A DNA stretch of 64,000 nt from contig NZ_FWFR01000002.1 of the NCBI RefSeq assembly GCF_900172325.1, forward strand, positions 248,001 to 312,000. The letters run 5' to 3'. The DNA comes from Oceanibacterium hippocampi. Lineage in GTDB: Bacteria; Pseudomonadota; Alphaproteobacteria; Sneathiellales; Sneathiellaceae. The notes under the pieces were generated by a model. The model did not search any database. It saw nothing but the letters and a program-made list of their open reading frames with translations, and had not been told where the DNA came from. The position numbers and the translations under genes were made by a program. This document shows, in pieces, positions 1 to 64,000 of this stretch. Positions within the stretch are counted from its first letter, which is position 1, and every line of letters starts with the position of its first letter.

Positions 1-831
1 CGTCCGGCTTGCCGGGTTGAAATAGGCGTTCAGGGTCTCGCCGATCACCGCCGGCTGCTCGAAGATCTCCTTCATCATGAAATGGGCGTGGTTGCCCTTG
101 CCGATCATCGCCCCCGAATAGGCGGTCAGCTTGATCGGGCGCTCGACGATCCTGTCGTCGACATCGTGGAAGACGGCGCCCTCGCGGGTCAGCTCGACCC
201 AGTCGCCCTCGGCCAGGTAGGAGATCTTCTGGGTCAGCGGGGCCAGCGCCAGCGCGTCCGAACTCATGAACATCTCGCCGTCGCCCCAGCCGACCGCCAG
301 CGGGGCCCCGAGCCGGGCGCCGATCAGCAGGTCTTCCCGCCCGGTGAACAGGATCGCCAGCGAGAAGGCGCCGTGCAGGCGCTTCAGCGAGGCGGCCGCC
401 GCCTCCTGCGGCCCCATCCCCTCGTCCATGTACTGGCTGATCAGGTGGGCGACGACCTCGGTATCGGTGTCGGACGCGAAGCTGTGCCCCTTGGCGCGGA
501 GTTCCGCGGCCAGTTCCCGGTAGTTCTCGACTATGCCGTTGTGGACGACGGCGACATTCTTGGCGGCATGGGGATGGGCATTCCGTTCGTTCGGCACCCC
601 GTGCGTCGCCCAGCGCGTGTGGCCGATGCCGATGACGCCGTCAAGCGGCGACTTGTCGAGGACCGCAACCAGCCGGTCGAGCTTGCCCTCGCTTCGGCGT
701 CGTTCGATCCGCCCCTCGACCAGAGTCGCCACGCCGGCCGAATCGTAGCCGCGATATTCCAGCCGGCGCAGGCCGTCGACCAGCGACGATGTCACGCTCG
801 ACTTGCCGATCACTCCGATAATGCCGCACAT
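1..831 (-). CDS. glmS: Glutamine--fructose-6-phosphate aminotransferase, N-terminal part (cut by window edge)
   Basis: The gene makes glucosamine-6-phosphate from fructose-6-phosphate and glutamine, the first step towards UDP-GlcNAc, in the cytosol. The 277 visible codons cover the class II glutamine amidotransferase domain. Cys2 right after the initiator Met is the catalytic nucleophile (MCGIIGV start), and RWATHG and VVHNGIVEN are the glutamine-binding motifs of the family. The sugar-isomerase (SIS) domains lie beyond position 1. The ATG at 831 is fixed by the need for Cys as residue 2. It is 52 bases downstream of glmU on the same strand, the usual glmU-glmS pair. Confidence 0.97.
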   Translation of the reverse strand, partial: MCGIIGVIGKSSVTSSLVDGLRRLEYRGYDSAGVATLVEGRIERRRSEGKLDRLVAVLDKSPLDGVIGIGHTRWATHGVPNERNAHPHAAKNVAVVHNGIVENYRELAAELRAKGHSFASDTDTEVVAHLISQYMDEGMGPQEAAAASLKRLHGAFSLAILFTGREDLLIGARLGAPLAVGWGDGEMFMSSDALALAPLTQKISYLAEGDWVELTREGAVFHDVDDRIVERPIKLTAYSGAMIGKGNHAHFMMKEIFEQPAVIGETLNAYFNPASRT

Positions 832-883
832 GGGCGCGTCCCCGGTTCGATAACGTGAAGATGAAAATCAGGCAGGCGGGCGC

Positions 884-2227
884 TCAGACGCCCTTCTTTT
901 CGGCACTCTTACGGTCGCGGAACGCCGCCGCCCAGCCCTTGCGCGTGGTCTGCGGCGCCCGCGTGACGGCAAGCTCGTCGGCGGCGACATCCTTGGATAT
1001 TGCGCTGCCGGCCCCGACGACCGCGCCCTCGCCGACCGTCACCGGGGCGATCAGCGCGGTGTTCGAACCGATGAAGGCGCCGGCCCCGATCACCGTCCTG
1101 TACTTGAAGAAGCCGTCGTAGTTGCAGGTGATCGTTCCGGCCCCGATATTGGCTTTCGCGCCGATCTCGGCATCGCCGATGTAGCTCAGGTGGTTGACCT
1201 TGGCGCCGGGGCCGATATCCGCCTTCTTGACCTCGACGAAATTGCCGACCTTGGCGCCGCGCGCGAGCGTCGCGCCGGGCCGCAGTCGGGCATAGGGTCC
1301 GACCTCGCAACCGGCATCGACGCGGGCGCCCTCGAGATGGGAGAATGCGCGGATGCGCGTACCCTCGCCGACCGTGACGCCGGGCCCGAACCAGACGTTC
1401 GGCTCGACCGTGACGTCGGCGCCCAGCACCGTGTCGTGGCTCAGCCAGACGGTTTCCGGCGCGATCAGGCTGACGCCCGCGGCCATCGCGGCGGCGCGGA
1501 GCTGTTGCTGCACGATCGTTTCGGCCTCGGCCAGCTCGGCGCGGCTGTTGACGCCGAGCAGCTCGCGTTCGGTGCCCTCGACGACGCGCGCGCTCCAGCC
1601 CTTGCGGCGGGCGATCGCGACCACGTCGGTGAGGAAATACTCGCCCTTCGGATTGTCATTGGTGACCGCATCGAGCAGCGCGAGCGCACGCTTGCCGTCG
1701 AGCGCCATGACGCCGGAATTGCAGAGCCTGATCGCCCGCTCCTCCTCGCTCGCCGCGACATACTCGACGATCGCCTGCAGTTCGCCCGAGGCGCCGGTGA
1801 CGAGCCGTCCGTAATGCTTCGGATCGTCCGGCCGGAAGCCCAGCACGACAACCGCCGGGTTGTCCGCCGCGCGGCGCGCCTTCAGCATCGCCTCGAGCGT
1901 CGCCGGACGGATCAGCGGGGTATCGCCGAACAGGACCAGCACGTCGCCGTCGAAGCCCTCCAGCCACTGCCGGGCCGCGAGCACCGCGTGCGCGGTGCCG
2001 AGCGGCGGGTCCTGGATCGCCGCATGGGCGCCCGGAACGGCGGCCTCGACATCCTTCATCGTCGGCGCGACGACCAGCACGACCGGGTCGGGTGCCATCG
2101 GAGCCAGGCTCGCCACCAGATGGCTGACCATCGGCCGCCCGGCAATCTCGTGCAGGACCTTCGGCTTGCCCGACTTCATGCGGGTTCCCTGGCCTGCCGC
2201 CAGGACGATCGCCGCCAACTTGTTCAT
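884..2227 (-). CDS. glmU: Bifunctional GlcNAc-1-P uridylyltransferase / GlcN-1-P acetyltransferase
   Basis: The 447-residue cytosolic enzyme acetylates glucosamine-1-phosphate and then uridylylates it, giving UDP-GlcNAc for peptidoglycan and lipid A. The N-terminal pyrophosphorylase domain (about 1-230) carries LAAGQGTRM and the PKVLHEIAGRP loop. The C-terminal half is a left-handed beta-helix of hexapeptide repeats with the acetyltransferase region around NHLSYIGD and GTITCNYDG. Length fits the family (about 450). It lies directly upstream of glmS on the same strand and probably shares its transcript. A GGGCG/CGCCC hairpin overlaps its stop codon but has no T-tract. Confidence 0.97.
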   Translation of the reverse strand: MNKLAAIVLAAGQGTRMKSGKPKVLHEIAGRPMVSHLVASLAPMAPDPVVLVVAPTMKDVEAAVPGAHAAIQDPPLGTAHAVLAARQWLEGFDGDVLVLFGDTPLIRPATLEAMLKARRAADNPAVVVLGFRPDDPKHYGRLVTGASGELQAIVEYVAASEEERAIRLCNSGVMALDGKRALALLDAVTNDNPKGEYFLTDVVAIARRKGWSARVVEGTERELLGVNSRAELAEAETIVQQQLRAAAMAAGVSLIAPETVWLSHDTVLGADVTVEPNVWFGPGVTVGEGTRIRAFSHLEGARVDAGCEVGPYARLRPGATLARGAKVGNFVEVKKADIGPGAKVNHLSYIGDAEIGAKANIGAGTITCNYDGFFKYRTVIGAGAFIGSNTALIAPVTVGEGAVVGAGSAISKDVAADELAVTRAPQTTRKGWAAAFRDRKSAEKKGV

Positions 2228-2352
2228 TGATATCCCCCGCGCGTTTTCGCGCTCGCCTGACCGATGGTCCCGATCGAGGCATCATTGACGCCCCGACAGC
2301 GCAGTCTATGGTGACGATCACTTGTTGACAAAACTTTGACGGAACAAGGGCT

Positions 2353-3018
2353 TTGCAACGTCTCGCCATCATTTTCGATCTCGACGGCACGCTTGTCGAT
2401 ACCGCGCCCGACCTGCATGGCGCGCTGCAGGCCGCGCTCGCCCATGTCGGCCGGCCCGGCATTCCGCTGGAACGGGTCAAGCATCTGGTCGGGGCCGGCG
2501 CCAGGGCGCTGGTCGAACGCGGCCTGGACGAGACCGGCGGCCGCGACGACGACGCCCTGGTGGAAACTGCCTTCGCCGCGTTCCTGGCCCATTACGGCGA
2601 GAATCTCTCGGTCGCGAGCCGGCCCTATCCGGGCATGGTCGCCGCCCTGGACGCGCTCGAGGCGCGCGGCGCCCGCTTTGCCGTCTGCACCAACAAGCCC
2701 GAGGTGTATTCGCGCCGGCTACTCGACGAACTCGGCCTCTCCCACCGCTTCCGCGCCCTGCTCGGCGGCGACAGCCTGCCGGTCCGCAAGCCGGACCCGG
2801 CGCATATCCTGACGACCATGGAACGTTTCGGCGCGCAGCCCCACGAAGCGGTCATGATCGGCGACACCGCGACCGACGTGAACGCCGCCCGGGCCGCCGG
2901 CATTCCCGTGGTTGCCGTCCGTTTCGGCTATTCGCAGGTGCCGATCGAGAGCCTTGGCGCCGACGCGGTGATCGACCGCTTCGACGAGCTCGACGGTCTG
3001 CTCGCCCGGCTCCCTTGA
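2353..3018 (+). CDS. gph: Phosphoglycolate phosphatase (HAD family)
   Basis: The 221-residue HAD phosphatase probably removes phosphate from 2-phosphoglycolate formed by oxygenase activity or DNA repair. Motif I is FDLDGTLVDTAPDL at the N-terminus, motif II is in VCTNKP, the conserved Lys lies in VRKPDP and motif IV is IGDTATDV. A cap domain sits between motifs I and II. The start is a TTG at 2353 because no in-frame ATG precedes the DLDGT motif. It is divergent from glmU, and tRNA-Val follows 39 bases downstream. HAD substrate assignment by sequence is approximate, but the DTAPDL signature favours Gph. Confidence 0.88.
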   Translation: MQRLAIIFDLDGTLVDTAPDLHGALQAALAHVGRPGIPLERVKHLVGAGARALVERGLDETGGRDDDALVETAFAAFLAHYGENLSVASRPYPGMVAALDALEARGARFAVCTNKPEVYSRRLLDELGLSHRFRALLGGDSLPVRKPDPAHILTTMERFGAQPHEAVMIGDTATDVNAARAAGIPVVAVRFGYSQVPIESLGADAVIDRFDELDGLLARLP

Positions 3019-3057
3019 CAGTCCCCGGCGCGGCGCGTAAAAGGCGCCGTCGGATTG

Positions 3058-3134
3058 GGGCGCATAGCTCAGCTGGTTAGAGCGCTGTGTTCACATCGCA
3101 GAGGTCCCTGGTTCGAGTCCAGGTGCGCCCACCA
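3058..3134 (+). tRNA. tRNA-Val (anticodon CAC), with encoded CCA
   Basis: A full cloverleaf can be folded. The acceptor arm is GGGCGCA/TGCGCCC, the D-arm GCTC...GAGC, and the anticodon stem CTGTG/CGCAG has loop TTCACAT giving anticodon CAC (reads GTG, valine). The T-arm CCTGG/CCAGG has loop TTCGAGT. Discriminator A is at 3131 and CCA at 3132-3134 is genomically encoded. Confidence 0.95.
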
Positions 3135-3214
3135 CTCCGTCTTCCCATGAAATCAGTTTCTTGCGGCCGTGTGCTGATCCCGTCGATCAGTTCACCTCGG
3201 GCGCCGCTGCCCTG

Positions 3215-4792
3215 TCACTCCGGTAGCCCGGCCCGTCGCAGACCTTCCGCGAACAGGGAGAGGTCTTCCGGCCGCTGGATCGGCAGCCAGTCCCTGAGGC
3301 CGGACAGGCGAAGCGCAGGGTCGAGTTCCCGAAGACGTCGCATCGCCTGTCGCGCTTCCTCAGTCCGGCCGGCCTGCGCGTGACATGCCGCGATGACCGC
3401 CGCCACCAGCAGGAAACTCGGCATTTCCCTCGAAGATTTCTCCGCCCATGACAAGGCGGCCTCGAATCGCCCGGCCAGGTAATGCGCGGCCGCCGTGCCG
3501 GCCTGCATGCGATAGATCTCCGGATCAAGGGGACTGAGCCGCATGGCGCGGGCGAAGCGCTCCAGCGCGTCCTCCGCCTCGCCGCGCCAGACCTTGAGGA
3601 AGCCGCTCAGGAACCAGGCAGAGGCCAGATTCGGGTCGAGCAGCAGGGCCCTGTCGAGCAGATCCACCGCACCGTCCAGGTCGCCGTCGAGATGGCCGAG
3701 AACATGGCCTGCCCGGGTCAGGGCGACCGCGTCGTTCCGGCCCAGTTCCACGGCCCGGCGTGCCAGGCGAATGCCTTCCGCGACGTCGTGCCGACCGTCG
3801 GTCATCCAGCCGTTGACCTTGCGCCAGAAATGGCACCACGCGGCCATGCCGTGTGCGGCGGCGTAGTCGGGATCGAGTTCGATTGCCCTGCGGAACGACA
3901 GGAGGGCCTCGTCCAGAGCGTCCCGGGTGCCGCGCTGCACGCAGGCCACGCCCCGCAGGTGATGGTCGTGGGCGTCCAGGCTGCGAGGCGGTTTCCGTCT
4001 CGCGCGCTCGATCTCGGCCCGTTCGATCTGCGGCGCGATCGCCCCGACGACGCATTCCGCAACCTGGTCCTGAAGTTCGAAGATGTCGTCGAGGGTGCTT
4101 TCGAAACGCTCCGCCCAGAGATGGACGCCGCTGCCCGCATCGATGAGTTGTCCGGTAATGCGAACCCGGCCGGCCGATCTGCGCACGCTGCCCTCCAGCA
4201 GATAGCGGACGCCGAGGTCACGGCCCACCTGTTTCACGTCGCCAGTGCGGCCCCTGTAGCGGAAGCTCGAATTGCGGGCGATCACGAACAGCCAGCGCAT
4301 TCGCGAGAGCGCGAGGATGATGTCCTCGACGACCCCGTCGGCGAAATAATCCTGCCCGGCGTCGCCGCTCAGGTTCAGGAACGGCAGGACCGCGATGGAC
4401 GGTTTGTCGGGAAGCACGAGCATATCCGGTTCTGCCTTCACCGGCTCTGCCGGTCCGTCCGGCAGTCGGCCCGAGCCGTTGACGTTGCCGACGAAGCGGA
4501 AGCCCTTCCGCGCCACAGTGCGGACCAGGCGCTGTTCCTGCCCGCTGTCGCCGATCGCCCTGCGGACGGCGTTGATGTGGCTGGCCAGGGTCGATTCCGA
4601 AACGATGCGGCCCTGCCACACCGCGTCCAGCAGATCGTCCTTGCTGACCACCCGGCCGCGGTTCTCGACCAGGTAAAGAAGCAGATCGAAGACCTGCGGA
4701 CCGATCGCGACCGGCCCGCCCGCGCGCGTGAGTTCGCGCCGCTCGGGATCGAGTACGCAATCCGCGAACATGAACGTCATTTCGGCCCCCAT
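3215..4792 (-). CDS. Winged-helix / TolB-like / TPR transcriptional regulator
   Basis: The 525-residue protein has an OmpR/CadC-type winged-helix DNA-binding domain (about 1-105, with ESTLASHINAVRRAIGD in the recognition helix). This is followed by the region often found in adenylate-cyclase-associated TolB-like proteins (about 130-260: PFLNLSGD, FADG, IARNSSFRYRG, LGVRYLLEGSVR, HLWAERF) and then tetratricopeptide repeats to about 510. I see no clear membrane segment, unlike CadC. It is divergent from the NmrA-like reductase gene at 4981 across a 188-bp gap, so that gene is its likely target. The inducer is unknown. ATG at 4792 is used; an in-frame ATG at 4780 is also possible. Confidence 0.85.
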   Translation of the reverse strand: MGAEMTFMFADCVLDPERRELTRAGGPVAIGPQVFDLLLYLVENRGRVVSKDDLLDAVWQGRIVSESTLASHINAVRRAIGDSGQEQRLVRTVARKGFRFVGNVNGSGRLPDGPAEPVKAEPDMLVLPDKPSIAVLPFLNLSGDAGQDYFADGVVEDIILALSRMRWLFVIARNSSFRYRGRTGDVKQVGRDLGVRYLLEGSVRRSAGRVRITGQLIDAGSGVHLWAERFESTLDDIFELQDQVAECVVGAIAPQIERAEIERARRKPPRSLDAHDHHLRGVACVQRGTRDALDEALLSFRRAIELDPDYAAAHGMAAWCHFWRKVNGWMTDGRHDVAEGIRLARRAVELGRNDAVALTRAGHVLGHLDGDLDGAVDLLDRALLLDPNLASAWFLSGFLKVWRGEAEDALERFARAMRLSPLDPEIYRMQAGTAAAHYLAGRFEAALSWAEKSSREMPSFLLVAAVIAACHAQAGRTEEARQAMRRLRELDPALRLSGLRDWLPIQRPEDLSLFAEGLRRAGLPE

Positions 4793-4858
4793 CCGCCCCT
4801 ATCGGACCCGGAGCAGCCGGCCTTGCCGGCTCGGTGAAGGAATTGTCGCGTTCCTGGA

Positions 4859-4864
4859 TATAAT
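4859..4864 (+). promoter_or_regulatory. Perfect -10 hexamer (TATAAT) in the divergent intergenic region
   Basis: TATAAT lies in a short AT-rich patch between the divergent regulator and reductase genes. No good -35 hexamer lies 15-19 bases upstream (TTGTCG is only 10 bases away), which would suit an activator-dependent promoter for the plus-strand gene. The function is inferred. Confidence 0.3.
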
Positions 4865-4980
4865 TACACGAATAACTCAATCGAAATCCAAGCCCGCTGC
4901 AAGGCTTTCCGGGCGGACCTGCGGCATTCTCCGATCATCGATCGCGATAGCCGTGATCGGGAACGACCGGAGGAACGGGA

Positions 4981-5736
4981 ATGAAGATCGTCATCATCGG
5001 AGGCAGCGGCCTCATCGGCAGCAACCTCGCCGGCAGGCTTGCCCGGGACGGCCACACGGTTGTCCCGGCCTCGCCGAACACCGGGGTCAACACCATTACC
5101 GGCGAGGGACTCGCCGCCGCGCTCGCCGGGGCGGAGGTCGTCGTCGACGTGGCGAACTCGCCGTCGTTCGAGGACAGGGCGGTGCTGGAATTCTTCCAGA
5201 CCTCGGGCCGCAACCTGCTCGCCGCCGAGTCAGTCGCCGGTGTCCGCCATCATCTCGCGCTTTCCGTCGTCGGCACCGACCGTCTCCCCGACAGCGGCTA
5301 CCTGCGAGCCAAGCTGGCCCAGGAACGGCTGATCGTCGCCAGCGGAATCCCCTACACGATCCTGCGGGCGACGCAATTCTTCGAATTCGTCGATGCCATC
5401 GTCGCCTCGGCCGCCGAGGGCGACGTGATCCGCCTCTCTCCGGCGCTGTTCCGGCCGATCGCCGCCGATGACGTCGCGGCGGCGCTCGCCGACCTGGTCA
5501 CCAGGTCGCCGCTGAACGGGATCGTTGAGGTCGCCGGCCCCGATGCGATACCGCTCGACAAGGCAGGCCGCATGGTGCTGGCAGCGAAGGCCGACAGGCG
5601 CCGGGTAATCGCCGATGTCCACGCGCGTTACTTCGGCACAGTGCTGGACGACCGGTCCTTGACACCGGGTGACAACCCACGCCGCGGGACCACCCGTTTC
5701 GAAACGTGGCTTGACCGTGTCCCGGTCGGCAGCTGA
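4981..5736 (+). CDS. NmrA-like NAD(P)-binding SDR family oxidoreductase
   Basis: The 251-residue Rossmann-fold protein has the N-terminal nucleotide-binding motif GGSGLIGSNLA. It is of the atypical short-chain dehydrogenase (NmrA/NAD(P)H-binding) type. The substrate cannot be read from the sequence. An AGGAACGGGA ribosome-binding region directly precedes the ATG. It is divergently paired with the winged-helix regulator and is followed 43 bases later by a small membrane-protein gene, so those two probably form an operon. Confidence 0.85.
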   Translation: MKIVIIGGSGLIGSNLAGRLARDGHTVVPASPNTGVNTITGEGLAAALAGAEVVVDVANSPSFEDRAVLEFFQTSGRNLLAAESVAGVRHHLALSVVGTDRLPDSGYLRAKLAQERLIVASGIPYTILRATQFFEFVDAIVASAAEGDVIRLSPALFRPIAADDVAAALADLVTRSPLNGIVEVAGPDAIPLDKAGRMVLAAKADRRRVIADVHARYFGTVLDDRSLTPGDNPRRGTTRFETWLDRVPVGS

Positions 5737-5779
5737 GGGCCGGGGCCAGGCGAAATCCAGACAACGAAAGGCCGCGATC

Positions 5780-6220
5780 ATGACCATCCAGACGCATCGT
5801 CCCTTCGTGCCGGTGGCGATCCTCATCCCGGTTTCGCTGAACGCGATCTTTCTGACCGCGAACGGGCTCTTCATGCTGATCGCGCCCCTGCTCTGGTACG
5901 ACGCGGTGCCGGGCGTGAGCGATACCGGTTTCTTCAACCAGCACTTCGTCCGCGATATCGGGCTCATCCAGCTGTTCATCGGATGTGCCTTCGCGATCGG
6001 CATGTTCCGCTCGGAACGACGGCTGTTCCTGTGGACCGCCGGGACGTCCTGGCTGGTCGCCCATGCCCTGTTCCATTTCTGGGAAGTCGCGGTCGGCATC
6101 TGCTCGGTCTCGGTGCTGCCACGCGACTTCCCCGCCGTCACCTTGCCGGCGCTGATCGGGATCGGGGTGTCGCTGTGGGCGGCGGATCGTCGCCGCGCGG
6201 TGCGACGGGTTCCGGCCTGA
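5780..6220 (+). CDS. Hypothetical four-helix membrane protein
   Basis: The 146-residue protein has about four hydrophobic helices: about 10-35, 60-78, 86-108 and 118-135. A conserved-looking polar stretch (FFNQHFVRDIG) lies between the first two. I chose ATG 5780 because GAAAG lies upstream and residues before it in the open frame are not membrane-like. It follows the NmrA-like reductase closely. I do not recognise a specific family; similar small integral membrane proteins often accompany oxidoreductases. Confidence 0.7.
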   Translation: MTIQTHRPFVPVAILIPVSLNAIFLTANGLFMLIAPLLWYDAVPGVSDTGFFNQHFVRDIGLIQLFIGCAFAIGMFRSERRLFLWTAGTSWLVAHALFHFWEVAVGICSVSVLPRDFPAVTLPALIGIGVSLWAADRRRAVRRVPA

Positions 6221-6321
6221 CCGGCCCCGCACCGCTGCATTCGACATCGGCGCTCTTCGCAAGGCGCGGTTGCCGGGCTAGTCTTTCCGGGAACATGCAA
6301 GGGAAACCCCGGGGGAACGCC

Positions 6322-6945
6322 ATGCCCGATCCGACCTTCGAATTCTTCTTCGACTGCTCCAGTCCGTGGACCTATCTGGCCTTCGCCAACGTCCAGCCGA
6401 TGGCGAAAGAACTCGGCATATCAATCGACTGGAAGCCGATCCTCATCGGCGGCGTTTTCAACGCGGTCAACCAGGCGGTCTACGAGGGGCGGGAAAAGAC
6501 GCCGTCGGCGAAGGCCCGCTACACGCTGAAGGACATGCAGGACTGCGCCGAGGATGCCGGTATCCGCATCACTTGGCCGCCGAGCAACTTCCCGGCCCGC
6601 AGCGTCGGCGCGATGCGCGCGACCCTCGCCGCCCAGGAACAGGACAGGCTGGTGCCCTACGCGACGGCGCTGTTCCGGCTCTACTGGGGCGAGGATCGCG
6701 ACCTCGACGCGCCCGAGACCCTCGCCGCGGCGGCGGCCGAGGTCGGGCTCGACGGCAAGGCCCTGCTGGAACGGAGCCAGGCACCCGAGGTCAAGGAACG
6801 TCTCAAGACCAACACCCAGGAACTGATCGACCGCGGCGGCTTCGGCTCGCCGACGATGTTCGTCGGCGGCGACGACATGTATTTCGGCAACGACCGCCTG
6901 CATCTGGTCCGCAAGGCGCTGCAGCGGCGGAAGCAGGCCGCCTGA
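6322..6945 (+). CDS. DsbA-family 2-hydroxychromene-2-carboxylate isomerase-like protein
   Basis: The 207-residue thioredoxin-fold protein resembles glutathione-S-transferase kappa / HCCA isomerases. It starts with a FFFDCSSPWTYLA beta-alpha motif (the Ser-containing variant of the active-site turn) and ends with the GFGSPTMFVGGDDMYFGNDRLH pattern typical of this family. The cytosolic enzymes act in aromatic-ring degradation or glutathione chemistry. No other naphthalene-degradation genes are nearby, so the substrate is unknown. A more upstream ATG at 6294 is possible, but the 6322 start aligns with the family N-terminus. Confidence 0.85.
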   Translation: MPDPTFEFFFDCSSPWTYLAFANVQPMAKELGISIDWKPILIGGVFNAVNQAVYEGREKTPSAKARYTLKDMQDCAEDAGIRITWPPSNFPARSVGAMRATLAAQEQDRLVPYATALFRLYWGEDRDLDAPETLAAAAAEVGLDGKALLERSQAPEVKERLKTNTQELIDRGGFGSPTMFVGGDDMYFGNDRLHLVRKALQRRKQAA

Positions 6946-7004
6946 GGCACCGCCACGGGCGCCGACCTGAAATCGGGGCGTGACGTCGGCAAGGGAGGGT
7001 CGCG

Positions 7005-7379
7005 ATGGCCTATGACGAGGAGGCGGCCGGGCGCGTCCGCCGCTGTCTGTCGGCGATCGAGGGCGTGACGGAAATCAGGATGATGGGCGGCCTCGTTTTC
7101 TGCGTGAACGGCCACATGTGCTGTGGCGTGACCGGTCCGGCATTGATGGTGCGGGTCGGTCCGGACCGGCATGCCGGCGCGCTCGCCGAGCCGAGCGTTC
7201 GACCGCTGGATATCGGCGGCGGCAGGAGGCCGCGCGCCTTCGTCTGTGTCGATCCGGCCGGCTATGCGGATGACGCAGCGCTGGCGGCATGGGTTGGTCG
7301 GGGCCTCGCATTCGTCGGCTCGCTCGCGCCGAAGAAAACCCGGCAACCGAAGAAGCGGAAGCCCGGAACAGGCGGATGA
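7005..7379 (+). CDS. TfoX/Sxy N-terminal domain protein
   Basis: The 124-residue protein matches the stand-alone TfoX N-terminal domain, with the RMMGGLVFCVNGHMCCGV core. In gammaproteobacteria the full-length TfoX protein promotes competence. The isolated domain in alphaproteobacteria has no established role. The C-terminus is a lysine/arginine-rich tail. A GGGAGG ribosome-binding site precedes the ATG. It is convergent with the lipase gene and only 16 bases separate the two stops. Confidence 0.75.
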   Translation: MAYDEEAAGRVRRCLSAIEGVTEIRMMGGLVFCVNGHMCCGVTGPALMVRVGPDRHAGALAEPSVRPLDIGGGRRPRAFVCVDPAGYADDAALAAWVGRGLAFVGSLAPKKTRQPKKRKPGTGG

Positions 7380-7395
7380 AGCCGGGACCCGGTTT

Positions 7396-8397
7396 CTACT
7401 CCTGCCCGGCGGCGGGGCTGCTTTCCGCCGTCGCCGGCATCTTCATCTCGGCGCCGGACGGCAGCAGCCCGTCCGGGTCGGCGATCCAGGCGGCGATATC
7501 GGCCCAGACCGTTTTCGCCTGCCTGTCGATCAGCAGCATGTGCCAGCCGTCCGGATAGACCACGAAGCGGCTGTCGCCGGGCAGCGCGGCGGCGACCTCC
7601 TGCACCGGTTCGAACGGAATCAGCTCGTCCTTCGCCCCGTAGAGCACCAGCGACGGCGCGTTCACGGCCGGCGTCGCGTCGATCGCCGTGTCCATCAGCC
7701 CGACGAGCCCGTAGACCGCGTCGATACGGGTTTCCTTGATGATCAGCGGGTCGCGGCCCAGATCGCGCAGGTAGGTAATATTGTCGGAGGCCTGGATGCC
7801 GAGGCCCCGGCCGCTCGCCCGGTTGCCCGGCAGCAGATGGGCGGCGAGCCAGAGCGAGCCCTGGTAGAACGGGTTGAGCACCCGCCAGCCGCGCAGCGCG
7901 GGTGCGACCAGCACCACGCCCTCGACGCCCGGCATGGGGCCGTCGCCGAGCGCGCGGAGAATGACCGCCGCGCCCATGCTCTCGCCGACCAGATAGAGCG
8001 GCACGTCCGGGTGCCGGGCGCCGATCGCCTGCACCGCGTCGCGAAGATCGTCTGTCAGCGCAGCCGTGCCCGGCCAGATTCCGGCCTGCGGCGTGTCGCC
8101 GAAGCCGCGCTGGTCGTAGGCATAGGTGGCGATGCCGCGCTCCGCCCACCATGGCCCGGCAAGCTCGAAGATCCGGCTGTACATGTTGAAGCCGTGCAGG
8201 CCGATCAGTACCGCCTCGGGCTCCCCTTCGGGCAGCCAGCGCTGCAGCGGCAGCACCGCCCCGTCGCCGGTCCGAAGCGTCGCCTCGGCATAGGCCGGCT
8301 GGTCCGCGCGCGGTCCGATCTCCTGAACCATCGGCGCGCAACCGCCGATCCCGAGCAGGACAAGGCCGAGTAGGACCGCCGGGCGAAGGCATCTCAT
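7396..8397 (-). CDS. Lipoprotein alpha/beta hydrolase (monoacylglycerol lipase-like)
   Basis: The 333-residue protein begins with a lipoprotein signal (lipobox GIGGC about residue 18), so it is probably membrane-anchored. The fold is the serine-aminopeptidase/monoglyceride lipase type: the oxyanion region HGFNMYSR, the nucleophile elbow GESMG, and the late Asp and His in KDELIPFEP and DGWHML. It overlaps the upstream gene by four bases (ATGA), implying translational coupling with the glycosylase-like gene. The natural ester substrate is unknown. Confidence 0.85.
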   Translation of the reverse strand: MRCLRPAVLLGLVLLGIGGCAPMVQEIGPRADQPAYAEATLRTGDGAVLPLQRWLPEGEPEAVLIGLHGFNMYSRIFELAGPWWAERGIATYAYDQRGFGDTPQAGIWPGTAALTDDLRDAVQAIGARHPDVPLYLVGESMGAAVILRALGDGPMPGVEGVVLVAPALRGWRVLNPFYQGSLWLAAHLLPGNRASGRGLGIQASDNITYLRDLGRDPLIIKETRIDAVYGLVGLMDTAIDATPAVNAPSLVLYGAKDELIPFEPVQEVAAALPGDSRFVVYPDGWHMLLIDRQAKTVWADIAAWIADPDGLLPSGAEMKMPATAESSPAAGQE

Positions 8398-8987
8398 GCC
8401 AGGACCTCGCGCACGCGGGTCTTCAGGACCGGCAGGAGCTCGCTCTCGAACCATGGATTCTTCCGGCTCCAGTGGGTATTCCGCCAGCTCGGATGGGGCA
8501 GCGGAATGACCGACGGCAGATAGTCGCGAAAGGCCCGCACCGTTTCGGTCATGTTGGCCTTGCGCGCCGGCCCGAGATGATAGGCTTGCGCGTAGATGCC
8601 GATGGCGAGCAGCAGCGGCACCGGCCCCAGCGCGGCGAACAGGCGGTCGTGCCAGAGCGCCTGGCATTCCGGCCGGGGCGGATTGTCGCCGCCGCGCGGG
8701 TCGCGGCCCGGGTAACAGAAGCCCTGCGGAATGATGGCAATCCGCGACTCGTCGTAGAATCGCTCGCGGTCGAGGTCGAGCCAGTCGCGCAGCCGTTCGC
8801 CGGAGGCATCGTTCCAGGGAATTCCCGTCTCGTGCACCTTCGTGCCCGGCGCCTGGCCGGCGATGACGATCCGCGCACCCGGGGCGAGGCGGATCACCGG
8901 TCTCGGCCCGAGCGGCAGCGTGGCGGCGCAATGGCGGCAGGCGCGGACGTCGTCGACCAGTCCGGCAAGGGTATCGGTGTCCTGCAT
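8394..8987 (-). CDS. Uracil-DNA glycosylase superfamily protein
   Basis: The 197-residue protein has the superfamily motif IAGQAPGTKVHETGIPW, where the family has its active-site GQ/EPG loop, and the C-terminal PLPHPSWRN motif equivalent to HPSxxN. An N-terminal CRHC and two later cysteines (GFCYP, RPECQ) may hold an iron-sulfur cluster as in family 4/5 enzymes, though the spacing is not classical. It would act in base-excision repair or a related DNA/RNA chemistry. ATG 8987 is used because the frame upstream is not family-like. Confidence 0.8.
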   Translation of the reverse strand: MQDTDTLAGLVDDVRACRHCAATLPLGPRPVIRLAPGARIVIAGQAPGTKVHETGIPWNDASGERLRDWLDLDRERFYDESRIAIIPQGFCYPGRDPRGGDNPPRPECQALWHDRLFAALGPVPLLLAIGIYAQAYHLGPARKANMTETVRAFRDYLPSVIPLPHPSWRNTHWSRKNPWFESELLPVLKTRVREVLA

Positions 8988-9116
8988 CCCGCCTATTTGG
9001 CGCGAATTGCCCGCCGGTGCAAGAATCCCCGCCGTCGAACGAGACCGGAGGGGCCGCGATGCTTGACTTGCGTCCCTCCCCTTCACACGATGCGCCGGAC
9101 AGGGAGGCAAGGTCAC

Positions 9117-11093
9117 ATGCACAATCCGGCGGGTCGGAAATACCTGGCGACGCTGTTCGGCGTGGCCTTCGCGATGACGGGCACGCTTGGCGGCGCGCTC
9201 GCCCAGCAGGGCCAGATTCGCGACCCGGAGAACGGCTGCGCGACCAGCAACCCGTTCCCGAATCCGAACGAGTCGATCACCTGGAACGGCGCCTGCAAGG
9301 ACGGCCTGCTGGAAGGCCCGGGCACGCTCACCTGGTTCCGCGACGGTGCGGCGACGGAGAAGGACGTCGGCACCTTCCGGCGCGGCGAGCTCGAGGGCCA
9401 GGCAGAGATCAGTTTCGCCGACGGCAGCACGATTTTCGGCACCTACCGGGCCGGGCAGCGTCATGGCGAGTTCATCGTCTTCCGGCCGGACGGGCGCTAT
9501 ATTCGGGCGATCTACGAGGATGGCGCACTGGTTGCTGAGCGCGAACTGACGACGCGGGAATATCGGGAGTTGCGGAACAGGCGCACGGCCGATGCCGGTT
9601 CGGCCCGCCGCGAGATGCAGGAAACCGTGCAGGAGGCGGCCGCCAATCCGGTTGCCGGTGCGCCGACGACCCTCCTGCCCTCCGCCGCCGCCACGACCGC
9701 GGGCGCCGCGGCGACGGCCGCGACCGCCTATCCTTCGGTGCCCGCCTATGTTCCGCCGGCGCAGCCGGCCTATGCGAGCGTCCCGGTCCCGGTCTATTCG
9801 TCAGCACCGACATCGAGCACGGCGATCGCGCCGCCTGTCTATTCGCCGGTCGCGCCCCCCGCCGATCCGGGCGGCAGCGGGCCGGTCCGCGCCGAGGACG
9901 GGCGGATCCGGATTCCGACGATCCCGATGCCGATCGTTCCGGCCCGCCTGCCGGGCGAGCCGGACCTGCCCTCGCCCTACGCCAACCTGTCCGGCGCCGC
10001 GACGGCCAGCCTGTCGCCGCCGGTCGCCTACCAGGCCCCCGTTGCCGCCCCGGTCAGCTATGCCCAGCCGGCTTTCAACCCGCCGGCCTACACGGCGCCG
10101 GCCTACGAGGCCCCGGCCGCGCCGTTGCAACCGGTAACGCTTCGTCCGCCTGCCACCATGCCCGCCTACCAGGCGCCGGCTGCGATGCCCGCCTACCAGC
10201 CGCCCGTGCCGACCTACCAGCCGCCGATCCCCAGTTATCAGCCGCCGGCGCAGATGGTCCGCGCGACTCCGGCCCCGGTACCGACCCCGCGCCCCGCAGC
10301 GCCAATCGGACAGGCTGCCGCCGGCGATCCGGGCGAGTTGCTCGCGCTCAATTTCGAGGACGCGGATCTCCGGGAGGTAATCAGGCTCGTGCTCGGCGAC
10401 GTGCTGGGCGAGCCCTACAGCGTCGATCCGGCGGTGTCGGGCCGGGTCTCACTGCCACCCGGCAGCCTGGTACGGCGTGACGAGATGCTGCCGCTGCTTC
10501 GCCGGGTGATGCTGCTGAACGGGGCGGAACTGGTGCGCGACCAGAACGGTTACCGGGCGGTCCAGGTCGCCGGTCCCAATCTCGCGGGCGGCGCCCGGAT
10601 CGCCGTCGCCTCCGATCCGGAAAGCGCCTTCGTCGCCGGCTACGCCAAGGAACGGGTGGGCGACCTGGCCGGCGCCGCCGCCGACTATGACGCGATTCGC
10701 CGACGCTTCCCCGGCACGCAAACCGCGATGCTGGCCGAGGAACGGCTGACGACACTGCAGGCCGCACCCGCTATGGCGGCGAGAGCCGCGCCGGCACAGC
10801 CGGTCGTCGCCTCGGCCCAGCCGGCGCCTGCCGCCGGGCCCGGCGACCAGAGCCTGAACGGGCGCACCGTCTGCACCCAGCCGGACCTCTACGGCGACGG
10901 CAGCTACTGGTGCGGCACGGTGCTCGAACATGGCTACGGCCATTACCGGGTGAAGGTGAGCGAACTCCAGGCCGACGGGCTGTTTTCGTTCGGGTTCTCC
11001 GGTGACACCTGCACCGGCGGCGGATTCCTGAGCCTGATGTCGCGCGGCAAGGAAGTGCGCGTGCCAGAGGCCTGCATGACCCTGGTCAACTAG
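9117..11093 (+). CDS. Secreted MORN-repeat / proline-rich / secretin N0-domain fusion protein
   Basis: The 658-residue protein begins with a signal peptide (about 1-30, ending in ALAQQ). It is followed by MORN-type repeats (about 60-125: GPGTLTWF, GELEGQ, GTYRAGQRHGEF) and a long Pro/Ala/Tyr-rich linker (about 200-400). An STN/secretin N0-like domain (about 410-480: LNFEDADLREVIRLVLGD) matches the same segment of the neighbouring GspD (INLSFQDASIREVAQVILGD). A short TPR-like helical pair and a cysteine-rich C-terminal domain with four Cys complete it. An AGGGAGGCAAGG ribosome-binding region supports ATG 9117. It is convergent with gspD. I infer a periplasmic role with the secretion channel; it is not a standard Gsp subunit. 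Confidence 0.8.
   Translation: MHNPAGRKYLATLFGVAFAMTGTLGGALAQQGQIRDPENGCATSNPFPNPNESITWNGACKDGLLEGPGTLTWFRDGAATEKDVGTFRRGELEGQAEISFADGSTIFGTYRAGQRHGEFIVFRPDGRYIRAIYEDGALVAERELTTREYRELRNRRTADAGSARREMQETVQEAAANPVAGAPTTLLPSAAATTAGAAATAATAYPSVPAYVPPAQPAYASVPVPVYSSAPTSSTAIAPPVYSPVAPPADPGGSGPVRAEDGRIRIPTIPMPIVPARLPGEPDLPSPYANLSGAATASLSPPVAYQAPVAAPVSYAQPAFNPPAYTAPAYEAPAAPLQPVTLRPPATMPAYQAPAAMPAYQPPVPTYQPPIPSYQPPAQMVRATPAPVPTPRPAAPIGQAAAGDPGELLALNFEDADLREVIRLVLGDVLGEPYSVDPAVSGRVSLPPGSLVRRDEMLPLLRRVMLLNGAELVRDQNGYRAVQVAGPNLAGGARIAVASDPESAFVAGYAKERVGDLAGAAADYDAIRRRFPGTQTAMLAEERLTTLQAAPAMAARAAPAQPVVASAQPAPAAGPGDQSLNGRTVCTQPDLYGDGSYWCGTVLEHGYGHYRVKVSELQADGLFSFGFSGDTCTGGGFLSLMSRGKEVRVPEACMTLVN
10150..10260 (+). 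repeat. Imperfect tandem repeat encoding a P-x-YQ-P-P linker
   Basis: Several degenerate copies of a 15-24 base unit encode the series PAYQAP, PAYQPP, PTYQPP, PSYQPP inside the fusion protein. Such linkers span peptidoglycan or hold domains apart. The copies are diverged, so slippage looks old. Confidence 0.6.
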
Positions 11094-11183
11094 CGCGGCC
11101 CACGCGCGACTGGTGCGATTGCGATTACCCGGAGCAATCGGCTGTGAACCGGCGGAACCCGTCGGTGATTGCCCCCGTCAGGC

Positions 11184-11208
11184 GCCGGGTCAGTCCAGCT
11201 GACCCGGC
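11184..11208. other. Perfect 10-bp inverted repeat over the gspD stop codon
   Basis: GCCGGGTCAG / CTGACCCGGC with a 5-base loop lies at the convergent junction between the fusion protein gene and gspD. It has no T-tract on either side, so it is not a textbook terminator. It may still act as a bidirectional 3-prime-end stabiliser or terminator. Confidence 0.4.
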
Positions 11209-13331
11209 TTCTTCGGCGTGCGCGGCTGCTCGACGCCCCGGTTTTCCAGGGCAAGGACCGCCTGGAAACGCTGGCGCATTTCCTGGGTGACGTCATTGGC
11301 CTGACGCTCGTTACGGATCACCCGCGGCGAGATCAGGACCAGCAGTTCGGTCCGCGTGATGTTGGTCGAGCGGCTGCCGAACAGGTTGCCGACCAGCGGC
11401 AGGCGATGCAGGACCGGGATCCCGCTGTCGCCATCCTCGGCGCTTTCCCGGATCAGGCCGCCGAGCACGAGGGTCGAGGTGTCGTTGACGGCGACGGTGG
11501 TCAGGAAGCTCCGCCGCGAGATGGTCGGCGAATCGATGTTGGCGACTGTGGTCGGCACTGCCTGGCTGACTTCCTGGGCGATTTCCAGGGTGACCAGGCC
11601 GGAGGCATTGACCCGGGGGGTCACCTCCAGCGTCACGCCGGTCTCGCGATACTCGACCGAGTTGACCTGCCGCGTGTCGGCCTGGTCGAGGCCGCTCGAG
11701 AACTGCGTCAGGATCGGCACCTGGTCGCCGACCTGCAGCTTCGCCGGCTGGTTGTCGAGGACCATGAGCTGCGGCGCCGCCACCATGTTGAGCGAGGTCA
11801 GCTCCGAGAGCGCGTCGAGAATGATGCGCGGATCCCCGTTCCGGAGCAGCGCGAAGGAGAAGCCGCGAATGGCGGTCGAGAGCGGACCGCTGCTTTCGTC
11901 GTTCCGCAACACCGTCTGGCTGTCGGTACGGCCGGCGTCGCCCTTCAGGAAATACTGCACGCCGAAGCGCAGGCCGTCGGTCAGCGTCACCTCGACGATC
12001 TTGACGTCGATCAGCACCTGCAACGGCACGATATCGAGCTTCGCCAGTACTTCTTCGATGATCCGGTATTCCCGCGAGGTCGCCTGCACGAGCACCGCGT
12101 TGTTCGATTCGTCGGCGATGATGCGGATATTGCCGCCGTCGCGCGGCGCCGCCGCCGAGACGGGCGTCAGGGCGTCCGGCTCCGTCAGGGCCCTTTCGGC
12201 GGCGCCGTCGGCCTCGGACAGGGTGACCGGCGCACCGCGTTCCTCGAACACCGCGCGGAGCGTGTTGGCGATCGACGATGCCTTGCCGTTCTGGACATAG
12301 TAGACGAAGAGCCGGCGCTCGGTGGCGCTCCGGGTGCGATCGAGACGGGCGATCCAGTTGCGCGCCTCGGAGAGATATTCCGGCTGCCGCGAGATCACCA
12401 GGATCGCGTTCATGCGCTCGATCGGCACGAACCGCACGAGCCCGGCAAGCGGACCCGACTTGCTGCCGCCGAAGACGTTCTCGAGCTCGATCACGAGATC
12501 GCCGACGTCGGCATTCTGCAGCGTTTCGAGCAGCACCGAATGGCCGGCCATCTGGTTGATGTCGAAGATGTCGACGGTCTCGCGGGCAAGCCGCAGTTCC
12601 GGTCCGGGCGCCGCGAGGATCAGCAGATTGCGCTGGGTGTCGGTATAGGCGATCTGGCCTTCACGGAGCAGCGGTTCGAGGATCTTCGCCATCTCGCCGG
12701 CGCCGATGAAGTCGAGTGGCACGACGAGCAGCGAGTAACCGGCGCCCTGGTCGATCGAAAGCCGTGGCCCGATCCCGGCGCGCGCTTCGGCCCGCGGCAC
12801 GATCCGGTATACCCCGCCACTCAGTTCCATTGCCGCGCCGCTCGCAGCCAATGCCGCCTCGAGCGCCGGAATCAGCGCCGAGCGGGCAACCGGGCGACCG
12901 CTTTCGAAGGTGACGCGACCGTCGACGCGCGGATCGATGACATAGGACTGGTCGAGCAGGTCACCGAGAATGACCTGGGCCACCTCGCGGATGCTCGCAT
13001 CCTGGAAACTCAGGTTGATGTCGCCCCGGGCCAGGCCGCCGCCGCCGCCGCGACCCGCCTTGGCGAGGTCGATACGCTCGCCCTCCGCCGGATAGAGTTC
13101 GGCGATCTTGCCGGTCTCGACCGTGCTGTTGGCGGCATCGGCTGCCGCTATCGAATTCTGCCCGGGCACAGAGGGAACCATCGCCGACGGCCTTGGCTGC
13201 ACGGCCGGGCTGGCCGTGGCCGTTGCCGCCGCCGGTGTCGCCGCAACCGGGCGTTTCTGCTTCACGCTACAGCCGGTGAGCGCGAGGCTCAGTCCGACCA
13301 TCACGAGGAGCGGTAATCGTGCCCGCATCAA
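11190..13331 (-). CDS. gspD: Type II secretion secretin GspD with lipobox
   Basis: The 713-residue outer-membrane channel protein of the type II secretion system. The N-terminus carries a lipoprotein signal (LALTGCS, Cys near residue 21), unusual for GspD. Domains in order: linker, N0 (about 100-170, LSFQDASIREVAQVILGD), N1-N3 repeats (about 175-450) and the secretin core (about 480-680), with VLGGLIRESAEDG and PLVGNLFGSR near the end. The likely consequence is that it reaches the outer membrane through its own lipid anchor, as the liposecretin HxcQ of Pseudomonas does. It is last in the gsp transcript, 80 bases after gspC. Confidence 0.93.
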   Translation of the reverse strand: MMRARLPLLVMVGLSLALTGCSVKQKRPVAATPAAATATASPAVQPRPSAMVPSVPGQNSIAAADAANSTVETGKIAELYPAEGERIDLAKAGRGGGGGLARGDINLSFQDASIREVAQVILGDLLDQSYVIDPRVDGRVTFESGRPVARSALIPALEAALAASGAAMELSGGVYRIVPRAEARAGIGPRLSIDQGAGYSLLVVPLDFIGAGEMAKILEPLLREGQIAYTDTQRNLLILAAPGPELRLARETVDIFDINQMAGHSVLLETLQNADVGDLVIELENVFGGSKSGPLAGLVRFVPIERMNAILVISRQPEYLSEARNWIARLDRTRSATERRLFVYYVQNGKASSIANTLRAVFEERGAPVTLSEADGAAERALTEPDALTPVSAAAPRDGGNIRIIADESNNAVLVQATSREYRIIEEVLAKLDIVPLQVLIDVKIVEVTLTDGLRFGVQYFLKGDAGRTDSQTVLRNDESSGPLSTAIRGFSFALLRNGDPRIILDALSELTSLNMVAAPQLMVLDNQPAKLQVGDQVPILTQFSSGLDQADTRQVNSVEYRETGVTLEVTPRVNASGLVTLEIAQEVSQAVPTTVANIDSPTISRRSFLTTVAVNDTSTLVLGGLIRESAEDGDSGIPVLHRLPLVGNLFGSRSTNITRTELLVLISPRVIRNERQANDVTQEMRQRFQAVLALENRGVEQPRTPKKPGQLD

Positions 13332-13411
13332 TGTCTCCCCTCAATTCCCGTCAGCATACCGCATCGACCGGCCCGATACAGCACCTTGACCCGCCCTCTT
13401 GATCGAAAGTC

Positions 13412-13885
13412 TCAACGATCATGCAGACGGATGATCACTTCCCGGTCGTCCTCGACAAGAACGATCCGGTCGTCGGTGATTTCCCGCACCGTCCAGCCAT
13501 CGACCTCGGCGCCCTCGCGCAGACGAAGCGTCTTGCCGTCCGGCCCTTCGAGCAGCACGATCCGGGCATCGCCGGCGACGATCGCGCCGCGCATTCGGTA
13601 ATTCCCGAGGCCCGGGCGTTCGGGGGTCGCGGCGACGATGCCGCGCGGCGGCCGGCGCGTGGCGACGAACAACGGCCGCTGCCGGGTCGCCTCGAGGCTG
13701 TCGAGCGGCGGCACTTCCGGCAGGCTGGCCGCGACACCGTCGGCGGGCCGGGATGCAACCTCCCCAGCGCGCTCCGGCGCCGACGCCGGGCGCAGCCAGG
13801 GCAGCACCGCAAGCCCCAGAAAGATCGCCAGGAGCAGCAGCCAGAGCCGGTTCACGGCGGCGCGCCTGATTGTCTTCGCGCTCAT
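13412..13885 (-). CDS. gspC: Type II secretion inner-membrane protein GspC-like (HR domain)
   Basis: The 157-residue protein has one N-terminal membrane helix (about 14-31), a linker, and a small beta domain (about 85-155: NYRMRGAIVAGDARIVLLEG ... TVREITDDRIVL). That domain resembles the homology region of GspC, which contacts the N0 domain of GspD. There is no PDZ domain, so it is short for GspC and could equally be labelled GspN/GspP-like. Its start overlaps the gspM stop by four bases and it lies just before gspD, the position expected for the protein linking platform and secretin. Confidence 0.72.
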   Translation of the reverse strand: MSAKTIRRAAVNRLWLLLLAIFLGLAVLPWLRPASAPERAGEVASRPADGVAASLPEVPPLDSLEATRQRPLFVATRRPPRGIVAATPERPGLGNYRMRGAIVAGDARIVLLEGPDGKTLRLREGAEVDGWTVREITDDRIVLVEDDREVIIRLHDR

Positions 13886-14454
13886 GACCCGGCCCCTTCC
13901 ACGGGCCGCATGTAGCCGGCAATCTCGGCACTGACATCGAGATGCAGGCCCGGATTGTCCGAAGCCGCCGATTGTGCTCGGACGTAGAGCGTGTTGATGA
14001 CCAGAGCCGGTGCCGCCGTCTCGATTCGGTGGAGTGCCGCCTGCAGCGAGGCGGTTGCGGCCGAGAACTGGACGTCGAGCGAGATCCGGCGGTAACCGTC
14101 GGCCACCGTCACCGGGCGGGCCTCGAAGCTGACCAGGACGGCACCGCTCTCCGACAGGGCCGCCTTGACCGTTTCCTGGAGATCGGCCAGCGCCTGGGCA
14201 ACGCTGCCGCCCTCGAGGAAGACGATGTCCGGGTCGATCGACGGCGAGGCCGGCTCCGGCCTGACCGGGGCATCCGGCGGGGAACTCGCGATCGCCCGCA
14301 TCTCGGCGACCAGCCGCTCCTGTGCCGCCAGCGCCTCGCGACCGTCTGCATAGTCGTTCCAGGCCGGCAACAATCCGGCAAGAACATAAACCAGGATGAC
14401 CGCCGCGAGCAGCAGCAGGGCGAGCAGACGGGATGAGCGCGCGCCGATCGTCAT
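13882..14454 (-). CDS. gspM: Type II secretion assembly-platform protein GspM
   Basis: The 190-residue bitopic protein has an N-terminal membrane helix (about 9-30) and a periplasmic ferredoxin-like domain of the PilO/GspM type. It pairs with GspL in the inner-membrane platform. The GspM sequence family is poorly conserved. The call rests on size, topology, the residues around GYRRISLDVQFSA, and position between gspL and gspC. Start and stop overlap both neighbours by four bases. Confidence 0.78.
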   Translation of the reverse strand: MTIGARSSRLLALLLLAAVILVYVLAGLLPAWNDYADGREALAAQERLVAEMRAIASSPPDAPVRPEPASPSIDPDIVFLEGGSVAQALADLQETVKAALSESGAVLVSFEARPVTVADGYRRISLDVQFSAATASLQAALHRIETAAPALVINTLYVRAQSAASDNPGLHLDVSAEIAGYMRPVEGAGS

Positions 14455-15548
14455 GGCTTCGTCGCCTTGCCGCCGGCCGCACGCGCCAGTTCGGCGATGA
14501 ACTCGAAGTTCTCCCGGCCGCTCACGGCATCCCGGCTGACCGCCGTCCGGAAGGCGACCGAGGCGATCTCGGGGGCGCCCTCGAGGATCGGCACGAGGGT
14601 CGCGGCGGAACTTGTCGAGCCCTGCAACTCGACCCGCCCGTCGACGATGTTGAACTGCTGGATCCAGGTGTCGTCGGGCAGGATCGCGCTCAGCCGCTCC
14701 AGGATCTGCGAGGCGACCGGCGCCGAGGCCTTGTCCGCGACCGCGTTCAGGAGGCCGGTCCGATCGCCCGCGGCAAGCCGCCGAGCGCGCAGGCGATCCT
14801 CGACCTCGGGCCGGAGGTCGGCGATCTCGGCCTGCAGGGCATCGCTCCGACGCTCGAGCCAGAGCCGGGGCGACCAGACGGCGAGCAGCGCCGCGAGCAG
14901 CATCGCGACCAGCAACACGGCATTCAGGGTCCGCACCGGGCTCGCCCGCTCGCTGCGCCGCTCCGGCGGCACCAGATTCCGCGATGGCGCCGGGTTGCGG
15001 AACGGCTTGTCGTCCGCCAGGTCGACGATATCGGGGCGCAGTCCCCAGGTGGTCAGCCGGTCCAGCCATTCCTGCACCGGCGCCCGCGGGACGACGGAAA
15101 GGTCGAGGCTCAAGCCGTCTTCCCCGGCGCTCAGATTCTCGTAGTAGAAATGAACCTTGTCGGCCCGGAACGGGGTCTGCCGTTCCATCTCGAAGGCGAG
15201 CACCTCGTCGAGGTTCTCGGCAGCCGCGGCCGGGAGCCGCACGGTTTTCCGAAGTCCGAGATCGGGTGACAGCCGCAGCACGATGGACGGCGCCTGCCGG
15301 ACCGCGGCGGCCAGCGGTGGCGCACCGGCTTCGCCGGCGACGACCGAGACCTCGCCGATCCGCTCGTTCCGGCCGCCGGAGAGCCGCCAGAAGGCGACCC
15401 GGCCGGGTTCCTGACGCAGCAGCAGGACATCGTCCTCGAAGCCCAGCGCGCGGCTGAGCGATGGCGGCAGGGCCCCGCGCAACGCGCCGCCCCACCAGTC
15501 CAGGAAGCGTCCGATCCAGCCTTTTTCGCGATGCGCACCACGCGTCAT
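14451..15548 (-). CDS. gspL: Type II secretion protein GspL (actin-like/PilN fusion)
   Basis: The 365-residue platform protein has a cytoplasmic actin-like domain (about 1-190: DDVLLLRQEPGRVAFWRL, VLAFEMERQTPF). One membrane helix follows (about 205-228), then a periplasmic PilN-like ferredoxin domain. The family recruits the GspE ATPase to the membrane. I use ATG 15548; a further in-frame start at 15623 would add an arginine-rich leader unlike the family. Confidence 0.85.
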   Translation of the reverse strand: MTRGAHREKGWIGRFLDWWGGALRGALPPSLSRALGFEDDVLLLRQEPGRVAFWRLSGGRNERIGEVSVVAGEAGAPPLAAAVRQAPSIVLRLSPDLGLRKTVRLPAAAAENLDEVLAFEMERQTPFRADKVHFYYENLSAGEDGLSLDLSVVPRAPVQEWLDRLTTWGLRPDIVDLADDKPFRNPAPSRNLVPPERRSERASPVRTLNAVLLVAMLLAALLAVWSPRLWLERRSDALQAEIADLRPEVEDRLRARRLAAGDRTGLLNAVADKASAPVASQILERLSAILPDDTWIQQFNIVDGRVELQGSTSSAATLVPILEGAPEIASVAFRTAVSRDAVSGRENFEFIAELARAAGGKATKP

Positions 15549-15629
15549 CGGCAAGTTCCCCCTGCGTGCCCGGCGCCCCCGGCCGAGCGACCGCACCCTA
15601 TCATCCACCCTTCCCGCCAGCAATCGCGC

Positions 15630-16490
15630 CTAGCCGTCATGGCGGGCGAGTAGGCGATAGGGCGCATCCGGCTGGAAGGTGAGCCAGACCAGAGCGCTGC
15701 GGCGGAAGACCCGCCCGCCCGGGCCTGTGACCGAGGCGGCGATTGTAAAGGCGCGGCCCGGCGAATGGCGGAAGAAGCGCGAGAAGGCGACCAGGTCGGC
15801 GCTGTCCTGCCGGCGGTCGCGCGAGAGCCTGCCGGCGACCGTCTCGCTCAGTCCGGGAATGGCCGCCAGGGTCGCCGCGCTGGCGACGTCCGGGTCGAGG
15901 CCGTCGAGCCGGGAATGGACCGTCACCAACGGCGCCACCCGGGCGAAAAGCGCGGCGTCCATGCCGCGCACCCGGGCCAGTTCCTCGACCCGCTGGAAGG
16001 GCGCGTTCGCCGGCTCGCCATCGCGCCCGAGCCGGCGATAGTCGATCGCCTCCGCGCCCCCGGTGCGACGGTCGTCATCGCCGTCGCGCCAGTCCTGCAC
16101 GGCCGCGGCGAGATTCGCCGCCCGGTCCGGCGCGACCGTCATGAACAGTCCGCGCAGAAGTTCGCCCGGCGCCTCGTTCAGGTCGATCCGACCGGCCTCG
16201 TCGCTGACCTGCACGGTGATCGGCGTGCCGTCGATCCGGTAGTCGCGCGGGGCGCCGGTGCGGTCGACATCGTCGGCGGTGCGCGGGTCAAGCAGGTCGC
16301 GGAGCGCCAGCGCGATTCCCGCGTCCGCCATATGGCGACTTTCCGCGGCGTCGCGGAGATCGGAAACAAGACGGGTCTCGCCGCGCCCGTGCGTGGCGAT
16401 CCCGGCGGCGAGCGCGCCGAGCAGGGCCAGCCCCCAGAGCACCACGATCAGCGCGATTCCGTCCTCGCCCCTGCCCCGGCGCCGCGTCAT
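15630..16490 (-). CDS. gspK: Minor pseudopilin GspK
   Basis: The 286-residue tip pseudopilin begins RGRGEDGIALIVVLWGLALLG, a prepilin-type signal with cleavage after the Gly before IALI. The first mature residue is Ile and position 5 is non-acidic, as is usual for GspK. The large soluble domain shows the helix-hairpin-helix-like segment typical of GspK (LNEAPGELLRGL, AIPGLSETVAGRL). Its start overlaps gspJ by four bases. With GspI and GspJ it caps the pseudopilus. Confidence 0.88.
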   Translation of the reverse strand: MTRRRGRGEDGIALIVVLWGLALLGALAAGIATHGRGETRLVSDLRDAAESRHMADAGIALALRDLLDPRTADDVDRTGAPRDYRIDGTPITVQVSDEAGRIDLNEAPGELLRGLFMTVAPDRAANLAAAVQDWRDGDDDRRTGGAEAIDYRRLGRDGEPANAPFQRVEELARVRGMDAALFARVAPLVTVHSRLDGLDPDVASAATLAAIPGLSETVAGRLSRDRRQDSADLVAFSRFFRHSPGRAFTIAASVTGPGGRVFRRSALVWLTFQPDAPYRLLARHDG

Positions 16491-17086
16491 CGCGGGACCG
16501 CCGACAGGGCCGGCGCGATCATCAGCGGCGGCCAGTCGCCACCGGGCCAGGCGAGTTCCACCCGGATCATTGCCGGCAACCGCTCGGCGTCCCGCCAGTC
16601 GCGCTGCCAGCCGACCGCGCCGCCCTCGGTCGCGCTGCCGTAATAGGCAAGGCGGAACGAAGTCGCGTCGGACAGCAGCACGCTCCGTTCGATCTGCCCG
16701 GCCGCTTGCAGCGACGCCGAACCGGGCTGCCACGGCGCCCGCGCGATCACCAGCCCATCGTCTCCGAGGCCGATATCGAGGATGTTGAGCCCCCTCTCCC
16801 CGCCGGGCCGGCGGATGTCGGCAAGAAAGCGGAGGCGTGATGCGCTGCCTTCGAACAGCAGGATCGGGCGCACGGCCCCCGGCGCGGTCAGCGGCAACGC
16901 CAGTTCGATGCGCTGACGGAGAACCTGCTGCGCAAGCCGCAGCCGCTCGCTGGAATCCGCCGCCGTTTCGGCCGCGCGGCGGCCGCTGACCGCGAAATCG
17001 ATGGCCGCGCCCAGCACCAGCGTGACCAGTCCCAGAAGCGCTATCGCGACCAGCGTTTCGAGAAGCGTGAAGCCGCGTTCGTTCAT
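16487..17086 (-). CDS. gspJ: Minor pseudopilin GspJ
   Basis: The 199-residue pseudopilin has a short leader, MNERG, followed by FTLLETLVAIALLG, a class III prepilin signal with the conserved Glu at position 5 of the mature protein. The soluble domain retains GspJ-like features (SERLRLAQQVLRQRIE). It overlaps gspI by four bases and gspK by four. It forms the pseudopilus tip with GspI and GspK. Confidence 0.88.
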   Translation of the reverse strand: MNERGFTLLETLVAIALLGLVTLVLGAAIDFAVSGRRAAETAADSSERLRLAQQVLRQRIELALPLTAPGAVRPILLFEGSASRLRFLADIRRPGGERGLNILDIGLGDDGLVIARAPWQPGSASLQAAGQIERSVLLSDATSFRLAYYGSATEGGAVGWQRDWRDAERLPAMIRVELAWPGGDWPPLMIAPALSAVPR

Positions 17087-17541
17087 CGTCGTGCCGATAC
17101 CCCGACGCGGACGGTCTGAAGCGCCGCCGCCGGTTCGCCGCGATAGGCGACCGCGACCGCGACCCGGTAGGCGACAGGCACGTGTTCCTCTGCCTTGCCG
17201 GCCGCCGCGCCGCCGGATCCCGGTGCCGGGCGCGGCAACGGGCGCAGATCGAGGACCCAGGCGAATCCGTCGCCCTCGTCGCCGACGATCCGCCCTTCGG
17301 CCAACGGCACGGTCCGTCCGGGCTCGGCCAGCTTGCTTTCGGCGATCAGCAAGGCACGGCCGACGATCTCGGCCTCGCGCAAGCCCCGGAACGAACCGGC
17401 CACGACCTGATAGATCGCGACCAGCGACAGTGACAGGATGGCGAACGCGACGATCAGTTCGAGCAGGCTGAAACCCTGTTCGCCCGGCTGGCGTCGCGGC
17501 CGGGCGCCCGGCCTACTGCCAGTTCCCGACATCCTGCGCAT
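17083..17541 (-). CDS. gspI: Minor pseudopilin GspI
   Basis: The 152-residue pseudopilin has an arginine-rich leader ending in GEQG and then FSLLELIVAFAILSLSL, with Glu at mature position 5. The frame overlaps the end of gspG. ATG 17541 is used; a GTG at 17544 and an ATG at 17532 are equally possible. gspI follows gspG directly: the gspH gene normally found between them is absent. Confidence 0.85.
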   Translation of the reverse strand: MRRMSGTGSRPGARPRRQPGEQGFSLLELIVAFAILSLSLVAIYQVVAGSFRGLREAEIVGRALLIAESKLAEPGRTVPLAEGRIVGDEGDGFAWVLDLRPLPRPAPGSGGAAAGKAEEHVPVAYRVAVAVAYRGEPAAALQTVRVGVSARR

Positions 17542-17968
17542 CACCGTCGCCGCCCACGACCCCGTCCGCCCCGAGACTGAAAATGTCGTAGTCGCTGGAA
17601 TGCTCCCCGGGATTGCGATAGCCGTATGGCCGGCCCCACGGATCGTCGGGGAGCTTGCCGCCCTTCAGATAGGGTCCGTTCCACGCGGCCACGCCTGACG
17701 GTCTGGCGACCAGCGCCTGAAGCCCTTCCTGGCCCGTCGGATAGCGTCCGACATGAAGCCGGTAGAGATCGAGACCGGCCTCGAAATTCTGGATCTGCAG
17801 GCGCGCCGTGTCGGTCTTGGCGGAGAATGCGTAGCGCAGTACCTGCGGGCCGACCAGGCCGCCGAGCAGCGCCAGGATCACCAGCACGACGAGCAGCTCG
17901 ACGAGCGTGAAACCCGCCTCGCCTCGGCGCCGCTGCCGTCTGTTTCGATATGTGGTCCCGATCATCAT
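17513..17968 (-). CDS. gspG: Major pseudopilin GspG
   Basis: The 151-residue protein builds the shaft of the pseudopilus. The leader ends RRRGEAG, followed by FTLVELLVVLVILALLGGLVGPQ. The C-terminal part has the GspG signatures RYPTGQEGLQAL, PDDPWGRPYGYRNPG and the calcium-site region SSDYDIFSLGADG. The start is taken at the first of two adjacent ATGs (17968). Strong matches throughout make this the surest pseudopilin of the set. Confidence 0.95.
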   Translation of the reverse strand: MMIGTTYRNRRQRRRGEAGFTLVELLVVLVILALLGGLVGPQVLRYAFSAKTDTARLQIQNFEAGLDLYRLHVGRYPTGQEGLQALVARPSGVAAWNGPYLKGGKLPDDPWGRPYGYRNPGEHSSDYDIFSLGADGVVGGDGDAQDVGNWQ

Positions 17969-18029
17969 TCCGGGCCGGAGTATAACGGCGAAAACCGGCG
18001 CCTGAAGCGGCAACTTTGCGAAATGCGGT

Positions 18030-18350
18030 TCAATCGATCTCGATACGGAGCACGACCCGTCCGTTCTTCACGTCGACCGACTTGCGGGCATTGACCGGGA
18101 TCGGGATACGGACCTGTCGGCAATAGACAAGCAAAGCGGCCGCCAGTTCGCCCCGATAGGGACAGATCGTCAGTCTTCCCGCTCCATCGGTGGCAAGTTC
18201 GACGGTAAAGGGATGGTCGCTGTCGGCGGCGAGTTTGATGTCGATCACGCTGCCGGAAGGAATCGGGTCGCCAAGGCTTCGCTTCAGTGTGGTGAGTCCG
18301 CGCATGACTTCTGTATTGGTGAAGAAAATCTCACGGTACTCTGTAGCCAT
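18030..18350 (-). CDS. Hypothetical 106-residue protein inside the gsp cluster
   Basis: A small soluble protein with no signal peptide or membrane helix. It starts MATEYREIFFTNTEVMRGL and ends with a basic beta strand-like segment (SVDVKNGRVVLRIEID). Fold prediction by eye suggests an alpha/beta domain. I do not recognise the family. It lies between gspF and gspG in the same orientation, and its leader region is visibly less GC-rich than the cluster, which suggests an inserted gene with its own promoter. A link to secretion is only positional. Confidence 0.7.
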   Translation of the reverse strand: MATEYREIFFTNTEVMRGLTTLKRSLGDPIPSGSVIDIKLAADSDHPFTVELATDGAGRLTICPYRGELAAALLVYCRQVRIPIPVNARKSVDVKNGRVVLRIEID

Positions 18351-18430
18351 GGTAGATACTCTAAAATACAAATGTCATCGCCTGGCCAAATCGACAGTAC
18401 AAACGGCGTCGATCGGGCCGAATTGAATGT

Positions 18431-18458
18431 TTGATAGCAGCATGTTCGGGCGGATCAA
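18431..18458 (-). promoter_or_regulatory. Possible internal promoter for 18350 gene and gspG onward
   Basis: Reading the minus strand, TTGATC (18458-18453), a 16-base spacer and TATCAA (18436-18431) resemble a sigma-70 promoter. They lie in a 165-bp gap of lower GC upstream of the small hypothetical gene. This is inference from hexamers alone. Confidence 0.3.
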
Positions 18459-18515
18459 ACCCCTGGAAACGGCTTTAATAGAGGATTCTTTCTAAACCGT
18501 GACCATTGACACGTT

Positions 18516-19742
18516 CTAGAGGGCCAATTGATTGAGGCCGAGAACGGCGGACAACACCGCATAGATGATCGCCGCGACGATCATCCCGAGAACGAGAATC
18601 AGGACCGGCTCCAGCACCCCCATGAGGCGACGCACGGCGAGCGCGCTTTCTTCCTCATAGATCTCGGCGACCTTCTCGAGCATCTCGGCAAGTCGCCCAG
18701 ACTGTTCGCCGACGGCGATCAGCCGCACCGCCAGCGCCGGCAGCAGGTGATCCTCGTCGAGCGACGGGGCGAGCATTGCGCCTTCCCGCACCCGCGTCTC
18801 GACGCGCCGCAGCAGGGCCGACACCGCGCCATTGCCGACCGCGTCCGCGGCCGTCCCGATCGCTTCCGGCAGGGCCACGCCGTTCCCGACCAGGAGGGCC
18901 AGGGTCCGCGCCATCCGTTCGGTGACGATCCGCGCCGTGACCGGCCCGATCAGCGGCGCCTGCATCAGCATACGGTCGAAACGGGCCTGCATGCCCGGAC
19001 GGCCGAGAGCGATCCGCCCCGCGATCCAGGCGACGACAACGCCAAGTCCGAGCGCCCAGGACCATTCCCGCATGAACCGCGCCGTGCCGATGACGATGCG
19101 CGTGGCCGCCGGCAGTTCGGCGGCGGCTCCGGCGAACAGCGCTTCGAACTCGGGAATGACGAAGGTCAGCAGCAGGACGATCGAGAGCGCCGCGACGGTC
19201 AGCAGGATGGCCGGATAGGTCAGCGCGGAGTTGATCTGCTGGCGGATGCGGCGCGCCATTTCGAGTTCACGCGCGAGCCGCTCGAGAACGAGTGTCAGGG
19301 TCCCGCTCGCCTCGCCCGCGCGCACCGTCGCGGCGATCGCCGGCAGCGCCGCACCGGGTTCGAAGGCCAGCGCCCGTGAGAAACTCTGGCCCTGGCGGAT
19401 GCGGTCGAGCAGGCGCCGGGAAAGCGCCGCGTCCGGGTCGCGCCCGCCGGTCTCGGCGATCATGCCGAGCGCCCGGTCCAGGCTGAGGCCGGCGCCGAGC
19501 AGGGTCGCGAGCTGGCGCATGAAGGTGACCGGCGGCCGGCTTCGGCCGGACAGGGCAAGCCAGCCGCGCCAGCCCCGCCGCGTCGCCATCGGTGCCGGCC
19601 CGGGGCCGATCTCGTCAGCCCGGATGGGTACCTGGTTGGCAGCCTGCAGGCGGGCGACCACGGCGTCCCGGTCCGGCGCCTCCATCTCGCCTTCCGAGAC
19701 GGCGCCGTCGGGCAACACCGATTTGTAGCGGAAACGGGCCAT
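18516..19742 (-). CDS. gspF: Type II secretion inner-membrane platform protein GspF
   Basis: The 408-residue polytopic protein has two homologous T2SF cytoplasmic domains (about 68-190 and 270-390), each followed by membrane helices (about 175-200, 225-245, 380-405). Motifs include FMRQLATLLGAGLSLDRAL, VRAGEASGTL and the second copy VGEQSGRL. Length is standard. It follows gspE by 18 bases and rotates or anchors pseudopilin assembly over the ATPase. Confidence 0.94.
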   Translation of the reverse strand: MARFRYKSVLPDGAVSEGEMEAPDRDAVVARLQAANQVPIRADEIGPGPAPMATRRGWRGWLALSGRSRPPVTFMRQLATLLGAGLSLDRALGMIAETGGRDPDAALSRRLLDRIRQGQSFSRALAFEPGAALPAIAATVRAGEASGTLTLVLERLARELEMARRIRQQINSALTYPAILLTVAALSIVLLLTFVIPEFEALFAGAAAELPAATRIVIGTARFMREWSWALGLGVVVAWIAGRIALGRPGMQARFDRMLMQAPLIGPVTARIVTERMARTLALLVGNGVALPEAIGTAADAVGNGAVSALLRRVETRVREGAMLAPSLDEDHLLPALAVRLIAVGEQSGRLAEMLEKVAEIYEEESALAVRRLMGVLEPVLILVLGMIVAAIIYAVLSAVLGLNQLAL

Positions 19743-19760
19743 TTCGCTGCCTATGTCCGG

Positions 19761-21413
19761 TCAGTCAAAATGCGTCACCCGAAGAACTTCCTCAATGCTG
19801 GTGATCCCGCTCAGCGCCTTGCGGAGGCCGTCGTCGGCCATCGACCCCATGCCGTCGGCCGCGCCCTGCCGGGCGATCTCGCCGCGATCGGCGCGCTGCA
19901 GGATCAGGCGCCGTATTGCCTCGGTGACCGGCAGATACTCGGCGATCGTGGTTCGCCCGCGATAGGCGCGCTCGCCGACGTCGGGTTTCGGCCGCCAGAG
20001 CCTCGGCGGGCCATCCGACAAGCGGTCTAGGCCGAGTTCGGCGACCAGTTCGGGCAGCGGCTCGTAGGGCTCGATCAGCTCCGGATCGAAAGTGCGGACA
20101 AGGCGTTGCGCGAGAATGCCCTTGAGCGCCGAGGTCAGCAGGTAATCCTCGACCCCCATGTCGAGCAGGCGAGCAACCGCGCCGGCGGCATCGTTCGTAT
20201 GCAGCGTCGAGAGCACGAGATGGCCGGTAAGCGCCGCCTGCACGGCGATTTCCGCGGTCTCGAGGTCGCGGATCTCGCCGACCATCATGATGTCCGGGTC
20301 CTGGCGCAGGATCGAGCGCAGGATCGAGGCGAAGGTGAGGCCGATCTTCGGCCGCACCTGGATCTGGTTGATTCCCTTGATCTGGTACTCGATCGGATCC
20401 TCGGCGGTGAGGATCTTGGCGCCCGGTCCGTTCAGCCGGTCGAGTGCCGCATAAAGCGTCGTCGTCTTGCCGCTGCCGGTCGGCCCGGTCACCAGGATGA
20501 TTCCGTTCGGCCGCTCCAGGAGGTCGTCCAGTGCGGCCAGGATCGGGGCCGAGAAACCGAGACCCTTCAGTTCGAGCGGCGCCTGTTCCCGGTCGAGCAG
20601 GCGGAGCACGACGCTCTCGCCATGCATCGTCGGGACGACCGAGACCCGGATGTCGATCTCCCGGCCGCGGACCGCCATCTTGAACCGGCCGTCCTGGGCG
20701 AGCCGCCGTTCGGCAATGTCGAGACCGGCCATCACCTTGACGCGGCTGGTGATCGCCGCCTGCAGTCCGGCACCGGGAGACGGTTGCGGTCGGAGCACGC
20801 CATCGATCCGGAAGCGGATCCGCAGATCGGCCTCGAACGGTTCGACATGGATATCGGAGGCGCGTTCGGCCGCGGCCCGGGCGATCAGGTCGTTGACGAG
20901 GCGGATCACCGGGGCGTCGCTCGCCATGTCCTTCAGCCGCTCGACATCGCCCGAGGCGACCGCGTTGCTGGAAACCGGCGCGGCGCCCTCCTCGCGCGTC
21001 CCGTAAAGCCGGCCGAGCGCGGCCTCGAGATCGGCCGGGACCGCGACCCAGCGGCGCACCGGGCGACCGACGATCAGCCGGATCGCCTCGGCCGCATAGT
21101 CGCTGAGCGGATCGCACATCGCCAGATCGACGCCGTTCTCGTCGGCGCCGATCGGCAGCACCCGGCTTTCGTGGAGGAAGCCCGGAGTCACCGTATCGGC
21201 GAACAGCGCCTTGTCGGGGTAATCGGATTTCGCGGCGAGCGGCAGGTCGAGACAGCCGGCCAGCGCCGCCGCCATGGCGCCTTCCGGCACCAGGCCGAGA
21301 CGGGTCAGAATGATGTCGAGCCGTTCGCCCGAGGCGCGGTTGAGCGCCTGCGCCCGGGCCAGCCCGTCGCCGTCGACCAGTTTCCGTTCGATCAGGATGT
21401 CGCCGAGTTCCAT
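19761..21413 (-). CDS. gspE: Type II secretion ATPase GspE
   Basis: The 550-residue cytosolic motor ATPase has an N-terminal MshEN-like domain (about 1-150, GDILIERKLVDGDGLARA). The core domain has Walker A GPTGSGKTTTLY, the Asp box near ILTAEDPIEYQI, Walker B MMVGEIRDLETAE and the His box HLVLSTLHTND. The C-terminal tetracysteine zinc motif found in most GspE/PilB proteins is missing: the region ELGLDRL ... PDVGERAYRGRTTIAEYL has no Cys pairs. The ATG at 21413 fits the family N-terminus. Confidence 0.95.
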   Translation of the reverse strand: MELGDILIERKLVDGDGLARAQALNRASGERLDIILTRLGLVPEGAMAAALAGCLDLPLAAKSDYPDKALFADTVTPGFLHESRVLPIGADENGVDLAMCDPLSDYAAEAIRLIVGRPVRRWVAVPADLEAALGRLYGTREEGAAPVSSNAVASGDVERLKDMASDAPVIRLVNDLIARAAAERASDIHVEPFEADLRIRFRIDGVLRPQPSPGAGLQAAITSRVKVMAGLDIAERRLAQDGRFKMAVRGREIDIRVSVVPTMHGESVVLRLLDREQAPLELKGLGFSAPILAALDDLLERPNGIILVTGPTGSGKTTTLYAALDRLNGPGAKILTAEDPIEYQIKGINQIQVRPKIGLTFASILRSILRQDPDIMMVGEIRDLETAEIAVQAALTGHLVLSTLHTNDAAGAVARLLDMGVEDYLLTSALKGILAQRLVRTFDPELIEPYEPLPELVAELGLDRLSDGPPRLWRPKPDVGERAYRGRTTIAEYLPVTEAIRRLILQRADRGEIARQGAADGMGSMADDGLRKALSGITSIEEVLRVTHFD

Positions 21414-21442
21414 CGTTCCCGTCCGTCTGAAGCGGCCGCAGT

Positions 21443-22246
21443 CTAGCCGAACGAGGCGGACACGGGAATGCGCGCGCCAAGCAGGTAGACCAGCCAGATG
21501 GCAAGCGCGAGACCCGGACCGAAGGGAATGCGCGTCGCCATGTCGAAACGCCCGCGACCGACAAGCGCCAGCAGGGCGACCGCAGCGAGCGTTGCGAGCG
21601 CGCCGACGAAGACGATCGCCGGCAGGGCCTGCCAGCCGCACCAGGCGCCGCCGGCGGCGAGCAGCTTGGCATCGCCGAGCCCGAGCCCGTCGCGCCCGCG
21701 CAGCCGGCGATAGGCGACACCGATCACGGCGAAGACCAGGAATCCCGCGGCCGCGCCGACCAGCACGCCGACAATGTCGGGCCGCCCGGTCAGGCCGGCG
21801 GCGGCAAGGCCGGCGACCGCCAGCGGCAGGGTCAGTCGGTTGGGCAGCAGTCCGTGTTCGAGATCGATCGCGGCGAGTGCCAGGAGGCCCCAGCCGAGCA
21901 GCGCGGCCAGCCACGCCTCGACACCGCCGCCGGCGGCCAGCACGGCCACGACCGCGACCGCGAGCGCCGCCGCCTCGGTCGCCGGGTGCCGCCAGGGTAT
22001 GGTCCCGCCGCAGTGACGACAGCGACCCCGGTTGAGGGCGAAACCCGCGAAGGGCACAAGATCGCGCACCGCCAGGGTCGCGCCACAGGACTCGCAGGCC
22101 GAGCGGCCGGCGATCCAGTTCCGCCCGGTCGGCATGCGGGTCGCGAGCAGGTCGAGAAAGGAGCCGACGAACGGCGAAACGACGATCAGGAAAGCGGTCA
22201 CGACCGGATCGCCGAGAAACCGGGCAAGCGTGTCACCGGTCATCAT
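21443..22246 (-). CDS. gspO: Prepilin peptidase / N-methyltransferase GspO
   Basis: The 267-residue integral membrane aspartic protease cleaves and methylates the pseudopilin leaders. It keeps the paired zinc motifs CESC and CRHC in the cytoplasmic loop (about 48-80). The two catalytic aspartates are in AAIDLEHGLLPN and the GLGDAK motif. About seven membrane helices follow the loop. It is the first gene of the minus-strand gsp run, 29 bases before gspE. ATG 22246 is used over a GTG at 22261. Confidence 0.95.
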   Translation of the reverse strand: MMTGDTLARFLGDPVVTAFLIVVSPFVGSFLDLLATRMPTGRNWIAGRSACESCGATLAVRDLVPFAGFALNRGRCRHCGGTIPWRHPATEAAALAVAVVAVLAAGGGVEAWLAALLGWGLLALAAIDLEHGLLPNRLTLPLAVAGLAAAGLTGRPDIVGVLVGAAAGFLVFAVIGVAYRRLRGRDGLGLGDAKLLAAGGAWCGWQALPAIVFVGALATLAAVALLALVGRGRFDMATRIPFGPGLALAIWLVYLLGARIPVSASFG

Positions 22247-22328
22247 GGTTCGCCCGGTCACCGGGGCCGGCGGCGAGTGCCGTTCCTTGCCGCTTTTTCG
22301 GACGCGGCAAGTGCGTTAGCTTTTCCAG

Positions 22329-22742
22329 ATGCAAATGACCCATCTGCTTGTCGGCGCGCTTGCGCTCGCCTCCGTCGCGGCTTCGACCGGGGTCGCGATT
22401 CTCCTGTTGCCGCCCGGGATACAGCCTCCGGAAGTTGACGCGGCGCACGCGACAACCTCCGACGGCAATGCCGCCGCCCGGCCCGGGGCCGGCCCGTCGA
22501 AGGCCGAAATCGCCGAACGGGTCGCCCGGCTCGAGCAGCGACTCAAGGCCGAAGAGGGCAAACTCGACGACTGGAAAATGCTCGGCCGATCCTATGTAAC
22601 CCTCGGTCGCTATGGCGAAGCGGTCAGTGCCTGGGTCCAGGCGGCAACGGTCGCACCGAACGATCCGGAGGTGAGGGGCGCCCTCGCCCGGCTCCAGGAA
22701 ATCGCCGATCAGCGTGGCCGTCATCCCACATCTTCGCAGTGA
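22329..22742 (+). CDS. Small membrane-anchored TPR protein (CcmI/CycH-like)
   Basis: The 137-residue protein has an N-terminal membrane helix or uncleaved signal (about 5-27), a short linker, a coiled helix (EIAERVARLEQRLKAEEGK) and a TPR pair (about 80-125: WKMLGRSYVTLGRYGEAVSAWVQA). The TPR pair resembles the C-terminal domain of CcmI/CycH, which presents apocytochrome c for heme attachment. It stands divergent from gspO and 102 bases upstream of the c554-type cytochrome gene. A dedicated cytochrome-maturation role is my inference. Confidence 0.65.
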   Translation: MQMTHLLVGALALASVAASTGVAILLLPPGIQPPEVDAAHATTSDGNAAARPGAGPSKAEIAERVARLEQRLKAEEGKLDDWKMLGRSYVTLGRYGEAVSAWVQAATVAPNDPEVRGALARLQEIADQRGRHPTSSQ

Positions 22743-22768
22743 ATTCATCGAACCGTCGTCCAAACGCC

Positions 22769-22797
22769 TTTACCCTGTGACCTGATAAGTGAATAAT
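22769..22797 (+). promoter_or_regulatory. Predicted promoter of the c554-type cytochrome gene
   Basis: TTTACC, 17-base spacer, AATAAT (5 of 6 matches to TATAAT) lie in an AT-rich patch that stands out from the GC-rich surroundings. The predicted transcript start is near 22804, leaving a 40-base leader with a GGGGGG ribosome-binding stretch before ATG 22845. Confidence 0.45.
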
Positions 22798-22844
22798 CTC
22801 AATAAGGAATCCTGGAACTATAACAACCCGGGGGGCTGCACGAC

Positions 22845-24203
22845 ATGTGGGGATTCAAGACACCTTCTAAGGTGACAACGTTCCTGTTAGGGCTTGTCGC
22901 TCTGACGGGTGCATCGCTATTCGACGGCCAGGGAGAGGCGGCGGCGCAGCAGACACCGCAATTCCTGCCGGACAAACATCTGGGAGTGACCTCCTGCGCC
23001 GGGTCGACCTGCCACGGTTCGATCGAGCCATGGGCGAATTCGGTGGTCCTTCAGAACGAATACGTGACCTGGCAGCAGAAGGACCGTCATTCGAAAGCCT
23101 ATGACGTGCTTCTCAGCGAACGGTCGCAGCGCATCGCCCGCAATCTCGGGCTGGAGAACGCGGCGACCGCGGACGTCTGTCTCGACTGCCACGCCGACAA
23201 CATCCCGGCCGAACTTCGCGGCCGAACCTTCCAGATTTCCGACGGCGTCGGTTGCGAGGCCTGCCACGGCGGCTCCGAACGCTGGCTCGGCGTTCACCTG
23301 ACTGGTGGCGGACATGCCAACAACGTGCAGGCCGGCATGTACTCCACGGTCGACCCGGTCAAGCGGGCGAAGCTTTGCCTCGGCTGCCATTTCGGCGATT
23401 CGAAGAAGTTCGTGACGCATCGCATCATGGGCGCCGGGCATCCGCGCATGCCGTTCGAGCTCGACACCTTCACCTGGAGCCAGCCGGCGCATTTCCGCAT
23501 CGACGACGACTACGCGAAGCGCAAGCAGGTCACCAACGGCGTGCAGACCTGGGCCATCGGCCAGGCGCTGGCGATGCAGAACATCCTGACCCTGCTCACC
23601 GATCCGAAGCGGAGCCATGACGGGATCTTCCCGGAACTGGTCTTCTTCGACTGCCATGCCTGCCATCATCCGATGAGCAACCTGCGCTGGCAGCCGCGGG
23701 CCAGCACGGGCCTCGGCCCGGGCGTTGTCCGGCTGAACGACGCCAACCTTGTCATGCTGCGGGTCATCGCCGGCCATGTGGCCCCGGAACTCGGTGACAT
23801 GCTGCAGGACCAGACCCGTGCCCTGCACCAGGCGTCGACCGACGGCATCGACGCCACCGGCGCCGCGGTCGCGGCCCTTCAGGACACCCTGTCGCAGCTG
23901 ATCGAGAAATTCGCCTCGCACAGCTTCGGCGGCGACGACATGAAGGCGCTCCTGAAAGGCGTGATCGACGAGGGGCTGCGCGGTGAGTATGTCGACTACG
24001 CGGCTGCCGAACAGGCCACCATGGCGATCGGTTCGATCCTCGATGCCATGCAGAAGGCGGGCCTGATCGACCAGGCGACCTTCGACGCCATGGGCGCCAA
24101 GCTCGACGAGGCCTACGCCTCGGTGGAGAAGGACGAGGCCTACAAGCCGGCGACCTATGTCGCCGCCCTGCAGGCGCTGAAGGAGTCCGCGTCCGGGCTC
24201 TGA
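22845..24203 (+). CDS. Periplasmic multiheme cytochrome c (c554 family)
   Basis: The 452-residue secreted cytochrome has a signal peptide (about 1-34). Five heme attachment motifs are visible: an atypical CX4CH (CAGSTCH at 51-57) followed by four CxxCH motifs, CLDCH, CEACH, CLGCH and CHACH. A helical C-terminal domain (about 300-450) lacks hemes. The CxSTCHG start, the CEACHGG motif and several free His residues (AGHPRM) match cytochrome c554-type proteins, which shuttle several electrons in the periplasm. It is convergent with the large multiheme operon and likely part of the same electron pathway. A strong terminator follows. Confidence 0.88.
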   Translation: MWGFKTPSKVTTFLLGLVALTGASLFDGQGEAAAQQTPQFLPDKHLGVTSCAGSTCHGSIEPWANSVVLQNEYVTWQQKDRHSKAYDVLLSERSQRIARNLGLENAATADVCLDCHADNIPAELRGRTFQISDGVGCEACHGGSERWLGVHLTGGGHANNVQAGMYSTVDPVKRAKLCLGCHFGDSKKFVTHRIMGAGHPRMPFELDTFTWSQPAHFRIDDDYAKRKQVTNGVQTWAIGQALAMQNILTLLTDPKRSHDGIFPELVFFDCHACHHPMSNLRWQPRASTGLGPGVVRLNDANLVMLRVIAGHVAPELGDMLQDQTRALHQASTDGIDATGAAVAALQDTLSQLIEKFASHSFGGDDMKALLKGVIDEGLRGEYVDYAAAEQATMAIGSILDAMQKAGLIDQATFDAMGAKLDEAYASVEKDEAYKPATYVAALQALKESASGL

Positions 24204-24227
24204 CGGGACTGCCACGGACTGAATACC

Positions 24228-24260
24228 CGGGCGGCGGCGTCGGAACCGCCGCCCGGTTTC
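24228..24260 (+). terminator. Rho-independent terminator after the c554-type gene
   Basis: A perfect 11-bp stem (CCGGGCGGCGG / CCGCCGCCCGG) with an 8-base loop is followed by TTTCGTT, 25 bases after the stop codon at 24203. Confidence 0.75.
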
Positions 24261-24393
24261 GTTCCGGGGGGCTCCCTGCCATGACGACATGGCGCGGCGG
24301 ATCAAAGGGAGTATCCGCCCTCTTGCCCGCCGCGGGGGAACCGGACCGATCGGCGCCTGTTTGCCGACTTGAGCCACTATCCGGGAGATACAC

Positions 24394-24954
24394 ATGCGTA
24401 GTTTGATCGTTTTTTGCGGCCTTGTGCTTTTCGCATTCGGCGCCGCAGCGCAGGCCCAGCATTCGCCGCTGCACGAGGCCGAGCTGAACGGCTTCATGCA
24501 ATCCTTCGACGCCATGCAGGCGCTCGGCGAGAAGTACGACCGGCTGTTCGAGGAGCGCGGCGTCAACAGCGGCCCGAACGACTCGCCCTTCTCGCAGGGC
24601 GCGGCCGCCTTGCTCGGCACCCATGCCTATTCGGAAGCGGAGGCCATCGCACAGCGTTACGGCTTTGCCAACCTGCAGCACTGGGCGACCACGGGCGACC
24701 GCATCATGCGCGCCTATGTCGCCGGACACATGGCCGGCCAGGCGCCGCAGATGGACGCCGCGATGGCCCAGGCGCGCCAGCAGATCATGAGCAACTCCAG
24801 CCTGACCGAACAACAGAAGCAGGAAATGCTGAAGCAGATCGAACAGGCGATGGGCGCCGTCGGCAACATGAGCCGCGATGTCCCGCCCGAGGATATCGCG
24901 CTGGTCCAGCGCTACAGGGCCGAACTCGATCGCGCGTTCGACGCCGCCGAGTAA
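24394..24954 (+). CDS. Secreted helical protein of unknown function
   Basis: The 186-residue protein has a clear signal peptide (about 1-20, ending AQAQ). The mature part is almost all helical and cysteine-free, with a Met/Gln-rich amphipathic stretch (SLTEQQKQEMLKQIEQAM) towards the end. I do not recognise the family. It sits between the c554-type cytochrome and the end of the multiheme operon, so a periplasmic accessory role to electron transfer is possible but based only on position. The ribosome-binding site GGGAGA lies before ATG 24394. Confidence 0.75.
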   Translation: MRSLIVFCGLVLFAFGAAAQAQHSPLHEAELNGFMQSFDAMQALGEKYDRLFEERGVNSGPNDSPFSQGAAALLGTHAYSEAEAIAQRYGFANLQHWATTGDRIMRAYVAGHMAGQAPQMDAAMAQARQQIMSNSSLTEQQKQEMLKQIEQAMGAVGNMSRDVPPEDIALVQRYRAELDRAFDAAE

Positions 24955-24966
24955 CCGCGGCAAGCG

Positions 24967-25245
24967 ATGCTGCTTCGCCTCGTCGGCGTTTTCCTGGCAT
25001 TGCCGATCCTGTCGCTTGGCCTGTTCGGCTACCTTGGCTGGAGCGCGTTGCTGTTTCTCGGAATCGTGATTCTGACAGTCGCCCGGATGCCTGCATTCGG
25101 GTTCCCCGGTATCTTTCGGCGTCGACGACATGTGCACGGCGAACCCGAGGTCCGCCGGGCGGTTCCGAGTACAGTGGAGCGAGTCCGGAGGAGCGTGTCG
25201 GCATCGACGAGCGACGGGAACTGGTCGGCCATCTGCGGGCGATGA
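24967..25245 (+). CDS. Small membrane protein, possibly frameshifted
   Basis: The 92-codon frame encodes two hydrophobic segments (about 3-22 and 27-42), then a basic tail. The coding character weakens after about residue 60, where another frame reads RVGIDERRELVGHLRAMNTAM and a further hydrophobic segment ending at 25310. A single-base frameshift near 25140-25190 would join them into one protein of about 115 residues. It starts 12 bases after the preceding gene. Unrecognised family. Confidence 0.4.
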   Translation: MLLRLVGVFLALPILSLGLFGYLGWSALLFLGIVILTVARMPAFGFPGIFRRRRHVHGEPEVRRAVPSTVERVRRSVSASTSDGNWSAICGR

Positions 25246-25332
25246 ACACTGCCATGAGCCTGACCATCATCGGCGGCTCGATCGCAGCGCTCGCGTTCGG
25301 AACCGGCTGACAGGCATCGACGGCAACGAAAA

Positions 25333-25358
25333 CGCCCCCGACCTTGCGGTCGGGGGCG
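25333..25358 (-). terminator. Rho-independent terminator of the seven-gene multiheme operon
   Basis: A perfect 11-bp stem (CGCCCCCGACC / GGTCGGGGGCG) with a 4-base loop. Read on the minus strand it is followed by TTTTCGTT. It lies 28 bases beyond the last operon stop codon at 25386. Confidence 0.85.
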
Positions 25359-25385
25359 CTGTTCGTCAGACGTCAGTGTGGTCCG

Positions 25386-28300
25386 TCAGTCGGCCAGGGC
25401 CGCGCGTTTCGACTTTTCGGTCTTTTCCGGGCGCGCCGCGAGGAAATCCTTCTTGCGGATCTCGTCCGTGACCGTCCAGACGTTGCCGTTCTCGTCGAGA
25501 TAGAAGTCCTGCATCTCGCGGAGATTGAAGGGCCGGCTGCCGAGGCGACCGAAGATCGCCATCTGGCCGCCGGTTTCATCGACCGCGCGGTCACGATCAA
25601 GGCCCTTCGAGATCGACAGGGCCGGCCGGTTCATCTTCCACCAGGCCACCAGTTCCGGCTTCGGTTCCGGGCTGTAGCCGTAAAAGCGCGGCTGACTGTC
25701 CGGTGAGGTGAGCTGGATGACCTTGAGGCCGTTCCCGCCGTCGGCCACGTAGGCGAACAGCGAGGCATTGGTCGAACCGACTACGACGTCGCGGGCGTCG
25801 TTGAGCTTCCCGTCGGCGGTGTACTTCATGTAGATCGCCGGCGCTTCCGGCTTCTCCACGTCGACGATGACCAGGCCCTCGCCCTTCGCTGCAACATAGG
25901 CGTAGGTGCGGGCGACATAGATCCGCTGGGCGTCCTGCATCGGCACGGTCGCGCTCTCGACCTTGCGCGGGCGGTCCGGATGGGTGACGTCGACGACGTG
26001 GAAGCCGTCCGCGTCGGTCACGAAGAGATAGCGGAACTGCAACGCCGTCGCCCGCGGATCGTTGAACGGGATGATGTTGACCACCTGCGGCTTCAGCGGC
26101 TCGTCCATGTCGAGCACGACCACGCTCCGGTCGGTCGTGATGTAGAAATAATAGCCGGCGATCGTGATATGCCGTGCCCCGTTCAGGACGCCGCCCTCGT
26201 TCCATGTCAGCGCGCGGGTCAGGAAGTTGTTCCGGGCCTCGCCGTCGGAGAGCGTGTTGACGTCGGAGAGGATCAGGCCCTCCTCCGAGTCGGTTATGAA
26301 CACATAGTCGTAGATCGGGTGGAACGGCTGCTCCTGGTTGGTCACGAACATCAGTTCGCGGGTCGCGTCGTCCTTGCTTTGCCGGTCGGGATGGATCGGC
26401 TGGGTCGTCGGCAGCGCCATGCAGGTCGCGTTCTTGCTCGCGATATGGGTGTTGTGCCCAAGCGAGCTGAACGGCGCGGTGATGATCCGGTCGGAGATAC
26501 CCTTGTTGGCGATCGAGGCGACGTCATAGGCCTGGAAGCCGCGCCGACCCTCGGCGACATAGAGATACTCGCCGCGCAACTGCAGGCAGCCGACCTGGCC
26601 GCTCGGCTGGGTATAGACGTCGTAGAGTTCCCGGTTCCGTTCCTGGTGTTCCCGATACCAGTCGGGATAGGCGTATTTCTGCAGATAGCTGCCGATCACC
26701 GCCTGCGGCTCGTCGAACTCGGTGACCCGGATCGCCTCGAAACCGTCGGTCCCGCCGACCCAGGCATTTGCGCCCACGAAGTTGACGAAATTCGTCCCCT
26801 GCAACAGAAGCTGCGCCATGATCGCGTTGTTGTCGTTCTTCTCGGAGATATGGCAATCGCTGCAGGTCTTGGTTTCGGTCTTGCGCACGGTGTGCGGGAA
26901 ATGCGGCGCGAAGGCCTGGCTGGAATAGCCCGAGGCCGAGACCGGCGCCTGCTGGATGTAGATCCGTTCGCGGTTGATGTTCTGGGACGAAAGTACCAGC
27001 GCCGAGGAGGAACGGACCGGGGCGATGGTGTTGCCCTTGACCGTCGAATGGACGCCGAGCTGGAACATCTGGTCGCGCGCGACCTGCGGATTGTATGAGG
27101 CGTAGTTACGCGTCACGCCGCCGTCGAAATGCAGCCGCGGGGTCTTCCAGTTCGCCTGGATGGGCAGATGACAGCCGGCACAGGACGTCGTCCACGACAG
27201 ATGGCAGGTGAAGCATTCCATCTCGTCGTCGTCATGCGCCAGGTTGTCGGTCGCGACACCCGGTCCCCAGGCCATGCTGGTGCCCTTCGACATCAGCTTC
27301 GCCCGCGCCGCCTTCTCGTTGTAGTTCGCGCTCGCCGGATTGATGGTGTCTTTGACCAGCGAGACTTCCCATTCCATGTTCGGGCCCAGCGCGTCGGCGA
27401 TTTCCTTCGGCGGCTTGGTGCCCGGGCCCCAGAGCGAGGGACGCTGATAGAGCCGGCAATCCTGGCGCTCGTTGAGCGGTTCGTCGCAGTCGCTGCCGCG
27501 CCAGACGAAGCGCGAGCGGCCGTCCGGCGTCCGCAGCAGGCCGAGGTCGTTGCCGCCCGGACGCGCCGCCGGTCCCGAGGTCCGCAGCGTCGGGAAGGAC
27601 TTGGACGTGCCGTGGCAATCCTTGCAGCGGATCTCGATCACGTCCGCGACTTCGCCGTAGATCCAGCCGTTGCCGTGCGTGTCCTGCGCGAAATGGCAAT
27701 CGACGCAGTTCATGCCGACATCCAGGTGGATGGACGACATGTGGACAGCCTTCTTGAACTTGTCGGGATCGTCCGGGCTGACCACGTTGCCCTCGGCGTC
27801 GAGCAGATCGCCCTTCCGGCTCTTCTTGAAGATCGCCCGGAAGTTCCAGCCATGGCCGTGATAGTCGGCGAACTGGGTGTTCTTGTTCTTCGGGTTGATG
27901 TCGGTCCAGACATTCTTGACGAAGTCGACGTCGGCCCACAGGCCACGGGCCGCCGCCTCTTCCGGGTTCCGGGCCGCAACCTCGCGAAGTTCGTGGTCGG
28001 TCGGGTAGCGCTGCTCTTCCGGCCACATGTTCGGCGCGTCCGATTCGTAGTCCCACATGGTGTAGCCGAGGAACGAGTTCACGAACACGTTCGGCTGATG
28101 CATGTGGCAGTTCATGCAGAGGCTGGTCGGGATCGCCCGCGTGAACTCGTGGCGGATCGGGTGCCCTTCCTCGTCCTTCGGGATGGTCGGGTCGATCGTC
28201 TGCGTCTTGCCGTCATGCCCGAACGCCGCGTAGGGCCCGGAATGGCGCGGGTCGCGGTCGTTGGTATAGACGACGTGGCAGGCCGAACAGCCGGATGAAC

Positions 28301-29291
28301 GATAATCGCCGGGCTGGTCGTTGGTGCCGAGGAACCACAGGAACGGATCGTTCAGGCGCGTCTTGTGCAGGTTCAGGACCGGCACGGCGATCCGCAGGCC
28401 GGTGCCGAGGCCGCGGTTCGATTGCTTGATGTCCGGGCGGCCCGGTTCTTCCAGGCGCTGGATGCTGCCAGTTAGGTTCGGCAGGCCGATTTCCGGGAAC
28501 AGGTTGAGGATGTTGCGGCCGCCGCGCTCGAACACGCGGAAGACGTCGGCCGGCGGCGTGACCTCCCAGGCCGGCAGCGGCACCATCGTCGGCAGGATGC
28601 CGCGCGCCGCCATGTCCTCGGTCACCGGGGCCGGGCTGTTGATGATCGCCGCCACGCCCTCGCGGGTATAGGCCTCACCGGTCAGGTAGCGCTTGTAGGG
28701 CAGGATGCCGTTGTTGTAGGCCGCTCCGCCCCAGATCATGGCGCCCGTTGCCATGATGCTGCGCTCCGATGCCTGGATGATCGACAGATGGCAGGCGCCG
28801 CAGGCCTCACGCGCGACCCGGAGATCGCCCGGATTGACGAACCGGACATATTCCGGCGACTCCCGATTCAGCAGCGTGAAGCTGTGTTCCGGATTGCGAC
28901 TGTGCGGGTAATGCCAGGTCTCCGGCAGGGTCGGCAGGACATGCGCCTCTTCCTGCGCCGCGAAATAGCGCTTGTCGCCCTTCGCCGTTCCCGGCGGGCG
29001 GCGGACATCGGCGTCGCCGCCATGGCAGTCGACGCAACCGAGCGCCACCGCCGGGTTGATATGCATCGACGGGGCATCTGTCTCGGTATGACAGGTCATG
29101 CAGCCGAAACTCTTGGTCGCTGCCTGTTCCAGCGTCTGCCCGCGCGGCGCCGGCGGTGCCTCGTCATAGACGATCTTGAGCGGAGCCTCTTCCTCGGCGG
29201 CGCCAAGAACCGGGCCCGAGGCGAGAATCGCGGCCGAAAGGACAGTCAGTCCCAAAGCGAGCCTGGTGCTGGCAATCAACCGAGAGAACAT
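25386..29291 (-). CDS. Giant decaheme cytochrome c with C-terminal LVIVD beta-propeller
   Basis: The 1301-residue protein has a signal peptide (about 1-31). Ten CxxCH heme motifs start near residues 64, 85, 163, 334, 391, 528, 555, 692, 703 and 809. From about 890 to 1200 it holds LVIVD-type repeats (YLYVAEGRRGFQAYDV, YLFVTDADGFHVVDV, YAYVAAKGEGLVIVDV, FAYVADGGNGLKVIQL), a predicted beta-propeller found in surface and secreted proteins. ATG 29291 is used; a TTG at 29300 overlaps the porin stop (TTGA). It is the last gene of the operon, directly behind the outer-membrane barrel. I infer a terminal, possibly cell-surface, electron-exchange protein. No catalytic family is recognised. Confidence 0.9.
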   Translation of the reverse strand: MFSRLIASTRLALGLTVLSAAILASGPVLGAAEEEAPLKIVYDEAPPAPRGQTLEQAATKSFGCMTCHTETDAPSMHINPAVALGCVDCHGGDADVRRPPGTAKGDKRYFAAQEEAHVLPTLPETWHYPHSRNPEHSFTLLNRESPEYVRFVNPGDLRVAREACGACHLSIIQASERSIMATGAMIWGGAAYNNGILPYKRYLTGEAYTREGVAAIINSPAPVTEDMAARGILPTMVPLPAWEVTPPADVFRVFERGGRNILNLFPEIGLPNLTGSIQRLEEPGRPDIKQSNRGLGTGLRIAVPVLNLHKTRLNDPFLWFLGTNDQPGDYRSSGCSACHVVYTNDRDPRHSGPYAAFGHDGKTQTIDPTIPKDEEGHPIRHEFTRAIPTSLCMNCHMHQPNVFVNSFLGYTMWDYESDAPNMWPEEQRYPTDHELREVAARNPEEAAARGLWADVDFVKNVWTDINPKNKNTQFADYHGHGWNFRAIFKKSRKGDLLDAEGNVVSPDDPDKFKKAVHMSSIHLDVGMNCVDCHFAQDTHGNGWIYGEVADVIEIRCKDCHGTSKSFPTLRTSGPAARPGGNDLGLLRTPDGRSRFVWRGSDCDEPLNERQDCRLYQRPSLWGPGTKPPKEIADALGPNMEWEVSLVKDTINPASANYNEKAARAKLMSKGTSMAWGPGVATDNLAHDDDEMECFTCHLSWTTSCAGCHLPIQANWKTPRLHFDGGVTRNYASYNPQVARDQMFQLGVHSTVKGNTIAPVRSSSALVLSSQNINRERIYIQQAPVSASGYSSQAFAPHFPHTVRKTETKTCSDCHISEKNDNNAIMAQLLLQGTNFVNFVGANAWVGGTDGFEAIRVTEFDEPQAVIGSYLQKYAYPDWYREHQERNRELYDVYTQPSGQVGCLQLRGEYLYVAEGRRGFQAYDVASIANKGISDRIITAPFSSLGHNTHIASKNATCMALPTTQPIHPDRQSKDDATRELMFVTNQEQPFHPIYDYVFITDSEEGLILSDVNTLSDGEARNNFLTRALTWNEGGVLNGARHITIAGYYFYITTDRSVVVLDMDEPLKPQVVNIIPFNDPRATALQFRYLFVTDADGFHVVDVTHPDRPRKVESATVPMQDAQRIYVARTYAYVAAKGEGLVIVDVEKPEAPAIYMKYTADGKLNDARDVVVGSTNASLFAYVADGGNGLKVIQLTSPDSQPRFYGYSPEPKPELVAWWKMNRPALSISKGLDRDRAVDETGGQMAIFGRLGSRPFNLREMQDFYLDENGNVWTVTDEIRKKDFLAARPEKTEKSKRAALAD

Positions 29292-29296
29292 GGCAC

Positions 29297-31105
29297 TCAA
29301 TATGTCAGGATGAGGTTCAGAAGCACGGAGTAGAAGAAGCGGTCGTCGGTGTCATAGAGTTCCTGGAAGCCATCGCCTGCATAAAGCATGGCACCGGAAG
29401 CCCGCAGGACAACGTTTTGCGTGAACATGGGCCGCCAGATCAGCGCCGCCGACAGATCCCAGCCGATATCCCGTGAGATCCCACCCTGGTTACGCACCAC
29501 CTCCAGCGTCTCGGTCGTGGCGAAGCTCAGATGATTGGCATTCGTGCTGAGCCGGATCTCTGGCGTGATGTCGAAATCCGCCCCCATGCCGAGAAGCAGC
29601 AGGCCGGGATTGTTGAAGTTCGACTGGCCCTGCTCCTTCGACGACCGGAGCGATGGCAGCAGCGCGTTGCGCCCCGACAGGATGACACCGCCGCCGCCGA
29701 TCAGCGGTACCGCCTGGCGGATCCAGTAGCTGGTGTCGGCGCCGGCGAACTGCGGGTTCTCGAAGATGGCGTCGAAGCCCTCCTCGGTATCGTCGAACGG
29801 ATCGTCGTCGCCGCTCGCATAGAGGAACGAGCCGCGCAGACGCACCCAGCTGAAGTCGACCGACGGCTCGGCCGCCACGAAGAACGCCCGGATGTCGGAA
29901 TTGTCCTCGCCGCTCAGCTGGTTGTGCTGGTCCTGGCCGAGCGCGACATAGGCCGAGGTCGTCAGGTTGAAGCGGCCGAAATGACCGTCGCCGTTATAGC
30001 CGAGGTAGACGACGTCGTAATCGTGCCCGCGCTCGTCGCCGAACGAGGCCGGCCGCGCAAGGAAGTCGTTCTTGTCGTAGAAGAAGTCGCTGCCTTCCCG
30101 GTTCCGGTTGTAGACCGCGGTCACCTGCGACACGAAGCCGAGCGCCGGGAAATCCTGCCAGTACAGGTTGGCCATGAAGACGTCGTCGTCGCGCGGCAGT
30201 TCGGTGACGTCGTTCAGGCCCGAGTTGGTGTCCTTCTCGAGACGGCGGAACCAGGCCAGGTTGTACTGGTAGATGTTGTTGTTGCGGGTGCCGAAAAGGC
30301 GCACGCCGAGTTGCTGGTCCTGGAACAGGAAGCCGCGGAAATCCGCCTGGATCGGCTGGATGCCGACGCGGATCGAATCGAAGTCATAGCGATCCGAGAC
30401 GTTGCGGATGTGGTAGTCGACGAAGGCTTCCTGCAGGCCGATGAAATTGTCGGCACGGGTCCGCCCCTTGCGCGGATCGGCGCGCAGCACGCCGCGCTCC
30501 TCGACCTCGACGTAGTTGTAGTTGAACACCGGGGTCAGGCGGAATTCGTAATCCGGCGGCTTGTAGGCGGTGTCGCCCTTGATGATCGAGAGCGAGGCGA
30601 TGATGTTCTGGTTGAACACCAGCGAATTGATCTCGCCGAAGGGATCGTTGGAATCAGGCTTCTGCGTCGTGTTCGGGACGAACGGGATCGGGAAGGCCCG
30701 GGGTTCCACGATGGTGTCGGAGATCAGCAGGACGTTGACGAACCAGTCGTCGAAGATCGGCTTGTCGCCCTTCAGCGTGTTCTGGTTGTACGGGTCCCAC
30801 CAGCGCTCGGTGACGCCCAGCGACTCGATCAGGCGCCAACGGTCGGGCACCGGCAGCGATTCACGCGGCAGGTTCGGTTGCGGCGGCGGTACGGCGCTCG
30901 GATCGATCGGAGGCAGGTCGAGGGCCGGATCGCGGCGCGGCTGCTTGCCGGGAATCCGCCGCTCCGTCTGCCCGACCAGCACCCCGCTGCCCGGCGGCGC
31001 ATATTCGAACATCTGTTCCTTGCCGGCTTCTGCCGGTGTCGGAGCGCCAAGCGTCGATGCTGCGAGCAGACCGACGGCGGCGAGGTATTTCACTTGCCCT
31101 GGCAT
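29297..31105 (-). CDS. Outer-membrane beta-barrel protein of the multiheme operon
   Basis: The 602-residue protein has a signal peptide (about 1-27, APTPAEA) and a proline-rich plug-like segment (about 40-95). The rest alternates beta strands with aromatic girdles and acidic loops, ending LLNLILTY, the aromatic C-terminus recognised by the Bam machinery. No cysteine-based heme motif is present. It overlaps the upstream gene by 16 bases and touches the giant cytochrome gene. By analogy with porin-cytochrome conduits (MtrB, PcoB/ombB) it could hold a cytochrome in the outer membrane, but the sequence does not look like MtrB to me. Confidence 0.85.
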   Translation of the reverse strand: MPGQVKYLAAVGLLAASTLGAPTPAEAGKEQMFEYAPPGSGVLVGQTERRIPGKQPRRDPALDLPPIDPSAVPPPQPNLPRESLPVPDRWRLIESLGVTERWWDPYNQNTLKGDKPIFDDWFVNVLLISDTIVEPRAFPIPFVPNTTQKPDSNDPFGEINSLVFNQNIIASLSIIKGDTAYKPPDYEFRLTPVFNYNYVEVEERGVLRADPRKGRTRADNFIGLQEAFVDYHIRNVSDRYDFDSIRVGIQPIQADFRGFLFQDQQLGVRLFGTRNNNIYQYNLAWFRRLEKDTNSGLNDVTELPRDDDVFMANLYWQDFPALGFVSQVTAVYNRNREGSDFFYDKNDFLARPASFGDERGHDYDVVYLGYNGDGHFGRFNLTTSAYVALGQDQHNQLSGEDNSDIRAFFVAAEPSVDFSWVRLRGSFLYASGDDDPFDDTEEGFDAIFENPQFAGADTSYWIRQAVPLIGGGGVILSGRNALLPSLRSSKEQGQSNFNNPGLLLLGMGADFDITPEIRLSTNANHLSFATTETLEVVRNQGGISRDIGWDLSAALIWRPMFTQNVVLRASGAMLYAGDGFQELYDTDDRFFYSVLLNLILTY

Positions 31106-33081
31106 ACGTTTTGATCGCTCGAGTTGACGAAGGGTTTGAAGGGACAGGAGACATAGCGCAGGCGCGCCCCCGCCGGTGTCAGTCGATCCGCCCGGATCGC
31201 GTTCGGCGCGTTGCCGATGCCGGTTCCGAGGATCACCCCGGCGTTGTGCAGGCCGAGGAACGAGATCATGTCGTCCTGGTCGACGCCGTCGCCCGACACG
31301 CCGATCCCGCCGACCAGCGTGTTGCCGCGATAGATCGGCACGCTGCCGGGGAAGATCTGCAGCCCGTTCGCAACCCGTGGCTTGCCGGTCGCGCCCTGGA
31401 TCGGCAGGTCGGTGCAGAAGGCATCGGTGTCGGCGGCGGCGGCATTGCCCGGGATCGTCGTCGGCAGCCCGACCGGCGAGGCGAAGGCCAGATGCTCGAT
31501 GATATTGTCGAGCACGAGGTCGAGCTGCAGGCCGGTGTAGAACGGCGACCAGATCGCCAGCGGCTGGCTGAGCGGGCCATTCGGCGCGCCGTTGACGCCA
31601 TCGGGGAAGAAGGGCCGCGACAGGTTGCCGCCCGAACGGTCGGCGAAGGCCACCCCGTCCGCGAGCGCGTTCGGATTGCCGAGGAAGGTCCGGAGCGCGG
31701 TGACATAGCTCGACGGTGCGACGCCGAAGGTATTGGCCGGCCCGGCATTGAGATCGGCGCCGGCGACAGTGTTGGAAACGAAGGCCGCGGTCCGGGCCTT
31801 CTGCAGCGACACGTCGGTGCCGAAGATCGGGCCGTCCGGCGTCCTCGCCATGCCCAGGATGGCCCCGTTGGTGTCGACGATAGAGACCGTGACCTGGATC
31901 GGACTGTCGAGCGGACGGCGGATCTGCGCGCGGCCGCGCCGGGCGACATCGATCGCGCTGGTGATCAGCTGCGTGACCTCGGCGGCCGTCAGGTTGCCAT
32001 CGGTTCCCGCGCTGGCCGGGTAGCGGTTGGCACCGGTCGAATCGACCAGCAGGAAGGCGGTCTGGCCCGGGAAGGTTCCGGCCGGCGCCAGCATGAAGCC
32101 GGACGCGGCGGTGCCGTAGGCGACGCCCGCGGTGATTGCCGCGGCGGCCGTATAGCCCCGGACATTCTGCAACGTGCCGAGCACCCCGTTGACGGCGCCG
32201 AAGGCCGGCGCGAGGGTCGGGTTGGTCGCCAGCGAACTGTAGTCACGATCGGTGTAGCGGAAGGTCTTGCCCTCGACCGTGATCCGGTTGGCGACGATAT
32301 CCCCCGGCGGGCCGAAGCCGAACTGGCCGGCGAGCGCGACGAGTTCGTCGAGCTCGCTGTCAAAGTCGCCGATCCGGCGGTCGACACCATAGATGCCGTC
32401 GGTCAGTACGCCTATCCCGCCGACCACGACGCCGCTCTTGTAAAGCGGGATGCCGCCCGGATCGGCCGACAGGCCGAGCGGTGCGCGCTTCGGACCGATC
32501 GTCTGGTTCGGGCCGACCTGGAACCGAGTCGAGAGGTCCGAACAGGGAAGCTGGCTGAACTGCACGCCGAACAGCGGGCCGCCGAAACGGAATTGCTCGC
32601 CCGGATTGAAATTCTCCTGGACGATCTGGCTCGCCGTGCGGGTCGTGAAGGCGTTGCCGCTCGACGACAGGTAGGCGCCGGTCACGGCCTTCGAGATCGC
32701 GCCGAGGACCGAGGGCACGACGACGTTGTTGACGCCGAAACCGGGCGCGCCGCCGTTGATGATCCGGGTCGTACCCTTTTCCAGGCTGGAGCGGCCGGGA
32801 TCGATGAAGGCTGTGGTCGGCGACCCGTTCATCTGGAAGACGCCGAGCACGTTGCCGACACGGTCGACCACGGCGATCGTCGCCGGGGCGTTGCGGACAT
32901 TCGCCTCGTTCACCGCCTGGGCGATGATCTGCTGGACTTCCGCGACCGTGAGCGCCTGCTGGGCCGGCACCGTATGCTGCTGCGCGGCGACCTGCTGGAC
33001 ACCGCAGAGGGCAAGCGCCGATCCGATCATTCCGGCGGCAAGCCGCGGCAGGATCCGGGAATATGTCCTGCGGAAATTCAT
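31090..33081 (-). CDS. Secreted double HbpS/GlcG-domain (heme-binding-like) protein
   Basis: The 663-residue protein has a signal peptide (about 1-32, VQQVAAQQ). It holds two units of the HbpS/GlcG (DUF336) fold: one opening LTVAEVQQIIAQAVNEA with IAVVDRVGNVLGVFQM (about 40-320), the other opening LTAAEVTQLITSAIDVA with VSIVDTNGAILGMAR (about 330-650). HbpS of Streptomyces binds heme and iron. Both units are enlarged by inserts. A GGAGG ribosome-binding site precedes ATG 33081, which begins one base after the upstream stop. Likely periplasmic. Confidence 0.82.
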   Translation of the reverse strand: MNFRRTYSRILPRLAAGMIGSALALCGVQQVAAQQHTVPAQQALTVAEVQQIIAQAVNEANVRNAPATIAVVDRVGNVLGVFQMNGSPTTAFIDPGRSSLEKGTTRIINGGAPGFGVNNVVVPSVLGAISKAVTGAYLSSSGNAFTTRTASQIVQENFNPGEQFRFGGPLFGVQFSQLPCSDLSTRFQVGPNQTIGPKRAPLGLSADPGGIPLYKSGVVVGGIGVLTDGIYGVDRRIGDFDSELDELVALAGQFGFGPPGDIVANRITVEGKTFRYTDRDYSSLATNPTLAPAFGAVNGVLGTLQNVRGYTAAAAITAGVAYGTAASGFMLAPAGTFPGQTAFLLVDSTGANRYPASAGTDGNLTAAEVTQLITSAIDVARRGRAQIRRPLDSPIQVTVSIVDTNGAILGMARTPDGPIFGTDVSLQKARTAAFVSNTVAGADLNAGPANTFGVAPSSYVTALRTFLGNPNALADGVAFADRSGGNLSRPFFPDGVNGAPNGPLSQPLAIWSPFYTGLQLDLVLDNIIEHLAFASPVGLPTTIPGNAAAADTDAFCTDLPIQGATGKPRVANGLQIFPGSVPIYRGNTLVGGIGVSGDGVDQDDMISFLGLHNAGVILGTGIGNAPNAIRADRLTPAGARLRYVSCPFKPFVNSSDQNVCQGK

Positions 33082-33082
33082 G

Positions 33083-34018
33083 TCAGCCTCCGGCCCGTTG
33101 CAGGACAACCAGCGTTGCGCCGGCCTCGACGGTTTCGCCTTCGACGACGGCCACCGATGCGACCGTTCCGTCACCCGGGGCGACGACGGTGCGCGCCCCC
33201 TCTTCGTTCCTGAGCACGACCAGCACGTCGCCGGTCACCACGTTGGCGCCGCCGGTGACCGAAATGGCGATCACGCTGCCGCCGATCGGGGCGACCACGG
33301 CGCTGCCGAGGCTCGGATCATCGACCCGTTCCTCGCTGTCGCGATCGCTGCCGCTGTCATCGACGGAGGCCATTGCCGCGCCTTCGGAACCGCTGTCGGC
33401 GGCCTCGCCGCCTCCGTCACCCTCGCTCGCGCCGCCGGCCCCGTTCGAACGACTGGCGAGGGCCAGGGTCTGCTGGAACCGGTCGCGGGCGAGCGCGCCG
33501 AGGCGCGCAAGCTCTCCGTTGTCCTGGAAGGTCGAGGTCACCGTCGCCACCGGGGAAGCGCCGACCTGCTGATGGAGCGTGAAGGCACCAAACTTGAAGG
33601 CGCCGCCGGCACGGTACGCGAGTTGCACGCTGATCGGGAAGAAGGTGCCCGACAGGTCTTCCTTCAGGATCTTGTAGGTCACGGTGTCGCCGTCGGCCGC
33701 GAAGCCATTGTCCTCGAGCGCATCGATGTCGCCGCTCCACGGCGTCCAGAAACCGTTCCGGTCTCGCTTCAGCCGCTGACCGTCCGGCGTCGATGCGGTG
33801 ACATAGGTCGCCGAAGGCGTGTCGCCGCCGGTTTCGATCGATCGGTTGACCTCGCCCAGGCCCGGCCCGACGACCATCGGCGCGAGCTGCGCGCCGTCGG
33901 GCGAGAGTTGCCCCTGTGCCGCGGCACCGCTGGCGCCCGCTGTCAGGATCGCGGCGGCAAGCAGGATTCCGGGCATCGTTGCCCGCGCCGTCCCGGTCGC
34001 TCGTGCGGTGATGTTCAT
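33083..34018 (-). CDS. Secreted protein with C-terminal lipoyl/biotinyl-like domain
   Basis: The 311-residue protein has a signal peptide (about 1-34, ASGAAAQ). It has an N-terminal beta-rich domain (about 40-180) and a Gly/Ser/Asp-rich linker. A C-terminal hammerhead fold (about 240-311: VVAPIGGSVIAISVTGGANVVTGDVL then VVAPGDGTVASVAVVEGETVEAG) is typical of biotinyl/lipoyl attachment domains and membrane-fusion proteins. The modifiable Lys motif (MKM or DKA) is absent, so it is probably structural, as in HlyD-type adaptors. It is fourth in the operon, ending one base before the HbpS-like gene. No family recognised for the N-terminal half. Confidence 0.75.
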   Translation of the reverse strand: MNITARATGTARATMPGILLAAAILTAGASGAAAQGQLSPDGAQLAPMVVGPGLGEVNRSIETGGDTPSATYVTASTPDGQRLKRDRNGFWTPWSGDIDALEDNGFAADGDTVTYKILKEDLSGTFFPISVQLAYRAGGAFKFGAFTLHQQVGASPVATVTSTFQDNGELARLGALARDRFQQTLALASRSNGAGGASEGDGGGEAADSGSEGAAMASVDDSGSDRDSEERVDDPSLGSAVVAPIGGSVIAISVTGGANVVTGDVLVVLRNEEGARTVVAPGDGTVASVAVVEGETVEAGATLVVLQRAGG

Positions 34019-34058
34019 GCCCCGTCCCCTGTCGCTGGCAGTCTAGTGAGATGCGGGA

Positions 34059-35813
34059 TCAATTTCCAGTCGCCTTCCCGGTTTCCGCCTTGAGCGCGGC
34101 CTGTTTGGCGGGTTGCACGGGTTTCAGTTCCGGCAGTCCCGGAAGATGGAACTCGTGACAGTCGATGCAGGTCGAGGGGACCAGGTCTGCCGCCTTCTCG
34201 CCGCCATGGCACCCCTGGCAGCCATCGATGTTCGGCAGCAGGACATCCTCGGCCGTTTTCGAGGTCGGCGCGGCATGGCACGAGACGCAGTCCAGGTCGC
34301 GGTGCTTGCCGTGGTCGAACGTGCCCTTCGGCAGCCAGGTATCGGCAAGCCGGACCTGGGCGATCTGCCAGAACCCGTCGCCGCCCGGCGCCGGTTCGGT
34401 AACCGTGTGGCACGATCCGCAGAGCGACTTTCCGAAGGTCGTGGTTGCGACCGTCTCGGCCTTCTGCTGCGCCCACTCGAGGGCCTCCACGCGTTCCTCC
34501 TCGGTCATCCGCTGGCCCGGCAGGCGCCGGCGGTTGGTGGCCGAGGAATTCTCCTGCTGGTAGGCGCCCTCGAGAGCGGCCTTGGCATAGAATTCCCGGA
34601 TCTGCTCGATCGCGTTCACCGGCTTGCCATGGGGCAACCAGCGATCCGGGACCGAGGGATCGAAGGCCAGCCTGTGGCACTCGATGCAGTTCTCTTCCAT
34701 CTTGATGGGCTTCATGCCGACGCCACCGGGCTCGGTCACGTGGCAGTCGCCGCAATCCATGTTGATGGTGCCCTTGACCGGATGCCGCACGCCCTTTTCC
34801 GCCAGATGCTTGTCGTGCGGGAACTTGAGGTTCGACATTTCCTTCGGCTTGTCCTCGAGCCGCAGGCGGGCAAAGACCCCTTTCTCGGCATCCTGAACCA
34901 CGGTCGGCCGGAAATTCGGGTGCGCGTTGCCGAAGTCGGAGACGTTCAGAAGCGTCGTCTTCGGCTCCTGCGCGTCGAGACCGGCATGGCAGTCGACGCA
35001 GAACGCCTGGTCGTTCAGGACGATCTCGCGGATGCCGTTATGTTCCTTGTGACAGCTTTGGCACTTCTCGCCGGCGAAGGTGGCGGTCGTGAATTCCGTC
35101 GGGTTGGCGTGGTGCGAGATGCCCTTGTGGCAGTTGACGCAAGCCTGGTCCTGCACCTGCACGAAGGGTTCCTGGTGACAGGCCTCGCAATCGGCGCCGA
35201 AGAAGCGGTGCGGACTGGACATCCCGCCGGACAGCCAGAGGCTGTCGGCGCCGGTCAGCACGTTCTTCGGGTTCTGGTGCGCGGCCACCATGTCGAAGGC
35301 GACACGCTGCTCCGGAGCCTTCATGTAGAAGGCGTAGATCGGCCCGCCGAGAAAGATGACCGCGATCGCGATGAACAGCAGCCATGACCAGCCGCGCCGG
35401 CCCAGGCCGAGCACGCTGTTGACGCTCGTGCGGCTGCGTTCCTTCAGCTCGTCGAGGGTGGCGCCGAGCGGGCGCACCAGCTCGATGGTAATGCCGATGT
35501 CGCGATCGCCGCCCAGTTCCTCGATGACCAGCTCGTAGGGGCCGACGCCGATCTTGTCGCCCTTCTTGAGCTGGGCGGTCGAGACCGAGGCGCCGTTGAC
35601 GCTCGCCTCCAGGTCGGCGGCAACGCTTTCGAGGTAAAAGCCGCCCGCCCGCTCGTGGATCTCGCTGTGCAGCAGCGGCACCCGCGGATCCGGCAGGTAG
35701 ACCTGGCAATCGGCGCCACGGCCGATGCGCAGGATGTCGGTCGTAACCTCGGTATCACGCCGGGCAACGTCGCCGCTGCGTTTCCGGGTGAGTTGGCTGA
35801 TCAGAGCGTCCAC
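34059..35813 (-). CDS. FHA-domain / transmembrane / decaheme cytochrome c fusion
   Basis: The 584-residue protein has an N-terminal cytoplasmic FHA domain (about 25-100: LRIGRGADCQVYL with the Gly-Arg, and LLHSEI in place of SxxH). One membrane helix follows (about 143-163). The periplasmic part carries ten CxxCH motifs starting near residues 209, 225, 251, 272, 354, 376, 465, 509, 532 and 549. FHA domains bind phosphothreonine peptides, so the electron carrier seems tied to a Ser/Thr kinase signal or a scaffold. There is no signal peptide; the helix acts as anchor. The start is GTG 35813 with a GGAGG site 8 bases ahead. It lies 15 bases after the cytochrome b gene. Confidence 0.92.
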   Translation of the reverse strand: MDALISQLTRKRSGDVARRDTEVTTDILRIGRGADCQVYLPDPRVPLLHSEIHERAGGFYLESVAADLEASVNGASVSTAQLKKGDKIGVGPYELVIEELGGDRDIGITIELVRPLGATLDELKERSRTSVNSVLGLGRRGWSWLLFIAIAVIFLGGPIYAFYMKAPEQRVAFDMVAAHQNPKNVLTGADSLWLSGGMSSPHRFFGADCEACHQEPFVQVQDQACVNCHKGISHHANPTEFTTATFAGEKCQSCHKEHNGIREIVLNDQAFCVDCHAGLDAQEPKTTLLNVSDFGNAHPNFRPTVVQDAEKGVFARLRLEDKPKEMSNLKFPHDKHLAEKGVRHPVKGTINMDCGDCHVTEPGGVGMKPIKMEENCIECHRLAFDPSVPDRWLPHGKPVNAIEQIREFYAKAALEGAYQQENSSATNRRRLPGQRMTEEERVEALEWAQQKAETVATTTFGKSLCGSCHTVTEPAPGGDGFWQIAQVRLADTWLPKGTFDHGKHRDLDCVSCHAAPTSKTAEDVLLPNIDGCQGCHGGEKAADLVPSTCIDCHEFHLPGLPELKPVQPAKQAALKAETGKATGN

Positions 35814-35828
35814 GTCAGGTCCTCCGCC

Positions 35829-36659
35829 CTACCAGTAGAAGAAGACCGCGATCACGTGCGCGATCAGCGCCGCGAGAAGCGCGAAGGAAATGGGAACATG
35901 GATGTAGAGCCAGATCTGCATCAGCGCGAGGAAGCGGACGTCGCGCCGGGCCTGGCGCAACAGTTCGTTTTTGCGGGACAGGATGCCGGCGAGCCGGCGG
36001 ATCTGCGTCGCCTCCTTGCCGGAGGCCGAAGCCGCGAGTTCCTCGACCCGCACCAGCCCCCTGGCCGTCGGACAGTTCCGGTCCTCGCCGGACAGCATGC
36101 GCCCGAGGCCGCCGCCGATCTTCGTCTTGTTCGCCGCCTCGAGGACCACCGCGTTGATCTCGTCACCGAGGGTGAGCGCCGCGCTCCGGGCCTCCTCGTC
36201 GAGTTCGGCGATGTCGCGGAGCAGCTGTTCGGAGGTCTTGCCATGCCGGTTCTCGGTCATCAGCCGGGGATAACGGGCATAGGCGTAGATACCGAACACG
36301 CCCGAGACGATGACCAGGATCATCAGCGCATAGGCCAGCGTGTGCAGGTTCCAGCCGAACTGGAAGCCGGTATGCAGGGTCGCCACGACGATCAGGGCAA
36401 GGCCGAGATAGACATGCGCCGAGAGCCAGCCCTGCAGCTTGTTCGCGCCGCCGTAATAGCGCCGCTTGCGCATTCCGAACCACATCAGCCAGAGGATCAG
36501 CAGCGCACCGATCGTGCCGAGCGTGTAACCGAGCCAGGTGCCGCCGTTCGGCACGCCGAGGGGCTGGTCGACCGCATAGGCGATGATCGCCACGATCCCG
36601 AGCAGGACGGCGATCTTCAGAAAGCGGAAACCGCGATAGACGAGTACTGATTCATGCAT
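35829..36659 (-). CDS. Membrane diheme cytochrome b-like protein
   Basis: The 276-residue protein has about five hydrophobic helices. Two of them hold His pairs spaced H-X13-H (about His82/His96 and His254/His268), the spacing that binds two stacked b hemes in cytochrome b and ferric-reductase-like proteins. A soluble, charged helical insert of about 115 residues (about 125-240) separates the helix pairs, unusual for b561 proteins. The ATG at 36659 is preceded by GGAAGGGGG; a TTG at 36686 is also open. It probably carries electrons between the cytosolic flavoprotein and the FHA-cytochrome, perhaps exchanging with quinone. Confidence 0.82.
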   Translation of the reverse strand: MHESVLVYRGFRFLKIAVLLGIVAIIAYAVDQPLGVPNGGTWLGYTLGTIGALLILWLMWFGMRKRRYYGGANKLQGWLSAHVYLGLALIVVATLHTGFQFGWNLHTLAYALMILVIVSGVFGIYAYARYPRLMTENRHGKTSEQLLRDIAELDEEARSAALTLGDEINAVVLEAANKTKIGGGLGRMLSGEDRNCPTARGLVRVEELAASASGKEATQIRRLAGILSRKNELLRQARRDVRFLALMQIWLYIHVPISFALLAALIAHVIAVFFYW

Positions 36660-36694
36660 GTTGGCGAGGGCCCCCTTCCGCGCCAAGCGGAATA

Positions 36695-39079
36695 CTATTG
36701 TCGCGCCAGCGCGGCGATCGACATGAATTCTTCAGGACTGACACGGATGGCAGCCCCCGTCGGACAGGCCCGGACGCATGACGCGCCGCCGGGAATGTCC
36801 TTGCACATATCGCATTTGACGGCCTGCTTGGCCCCTTTGCCCTTGGCTTTCGGATCCTGCCCCGGTCCGGATCCCAGTCCGAACAGCATCCAGCTCAGCA
36901 GGCCGGGCTTCTTCGGCGGCGCCGCGGAAAGCCGGATCACGTCATAGGGGCAGTTCATCTCGCAATTGCCGCAACCGATGCAGCTGTCGTCGATATAGAC
37001 CTCGCCGTTCTGCGCCCGGTGGATGGCGTCCGGCGGGCAATCCTTCATGCAGTGCGGATGCTCGCAATGCCGGCACGAGGTCGGCACATGCAGTTCGGCG
37101 TAGGTCGGCCCGGCCTCACGGTTCAGGCGGTTGATGCCGCCGTGGGTCTCGGCGCAGGCCTTCTCGCAATTGTCGCAGCGCACGCAGAGCGACTCGTCGA
37201 TCAGCAGGATGTCGGTCGCCTCGCCGGCGCCCTGCTTGACCAGGAATTCGATGATCCCGCTGGCATCGCGCGACTGCGCCATGCGCTCGTTCTGGACCGC
37301 GAACCCGCGCGCCCGCGCCTGCATCGCTGCGCTCAGCGTCGGCGACTTGTCGAGCAGCGCCTTGAAGGCCGCGCCGTCCATCCGGATGGTCTCGGTATTG
37401 TCGATCGCCGCGCGGACGGTGGCCGAACGGGGCGCGTCGGACAGGAACGCCATCTCGCCCACGTAATTGCCCGAGGCGACGTAGGAGAGCACGATGTCGG
37501 AGCCGCCGATGCGGCGCGAGACGGTGACCGAACCGCGCCGGATCAGATGCACCGAGTCGCCTGCCTGGCCTTCCTCGAACAGAGCCTGGCCCTGCTTGAA
37601 GGAATTGATCTCGGCGGTATCGACCAGTTCGATCAGGTCCTCGGTCGGGACGCTCGGCGCCATGTGGGTCTGCACCTGGCGGATGATGGCGGTGCGATCG
37701 AGTACGCGTTTCACCGATTCAACGGAGTTGACCAGCTTGATCATCGTCCGCCGCGGCACTTCCAGCAGCGTCGCGTTCCGCCCGGCCTTGACCGTCGCGG
37801 TCCGGCGCCGGCCGGAAATCAGCCCCATCTCGCCGAAGAACTCGCCCTGCCCGAGCCGCACCACGACCGAGGGATCGGACGGATCGACCTCGATCAGGAC
37901 CTCGCCCTCGACGACGGTGAAGAACGAATTGGTGTAGTCGTTGCGCGCGAACACGACCTCGCCGTCCTTCGGGCGATGGAGGCTCGCCTCCAGCATCATT
38001 TCGCGCAGCAGCAGCGGGTTGAGCTCGGAATAGATCGGCACGTTGGCGCGGATCATGTCGAGCACCTCGGCGACCGACATGCCCTGGAGAATCTTGAAAT
38101 TCTCCTCGAGCAGCGGTTCGTCCGCCGGCTTGATCATGTTGCCGGCGATGAACTCGATCGCCTCGTATCCCTGGTTCATCGCCTGCTTGATCAGCGGATA
38201 GCCGCCGAGCGCGCCGATGATATAGAGGCCGGGAACGTTGGATTCGTATGTCGAGCTCACTTCCGGGAGCGCCGTCGCGTCCTTCGACGGGAAGACGATC
38301 CCGCAGCTCTCGACGAACTTGCGCGGCGCGACCGCGCCGAGACGGGCGATGACCCGGTCGCATTTGACGTCGATCTCGCCATCGGGCGTGCTCAGCGTCA
38401 GGGCGCCGTTCTCGACTTTGACCGGGCTCGCGCTGTAGATGCAGTTCAGGTCGCCGCGCTGGATCGCGGTGCTGATCAGCGCCAGGTTGCCTTCCTTGGC
38501 ACGGGCGAATTCGTCCCGTCGGTTGATGATCGTGACCCGGTTCTGCTTGGCCAGCGCGACCGCGTTCTCGATCGCCGCGTCGCCGGCGCCGACGACCAGG
38601 ATGTCCTCGGCCTCGTACTCGTCCGGATCGTCGAGCTGATACTGGACGAGGCCCGATTCATCCTCGCCCGGAACGCCGAGCTTGCGGAGGTTGCCCTGCA
38701 GGCCGATGGCGAAGATCACATGCTCGGCCTTGACCGTATCGCCGCTATTCAGGGTGATCGTGAAATCGCCCTTCTGCCCGGTGATTCCGGTGACCTCGCT
38801 GTTGTAACGGACGTTGACGCCGAGTGTCTCGGTCGTCTTGTCCCAGGAGCCGAGGATATCTTCGCGTATGCCGAGGGAGAATTCGTATTCGCTTCGAAGC
38901 GGCAGGTTGTCAGGCGTCGCCATGACCAACTTGCCCTTCTGGTACTTGTAGATCGTGTCGGATAGATGGTCGGATTTCTCGAACAGGACATGCGACACAC
39001 CGTTTGCCGCCGCGCGACCTGCCGCGCTCATCCCGCCGGGACCGGATCCTACTATGGCGACCGCGTATTGTTCGGTCAT
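36695..39079 (-). CDS. FAD/NAD(P)H oxidoreductase fused to two cNMP-binding domains and four [4Fe-4S] motifs
   Basis: The 794-residue cytosolic protein. Residues about 1-320 form a thioredoxin-reductase-like flavoprotein with FAD motif VGSGPGGMSAAG and NAD(P) motif VVGAGDAAIENA. No CxxC active disulfide is present, so it resembles ferredoxin reductase/YpdA types. Two CRP-type cyclic-nucleotide-binding domains follow (about 345-455 and 480-600) with cassettes FGEMGLISGRRRTATV and VGEMAFLSDAPRSATV. The C-terminus (about 620-794) has four cluster motifs: CVRCDNCEKAC, CRHCEHPHCMKDC, CIGCGNCEMNC and CDMC-X8-CVRAC. It is the first gene of the operon and has no signal peptide. It plausibly feeds NAD(P)H electrons into the membrane cytochrome b, gated by a nucleotide. 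Confidence 0.93.
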   Translation of the reverse strand: MTEQYAVAIVGSGPGGMSAAGRAAANGVSHVLFEKSDHLSDTIYKYQKGKLVMATPDNLPLRSEYEFSLGIREDILGSWDKTTETLGVNVRYNSEVTGITGQKGDFTITLNSGDTVKAEHVIFAIGLQGNLRKLGVPGEDESGLVQYQLDDPDEYEAEDILVVGAGDAAIENAVALAKQNRVTIINRRDEFARAKEGNLALISTAIQRGDLNCIYSASPVKVENGALTLSTPDGEIDVKCDRVIARLGAVAPRKFVESCGIVFPSKDATALPEVSSTYESNVPGLYIIGALGGYPLIKQAMNQGYEAIEFIAGNMIKPADEPLLEENFKILQGMSVAEVLDMIRANVPIYSELNPLLLREMMLEASLHRPKDGEVVFARNDYTNSFFTVVEGEVLIEVDPSDPSVVVRLGQGEFFGEMGLISGRRRTATVKAGRNATLLEVPRRTMIKLVNSVESVKRVLDRTAIIRQVQTHMAPSVPTEDLIELVDTAEINSFKQGQALFEEGQAGDSVHLIRRGSVTVSRRIGGSDIVLSYVASGNYVGEMAFLSDAPRSATVRAAIDNTETIRMDGAAFKALLDKSPTLSAAMQARARGFAVQNERMAQSRDASGIIEFLVKQGAGEATDILLIDESLCVRCDNCEKACAETHGGINRLNREAGPTYAELHVPTSCRHCEHPHCMKDCPPDAIHRAQNGEVYIDDSCIGCGNCEMNCPYDVIRLSAAPPKKPGLLSWMLFGLGSGPGQDPKAKGKGAKQAVKCDMCKDIPGGASCVRACPTGAAIRVSPEEFMSIAALARQ

Positions 39080-39134
39080 ATACCCCTCAGGCGGGCTCTC
39101 GAACGCCCTGCCTCCCCACTGCTTCCATTACGCG

Positions 39135-39164
39135 AACATAACGTTTGCCTTGATTTAGGGTCAA
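39135..39164 (-). promoter_or_regulatory. Predicted promoter of the seven-gene multiheme operon
   Basis: Read on the minus strand: TTGACC (39164-39159), 18-base spacer, TATGTT (39140-39135). The predicted start is near 39128, about 50 bases before ATG 39079. The 176-bp gap is clearly AT-richer than the flanking genes. A nearby TTGA-N7-TCAA resembles an FNR half-site pair but has the wrong spacing. Confidence 0.45.
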
Positions 39165-39255
39165 GTAAAGCCTTGAACACACGCATTGATTCAATCGCCT
39201 TCGGATATCAGGCGTTACGAATAAGCAACAGTCGTCAAGCGTCGGCGGTGCTCGA

Positions 39256-39951
39256 TTATCCAAGCGCTCCAATGGCTGCAAGCCCGGCGGGGCGGCCGTC
39301 GAACTCGTCCATGGCATCCAGGAAAACACCGAAGAGATAATCGGCCGAGGCGCTGTCGGCGAGCAGATGGGCACCGCGATGGCCGCCGATTTCTCCCGAA
39401 ACGAGAATCGCGTTCGTCCGGGCGACCGATGTCTGGGCGACCGCGTGCAACGGGAAGGCGCGTTCACGGAGATCGACCGCGCAGAGCTTGGCGAACATAG
39501 CCGGCGCCGCCTCGCCGGCGAGGAAGAACCAGCAATGGCTGTCCCGTCGCGGCATCGGCCAGGCGCCGTCGGCGGCTTCGGCGTTCCAGGCGCCCTCCCA
39601 GGCGGCCAGCAGGTCGGCCGGACCGTCCGCCGGTCCGAGAATGAAGGCCTCGGTCGGGGCGAGCTTCGCGATCAGCGAGCCGTCGGCCTGCGGATAGGCG
39701 CGGTTGTGCTCGGGGCCGATCAGGGCGCCCAGCCCGGCCAGCCAGCCGATCGCCGCCGGCCCCTTGTAGCCGCCGCGCGGCAGGGCCGAGAGGTCGACCA
39801 GCGCGAGACGGCCGGCCGCCGTCCGCTCACCCTCCGGATCGCCGAAATGGCGGGCCACCTCGGCGTCGCCCTGGAAGCTCCATTCGGCGCCGAGACCATC
39901 GAGCCGGCGATGCAGGGGCGAGCGGCGTGGCAACGGCACGAGCTTGATCAT
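39256..39951 (-). CDS. soxG: Sarcosine oxidase gamma subunit
   Basis: The 231-residue gamma subunit of heterotetrameric sarcosine oxidase. The fold is a reduced aminomethyltransferase (GcvT-like) module; matching segments are KLAPTEAFILGP, DSHCWFFLAGEAAPAMFAKLCAVDLR and QTSVARTNAILV. The complex oxidises sarcosine to glycine and passes the one-carbon unit to tetrahydrofolate. It is the last of the soxBDAG run, 40 bases after soxA. ATG 39951 gives the family length. Confidence 0.9.
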   Translation of the reverse strand: MIKLVPLPRRSPLHRRLDGLGAEWSFQGDAEVARHFGDPEGERTAAGRLALVDLSALPRGGYKGPAAIGWLAGLGALIGPEHNRAYPQADGSLIAKLAPTEAFILGPADGPADLLAAWEGAWNAEAADGAWPMPRRDSHCWFFLAGEAAPAMFAKLCAVDLRERAFPLHAVAQTSVARTNAILVSGEIGGHRGAHLLADSASADYLFGVFLDAMDEFDGRPAGLAAIGALG

Positions 39952-39991
39952 CGTTCTGCTCCCGTTCCGGCGTCGGTCGGCGCTGCCCCGG

Positions 39992-42868
39992 TCATGAGTC
40001 CTGCCGTTCGTTGTCGGGATCGTAGAACGGGAGCGGCACGACCTCGGCCCGCAGCATGGCGCCCTGGTCGACCCGGATGTCGAAGGGGACGCCGGGGGCG
40101 GCATGCTCGGCCGGCACATAGGCGAGCCCGATGACATGGCCGAGGCTCGCCGAGCGGGCGGCCGAGGTCACCCGTCCGGCAACCTGGCCGTCGCGGATGA
40201 CGAGGTGGCATTCCTTCGGCACCCGGCTTTCGCCCGCCGGGAGCCGGAAACCGACCAGCTTCCGTGTCAGGCCGGCCCGGCTGCGCAGCCCGATGGCGTG
40301 CTTGCCGACGAAGAAGTCCTTCTTCCGTGCTATTGCCCAGGCCATGTCGGCTTCCAGCGGATTGGTCGTCCCGTCGGTATCCTGGCCGACGATGATATGA
40401 CCCTTCTCGAGCCGCAGGAGACGCTGCGCCTCGACCCCGAAGGGCGCGATGCCCTCCTCCCTGCCCGCCTCGACCAGGGCGTCCCACAGGGTCTCGCCGA
40501 GACCGGACGGGCAATGGATCTCGTAGCCGAGCTCGCCCACGAAGCCGACCCGGAGCAATCGGCAGGGAATACCCGCCACGTGGCCTTCGCGGACCGCCAG
40601 GTAGGGGAAGCCCGCCGGCGAGAGGTCGAGGCCGTCGGCGACGCGTTCCAGCACCCTTCGGCTGTTGGGACCGGCCAGGTTGATCGCGGCCCAGGCGGCG
40701 GTAACGTTGGCGATATCGACCCGCATCCGCCACTCGGCATTGAGCCGGAGCATCTCCCGGTAGACCCCGTCGACCCCACCGGTGGTCGCCGTGACGTAGA
40801 AGTGATTGTCGGCCATGCGGCAGGCGACGCCGTCGTCGACGATGATGCCGAGCCGGTCGGTCATCAGCACGTAGCGCGACTTGCCGACCGGCTGCTTCGC
40901 GTAGGCGAAGGTGTAGACCCGTTCGAGGAAGGCCGCCGCGTCGGCCCCGCGGATTTCCAGCTTGCCGAGCGTCGAGACGTCGATCAGGCCGACATTGCCG
41001 CGCACGTTCGCCGCCTCCCGGGCGATCGCCCCGGCCGCGTCGCCGCTGCCCCCGTAATGGGCCGGGCGGAGCCACAGTCCAGCCGGCATGAGCACGGCGC
41101 CCGCCTCCACATGGCGGTCATGCATGGCGGTTCGCCGTACCGGTTCGAAGCCGCGCCCGGCAAGCAGGCCGAACTTCTCCGGCAGCGCCGGTGGCCGCCA
41201 GGTCGTCGCGCCGACCGCGTCAAGTGTCTGCCCGGTCGCCTCGGCGATCAGCCGCTGGGTGGCGAGCGCCGAGTGCCGCCCCTGGCTCGGCCCCATGCCG
41301 ACCGTCGAGAAGCGCTTGACCAGTTCCGCGTGACGCCAGCCCTCGGCAATCGTGTTGCGGATGTCGGCGATCGTCAGATCCTCGTCGAGGTCGACGAATT
41401 CCTTGCCCCTTGGATGGGGGAAGATCGGCCAGGGATGGTTGAACAGCGCCCCGTCCGGGGCCGGTCGTTCCGGCTCCGGCGCGGCGCCGCCGGCGACCGC
41501 CTGCCGGGCCGCGGCGCCAACCGCCAGACCGTCGCGGGTCGCCGCGTCGAGGCTGTATCGGCCGGCCGCGGCACCGGCCAGCCCGACGCCCTCGGGCAGT
41601 TCGCCGCTGGCGAAGCTGTGTCCGCTCCCGTCATGGACGGGCCGCATGCCCCGGTGGCAGAGCAGGTGAAGGCGCGGCACCTGGGCGACGCTGACCGCCA
41701 GCAGGTCGCAATCGACCCGGCGGCGGCTGTCGTCGACCCGCCCGCGTCCGGTGACCCCCGCGAGCGTCACCACGCCGAGCCGGGCCCGGCCGTGGCCCTC
41801 GTAAGCAGTCCAGCCGTCGAGGAGCTCGATCCCGGCGGCGCGCGCCTCGCGCCGGAACGGGCCATCGTCGGGCGCCAGGCGCAGATCGGCGATCGCCGCG
41901 ACCACGGCCCCGGCCTCGACCAGGTCGAGGGCGACGCCGTAGCCCTGGTCGTTCGCCGTCACGACCACGGCGCGACGCCCCGGCAGCACGCCGTAGAGAC
42001 GGATCAGCCGCGATACCGTGTCGGCCGTCATGATCCCCGGCCGGTCGTTGTTGCGGAATACCAGCGGCTGCTCCTCCGCCCCGGTCGCGACGACGACCCG
42101 GCCGGCGCGGATCTTGTGCAGGCGCTTGCCCTGCCCGACGGCGAGCCAGTTGTCGTCATAGAGACCGAGGCAATGGGCGCCGGTCATGACATGGATCGTG
42201 CCGGCCTTGCCGTTCCGCTCCAGCGGTTCGGCCCCGACACCGCCGCGGCGCTGGCGCATCGAGCCGCCGATCACCGGATTGCGGTCGATCAGGATGACCT
42301 CGGCGCCGTCCTCTGCAGCGGCGAGCGCAGCGGCGAGGCCGGCCGGCCCGGCGCCGACGACGGCAACCTCGCACCAGCCGTAGGCCTTGTCGAAATAGCC
42401 ATGCGGACCGTTCGTGTCGACCGTGCCCAGCCCGGCGAAGGCACGGATCTTCGGTTCCCAGAATTTCCACGCGCCGGCCGGCCGGTAGAAGGCGCGGTAA
42501 TAGAATCCGGGCGGCAGGAAGCGGCCGAACAGCCCCATCAGCGCGAAACGGTCCCGTTCGAGGCTGCCGGCATAGTTCTGCCCCCGGAAGGAGGCGCCCT
42601 CGGTCAGCGGAACATGCTCGGCAAAGGCGTTCGGTTCGGCGCCGGCCGCGATCAGGCTGTTGGCGTCGGCGGCGGTCATCGAGAACAGGCCGCGCGGGCG
42701 GTGATACTTGAAGCTCCGCGAGAGCACCGAGATCCCGGCCCCGACCAGCGCCGAGGCGGCGCTGTCGCCGGCGAAACCCGACAGGGTTCTCGCGCCGAAG
42801 CGGAAATGCAGCGGCCGCGTCCGGTCGATCAGGCTGCCGAACGGTGCCGCGAGCCGGGTTCCGCTCAT
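39992..42868 (-). CDS. soxA: Sarcosine oxidase alpha subunit
   Basis: The 958-residue alpha subunit. The N-terminus has a 2Fe-2S-like fold remnant (FGARTLSGFAGDSAASALVGAG), and a NAD-binding flavoprotein module (about 160-480) has VVGAGPAGLAAALAAAEDG. The C-terminal half is a GcvT-type tetrahydrofolate-binding aminomethyltransferase (about 580-950, e.g. LIDVSTLGKLEIRGADAAAFLERV and CRLLRVGFVGELGYEIH). Length matches known alpha subunits. It overlaps soxD by four bases. Confidence 0.95.
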   Translation of the reverse strand: MSGTRLAAPFGSLIDRTRPLHFRFGARTLSGFAGDSAASALVGAGISVLSRSFKYHRPRGLFSMTAADANSLIAAGAEPNAFAEHVPLTEGASFRGQNYAGSLERDRFALMGLFGRFLPPGFYYRAFYRPAGAWKFWEPKIRAFAGLGTVDTNGPHGYFDKAYGWCEVAVVGAGPAGLAAALAAAEDGAEVILIDRNPVIGGSMRQRRGGVGAEPLERNGKAGTIHVMTGAHCLGLYDDNWLAVGQGKRLHKIRAGRVVVATGAEEQPLVFRNNDRPGIMTADTVSRLIRLYGVLPGRRAVVVTANDQGYGVALDLVEAGAVVAAIADLRLAPDDGPFRREARAAGIELLDGWTAYEGHGRARLGVVTLAGVTGRGRVDDSRRRVDCDLLAVSVAQVPRLHLLCHRGMRPVHDGSGHSFASGELPEGVGLAGAAAGRYSLDAATRDGLAVGAAARQAVAGGAAPEPERPAPDGALFNHPWPIFPHPRGKEFVDLDEDLTIADIRNTIAEGWRHAELVKRFSTVGMGPSQGRHSALATQRLIAEATGQTLDAVGATTWRPPALPEKFGLLAGRGFEPVRRTAMHDRHVEAGAVLMPAGLWLRPAHYGGSGDAAGAIAREAANVRGNVGLIDVSTLGKLEIRGADAAAFLERVYTFAYAKQPVGKSRYVLMTDRLGIIVDDGVACRMADNHFYVTATTGGVDGVYREMLRLNAEWRMRVDIANVTAAWAAINLAGPNSRRVLERVADGLDLSPAGFPYLAVREGHVAGIPCRLLRVGFVGELGYEIHCPSGLGETLWDALVEAGREEGIAPFGVEAQRLLRLEKGHIIVGQDTDGTTNPLEADMAWAIARKKDFFVGKHAIGLRSRAGLTRKLVGFRLPAGESRVPKECHLVIRDGQVAGRVTSAARSASLGHVIGLAYVPAEHAAPGVPFDIRVDQGAMLRAEVVPLPFYDPDNERQDS

Positions 42869-43152
42869 GTCTCGTCCCCGGCCGCCGGCGTTGCGCCGAA
42901 CATTTCCGCCGCCGGCATCGTCCGGATGATCCGGTCGCTCACCGTGTCCCGTTCGGCGATGAACCAGTAGCTGGTCGGCAGATGGCACCACCATTCCAGC
43001 ACCGGCCCGGCGACGTTGGGCTCGTAGACGATGTAGTCGCGCCAGGCGTCGTCGCTGCCGGCGACCGGGTCGGGCATGGTCTTCACAACGCCGCCATACT
43101 GGAACTCGGAGATGTTGCGCGGGCCGTTGAGCGGGCAATGCATGAGCTTCAT
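42865..43152 (-). CDS. soxD: Sarcosine oxidase delta subunit (variant without the full zinc site)
   Basis: The 95-residue small subunit. The family usually binds zinc through CPxCG near the N-terminus and an HxxGC motif later. Here the motifs read CPLNGPRNISEFQYGG and CHLPTSYWF, so the first Cys and the His are kept but the second Cys and the last Cys are replaced. The remaining sequence (EWW, YWFIAERDT, size, operon slot) is typical. It lies between soxB (10-base gap) and soxA (4-base overlap). Confidence 0.9.
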   Translation of the reverse strand: MKLMHCPLNGPRNISEFQYGGVVKTMPDPVAGSDDAWRDYIVYEPNVAGPVLEWWCHLPTSYWFIAERDTVSDRIIRTMPAAEMFGATPAAGDET

Positions 43153-43162
43153 CGTCGCCGTC

Positions 43163-44404
43163 CTAGTGCCCGACCGAGGCGGCGCCCTTGTCGCCGAGCA
43201 GTTCGATATCGTCGAAGCGGGCGAGCCGGAAGGGGCGGATCAGTTCCGGCACGGTCCCGGTCGCGACGGTCTCCGCCATCCGCTTGCCGACCACCGGCGT
43301 CGCCTTGAAACCCCACGTGCCCCAACCGGAATCGAGCCAGTAGTTGCGGATCGGGGTCTCGCCCATGATCGGCGAGAAGTCCGGCGACATGTCGGTCATC
43401 CCGGCCCACTGCCGGAGAATTTTCATTTCTGCCAGGAACGGGAAGAGTTCCAGCATGTTGGCCATCAGTCCCTCCTTGAAATCGAGGGTCGAGCGCGTGC
43501 CGTAGAGCGGATAGGGATCGCTGGCGCCGCCCATCACGAGTTCGCCGCGCGGCGTCTGGCTGATATAGACGTGCAGCGAACCCGACACGATGATCGGGTC
43601 GAGGAACGGTTTCACCGGCAGCGAGACGCAGGCCTGCAGCGGGACGGTGCGGATCGGCAGCCGGAAACCCGCCATGTCGGCGAGCAGGGTCGAGGCGCCG
43701 GCGACCTGCTGGACGATCTGCCCGGCCTCGATCCTGCCCCGGTTGGTCTCGACGCCGATCGCCCGGTCGCCGTCCTTGACGATGCCGGTCACCTCGGTCT
43801 TCTGCAGGATCGAAACGCCGCGCCGGGCCGCGCCGGTCGCATAGCCCCAGGCGACGGCGTCGTGGCGGGCGATGGCGCCCGGCTCGTGATAGAGCGCGCC
43901 CAGGACCGGGTGCCGGACATCGCGGGAAAGGTTGAGATTCGGCGCCAGCCGGGCGATCTCGTCCGGATAGATCACCTCTGAGGCAACGCCCAGGTGCTTG
44001 TTGACCTCGGCCCGCCAGCGCGCGGTACGGATCGCCGCGTCGGTATGCGCGAGCGTCAGGTGGCCACGCTCGCTGTAGAGGATGTTGAAATCGAACTCTT
44101 CCGACAGCCCCTGGAAGAGACGGACCGACTCGTCGTAGAAGGCGACCCCTTCAGGCGTCAGGTAGTTCGAGCGGATGATCGCCGTGTTGCGGGCCGTGTT
44201 GCCGCCGGCGAGATAGCCCTTCTCCAGCACCGCCACGTCGCGGATGCCGTGCACCGTCGCCAGGTAGTAGGCCGTCGCCAGGCCATGTCCGCCGCCACCG
44301 ATGATGACGACATCGTAGCGCTTCTTCAGATCGGGCTCCGGCGGCAGGTCCGGGACCGGTCTGTAGCGCCGGCGTAGGCCGTATTTCAGCAAGGCGAAGG
44401 GCAT
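43163..44404 (-). CDS. soxB: Sarcosine oxidase beta subunit
   Basis: The 413-residue FAD-dependent subunit carries the sarcosine oxidation site. The FAD-binding motif is DVVIIGGGGHGLATAYYLA; other family stretches are NTARNTAIIRSNY and GWGTWGFKATPVVGKRMAE. It belongs to the DAO/GlyA-type flavoenzymes. It is first of the soxBDAG operon, divergent from dadA across about 210 bases. ATG 44404 aligns with the family start (MPFALLKYGLRR); other in-frame ATGs lie just upstream. Confidence 0.95.
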   Translation of the reverse strand: MPFALLKYGLRRRYRPVPDLPPEPDLKKRYDVVIIGGGGHGLATAYYLATVHGIRDVAVLEKGYLAGGNTARNTAIIRSNYLTPEGVAFYDESVRLFQGLSEEFDFNILYSERGHLTLAHTDAAIRTARWRAEVNKHLGVASEVIYPDEIARLAPNLNLSRDVRHPVLGALYHEPGAIARHDAVAWGYATGAARRGVSILQKTEVTGIVKDGDRAIGVETNRGRIEAGQIVQQVAGASTLLADMAGFRLPIRTVPLQACVSLPVKPFLDPIIVSGSLHVYISQTPRGELVMGGASDPYPLYGTRSTLDFKEGLMANMLELFPFLAEMKILRQWAGMTDMSPDFSPIMGETPIRNYWLDSGWGTWGFKATPVVGKRMAETVATGTVPELIRPFRLARFDDIELLGDKGAASVGH

Positions 44405-44614
44405 CGGCATTCCTCTGAACGTCATGCACATTATGCCCAACCGCGCCGGCAATCAGCATTTTCGCGGCACATTTTTGCACGCAACCGCCTTGCGGGAGCC
44501 GGCCCGGCACTGCTAGACGGCGATGAAACCCGCCCGCGGCGCCGGCATCGACCCCGGGCGGCTCCCTGAATTCGAGGAAAGCCGGACAACGGCACCGTTG
44601 GAGCGGAAGCAGCC

Positions 44615-45898
44615 TTGAAAGTCATCGTGCTCGGCGCCGGCGTGGTCGGTGTCAGCCTCGCCTACATGCTCGCCGGCGACGGCCACGAGGTGGTGGTGCT
44701 CGAACGGCGTGACGGCGCGGCGCTCGGCACCAGTTTCGCGAACGGCGGGCAGATCAGCGCCAGCCAGCCGTTTCCCTGGGCGAGCGGCAAGGTCCCCGGG
44801 CGACTGATCCGCTGGCTCGGCCGCGACGACGCGCCGCTTGCCGTCCGGCTGCGGGCCGATCCGGCTATGTGGTCCTGGGCGCTCCGCTTCCTGATGCGCT
44901 GCACGACGGCGCGCAATCTCGACGGCGCCGGGCGCGCGCTCCGGCTCGCCATGTTCAGCCGCGGTGAACTGCGGCGCCTGCGCCACGAACTCGGCCTGTC
45001 CTACGACGCGGAAGAGCGCGGCATCCTGAAACTGTATCGCGATCCCCGCAGCCTCGAGGAGGCGGCCGCCCATGCCGAATGGCTTGGCGCCCGGGGCATC
45101 GCCCAGACCCTGCTCGACCGCGACGGCTGCGTGGCCGTCGAGCCGGCGCTGGCAACCGGCGCGGCGGGAATCGCCGGCGGCACCTACACCGCCGAGGACG
45201 AGAGCGGCGACGCGCATCGCTACACCCGCGCCCTTGCCGAACGGGGCGCCGCGCTCGGCGTCGTGTTCCGGTTCGATACCGCCGTTCGCGCGCTGGAGGC
45301 GGACGGCGCGCGGATCGTCGCCGCCGCGACGGATGCGGGCCCGGTCCGGGGCGACGCCTTCGTGCTTGCGGCCGGCGTCGATGCGCCGGCGCTGGTCCGC
45401 CCGCTCGGCCTCCGGCTTCCGGTCTATCCGGTCAAGGGCTACTCGGTCACCATTCCGGTCGGCGGCAGCAACGCCGCGCCCCATGTCAGCATCACCGACG
45501 AGGACCGCTACGTGGTCATGAGCCGGCTCGGCGATCGCCTGCGGGCGGCCGGCACCGCGGAACTGGCCGGCCACGACACCACGCCCAACCGGCGCCGTTC
45601 CGGCGCCGTGCTCGATGCGGTGATGTCGCTTTTTCCCGATGCCGGCGATGCCGGGGCCGCGACCCACTGGGCGGGCTTGCGGCCGATGACGCCAGACGGC
45701 GTGCCGCTGATCGGCCCGACGCCTTACGCCAACCTGTTCCTCGATACCGGGCATGGCACGCTCGGCTGGACCATGGCGGCAGGTTCGGCCCGGGTGCTCG
45801 CCGAACTGGTCGCCGGTCGCCCCTCGCCGATCGACCTCGATGGCCTGACAATGCAGCGTTTCCAAAAAGGCAGGGGCCGCGCGCGCGAAACTGGGTGA
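44615..45898 (+). CDS. dadA: D-amino acid dehydrogenase (DadA family)
   Basis: The 427-residue FAD-dependent dehydrogenase deaminates D-amino acids at the membrane. The FAD motif VLGAGVVGVSLAYMLAGDGHEV, the family stretch GTSFANGGQISASQPFPWA, and the C-terminal GLRPMTPDGVPLIGPT and DTGHGTLGWTMA are diagnostic. The start is TTG 44615 with GAGCGGAAG ahead, because no ATG lies between the stop and the FAD motif. An EamA transporter follows 31 bases later, probably in the same transcript. Substrate preference (D-Ala or others) cannot be told. Confidence 0.92.
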   Translation: MKVIVLGAGVVGVSLAYMLAGDGHEVVVLERRDGAALGTSFANGGQISASQPFPWASGKVPGRLIRWLGRDDAPLAVRLRADPAMWSWALRFLMRCTTARNLDGAGRALRLAMFSRGELRRLRHELGLSYDAEERGILKLYRDPRSLEEAAAHAEWLGARGIAQTLLDRDGCVAVEPALATGAAGIAGGTYTAEDESGDAHRYTRALAERGAALGVVFRFDTAVRALEADGARIVAAATDAGPVRGDAFVLAAGVDAPALVRPLGLRLPVYPVKGYSVTIPVGGSNAAPHVSITDEDRYVVMSRLGDRLRAAGTAELAGHDTTPNRRRSGAVLDAVMSLFPDAGDAGAATHWAGLRPMTPDGVPLIGPTPYANLFLDTGHGTLGWTMAAGSARVLAELVAGRPSPIDLDGLTMQRFQKGRGRARETG

Positions 45899-45929
45899 TA
45901 CTCCTGTTGCGTCATCGTTCGGAGGCTTC

Positions 45930-46829
45930 ATGTCCATCGCCGTCACGACGCCCGTGCGTCCGGACGATTCCGGGCTTCGCGGGGTCGGTTTCCTGCTGGT
46001 CGCGGTCTGCCTGTTCGCGACGATGGACGCCTGCGCCAAGTACCTGGTGCTCCGCTATCCGATCCCCGAGGTGATCTGGGTCCGCTATTCCGTTCACACG
46101 GTGCTGATGCTGGCGCTGTTCTGGCCGAAGATGCGGGGCCGCCTCATGCGGACCACGCGGCCCGGCCTGCAGATCGTCCGCTCCGTGCTGCTGCTGGTCA
46201 CCACGGCCTTGTTCTTCAGCGCCGTCTTCTACCTGCCGATCGCCGACGCCAGCGCGATCGCCTTCGTCGCGCCGCTGATCGTCGTCGGCCTGTCGGTGGT
46301 GATCCTGAAAGAGAAGGTTGGCGTTCGGCGCTGGGCGGCGGTCGCCGTCGGCTTCGCCGGCGCGCTGGTGATCATCCGCCCGGGGCTCGGCGCGATGCAT
46401 CCGGCCGCCCTGCTGGTCCTGATGATGGCGGTGACGCACGCCCTCTACCAGATCACGACCCGCATGCTGGCCGGCGAGAACCCGGTCACGACGCTGTTCT
46501 ACACCGCGATCGTCGGCAGCCTTGCGATGAGTGGCGCCATGCCGTTCTACTGGGTGACGCCGTCGCTCGTCGATGGCGGGCTGATGATCCTCCTCGGCGT
46601 CCTCGGCGGGGTCGGTCACTTCCTGCTGATCAAGGCCTTCCAGGTCAGCATGGCCTCGACACTGGCGCCGTTCATGTATCTGCAACTGATCGCCGCGACC
46701 ATCGCCGGTTACATCGTGTTCGGCGATTTCCCGGACCAGTGGACGATCCTCGGCGCGGCGATCGTCGCCTTTGCGGGTATCTACATCGGCTACCGGGAAC
46801 GGGTCCGGAGAACCCCGGCAAAGGCCTGA
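45930..46829 (+). CDS. EamA/DMT-family permease
   Basis: The 299-residue membrane protein has ten helices in two EamA repeats (about 15-145 and 155-290). Motifs such as ASAIAFVAPLIVVGLSVVILKEKVG are typical of the drug/metabolite transporter superfamily. These export or import small metabolites such as amino acids. Position behind dadA suggests an amino-acid-related substrate, but this is inference. ATG 45930 follows a GGAGG site. Confidence 0.9.
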   Translation: MSIAVTTPVRPDDSGLRGVGFLLVAVCLFATMDACAKYLVLRYPIPEVIWVRYSVHTVLMLALFWPKMRGRLMRTTRPGLQIVRSVLLLVTTALFFSAVFYLPIADASAIAFVAPLIVVGLSVVILKEKVGVRRWAAVAVGFAGALVIIRPGLGAMHPAALLVLMMAVTHALYQITTRMLAGENPVTTLFYTAIVGSLAMSGAMPFYWVTPSLVDGGLMILLGVLGGVGHFLLIKAFQVSMASTLAPFMYLQLIAATIAGYIVFGDFPDQWTILGAAIVAFAGIYIGYRERVRRTPAKA

Positions 46830-46839
46830 AGCCCGGCGT

Positions 46840-47067
46840 TCAGGGCTGACCGAGACCGACCCGAGCGGCGTCCAGCTCGACACCGTTGCCGGCGATGGAA
46901 TAGGTCCGCAGGCAATATTCCCAGTTGACCGAACCTTCCGGGCCGAACCCCTGGATCACGCAATGATCGCGCAGCATCGCGGTCGGTTCGGTCTGGCGGG
47001 TCGCCGAACAGGCGACTAGGACGGGGAGAAGCAGCGCGGGAAGCGCCAGTCGGATGATCTTGTTCAT
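46840..47067 (-). CDS. 75-residue lipoprotein, tandem family copy 1
   Basis: The lipoprotein has a signal peptide with lipobox LVAC (Cys20), then a conserved core GFGPEGSVNWEYCLRTYS and the tail GVELDAARVGLGQP. Cys36 and Cys52 are shared with the two following paralogues and may form a disulfide. All three are exactly 75 residues, so they align without gaps. No known domain recognised. It is convergent with the EamA gene, ten bases apart. Confidence 0.82.
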   Translation of the reverse strand: MNKIIRLALPALLLPVLVACSATRQTEPTAMLRDHCVIQGFGPEGSVNWEYCLRTYSIAGNGVELDAARVGLGQP

Positions 47068-47088
47068 GGCAATTCTGGTTCGTGAGGG

Positions 47089-47316
47089 TCAGTTCCGCCC
47101 GTAACCGGCACGGCTGCGGTCCAACTCTATGCCATTGCCGCCAATCGAGTAGGTCCGCAAGCAATAAATCCAGTTGGCCGAGCCTTCCGGACCGAAACCG
47201 TATCGCTGGCAGAAGTTGGCGAGCATCCGGGTCGGCTCGCCCGGCGGCGTTGCCGTGCAGGCCGCGAGAAGGGACACGGCAAGCGCGGCAAGGATCAGTC
47301 GCGCGGATATTGTCAT
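47089..47316 (-). CDS. 75-residue lipoprotein, tandem family copy 2
   Basis: Second paralogue: lipobox LAAC (Cys20), core GFGPEGSANWIYCLRTYS, tail GIELDRSRAGYGRN. The ATG at 47316 gives the same 75-residue length as the other copies; the frame is open further upstream but without family similarity. Spacing to copies 1 and 3 is about 20 bases on each side, so the three are probably co-transcribed from 47563 downward. Confidence 0.82.
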   Translation of the reverse strand: MTISARLILAALAVSLLAACTATPPGEPTRMLANFCQRYGFGPEGSANWIYCLRTYSIGGNGIELDRSRAGYGRN

Positions 47317-47335
47317 GGCGATCCGTTTCCCGTCA

Positions 47336-47563
47336 TCACGGTTGACCCAAACCTGCCCTGCTCTCGTCGAGTTCGATACCGCTGCCGCCAACCGAATAGG
47401 TCCGCAGGCAGTAGGTCCAGTTCTCGGAACCTTCAGGGCCGAAACCGTCCCTCAGGCAGTAGTTCCGCAACGCCTCGGTCGGCCCGCCCTGCGGGGGCGC
47501 CGCACAGGCCGCGAGGAGAGAAAGCAGAACGGTCGGAAGCACAAGCCGGGTGAGCGTTTTCAT
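47336..47563 (-). CDS. 75-residue lipoprotein, tandem family copy 3
   Basis: Third paralogue and first in transcription order: lipobox LAAC (Cys20), core GFGPEGSENWTYCLRTYS, tail GIELDESRAGLGQP. The shared pattern across the copies is a lipid anchor, a short spacer with a GEPT/GGPT-like turn, two cysteines 16 residues apart, and a Gly-rich acidic tail. The function is unknown; envelope localisation is expected from the lipobox. Confidence 0.82.
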   Translation of the reverse strand: MKTLTRLVLPTVLLSLLAACAAPPQGGPTEALRNYCLRDGFGPEGSENWTYCLRTYSVGGSGIELDESRAGLGQP

Positions 47564-47672
47564 GCTCTAGAAACTGGGCCCGGCGCTCCGGATGGCAATG
47601 CCCGCAGGGCCGCGGCAGGCGCGGCATTCCGCCGCGCTTGCCCATGCCCCGGTCGATCCCCGCCCCGGCCGC

Positions 47673-48545
47673 TCAGGCGACCGAGGTATCCGCGAGATCG
47701 CCGTACATTTCCGGCCGCCGGTCGCGGAAGAACTGCCACAGGTTGCGGACTTCCCGGACCTGGTCCATGTCCATGTCGGCGACGACGAGTTCGTCCTTGT
47801 CCTCGCTCGCCTGGGCGATGATCTCGCCGCGCGGGTTGCAGACATAGGACGAGCCGTAGAAGCGGCCGATGTTCCAGGGTCCCTCCGTGCCCGGGCGGTT
47901 GATCGCGCCGATGAAGGCGCCGTTGGCGACCGCCGCGGCCGGTTGCTCGAGCTCCCACAGATATTGCGACAGGCCGGCCACGGTCGCCGACGGATTGACG
48001 ATATACTCCGCGCCGTTCAGGGCCAGCGCCCGCCAGCCTTCCGGGAAATGCCGGTCGTAGCAGATATAGACGCCGAGCTTGCAATAGGCCGTCTCGAACA
48101 CCGGCCAGCCCGAGTTGCCGGGCTTGAAGAAGAACTTCTCGTAGAAACCGGCGACCTGCGGGATATGGGTCTTGCGATACTTGCCGAGGTAGCGGCCGTC
48201 GGCATCAATCACGGCGGCGGTATTGTAATAGATCCCGGTCTTCTCTTCCTCGTAGATCGGGACGACGATCACCATGCTGTGCTTCTTCGCGTATTCCTGC
48301 ATCAGCTTGGTCGTCGGACCGTCCGGGATGCGCTCGACCGCCGCGTACCACTTGCTGTCCTGGGACGGGCAGAAATAGGGCTGGGTGCAGACTTCCTGGA
48401 AGCTGAGCACCTGGACCCCCTTGCGCCCCGCCTCCTCGATCAGCGGGATATGCGCCTCGATCATCAGGTCGCGGATTTCCGCCGGCGACATCGAGGTATC
48501 GCCCTTCAGTCCGACCTGTATGAGACCCGCCTTCACTATCGCCAT
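47673..48545 (-). CDS. Beta-ureidopropionase, nitrilase family
   Basis: The 290-residue carbon-nitrogen hydrolase. The catalytic triad is visible: Glu in SFQEVCTQPYF, Lys in KYRKTHIPQ, Cys in GVYICYDRHFPE. Its closest well-known relatives hydrolyse N-carbamoyl-beta-alanine (pyrimidine breakdown) or N-carbamoylputrescine. The divergent dihydropyrimidinase neighbour favours beta-ureidopropionase. An AGGAGG site precedes ATG 48545, and a RutR-type palindrome lies 36 bases upstream. A second, unrelated carbamoylase occurs at 59343. Confidence 0.88.
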   Translation of the reverse strand: MAIVKAGLIQVGLKGDTSMSPAEIRDLMIEAHIPLIEEAGRKGVQVLSFQEVCTQPYFCPSQDSKWYAAVERIPDGPTTKLMQEYAKKHSMVIVVPIYEEEKTGIYYNTAAVIDADGRYLGKYRKTHIPQVAGFYEKFFFKPGNSGWPVFETAYCKLGVYICYDRHFPEGWRALALNGAEYIVNPSATVAGLSQYLWELEQPAAAVANGAFIGAINRPGTEGPWNIGRFYGSSYVCNPRGEIIAQASEDKDELVVADMDMDQVREVRNLWQFFRDRRPEMYGDLADTSVA

Positions 48546-48580
48546 GATCGCCTCCTGTGGAATTCGGTTACGCGGTCTTC

Positions 48581-48596
48581 CTGACCATCTGGTCAA
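48581..48596. promoter_or_regulatory. RutR-type operator between the divergent pyrimidine genes
   Basis: CTGACCATCTGGTCAA matches the E. coli RutR consensus TTGACCANNTGGTCAA at all but one specified base. It lies between the starts of the nitrilase-type gene (48545) and dihydropyrimidinase (48782). The TTGACC arm on the minus strand could also serve as a -35 hexamer for the nitrilase gene. RutR releases DNA when uracil or thymine binds. Confidence 0.75.
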
Positions 48597-48684
48597 GACT
48601 TATCGCGAATTACCGGGGCGTGCAAATGGCGCCGCGATCGTGACCCATGCGGGCCTTTCATTCGGCCGGCAAATGGTCCAGAAT

Positions 48685-50236
<1,552 letters not shown>

Positions 50237-50285
50237 ACTGTCGCCGCCGGCCCGTCCGGGGGAAGAACATCAACCAGAAAAGGGG

Positions 50286-50305
50286 GCGCCGCCAGCCGGC
50301 GGCGC
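50286..50305 (+). other. Stem-loop directly upstream of the TupA-like gene
   Basis: A perfect 8-bp stem (GCGCCGCC / GGCGGCGC) with a 4-base loop ends seven bases before ATG 50313, with no T-tract. It may cover the ribosome-binding region, or be a weak terminator remnant for the dihydropyrimidinase transcript. Confidence 0.35.
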
Positions 50306-50312
50306 GAAGCCG

Positions 50313-51185
50313 ATGCATCATGTCGTCCGCCGTATCGTCAGTGGTCTGCAAGAGTTGTTCCTGCCGCTCATCGCCGTCGGCGCGATCGGCCTCGCCTCTC
50401 TTGCGCCGGCCCAGGCCGGCGAGCGCTTCATCACGCTGGCCTCGACCACATCGACGGACAATTCCGGGCTGTTCGCCTACCTGCTGCCGATCTTCGAGGC
50501 AAAGACCGGGATCGCGGTCCGCGTCGTCGCGGTCGGCACCGGGCAGGCGATCCGGATCGCCCAGAACGGCGATGCCGACGTGATCCTCGTCCATCACAAG
50601 CCGTCGGAAGAAAAACTCGTCGCCGACGGGCACGGCATCAAGCGCTACGACGTGATGTACAACGACTTCATCGTCGTCGGCCCGGCTGACGATCCGGCAG
50701 GCCTGGCAACCGCCGCGAACGCCGCGGACGCCTTCAGGCGGATCGGCGAGAGCGCCATTCCGTTCACCAGCCGGGGCGACGACAGTGGCACGAACAAGGC
50801 GGAGAAGGCGCTCTGGAAAGCCAGCGGGATCGATCCCGCGGCAGCCAGCGGCGACTGGTACCGGGAACTCGGCGCCGGGATGGGGGCGACGCTCAACGCC
50901 GCCGTCGCGATGGATGCCTATGCGCTCAGCGACCGCGGGACCTGGCTCGGCTTCGCCAACAAGGGCAGCCACAGGATCGTCTACGAGGGCGACAAGGCGC
51001 TCTTCAACCAATATGGCGTGATCGTCATCGACCCGAAGAAGCACCCGCATGTAAAGGTCGCGGACGCGCAGACCTTTGCCGACTGGCTGATCGATCCGGA
51101 AGGACAGGCTGCGATCGCGGCGTTCCGCCTGCATGGCGAACAGGCCTTCTTCCCCAACGGCCGCGGCGCGCCCGTCATCAACTGA
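50313..51185 (+). CDS. TupA-like tungstate/molybdate-type substrate-binding protein
   Basis: The 290-residue secreted protein has a signal peptide (about 1-35, APAQAG). The mature start has the TTSTDNSGLFAYLLP motif and then GTGQAIRIAQNGDADVILVHHK, which are typical of TupA/WtpA-like anion-binding proteins. SRGDDSGTNKAE is the second ligand loop. No TupB permease or TupC ATPase gene is next to it. Instead a molybdopterin-fold protein and a histidine kinase follow, so it may be a sensor input and not an importer part. Confidence 0.85.
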   Translation: MHHVVRRIVSGLQELFLPLIAVGAIGLASLAPAQAGERFITLASTTSTDNSGLFAYLLPIFEAKTGIAVRVVAVGTGQAIRIAQNGDADVILVHHKPSEEKLVADGHGIKRYDVMYNDFIVVGPADDPAGLATAANAADAFRRIGESAIPFTSRGDDSGTNKAEKALWKASGIDPAAASGDWYRELGAGMGATLNAAVAMDAYALSDRGTWLGFANKGSHRIVYEGDKALFNQYGVIVIDPKKHPHVKVADAQTFADWLIDPEGQAAIAAFRLHGEQAFFPNGRGAPVIN

Positions 51186-51233
51186 CGGCGAACGAAGCCC
51201 CGCGCGGCGTCGCCGGAATGTGAAAACAACAAT

Positions 51234-51761
51234 ATGAGGCCTCCTCTCATGCGTTCAGCCGGCCCGATCCTGATACTGGTCGCCGCCCTTCTCACATCCG
51301 GGCCGCTTCATGCGGCAACGGCGGGTGAGCATGTCGCCGAAGGCTCGCTGACACGGTTGGAACTGACGGTACGCGGCGACGGCGCCGACGCGCCCGTGCT
51401 ACGACTCGACCAGGCGATGGTAAAGGCCATGCCGCAGCACGAGATCGTGACCGCGACACCCTGGACCGACGGCCGACATGTCTATTCCGGGGTATTGTTG
51501 CGCGACCTCGTCGCCCGCCTGGGCGCCACCGGAACGCGGCTGCGCGCAACCGCCTACAATGACTATGTCGTCGAGATACCGCTCGAGGACATCGAGAGTT
51601 ATGACGTGCTCCTTGCGGTTTGCGTCGACGACGAGCCGCTCAGCCTGCGCAACAAGGGGCCGTTCTGGATCATCTATCCGTGGGATGACCATCCGGAACT
51701 CAGACTGAACCTCTATCACGCCCGGGCGGTATGGCAGCTGAAGGAGCTCGTGGTCGAGTGA
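51234..51761 (+). CDS. Secreted molybdopterin-binding-fold protein
   Basis: The 175-residue protein has a signal peptide (about 1-30, GPLHAAT) and a single small domain of the oxidoreductase molybdopterin-binding type. Relevant stretches are YSGVLLRDLVARLG, RATAYNDYVVEIPLEDI and RNKGPFWIIYPWD. The catalytic enzymes of this superfamily use a Cys to bind molybdenum in a much longer protein. Here only one Cys (LLAVCVDDEPL) is present, in a different place, so catalysis is doubtful. It overlaps the start of the following kinase gene, which suggests a joint sensing role. Confidence 0.78.
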   Translation: MRPPLMRSAGPILILVAALLTSGPLHAATAGEHVAEGSLTRLELTVRGDGADAPVLRLDQAMVKAMPQHEIVTATPWTDGRHVYSGVLLRDLVARLGATGTRLRATAYNDYVVEIPLEDIESYDVLLAVCVDDEPLSLRNKGPFWIIYPWDDHPELRLNLYHARAVWQLKELVVE

Positions 51762-53650
51762 TCACCACGACGAGGAAAGTCGCCTTCACCGGACTCGCCG
51801 TCATGATCCTGGCGCTGGCGATCGCGCTGATGGCGATGCATATCCAGCTTCGCAACCAGTTCGGCGCGAGCACGATGAAATATGTCGACACGACGGTCTG
51901 GTTCTCGCGCCAGATCGACATGGAACTGCTGTCGCTTACCAACGCCCTGGAGCATTACCGCGCCGTCCCGAACGAGGCCACCTGGCGAAAGGTCCGCGCC
52001 CGTTTCGACATTTTCTGGAGCCGCATCGACAGCGCCGGGAAGGGATCGGTCGGCCGCTACCTGATGGCGCTGGAGGACGTGCCGGAACTCCTGGAACGGG
52101 CGCGCCTCGCACTCCACGAAATGGAGCCGCTCATGGGGTCCAGCCTGCGTCCCGACCCGGCCGAACTGTTCGGCGCTGTCGAGCAACTGGAGGCACTTGC
52201 GCCGGCACTGGCGGTCATCTCGCACGAATCGATGGTCCGGCGCACGGAAGGACTGGCGTACGAGCATCACGTCCTGTCGCAGCTGAGCCGCCTTATCGTC
52301 GGCAGCCTGATCGCGATCATGACCTGTTTCGTCCTGTTGTGCGGGCTGATCGTTGCCGAGCGCCGGCGCGCGAATTCGCTGAACGACGAACTGGCGAGCC
52401 GCGTTGCCGAGCGAACCGCCGAGCTCGAGCGCGAGATGGCGAACCGCAAACGTCAGGAACACGCCCTTCGCCAGGCCCAGAAGATGGAGGCCGTCGGCCA
52501 GCTTACCGGCGGCATCTCGCACGACTTCAACAACCTTCTTTCGGTCATTCTCGGCAACCTGGAAATGGCCAAGGCGCGGCTTCCCGGGATTCACGCGGCG
52601 CATCGCTTCATTGCGCATGCGATCGAGGCAGGCCGCCGCGGGGCCGCTCTCAATCATCGCCTGATCGCCTTCTCGCGGGCCCAGCCGGTCCGTCCCGAAC
52701 TGCTCGACCTGAACCGCAATGTCGCGACGACCATCGAGCTCGTCCGCCGCGCCCTGCCGCCGGCGATCCGTCTCGACTACCGGCCGAGCGAGGCGCCTGT
52801 GTTCTGCGAGGCGGACGCGGTCCTGCTGGAAGCGGCGGTGATCAACCTCGTTCTGAATGCCCGTGACGCCATGCCGGATGGCGGCAAACTGACACTCGAG
52901 GTGACCCGCGAAGCGACCGACCCGGAGAGACCCGAAGACAGCCCGGCCGGCGCGGGGACCGCCTGTCTGACGATCCGCGATACCGGGACCGGCATGGACC
53001 CGGAGACCGTACGGAACGCCGTCGAACCCTTCTTCACCACCAAGCGGCAGGGAAAGGGCAGCGGCCTCGGTCTCGCGATGGTCGACAAGTTCGTCAAGCT
53101 GTCCCATGGCACGGTCGAAATCGACAGCGCGCCCGGCAAGGGAACCGCAATACGAATCCGGTTTCCGGAAGCGGCCGGAACGCTCGCGCACGCCGACGAG
53201 AACGAGGAGATCCTCCCCACGGGCCGCGGCGAGACCGTCCTGCTGGTCGAGGACGACAAGGATGTCCGGGGCCTGGTGCACACCATGCTCGAGGATCTGG
53301 GCTACCGGCCGGTCAGCGCGGAATGCGCCAACGACGCACTGGCCATCCTGGAGAATGGCGCCGGTGTTGATCTCCTGCTGACCGACGTCATGCTGCCCGG
53401 CGCGATCGACGGGGCGGAACTGGTCGACCGGGCGCAGGAGGTCCAGCCCGGCCTTCCCTACATGTTCTTCTCCGGTTACGCCCCCTCGGCGCTGCATGAG
53501 CGGGGCGCGATCCGCGACCACGAGATCCTGATCCGCAAGCCGTTCACCGCCGCCCAGATCGCCAACGCCATGCGCGTTGCACTGGACCGGCCAAGCCGTC
53601 GCGAAGGCGTGGCGTCGGCCGCCCGCCGGAAGAAGCGCGAGACGGCTTGA
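51758..53650 (+). CDS. Hybrid sensor histidine kinase
   Basis: The membrane kinase has two helices (about 9-28 and 175-200) bracketing a helical periplasmic sensor domain of about 145 residues. A coiled coil ([21 protein letters not shown]) follows, then HisKA with the phospho-His in [11 protein letters not shown] and HATPase motifs ([34 protein letters not shown]). A C-terminal receiver domain has the Asp in [12 protein letters not shown] 51758 overlaps the preceding stop (GTGA) and has AAGGAG upstream; ATG 51731 is the alternative (639 residues). No separate response regulator or output domain is nearby. Confidence 0.9.
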
Positions 53651-53674
53651 GGTTGGCCGACCGCGAGGTGGCGC

Positions 53675-55015
53675 TCAGCGCGCCTCCAGCCGTACCGCCA
53701 TGCCCCCCTTCGGCCGCAGGACGATCGTTCCAAACCCCCTGACCTGCGGCGCGATGGTTTCGACGAACCGGAAACGGCGGGCGATCGTGGCCAGGATTAT
53801 CTGAGCCTCCATCATCGCGAAGCTGTTGCCGATGCAGATGCGCGGCCCGGCCCCGAAGGGCAGGTAGGCGAGACGCGGCCGGTCGGCGCTGCCCTCCGGC
53901 GAGAAGCGATCGGGATCGAAGCGCTCGGGCTCCTCCCATACCTCCGGATTGCGGTGCGCAAGCCAGATCTGCACGGTCATGATGGTGCCCTTCGGCACGG
54001 GAACGCCGTCGATCACATCGTCGTCGAGCGCATCGCGGGCGATTTGCGGCACCGTCGGGTGGAAGCGCATCGTTTCCTCGATGATCTGCCGCGCATAGGG
54101 CAGTTTCGGCAGATCCTCGAACGCCACGGCGCGGTCACCGACGACCGCGTCGACTTCCGCGCACAGCCGTTCCTGCACGCCCGGCCAGGTCGTGAGCGCG
54201 TGGGCCGCCCAGGCGAGCGTGGTCGCGGTCGTCTCGTGACCGGCGAGGAACATCGTCATGACCTCGTCGCGAAGCTGCCTGTCGGACATTCCCTCGCCGG
54301 TTTCCTCGTCGCGGGCGAGCATGAACATCGACAGAAGGTCGCCACGATCGGTCGGATCCGCGCGCCTGCTTCTGATGATTGGCTCGATGATGCGGTCGAG
54401 AACCGCCATGGCGCGCCGGGTGGCCGCCGATTCGATCCGCGGGAACCATTCCGGCACGCCGATCAGGTCGCGGACCCGGACGACGGTGCCGCGCTCGTTC
54501 AAGGCATTCATCGCCTGGCCCACCGCGGCCTTGTCGGCCGCGTCGAGGCCCTGGCTGAACATCGTCCTGCAGATGATCTCGACGGTCAGCTTCGACATCT
54601 CGCGCAGCATGTCGATGCTTTCGCCCCGCGCGACGGCATCGCACCAGCCATCGACCTGGGCGTCGGTCTCCTCCTGCATGGTGCGCGCGAACTCGCGGAT
54701 CCGCCGGTGGTGAAAGGCCGGCGCCGCGATCCGCCGCTGCCGGCGCCAGAACGAGCCCTCGCTGACCAGCAGGCCGTTGCCGATGATCGGTCTGAACAGC
54801 GCGCGGGCAAGCGGCGACTTGTCATAGTTCCGGGCATTCCCGACGAGGACGTGATGCAGGTGTTCCGGCTTCCAGATCACCATCGTCTTGCGGAACAGGA
54901 AGCGGCGGATTCCGAGCCCTGCCCTCGGATCGATGCTGCGGAACAGCGATTCCGGGTCCCTGTTCAGTCGCCGGTAGATCTCGAAGAGGCCCAACTTGCC
55001 TGCACTCGTACTCAC
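53675..55015 (-). CDS. Cytochrome P450
   Basis: The 446-residue soluble P450 monooxygenase. The I-helix motif is AGHETTATTLAWA, the ExxR motif lies in EETMRFHPT, and the heme-thiolate loop is FGAGPRICIGNSFA. No N-terminal membrane anchor is seen. The closest type by eye is the CYP fatty-acid/terpene class of bacteria, but the substrate is not determinable. No ferredoxin or ferredoxin reductase gene is adjacent. It is convergent with the kinase gene. Confidence 0.93.
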   Translation of the reverse strand: MSTSAGKLGLFEIYRRLNRDPESLFRSIDPRAGLGIRRFLFRKTMVIWKPEHLHHVLVGNARNYDKSPLARALFRPIIGNGLLVSEGSFWRRQRRIAAPAFHHRRIREFARTMQEETDAQVDGWCDAVARGESIDMLREMSKLTVEIICRTMFSQGLDAADKAAVGQAMNALNERGTVVRVRDLIGVPEWFPRIESAATRRAMAVLDRIIEPIIRSRRADPTDRGDLLSMFMLARDEETGEGMSDRQLRDEVMTMFLAGHETTATTLAWAAHALTTWPGVQERLCAEVDAVVGDRAVAFEDLPKLPYARQIIEETMRFHPTVPQIARDALDDDVIDGVPVPKGTIMTVQIWLAHRNPEVWEEPERFDPDRFSPEGSADRPRLAYLPFGAGPRICIGNSFAMMEAQIILATIARRFRFVETIAPQVRGFGTIVLRPKGGMAVRLEAR

Positions 55016-55252
55016 AGCTGCCTCCGCCCTTCAGGCATTTTCAGGACTCACGATACAACACATGGGAAACACTAATGAACACGGCCAGTCCGCACGCTTG
55101 CCGACCGGTGTGGCCACCCGCACAGGCCTTGCGGGCGATGGGAACGTGGGGGATTCCGATTGAACATGTTCCGTGGGTAAATTGCAGGAAGAAGGTTAAC
55201 AATGTCTGCCGTTTCCCCGCCTTCCGACAGTCGGATGCCGGGGCAGCGAAAG

Positions 55253-55277
55253 AAAAAGGGGGGCACGAGCCCCCCTT
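55253..55277 (-). terminator. Rho-independent terminator of the pyrimidine ABC operon
   Basis: Stem AAGGGGGGC / GCCCCCCTT with a 4-base loop; read on the minus strand it continues into TTTTTCTTT. It lies 28 bases beyond the stop codon of the substrate-binding protein gene (55305). The rest of the 55016-55304 gap shows no gene. Confidence 0.85.
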
Positions 55278-55304
55278 CTCCGTCTTCCCTTGCAGGCGTC
55301 GGAA

Positions 55305-56303
55305 CTACATTCCCATCGCCTTGTTCCAGACATCATGCGTCCAGGCGCCAACCGGCTCCTTGGAGATGACCGGCGTGGAATCGGTCTTGAGCAGGATATC
55401 AACGGTCCGCTGGTAGGCGGCCGGGTCGAGCTTGCCGAGCGCGCCGTCATTGGCAATCAGCTTGGCAATCTCGGCCATCATCCGCTTCTGGTGCTTCTCG
55501 GTCTGGGCGCCACTGGCGTCATTCTCGAGAACGATCTCGGCCGCTTCGTCCGGATTCTCGATGGCCCATTTCCAGCCCATCATCGAGGCCTTCACGAAGC
55601 GCGCGAGCTTGTCGACCATCTTCGGGTCATTGAGCGAGCTCTCGAGGGCATAGAGACCGTCCTCGAGCGTCGCGACGCCCTGATCCTCGTACTTGAAGAC
55701 CGTGAGCTCTTCCGGCGTCAGGCCGGCGTCGATGACCTGCCAGTATTCGTTGTAGGTCATGGTCGAGACGCAGGCGGCCTGCTTCTGCAGCAGCGGATCG
55801 ACGTTGAAGCCCTGCTTCAGCACGGCGATGTCGGCATCGGAACCGGCGGTCTTGAGGCCGAGCTTGTCCATCCAGGACAGGAACGGATACTCGTTGCCGA
55901 AGAACCAGACGCCGAGCGTCTTGCCCTTGAAGTCGTCCGGCGAATTGACCCCGGCGTCCTTGCGGCAGGTCAGCATCATGCCCGACTTGTCGAAGACCTG
56001 GGCGATATTGACCAGCGGCACACCCTTCTCGCGGGTTGCCAGCGCCGACGGCATCCAGTCGATGATCACGTCCGCGCCGCCACCGGCGAGAACCTGGGCC
56101 GGCGCGATGTCGGGGCCGCCCGGCTTGATCGTGACGTCGAGATCGGCTTCGTCGTAGAGGCCCTTGTCCTTGGCCACGTAATAGCCGGCGAACTGTGCCT
56201 GGGTCACCCACTTGAGCTGGACGGTGAGCGCGTCCTTGGCCTCAGCGGTGCCGATGCCAAGCGCCAGTACCGCGGCCGTCGCCATCAATCCGAGTTTTCT
56301 CAT
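55305..56303 (-). CDS. ABC transporter substrate-binding protein (NMT1/THI5-like)
   Basis: The 332-residue periplasmic binding protein has a signal peptide (about 1-22, GTAEAKD). It is of the NMT1/SsuA type (LKWVTQAQFAGYYVAKDKGLYDEADLDV, GGGADVIIDWMPSALATREKG). These bind pyrimidine-like or sulfonate compounds. The operon with preTA and a carbamoylase points to a pyrimidine, dihydropyrimidine or ureido compound as ligand. It is the last gene before the terminator at 55253. Confidence 0.88.
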   Translation of the reverse strand: MRKLGLMATAAVLALGIGTAEAKDALTVQLKWVTQAQFAGYYVAKDKGLYDEADLDVTIKPGGPDIAPAQVLAGGGADVIIDWMPSALATREKGVPLVNIAQVFDKSGMMLTCRKDAGVNSPDDFKGKTLGVWFFGNEYPFLSWMDKLGLKTAGSDADIAVLKQGFNVDPLLQKQAACVSTMTYNEYWQVIDAGLTPEELTVFKYEDQGVATLEDGLYALESSLNDPKMVDKLARFVKASMMGWKWAIENPDEAAEIVLENDASGAQTEKHQKRMMAEIAKLIANDGALGKLDPAAYQRTVDILLKTDSTPVISKEPVGAWTHDVWNKAMGM

Positions 56304-56328
56304 CCAACCTCTCCTGTTGTCGTTCTGG

Positions 56329-57480
56329 TTATCGCCGGTAGGACGGGTGCCAAGAGGTCACTGCCCTCTCGAGAAGCGCCAGTCCCCCATAGAACATGCT
56401 GCCGAAAATCGCCGCGACGGCGATCGTCGCCCAGACCATGTCTATGTTCATTCGACCGACCTCGGTCGAGATTCTGAATCCCATTCCGACGATCGGCGTT
56501 CCGAAGAACTCTGCAACAATCGCGCCGATCAGCGCCAGCGTGGAATTGATCTTCAAGGCGTTGAAGATGAACGGCATCGCGTTCGGCAGCCGCAGGAACA
56601 GCAGGGTCTGCCAGTATCCGGCGGCGTAGGACCGCATCAGGTCCCGTTCCATGCTGCCGGCGGCGTTGAGGCCGGCCAGCGTGTTGATCAGCATCGGGAA
56701 GAAGGTCATCACCACGATCACCGCCGCCTTGGACTGCCAGTCGAAACCGAACCACATCACCATGATCGGGGCGATGCCGATGATCGGTATGGCGCTGACC
56801 AGCGAACCGAGCGGCAGGAGGCCGCGCTGCAGGAACGGCACCCGGTCGACCAGGACCGCGATCAGGAAGCCCGAGCCGCAGCCGAAGGCGAAGCCCGAGA
56901 GCACCGATTTCATCACCGTCTGGTAGAAGTCGGCGCGCAGCGTGTCGGTGTTGGCAACGAAGACCTGGGCGATCTGGCTCGGCGCCGGCAGCAGGACGCG
57001 CGGGATGCCGAAGCCCTGCACGACGATCTCCCAGAGATAGAGCAGCCAGAGTCCGAAGAGCGTCGGGACGATCAGCGCGTAGATCCCGCTTTCCGTGCCG
57101 TCGCGGGTCAGGACCTCCATCGCCCGCCAGGCACTCAGGCCGAGCGCGCCGACGAAGATCCAGAGGCCCCAGCCGGCCGTGCCCGGCGCCTGCATGACGA
57201 TGTCGAGGCCGCCGATGGCGGCGGCGATGGTCACGGCGGCGAGCGCGAGCCCGCTTGCCGGTCCGCCGGCCAGCCCGCGCCGGTCGGCCACCAGCCAGCC
57301 CGCCGCGGTGGCGATCAGCAGCGCGATGGCGAACAGCGGCCAGCCGCCGGTCCACCAGTGACGGACCGTCTCGCCCGCAGCCGCGTCGCCGTGGCCGGCC
57401 GGCAGGGCGAACGCCACGAGGCCGAGCAGCAGCGCGCCCGCGACCGGCAGATCGATCGGCACGGCATTGCCCCGGCTCAT
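56329..57480 (-). CDS. ABC transporter permease, long form
   Basis: The 383-residue SsuC/TauC-type inner-membrane permease. It has an extra N-terminal set of about four helices (1-125) before the standard six-helix BPD_transp_1 core. The cytoplasmic coupling loop reads MERDLMRSYAAGYWQTLLFLRLPNAMPFIF. It overlaps the second permease gene by four bases. The two different permeases probably form a heterodimer. Confidence 0.9.
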   Translation of the reverse strand: MSRGNAVPIDLPVAGALLLGLVAFALPAGHGDAAAGETVRHWWTGGWPLFAIALLIATAAGWLVADRRGLAGGPASGLALAAVTIAAAIGGLDIVMQAPGTAGWGLWIFVGALGLSAWRAMEVLTRDGTESGIYALIVPTLFGLWLLYLWEIVVQGFGIPRVLLPAPSQIAQVFVANTDTLRADFYQTVMKSVLSGFAFGCGSGFLIAVLVDRVPFLQRGLLPLGSLVSAIPIIGIAPIMVMWFGFDWQSKAAVIVVMTFFPMLINTLAGLNAAGSMERDLMRSYAAGYWQTLLFLRLPNAMPFIFNALKINSTLALIGAIVAEFFGTPIVGMGFRISTEVGRMNIDMVWATIAVAAIFGSMFYGGLALLERAVTSWHPSYRR

Positions 57481-58403
57481 CGCTGCGCCCCCATTTGCGA
57501 CAGCACTAATCGTTCGATCGCGCTGACCGCGAAGACCAGGACCATGCCGAGCAGGGAGGCGACGACGAGCGCCGACCAAATCTGGATCGTTTGCCCGTAG
57601 TAGGAGCCGGCAAGCAGCCGGGCACCGATCCCGGCGACCGCGCCGGTCGGCAATTCGCCGACGATGGCGCCGACCAGGCTGATCGCGATCGCCACCTTCA
57701 GGCTGGTGAACAGGAACGGCACCGAGGCCGGCAGGCGAAGCTTCCAGAAGACCTGCATCTGCGAGGCCGAATAGGTCCGCATCAGGTCGCGCTGCATGAC
57801 GTCGGGCGACCGCAGCCCCTTCACCATGCCGATCGTCACCGGGAAGAAGCAGAGATACATCGAGATGATCGATTTCGGGATCAGGCCGACCAGATTGACG
57901 CTCGCGAGCACGACGATGATCATCGGCGCGATCGCCAGGATGGGAATGGTCTGGGAGGTTATGACCCAGGGCATCAGGCTGCGGTCGAGGGTCCGCACAT
58001 GGACGATGCAGACCGCGATCAGGACCCCGAGAACGGTGCCGAAGACGAAGCCCAGCAGGGTCGCCGAGGCGGTGATCCAGGTGTGATAGACGAGGCTCCG
58101 TTTCGAGGTGATCTTCTTCTGGAAGACCGTCTCGTTGATCTCGACGGCGATCTGGTGCGGCGCCGGCAGGATCGGACGCTCCATCGACCAGGTGGCATCG
58201 ACCAGTTCGGCCGTCGTGTAGGTCTTGCCCTGGCGCTTGAAGGTGTCGCGCACGATGTCGGCATTCATGAAGATCGCGCCGACATACCAGGCGATCAGCA
58301 GGCAGCCGAGCACGGTCAGAATCGGCAGCGTCCGCCCGTCCCGCAACCGGGCCCAGAGGCCCGGCGCCGGGCGCCCGCCCGCGGTGGCGGCGTCAGTCGT
58401 CAT
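57477..58403 (-). CDS. ABC transporter permease
   Basis: The 308-residue permease of the same SsuC/TauC class with six core helices and coupling loop MQRDLMRTYSASQMQVFWKLRLPASVPFLF. An N-terminal helix (about 27-44) and a periplasmic loop precede the core. ATG 58403 overlaps the end of the ATPase gene by 11 bases, so translation is likely coupled. Confidence 0.9.
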   Translation of the reverse strand: MTTDAATAGGRPAPGLWARLRDGRTLPILTVLGCLLIAWYVGAIFMNADIVRDTFKRQGKTYTTAELVDATWSMERPILPAPHQIAVEINETVFQKKITSKRSLVYHTWITASATLLGFVFGTVLGVLIAVCIVHVRTLDRSLMPWVITSQTIPILAIAPMIIVVLASVNLVGLIPKSIISMYLCFFPVTIGMVKGLRSPDVMQRDLMRTYSASQMQVFWKLRLPASVPFLFTSLKVAIAISLVGAIVGELPTGAVAGIGARLLAGSYYGQTIQIWSALVVASLLGMVLVFAVSAIERLVLSQMGAQR

Positions 58404-59223
58404 AGGAATGCCCGGCCCTGAGCCCCTCCCGCACTTCATGCGCGATGGCGAGGAATTCGGGCGTCTCGCGGATGTCGAGCCGGCGGTCGGCCGGCAGGTT
58501 GCAGTCGATCACCTTCAGGATCCTGCCCGGCCGGGGCGACATCACGACGATCTTGCTCGACAGGAAGACCGCTTCGGGGATCGAATGGGTGACGAAGACG
58601 ACGGTCTTCCGGGTCTGCGCCCAGAGCTGGATGAGCTGCTCGTTCAGGTGATCGCGGGTAATCTCGTCGAGCGCGCCGAACGGCTCGTCCATCAGGAGGA
58701 GATCGGGATCGAAGCAGAGCGCGCGGGCGATCGAGACCCGCTGCTGCATGCCGCCCGAGAGCTGCCACGGCATCTTCTTGCCGAAGCCGCCGAGATTGAC
58801 CAGGTCGAGATAATGCTCGATGCGGCGCTTCCGCTCGGCACGCGGAATTCCCATGATTTCCAGCGGCAGGGCGATGTTGCGCTCGACGCTGCGCCAGGGA
58901 TAGAGCGCGGCCGCCTGGAAGACATAACCATAGGCCCGCCGCTCGCGGGCTTCCGACGGCGTCATCCCGTTGATCGAGATCGTCCCGCCGGTCGGCTGTT
59001 CGAGATCGGCGATCACCCGCATCAGGGTCGTCTTGCCGCAGCCGGACGGTCCGATAAAGGAAACGAATTCGTTCTCGCCGATCGTCAGGTCGACATTGGC
59101 AAGGGCATGAACCGGCCCGTCCGCGGTCTCGAATACGAGCGATAAATCGCGCGCCTCGACGACCGTCCGGCGGCCTTCCGCGGTTCTGTCGATGGCTGCC
59201 GCCTGGGCAACGGTCTTGGTCAT
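58393..59223 (-). CDS. ABC transporter ATP-binding protein
   Basis: The 276-residue ATPase has Walker A GPSGCGKTT, signature LSGGMQQRV, Walker B LLLMDEPFGALDE and the switch His in VTHSIPEAV. It is of the SsuB/TauB/NrtD class that energises NMT1-type importers. It is first of the four transporter genes, 119 bases after the M20 carbamoylase gene on the same strand. Confidence 0.94.
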   Translation of the reverse strand: MTKTVAQAAAIDRTAEGRRTVVEARDLSLVFETADGPVHALANVDLTIGENEFVSFIGPSGCGKTTLMRVIADLEQPTGGTISINGMTPSEARERRAYGYVFQAAALYPWRSVERNIALPLEIMGIPRAERKRRIEHYLDLVNLGGFGKKMPWQLSGGMQQRVSIARALCFDPDLLLMDEPFGALDEITRDHLNEQLIQLWAQTRKTVVFVTHSIPEAVFLSSKIVVMSPRPGRILKVIDCNLPADRRLDIRETPEFLAIAHEVREGLRAGHSYDD

Positions 59224-59342
59224 GAAACTACCCGTCAGACATCTGGAATTGCGGCGCGGCCGGCGCCGGCAGGGCCGCGTCGGCCGGCCGGCCGGCGCTG
59301 CTCGTCACGACGTTACCGCACCGCACAATTTCGGGCAAACGG

Positions 59343-60581
59343 TCAGGACAGCGCGTTCGCGCGTTCGAGCACCGCATGCAGCAGCACGTTGCAGCCGGCG
59401 GCGATATCGGCGGACGTTGCGTTCTCGACCTCGTTATGGCTGATCCCGTTCTCGCAGGGCACGAAGATCATCCCCGTCGGCGCCACGCGATTGATGTAGC
59501 AGGCGTCGTGGCCGGCGCCGGAAACGATATCCATATGGCCGAACCCCGCCAGTTTCGCCCCTTTGCGGACCGCGTTCACGCAATCCGGGTCGAAGGCGAC
59601 GGGCGGCGAGTACCAGATCTGCTCGAACGCCATCTCGACGCCGATCTCGGCCGTCACCTTGTCGCAGAAGGCCCGCAGTTCGGAATCCATCTGCGCCAGG
59701 GTATCGGCGTCGGGATGACGGAAATCGACGGCGAAGAAGACCTTGCCCGGTATCGTGTTCCGCGAATTCGGGCTGACCTGCATCAGGCCGACCGTGGCAC
59801 AGGCGTAGGGCTGATGCGCGAGGCCGATCCGATTGACCTCGCCGACGATGCGCGCGGCGCCGACCAGCGCGTCCTTGCGGACCTTCATCGGCGTCGGGCC
59901 GGCGTGGGCCTCCTGCCCGGTCAGCGTGATCTCGTACCAGCGCTGGCCCTGGGCGCCGGTAACCACGCCGATGGTCTTCTCCTCCGCCTCGAGGATCGGC
60001 CCCTGCTCGATATGCGCCTCGAAGAAGGCCTTGATCGGGCGGCCGCCGACCTCGCGATCACCGGCATAGCCGATCCGTGCCAGTTCCTCGCCCATCGTCT
60101 TGCCGTCGAGATCGGCGCGGCTGAGCCCGTACTCGAGGTCGAAGGCCCCGGCGAACACGCCCGAGGCGACCATCGCCGGGGCGAAGCGCGAGCCTTCCTC
60201 GTTGGTCCAGACCGCGACCTCGACCGGCGCTTCGGTTTCGATCCGGTGATCGTTGAGCGAGCGGATCACCTCCAGGCCGGCGAGCACGCCGTAGACGCCG
60301 TCGAACTTGCCGCCGGTCGGCTGGGTGTCGAGGTGGCTGCCGGTCATCACCGGCGGCATGTCCTCGTTCCGGCCGGGCCGCCGGGCAAAGATGTTGCCCA
60401 TCTTGTCGACGCTGACGCTGCAGCCGGCCTCCTTGCACCAGGATACGAACAGATCGCGTCCCGCCTTGTCGAGATCGGTAAGGGCGAGACGGCAGACGCC
60501 GCCCTTCTCGGTGGCGCCGATCTTCGCCATCTCCATCAGGCTCTGCCAGAGCCTGTCGCCATCAACCTGCAAATTCTGCAC
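59343..60581 (-). CDS. M20-family N-carbamoyl-beta-alanine / N-carbamoyl amino acid hydrolase
   Basis: The 412-residue zinc-dependent carbamoylase (hydantoinase/carbamoylase type). Metal and catalytic motifs are GSHLDTQPTGGKFDG, WTNEEGSRFAP, HIEQGP and SGAGHDACY; a dimerisation lid lies at about 215-325. It releases NH3, CO2 and beta-alanine or a related amino acid. It is third in the preT-preA operon, giving this locus a second, non-homologous candidate for the last pyrimidine step. It could instead serve a different ureido compound. Confidence 0.9.
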   Translation of the reverse strand: MQNLQVDGDRLWQSLMEMAKIGATEKGGVCRLALTDLDKAGRDLFVSWCKEAGCSVSVDKMGNIFARRPGRNEDMPPVMTGSHLDTQPTGGKFDGVYGVLAGLEVIRSLNDHRIETEAPVEVAVWTNEEGSRFAPAMVASGVFAGAFDLEYGLSRADLDGKTMGEELARIGYAGDREVGGRPIKAFFEAHIEQGPILEAEEKTIGVVTGAQGQRWYEITLTGQEAHAGPTPMKVRKDALVGAARIVGEVNRIGLAHQPYACATVGLMQVSPNSRNTIPGKVFFAVDFRHPDADTLAQMDSELRAFCDKVTAEIGVEMAFEQIWYSPPVAFDPDCVNAVRKGAKLAGFGHMDIVSGAGHDACYINRVAPTGMIFVPCENGISHNEVENATSADIAAGCNVLLHAVLERANALS

Positions 60582-60672
60582 CCGGCCAAATCCCTGTATT
60601 CGATTGTTGATCCAGTTTCTTAGCGGTATCCGGTCGGCGCTTCTGCGTCACCGCCCGGGTACCGGTGCCACC

Positions 60673-61947
60673 CTACTCCGCCGCCTGCCGCATCGGGTTG
60701 CGCGGATCGTCCTTCCAGGTCACGTAGGGCTTGTTCTCGTCCACGCGGTGCATGGTGATGCAGCCGTCCACCGGACAGACATGCATGCAGAGATTGCAGC
60801 CGACGCACTCCGATTCGACGACCTCGTAGCGCCGCGCCCCGTCGACGCGCATCGCCGCGATCGACTGGTGCGAGGTGTCCTCGCAGGCGACATGGCAGAG
60901 CCCGCACTTGATGCAGAGATCCTGGTCGATCCTGGCGACGATCTCGTAGTTCATGTTGAGATCCTGCCAGTTGACGTAGTTCCGGGTCGCCAGGCCCCGG
61001 AAGTCCTCGATCGTCCGGTAGCCCTTTACGTCCATCCAGTCGTTCAGGCCGGTGATCATGTCGTCGACGATCTTGAAGCCGTAATGCATCGCCGCGGTGC
61101 AGACCTGCACGGTTGTCGAGCCGAGCGCGATGAATTCCGCCGCATCGCGCCAGTTCGAGACCCCGCCGATGCCCGAGATCGGGATGTTCCGGCATTCCGG
61201 GTCGCGGTCGATTTCGGCCACCATGGCGAGCGCGATGGGCTTGACCGCCGGGCCGCAATAACCGCCATGGGCGCCCTTGCCGTCGACCGTCGGCGTCGGC
61301 GCCATCACGTCCAGATCGACCGACGCGATCGAATTGATCGTGTTGATCAGCGAGACCCCGTCGGCGGTGCCCGCGACCGCGGCCCGGGCCGGGCCGAGAA
61401 TGCTGGAGACGTTCGGCGTCAGCTTGACCAGGACCGGCATCCGCGAATGCTTCTTGCACCAGCGGGCGACCATCTCGACATACTCCGGCACTTGGCCGAC
61501 GGCCGATCCCATGCCGCGCTCGGACATCCCGTGCGGACAGCCGAAATTGAGTTCGACCCCGTCCGCGCCGGTCTCCTCGACCTGCTTCAGGATGGTCTCC
61601 CAGCAGGGCTCCTCGCACGGCACCATGAGCGAGACGACGATCGCCCGGTCCGGCCAGTCGCGCTTGACCTGCTTGATCTCGCGCAGGTTGACCTCGAGCG
61701 GACGGTCGGTGATCAGCTCGATATTGTTGAAGCCGGTCATCCGCTGGCCGTCGACGGTCAGCGTGCCGTAGCGCGAGGAGACGTTGACGACCGGCGGGTC
61801 GAGCCCGAGCGTCTTCCAGACGACGCCGCCCCAGCCGGCGCGTAGCGCCCGGACGACGTTGTATTCCTTGTCGGTCGGCGGCGCGCTGGCCAGCCAGAAC
61901 GGGTTGGGCGACTTGATGCCGCCGATTTCGCAGCGCAGATCTGCCAT
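60673..61947 (-). CDS. preA: NAD-dependent dihydropyrimidine dehydrogenase, PreA subunit
   Basis: The 424-residue FMN-dependent subunit reduces uracil/thymine to the dihydro form. A TIM-barrel dihydroorotate-dehydrogenase-like domain (about 1-320; PNPFWLASAPPTDKEYNV, ELNFGCPHGMSERGMGSAVGQ) is followed by two [4Fe-4S] motifs (CIKCGLCHVAC and CVGCNLCMHVCPVDG, about 340-405). It pairs with PreT 17 bases upstream to form the bacterial DPD-like complex. Confidence 0.96.
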   Translation of the reverse strand: MADLRCEIGGIKSPNPFWLASAPPTDKEYNVVRALRAGWGGVVWKTLGLDPPVVNVSSRYGTLTVDGQRMTGFNNIELITDRPLEVNLREIKQVKRDWPDRAIVVSLMVPCEEPCWETILKQVEETGADGVELNFGCPHGMSERGMGSAVGQVPEYVEMVARWCKKHSRMPVLVKLTPNVSSILGPARAAVAGTADGVSLINTINSIASVDLDVMAPTPTVDGKGAHGGYCGPAVKPIALAMVAEIDRDPECRNIPISGIGGVSNWRDAAEFIALGSTTVQVCTAAMHYGFKIVDDMITGLNDWMDVKGYRTIEDFRGLATRNYVNWQDLNMNYEIVARIDQDLCIKCGLCHVACEDTSHQSIAAMRVDGARRYEVVESECVGCNLCMHVCPVDGCITMHRVDENKPYVTWKDDPRNPMRQAAE

Positions 61948-61964
61948 TGTCCCTCTCCTTCGGC

Positions 61965-63311
61965 TCAGCGCAGGAAGCGGTCGATCGCGTGCGCCGCGAC
62001 CTTGCCGTCCTGCACGGCCTGAACTGTGAGATCCTCGCCCGTCGCGACGCAGTCGCCGCCGGCGAAGACACCGCGCAACGAGGTCGCGCGGTCGTCGTCG
62101 ATCACGATCTTGCCGCCGTCGAGCGCCAGCACCTGGTTGCCGCCCTCGACCAGCGGGTCGGGCACCAGCATCTGGCCGATCGCCTTGAAGACCTGGTCGG
62201 CCTCGATCGTGAAGGTCTCGCCGGTGCCGGCAAGCGTGCCGTCGGCGCCGCGCCGGGTATATTCGAACTCGACGCCGGTGACCTTGCCGCCGGTCCCCAG
62301 GATACGCACCGGCCTGGCCCAGAGTTTCAGCCGGACGCCGTTCTGCTGGGCGAATTCCTGCTCGTGCCAGGTGGCGCTCATGTCGTCGGCGCCGCGCCGA
62401 TAGACCAGTGTCACGTCCTCCGCGCCGAGCCGCTTCGATTGCACCGCGACATCGATCGCCGTGTTGCCGCCGCCGATCACCACGACGCGGCGACCGACCG
62501 GCAGCGTCGTCAGATCGTCAGCCTGGCGCAGCGCGGCGATGAAATCGACCGCGTTGACGACGCCGGACAGGCTCTCGCCCTCGTCGCCGAGGGCCCGGAC
62601 ACCGGCGAGACCGCAGCCGAGAAAGACCGCATCGTGATCGCGCCGGAGCGCAGCCAGCGTGACGTCGCGGCCAAGCGCCTTGCCGCACTCGACCGTGATG
62701 CCGCCGATCCCGGTAATGAAATCGACCTCGGACTGGGCAAATCCGCCCGGGACCTTGTAGGCGGCGATGCCATATTCGTTGAGCCCGCCGGCCCGCTCGC
62801 GCGCCTCGTAGACGGTTACCTCGTGTCCCAGCATCGCGAGCCGATGAGCGCAGGCAAGCCCGGCGGGTCCCGCGCCCACCACCGCGACATGCTTGCCAGT
62901 CGGCTCGCCGCGCTCGAACGGCTGGCCCTCGCGCGCCATCAGCCAGTCGGTCGCATACCGCTGCAGGGCACCGATCTGGACCGGCTTGCTCTCCTGGGTC
63001 ATGCGGACACAGGCTTCCTCGCACAGGATCTCGGTCGGGCAGACCCGGGCGCAGGCCCCGCCGAAGATATTCTCCTCGAGGATATTGACCGCCGAAGCGC
63101 GCACGTTGTCGGTCGCGATCTTGCGGATGAAATTGGGAATGTCGATGCCGGTCGGGCACGCCTCCATGCAGGGCGCGTCATAGCAGAAGTAGCAGCGACT
63201 GGCTTCGATCAGGGCCCGGCGCCGATCCAGCGGATCCTTGACGTCGGTGAAATTCGCCGCCACGTCGACGGCAGACAGCCGCCCGGCCGCAATACCCGAA
63301 CTTTCGCTCAT
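61965..63311 (-). CDS. preT: Dihydropyrimidine dehydrogenase, PreT subunit
   Basis: The 448-residue FAD/iron-sulfur subunit passes NAD(P)H electrons to PreA. An N-terminal GltD-like [4Fe-4S] region (CYFCYDAPCMEACPTGIDIP and CARVCPTEILCEEACVR) precedes the FAD motif VVGAGPAGLACAHRLAMLGHE and the NAD(P) motif VVVIGGGNTAIDVAV. It is the first gene of the minus-strand catabolic operon. A RutR-type operator lies 80 bases upstream. Confidence 0.95.
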   Translation of the reverse strand: MSESSGIAAGRLSAVDVAANFTDVKDPLDRRRALIEASRCYFCYDAPCMEACPTGIDIPNFIRKIATDNVRASAVNILEENIFGGACARVCPTEILCEEACVRMTQESKPVQIGALQRYATDWLMAREGQPFERGEPTGKHVAVVGAGPAGLACAHRLAMLGHEVTVYEARERAGGLNEYGIAAYKVPGGFAQSEVDFITGIGGITVECGKALGRDVTLAALRRDHDAVFLGCGLAGVRALGDEGESLSGVVNAVDFIAALRQADDLTTLPVGRRVVVIGGGNTAIDVAVQSKRLGAEDVTLVYRRGADDMSATWHEQEFAQQNGVRLKLWARPVRILGTGGKVTGVEFEYTRRGADGTLAGTGETFTIEADQVFKAIGQMLVPDPLVEGGNQVLALDGGKIVIDDDRATSLRGVFAGGDCVATGEDLTVQAVQDGKVAAHAIDRFLR

Positions 63312-63390
63312 TCCACGCCTCTAACCTGTATGATCCAGACCGGTTATTCCGATCTTCAATCTCTTTTTCATTTATGAGCTTAGTGGTAAC

Positions 63391-63406
63391 CTGACCAAAC
63401 GGTCAA
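63391..63406. promoter_or_regulatory. RutR-type operator upstream of preT
   Basis: CTGACCAAACGGTCAA matches TTGACCANNTGGTCAA at 12 of 14 fixed bases. It lies between preT and the RutR-like regulator gene. On the minus strand its TTGACC arm sits where a preT -35 element could be, consistent with repression that is relieved by uracil. Confidence 0.72.
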
Positions 63407-63523
63407 GAAGTTTGGCGCCGGCGCGGATCCCGCTTTTGCGACATCCGGCCGGAACGATAAAACGGGCCAGGCGTCGGTGCGCGGCAGGCTCGCAGGGAAC
63501 CAAGGGATGAAGGAACGCCGTCA

Positions 63524-64000
63524 GTGAACGAATGCACTGCCGAAACCACGGACAACAGCCCCGGGCGAATTCGCCAGCTCAACGAGGCCCGGATCATGCA
63601 GGCTGCCGAGCAGGTCTTCGCCGACGCCGGATTCCGCGGCGCCACGACTGCGGCGATCGCCGAGCGGGCCGGCCTACCAAAGGCCAATGTCCACTATTAT
63701 TTCAGAACGAAATCAGAACTTTATCGGGCTGTTCTCGATAATATCCTGAAGCTGTGGCTGGATGCCCTGCATGACATCACGGCGGACGACGACCCGCGCG
63801 AGGCGCTCACCCATTACATCGAGGCGAAGGTCGAACTGTCCCGTTCCCAGCCCGAGGCGTCCCGGGTCTTCGCCAACGAGCTGATCCGGGGCGCGCCCCG
63901 GCTCAAGCGGTACCTGTCGAACGAACTGCGCGACTGGATCGACGCCCGCGTCCCGGTCATCCAGGCATGGATTGCCCAGGGCAAGATCGCCCCGATCGAT
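63524..64000 (+). CDS. rutR: RutR-like TetR-family regulator (cut by window end)
   Basis: The 159 visible codons start at GTG 63524. The TetR helix-turn-helix reads RGATTAAIAERAGLPKANVHYYF. The C-terminal part resembles E. coli RutR (LYRAVLDNILKLWLDAL, VELSRSQPEASRVFANELIRGAPRLK, IQAWIAQGKIAPID), so the uracil-binding domain is probably the same. It is divergent from the preT operon with the operator between. The C-terminus is missing. Confidence 0.9.
   Translation, partial: MNECTAETTDNSPGRIRQLNEARIMQAAEQVFADAGFRGATTAAIAERAGLPKANVHYYFRTKSELYRAVLDNILKLWLDALHDITADDDPREALTHYIEAKVELSRSQPEASRVFANELIRGAPRLKRYLSNELRDWIDARVPVIQAWIAQGKIAPID

Follow-up and report, generated by a model that had tools for sequence, protein, structure and literature searches.

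An FHA domain joined to a membrane-anchored decaheme cytochrome c, and its possible docking role, in a PCC4-related gene cluster of Oceanibacterium hippocampi

Background

A 64,000-nucleotide stretch of the Oceanibacterium hippocampi genome (contig NZ_FWFR01000002.1, positions 248,001 to 312,000; hereafter the window) contains a CDS in which a forkhead-associated (FHA) domain precedes a multiheme cytochrome c. This raises the question of what a domain commonly associated with phosphothreonine recognition does on an electron carrier. An earlier note, made from the sequence alone, proposed kinase-dependent docking of a flavoprotein or of a cytochrome b. Here, the fold, the state of the binding site, the distribution of the family and its gene neighbourhood were analysed in silico.

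Results and discussion

Architecture and fold of the FHA-decaheme protein

The arrangement read in the earlier note, namely an FHA domain, one helix and ten CxxCH motifs, is borne out by Pfam, AlphaFold2, Foldseek and the motif count. The corresponding features are as follows:

34059..35813, (-): FHA-TM-decaheme cytochrome c, 584 aa, GTG start
35478..35813, (-): FHA domain, residues 1-112, predicted cytoplasmic; G31-R32 invariant, P46, no NGT loop (Pfam, AlphaFold2, Foldseek, family alignment)
35322..35399, (-): single TM helix, residues 139-164 (AlphaFold2, hydrophobicity, alignment)
34134..35243, (-): decaheme domain on the periplasmic side, approximately residues 191-560 (ten CxxCH and ten invariant non-CxxCH His)

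The Pfam FHA model PF00498 matches residues 29-91 (E=6.8e-7, 30.1 bits, cut-off 20.7) and is equalled in strength by PF16697, the cytoplasmic FHA-like domain of the T3SS protein YscD (3.6e-7, below the cut-off of that model), while models of cytochromes c3/c7 lie C-terminal to it (Cytochrome_C7, 3.4e-15). AlphaFold2, supplied with an alignment of 47 sequences, folds residues 2-112 into an 11-strand beta sandwich (pLDDT 89 overall, block pLDDT 94-98). Foldseek matches the FHA part to the FHA domains of GarA, OdhI, FhaA and DgcB (E-values of roughly 1e-6 to 1e-4; TM-scores, normalised by target length, reaching 0.79), with which profile searches also group it. On the basis of AlphaFold2, Foldseek and a Pfam score above cut-off, the domain belongs to the FHA fold superfamily. 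The alternative raised in the earlier note, another beta sandwich at residues 25-100, is ruled out by AlphaFold2 and Foldseek, and a chance or mis-fused ORF by full-length homologues in about 50 genomes. On the fold of the heme domain Foldseek was uninformative, the matches listed being to the FHA part.

A single helix (139-164) is present in the AlphaFold2 model, and the sole hydrophobic segment of the 584-aa protein (144-162) falls between the FHA and heme parts; R140 and P158 of this helix are invariant and W144 is near-invariant in the family alignment. Since the attachment of c-type heme occurs in the periplasm and only one hydrophobic segment is available, the FHA part is predicted to be cytoplasmic. 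The ORF has exactly ten CxxCH motifs, and ten additional His are invariant in 36 full-length sequences (H202, 235, 258, 298, 333, 336, 395, 501, 504 and 556). That their number equals that of the hemes indicates, at the level of sequence conservation, bis-His ligation of all ten hemes and a pure electron-transfer role, the decaheme acting as an electron wire. The protein falls outside the MtrA/MtoA/PioA decaheme family, its only similarity to TIGR03508 (DmsE-family) being local and scoring 26 bits, where the cut-off is 192.

State of the phosphothreonine site

The earlier note had pointed to key Gly-Arg and Ser/His-like positions, of which the Arg and the His are indeed present and the Ser is not. 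The phosphate-contacting Arg lies in G31-R32, invariant in 52/52 rows of the family alignment, and His49 occurs in the window protein and in 32/52 rows. Where the aligned GarA and FhaA sequences read V-S-R-R-H, the window protein reads V-P-L-L-H, with Pro46 at the place of the phosphate-binding Ser, and the S-x-N-G-T loop (S-L-N-G-T in GarA/FhaA) corresponds to A-A-D-L-E-A-S. Among the 47 distinct relatives, Ser or Thr occupies the Ser position in four (it is mostly P, A, N, L, R, E or D across the family), an NG[T/S/V] loop is found in none, and none combines the two. The usual pattern (S-G-Y-H and S-K-N-G) is seen in a non-orthologous FHA protein of one relative (L011, relative G032). As judged from these alignments, the canonical phosphothreonine pocket is lost family-wide in the relatives sampled; an FHA fold devoid of its binding loop is the very situation that the earlier note had named as speaking against its own reading. 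The invariant Arg of the Gly-Arg pair is also the classical phosphate ligand of FHA domains, and certain FHA domains may keep phosphopeptide binding despite pocket substitutions.

Distribution and conservation of the family

A survey of FHA-CxxCH architectures, as suggested in the earlier note, found the family in 37/385 genomes of the class (about 10%) and in 15/399 genomes of the phylum. The FHA part was present in every hit, no homologue lacking it being found among about 50 hits at E<=1e-20. One homologue (L009, G032:C287) displays a single in-frame TGA after heme 4, corresponding either to a pseudogene or to an assembly error in a fragmented genome. Mean pairwise identity is 31% for the FHA part vs 39% for the heme domain, and since the FHA part is nonetheless kept in every homologue found, it appears from these comparisons to be under selection. 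The decay of the phosphothreonine site and this greater divergence would suit an FHA part that is a passive remnant, or a plain folding or topology anchor for the signal-anchor TM helix. Such a reading is quite unlikely given that the fold, G31-R32, G74 and G91 are retained across distant lineages and that FHA-less homologues are missing from the hits.

Gene neighbourhood and co-occurrence

The genes surrounding the FHA-decaheme CDS are the following:

35829..36686, (-): diheme cytochrome b with five TM; WX3HX13H motifs at 87 and 259, SGxxG at 128
36695..39079, (-): soluble flavoprotein, 794 aa, with a TrxB-like FAD/NAD(P) domain, two cNMP-binding domains and 4Fe-4S clusters
33083..34018, (-): protein with a biotinyl/lipoyl-like domain and an N-terminus resembling a signal sequence, conserved neighbour
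31090..33174, (-): multi-domain protein of 694 aa, HbpS-like
29297..31105, (-): 602-aa protein, probably a beta barrel of the outer membrane (porin), conserved neighbour
25386..29300, (-): 1304-aa cytochrome, the second with ten hemes, carrying LVIVD repeats at its C-terminus
22845..24203, (+): cytochrome c554-like, four CxxCH and one CX4CH, recurring near the cluster in relatives

In all 40 regions fetched from other genomes (40/40), the cytochrome b gene lies directly beside that of the FHA-decaheme. The flavoprotein falls within the fetched region in 39/40, including one (L080) in which the contig stops just past the cytochrome b and the flavoprotein match is found elsewhere in the region; outer-membrane genes occur in most. 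Across the 385 class genomes, the flavoprotein was detected in 36 of the 37 with the decaheme vs 0/348 without it, counts that are inflated by relatedness among genomes. In one genome (G144), the flavoprotein is a lone gene on another contig with no cytochrome b or decaheme nearby, so that the co-occurrence does not reflect only operon hitch-hiking. The constant cytochrome b neighbour and the near-perfect co-occurrence of the flavoprotein fit the part of the earlier proposal that concerned docking of one or the other; since the cytochrome b, which has a loop of about 110 residues between TM4 and TM5, is as constant as the flavoprotein, the FHA partner could be either or both. Genes that are inherited together in this way would not be told apart by mirror-tree methods.

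Regarding the other genes, the putative porin has no Pfam match and no TM helix, and matches an NCBIfam porin model weakly (E=0.002). The HbpS-like protein is unusually large, contains several HbpS stretches and is kept in most clusters, and the second ten-heme cytochrome bears a distant resemblance to ExtM, a protein of selenite/tellurite operons (E=4e-21, with a score well short of the cut-off for that family). A T2SS set (secretin GspD, M, K, pseudopilins, G, F, E and prepilin peptidase; 11190-22261, (-)) adjoins the cytochrome cluster and could export a surface cytochrome; a conserved linkage was rejected, a T2SS gene occurring within the fetched regions of only two relatives. Just upstream, sarcosine oxidase alpha-like and FAD oxidoreductase (DAO) genes (39992-44452, (-)) show no conserved linkage in relatives.

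Relation to PCC4 and to a Gallionellaceae protein

The inner membrane protein of PCC3 and PCC4 is described as having five TM, with SGxxG on TM4 and WX3HX13H on TM3 and TM5, and PCC4 as comprising cytochromes with 4, 5 and 10 hemes together with an inner-membrane cytochrome b and a porin gene (He et al. 2017, PMC5566968). With motifs at 87, 128 and 259 and five hydrophobic regions, the cytochrome b of the window answers this description, and its position beside a ten-heme cytochrome is common to PCC4 and the window cluster. In one relative (L086), the PCC4 counts are found as such (4-, 5- and 10-heme cytochromes, together with a porin-like gene and the same cytochrome b), and the ten-heme protein encoded there belongs to the FHA-decaheme family. 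In that region (692-12734), the cytochromes carry 4, 10 and 5 hemes and an aldehyde:ferredoxin oxidoreductase-like gene is located upstream. The window departs from the 4/5/10 pattern, its cytochromes having 10, 10 and 4 hemes (plus one CX4CH), and further differs in its putative porin, in having one flavoprotein only (FAD-cNMP-FeS) and in encoding HbpS-like as well as biotinyl-like proteins. Because the outer-membrane cytochrome, the putative porin and the accessory genes differ, the window gene set is, by its predicted content, a distinct PCC4-related variant. The main text of the PCC4 paper does not mention FHA (PMC5566968).

A ten-heme "Forkhead-associated protein" appears in a table on Gallionellaceae genomes (Table 1, cluster 403, 27 genomes, class "Other"; PMC10734462). 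It resembles the window protein in its FHA annotation and ten CxxCH, a likeness by description only, and the entry is not accompanied by any treatment of the FHA site, its partner or the surrounding genes. Going by this entry, the architecture was already on record, though unexplained, and is not new.

Comparison with other degenerate or docking FHA domains

The SctD/PrgH/MxiG proteins of T3SS also combine an N-terminal cytoplasmic FHA domain degenerate for phosphothreonine binding, one TM helix and a periplasmic domain; in these proteins, however, the periplasmic part is a ring-building domain without heme, and no sequence family relation to the decaheme is claimed. In PrgH, the membrane-anchored FHA lacks the conserved phosphothreonine residues and mutating the corresponding residues leaves secretion unaffected, while deletion of the FHA results in immature, secretion-incompetent assemblies (PMC3635987). 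By analogy, the FHA part could oligomerise the decaheme through FHA-FHA or ring contacts and so set the stoichiometry or geometry of the heme wire. We regard this as very doubtful: the PrgH/MxiG-like layout and the YscD model scoring level with that of FHA would agree with it, but the link with the flavoprotein seen across genomes carries more weight.

The best FHA match to the window domain in both sequence and structure is GarA/OdhI, which docks on a metabolic enzyme via the FHA tips and independently of phosphorylation. In the OdhA-OdhI structure, the FHA binds the enzyme, Arg72 of OdhI contacts OdhA and Ser86 is dispensable (PMC10415282); Arg72 aligns to R32 of the window protein. Unlike the latter, GarA/OdhI are soluble regulators with an intact phosphothreonine pocket, a kinase-phosphorylated tail and no heme.

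Kinase distribution

No match to the Pkinase family was found in 16/40 genomes carrying the FHA-decaheme, nor in 14/36 when only genomes with a completeness of 90% or more and a contamination of 5% or less are counted. In the window's genome, the FHA-decaheme is the sole FHA match and the only strong kinase match lies beside integrase-like and PP2C-like ORFs (L004, 6-3524), so named from reading their sequences, which suggests a mobile or accessory island. Pocket loss and kinase distribution together make phospho-dependent docking in its canonical mode unlikely, and the kinase-dependent part of the earlier proposal is not supported. The least probable reading is that a Ser/Thr kinase marks the flavoprotein or the cytochrome b loop for recognition through the invariant Arg: the invariant Gly-Arg, the frequent His49 and a kinase next to a PP2C-like ORF would accord with it, but the Ser and NGT positions are lost family-wide, many carrier genomes are devoid of Pkinase matches, the sole strong kinase match sits on an apparent accessory island, and the cytoplasmic loop of the cytochrome b has no invariant Thr where it begins, the region of T144 being variable.

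Proposed role of the FHA domain

With the phosphate-reading residues gone, the most plausible role of the FHA domain is that of a permanent docking clamp. From the computed fold, topology, heme ligands, pocket loss, gene triad and co-occurrence, we infer that the decaheme is probably the periplasmic carrier of a flavoprotein-cytochrome b-decaheme complex and its FHA part a constitutive, phosphorylation-independent docking surface, for which PrgH/MxiG and GarA/OdhI are precedents. The cytoplasmic FAD/cNMP/4Fe-4S flavoprotein, the diheme cytochrome b and the decaheme anchored in the inner membrane would form a three-part trans-membrane redox complex encoded in a PCC4-related gene cluster of the porin-cytochrome (extracellular electron transfer) type. 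The FHA tip would hold the soluble flavoprotein, and possibly also the TM4-TM5 loop of the cytochrome b, against the membrane, and thereby let electrons move between NAD(P)H/Fe-S, b hemes and c hemes. Electrons may pass from flavoprotein to cytochrome b, decaheme and outer-membrane cytochromes, or in the reverse direction, possibly under some control by cNMP.

An unlikely elaboration is that the FHA domain, repurposed as a plug that works independently of phosphorylation, links a cNMP-regulated flavoprotein reversibly to the trans-membrane heme wire; if so, extracellular electron transfer would come under second-messenger control.

As a constitutive docking surface, the FHA domain would have a specific, testable role beyond phospho-signalling, with the FAD/cNMP/4Fe-4S flavoprotein as its likely cytoplasmic partner. 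A single protein family probably lies behind both the "Forkhead-associated, 10-heme" annotation and the proposed PCC4, and the data point to a widespread candidate module for electron entry or exit at the inner membrane, present in about 10% of the class genomes sampled.
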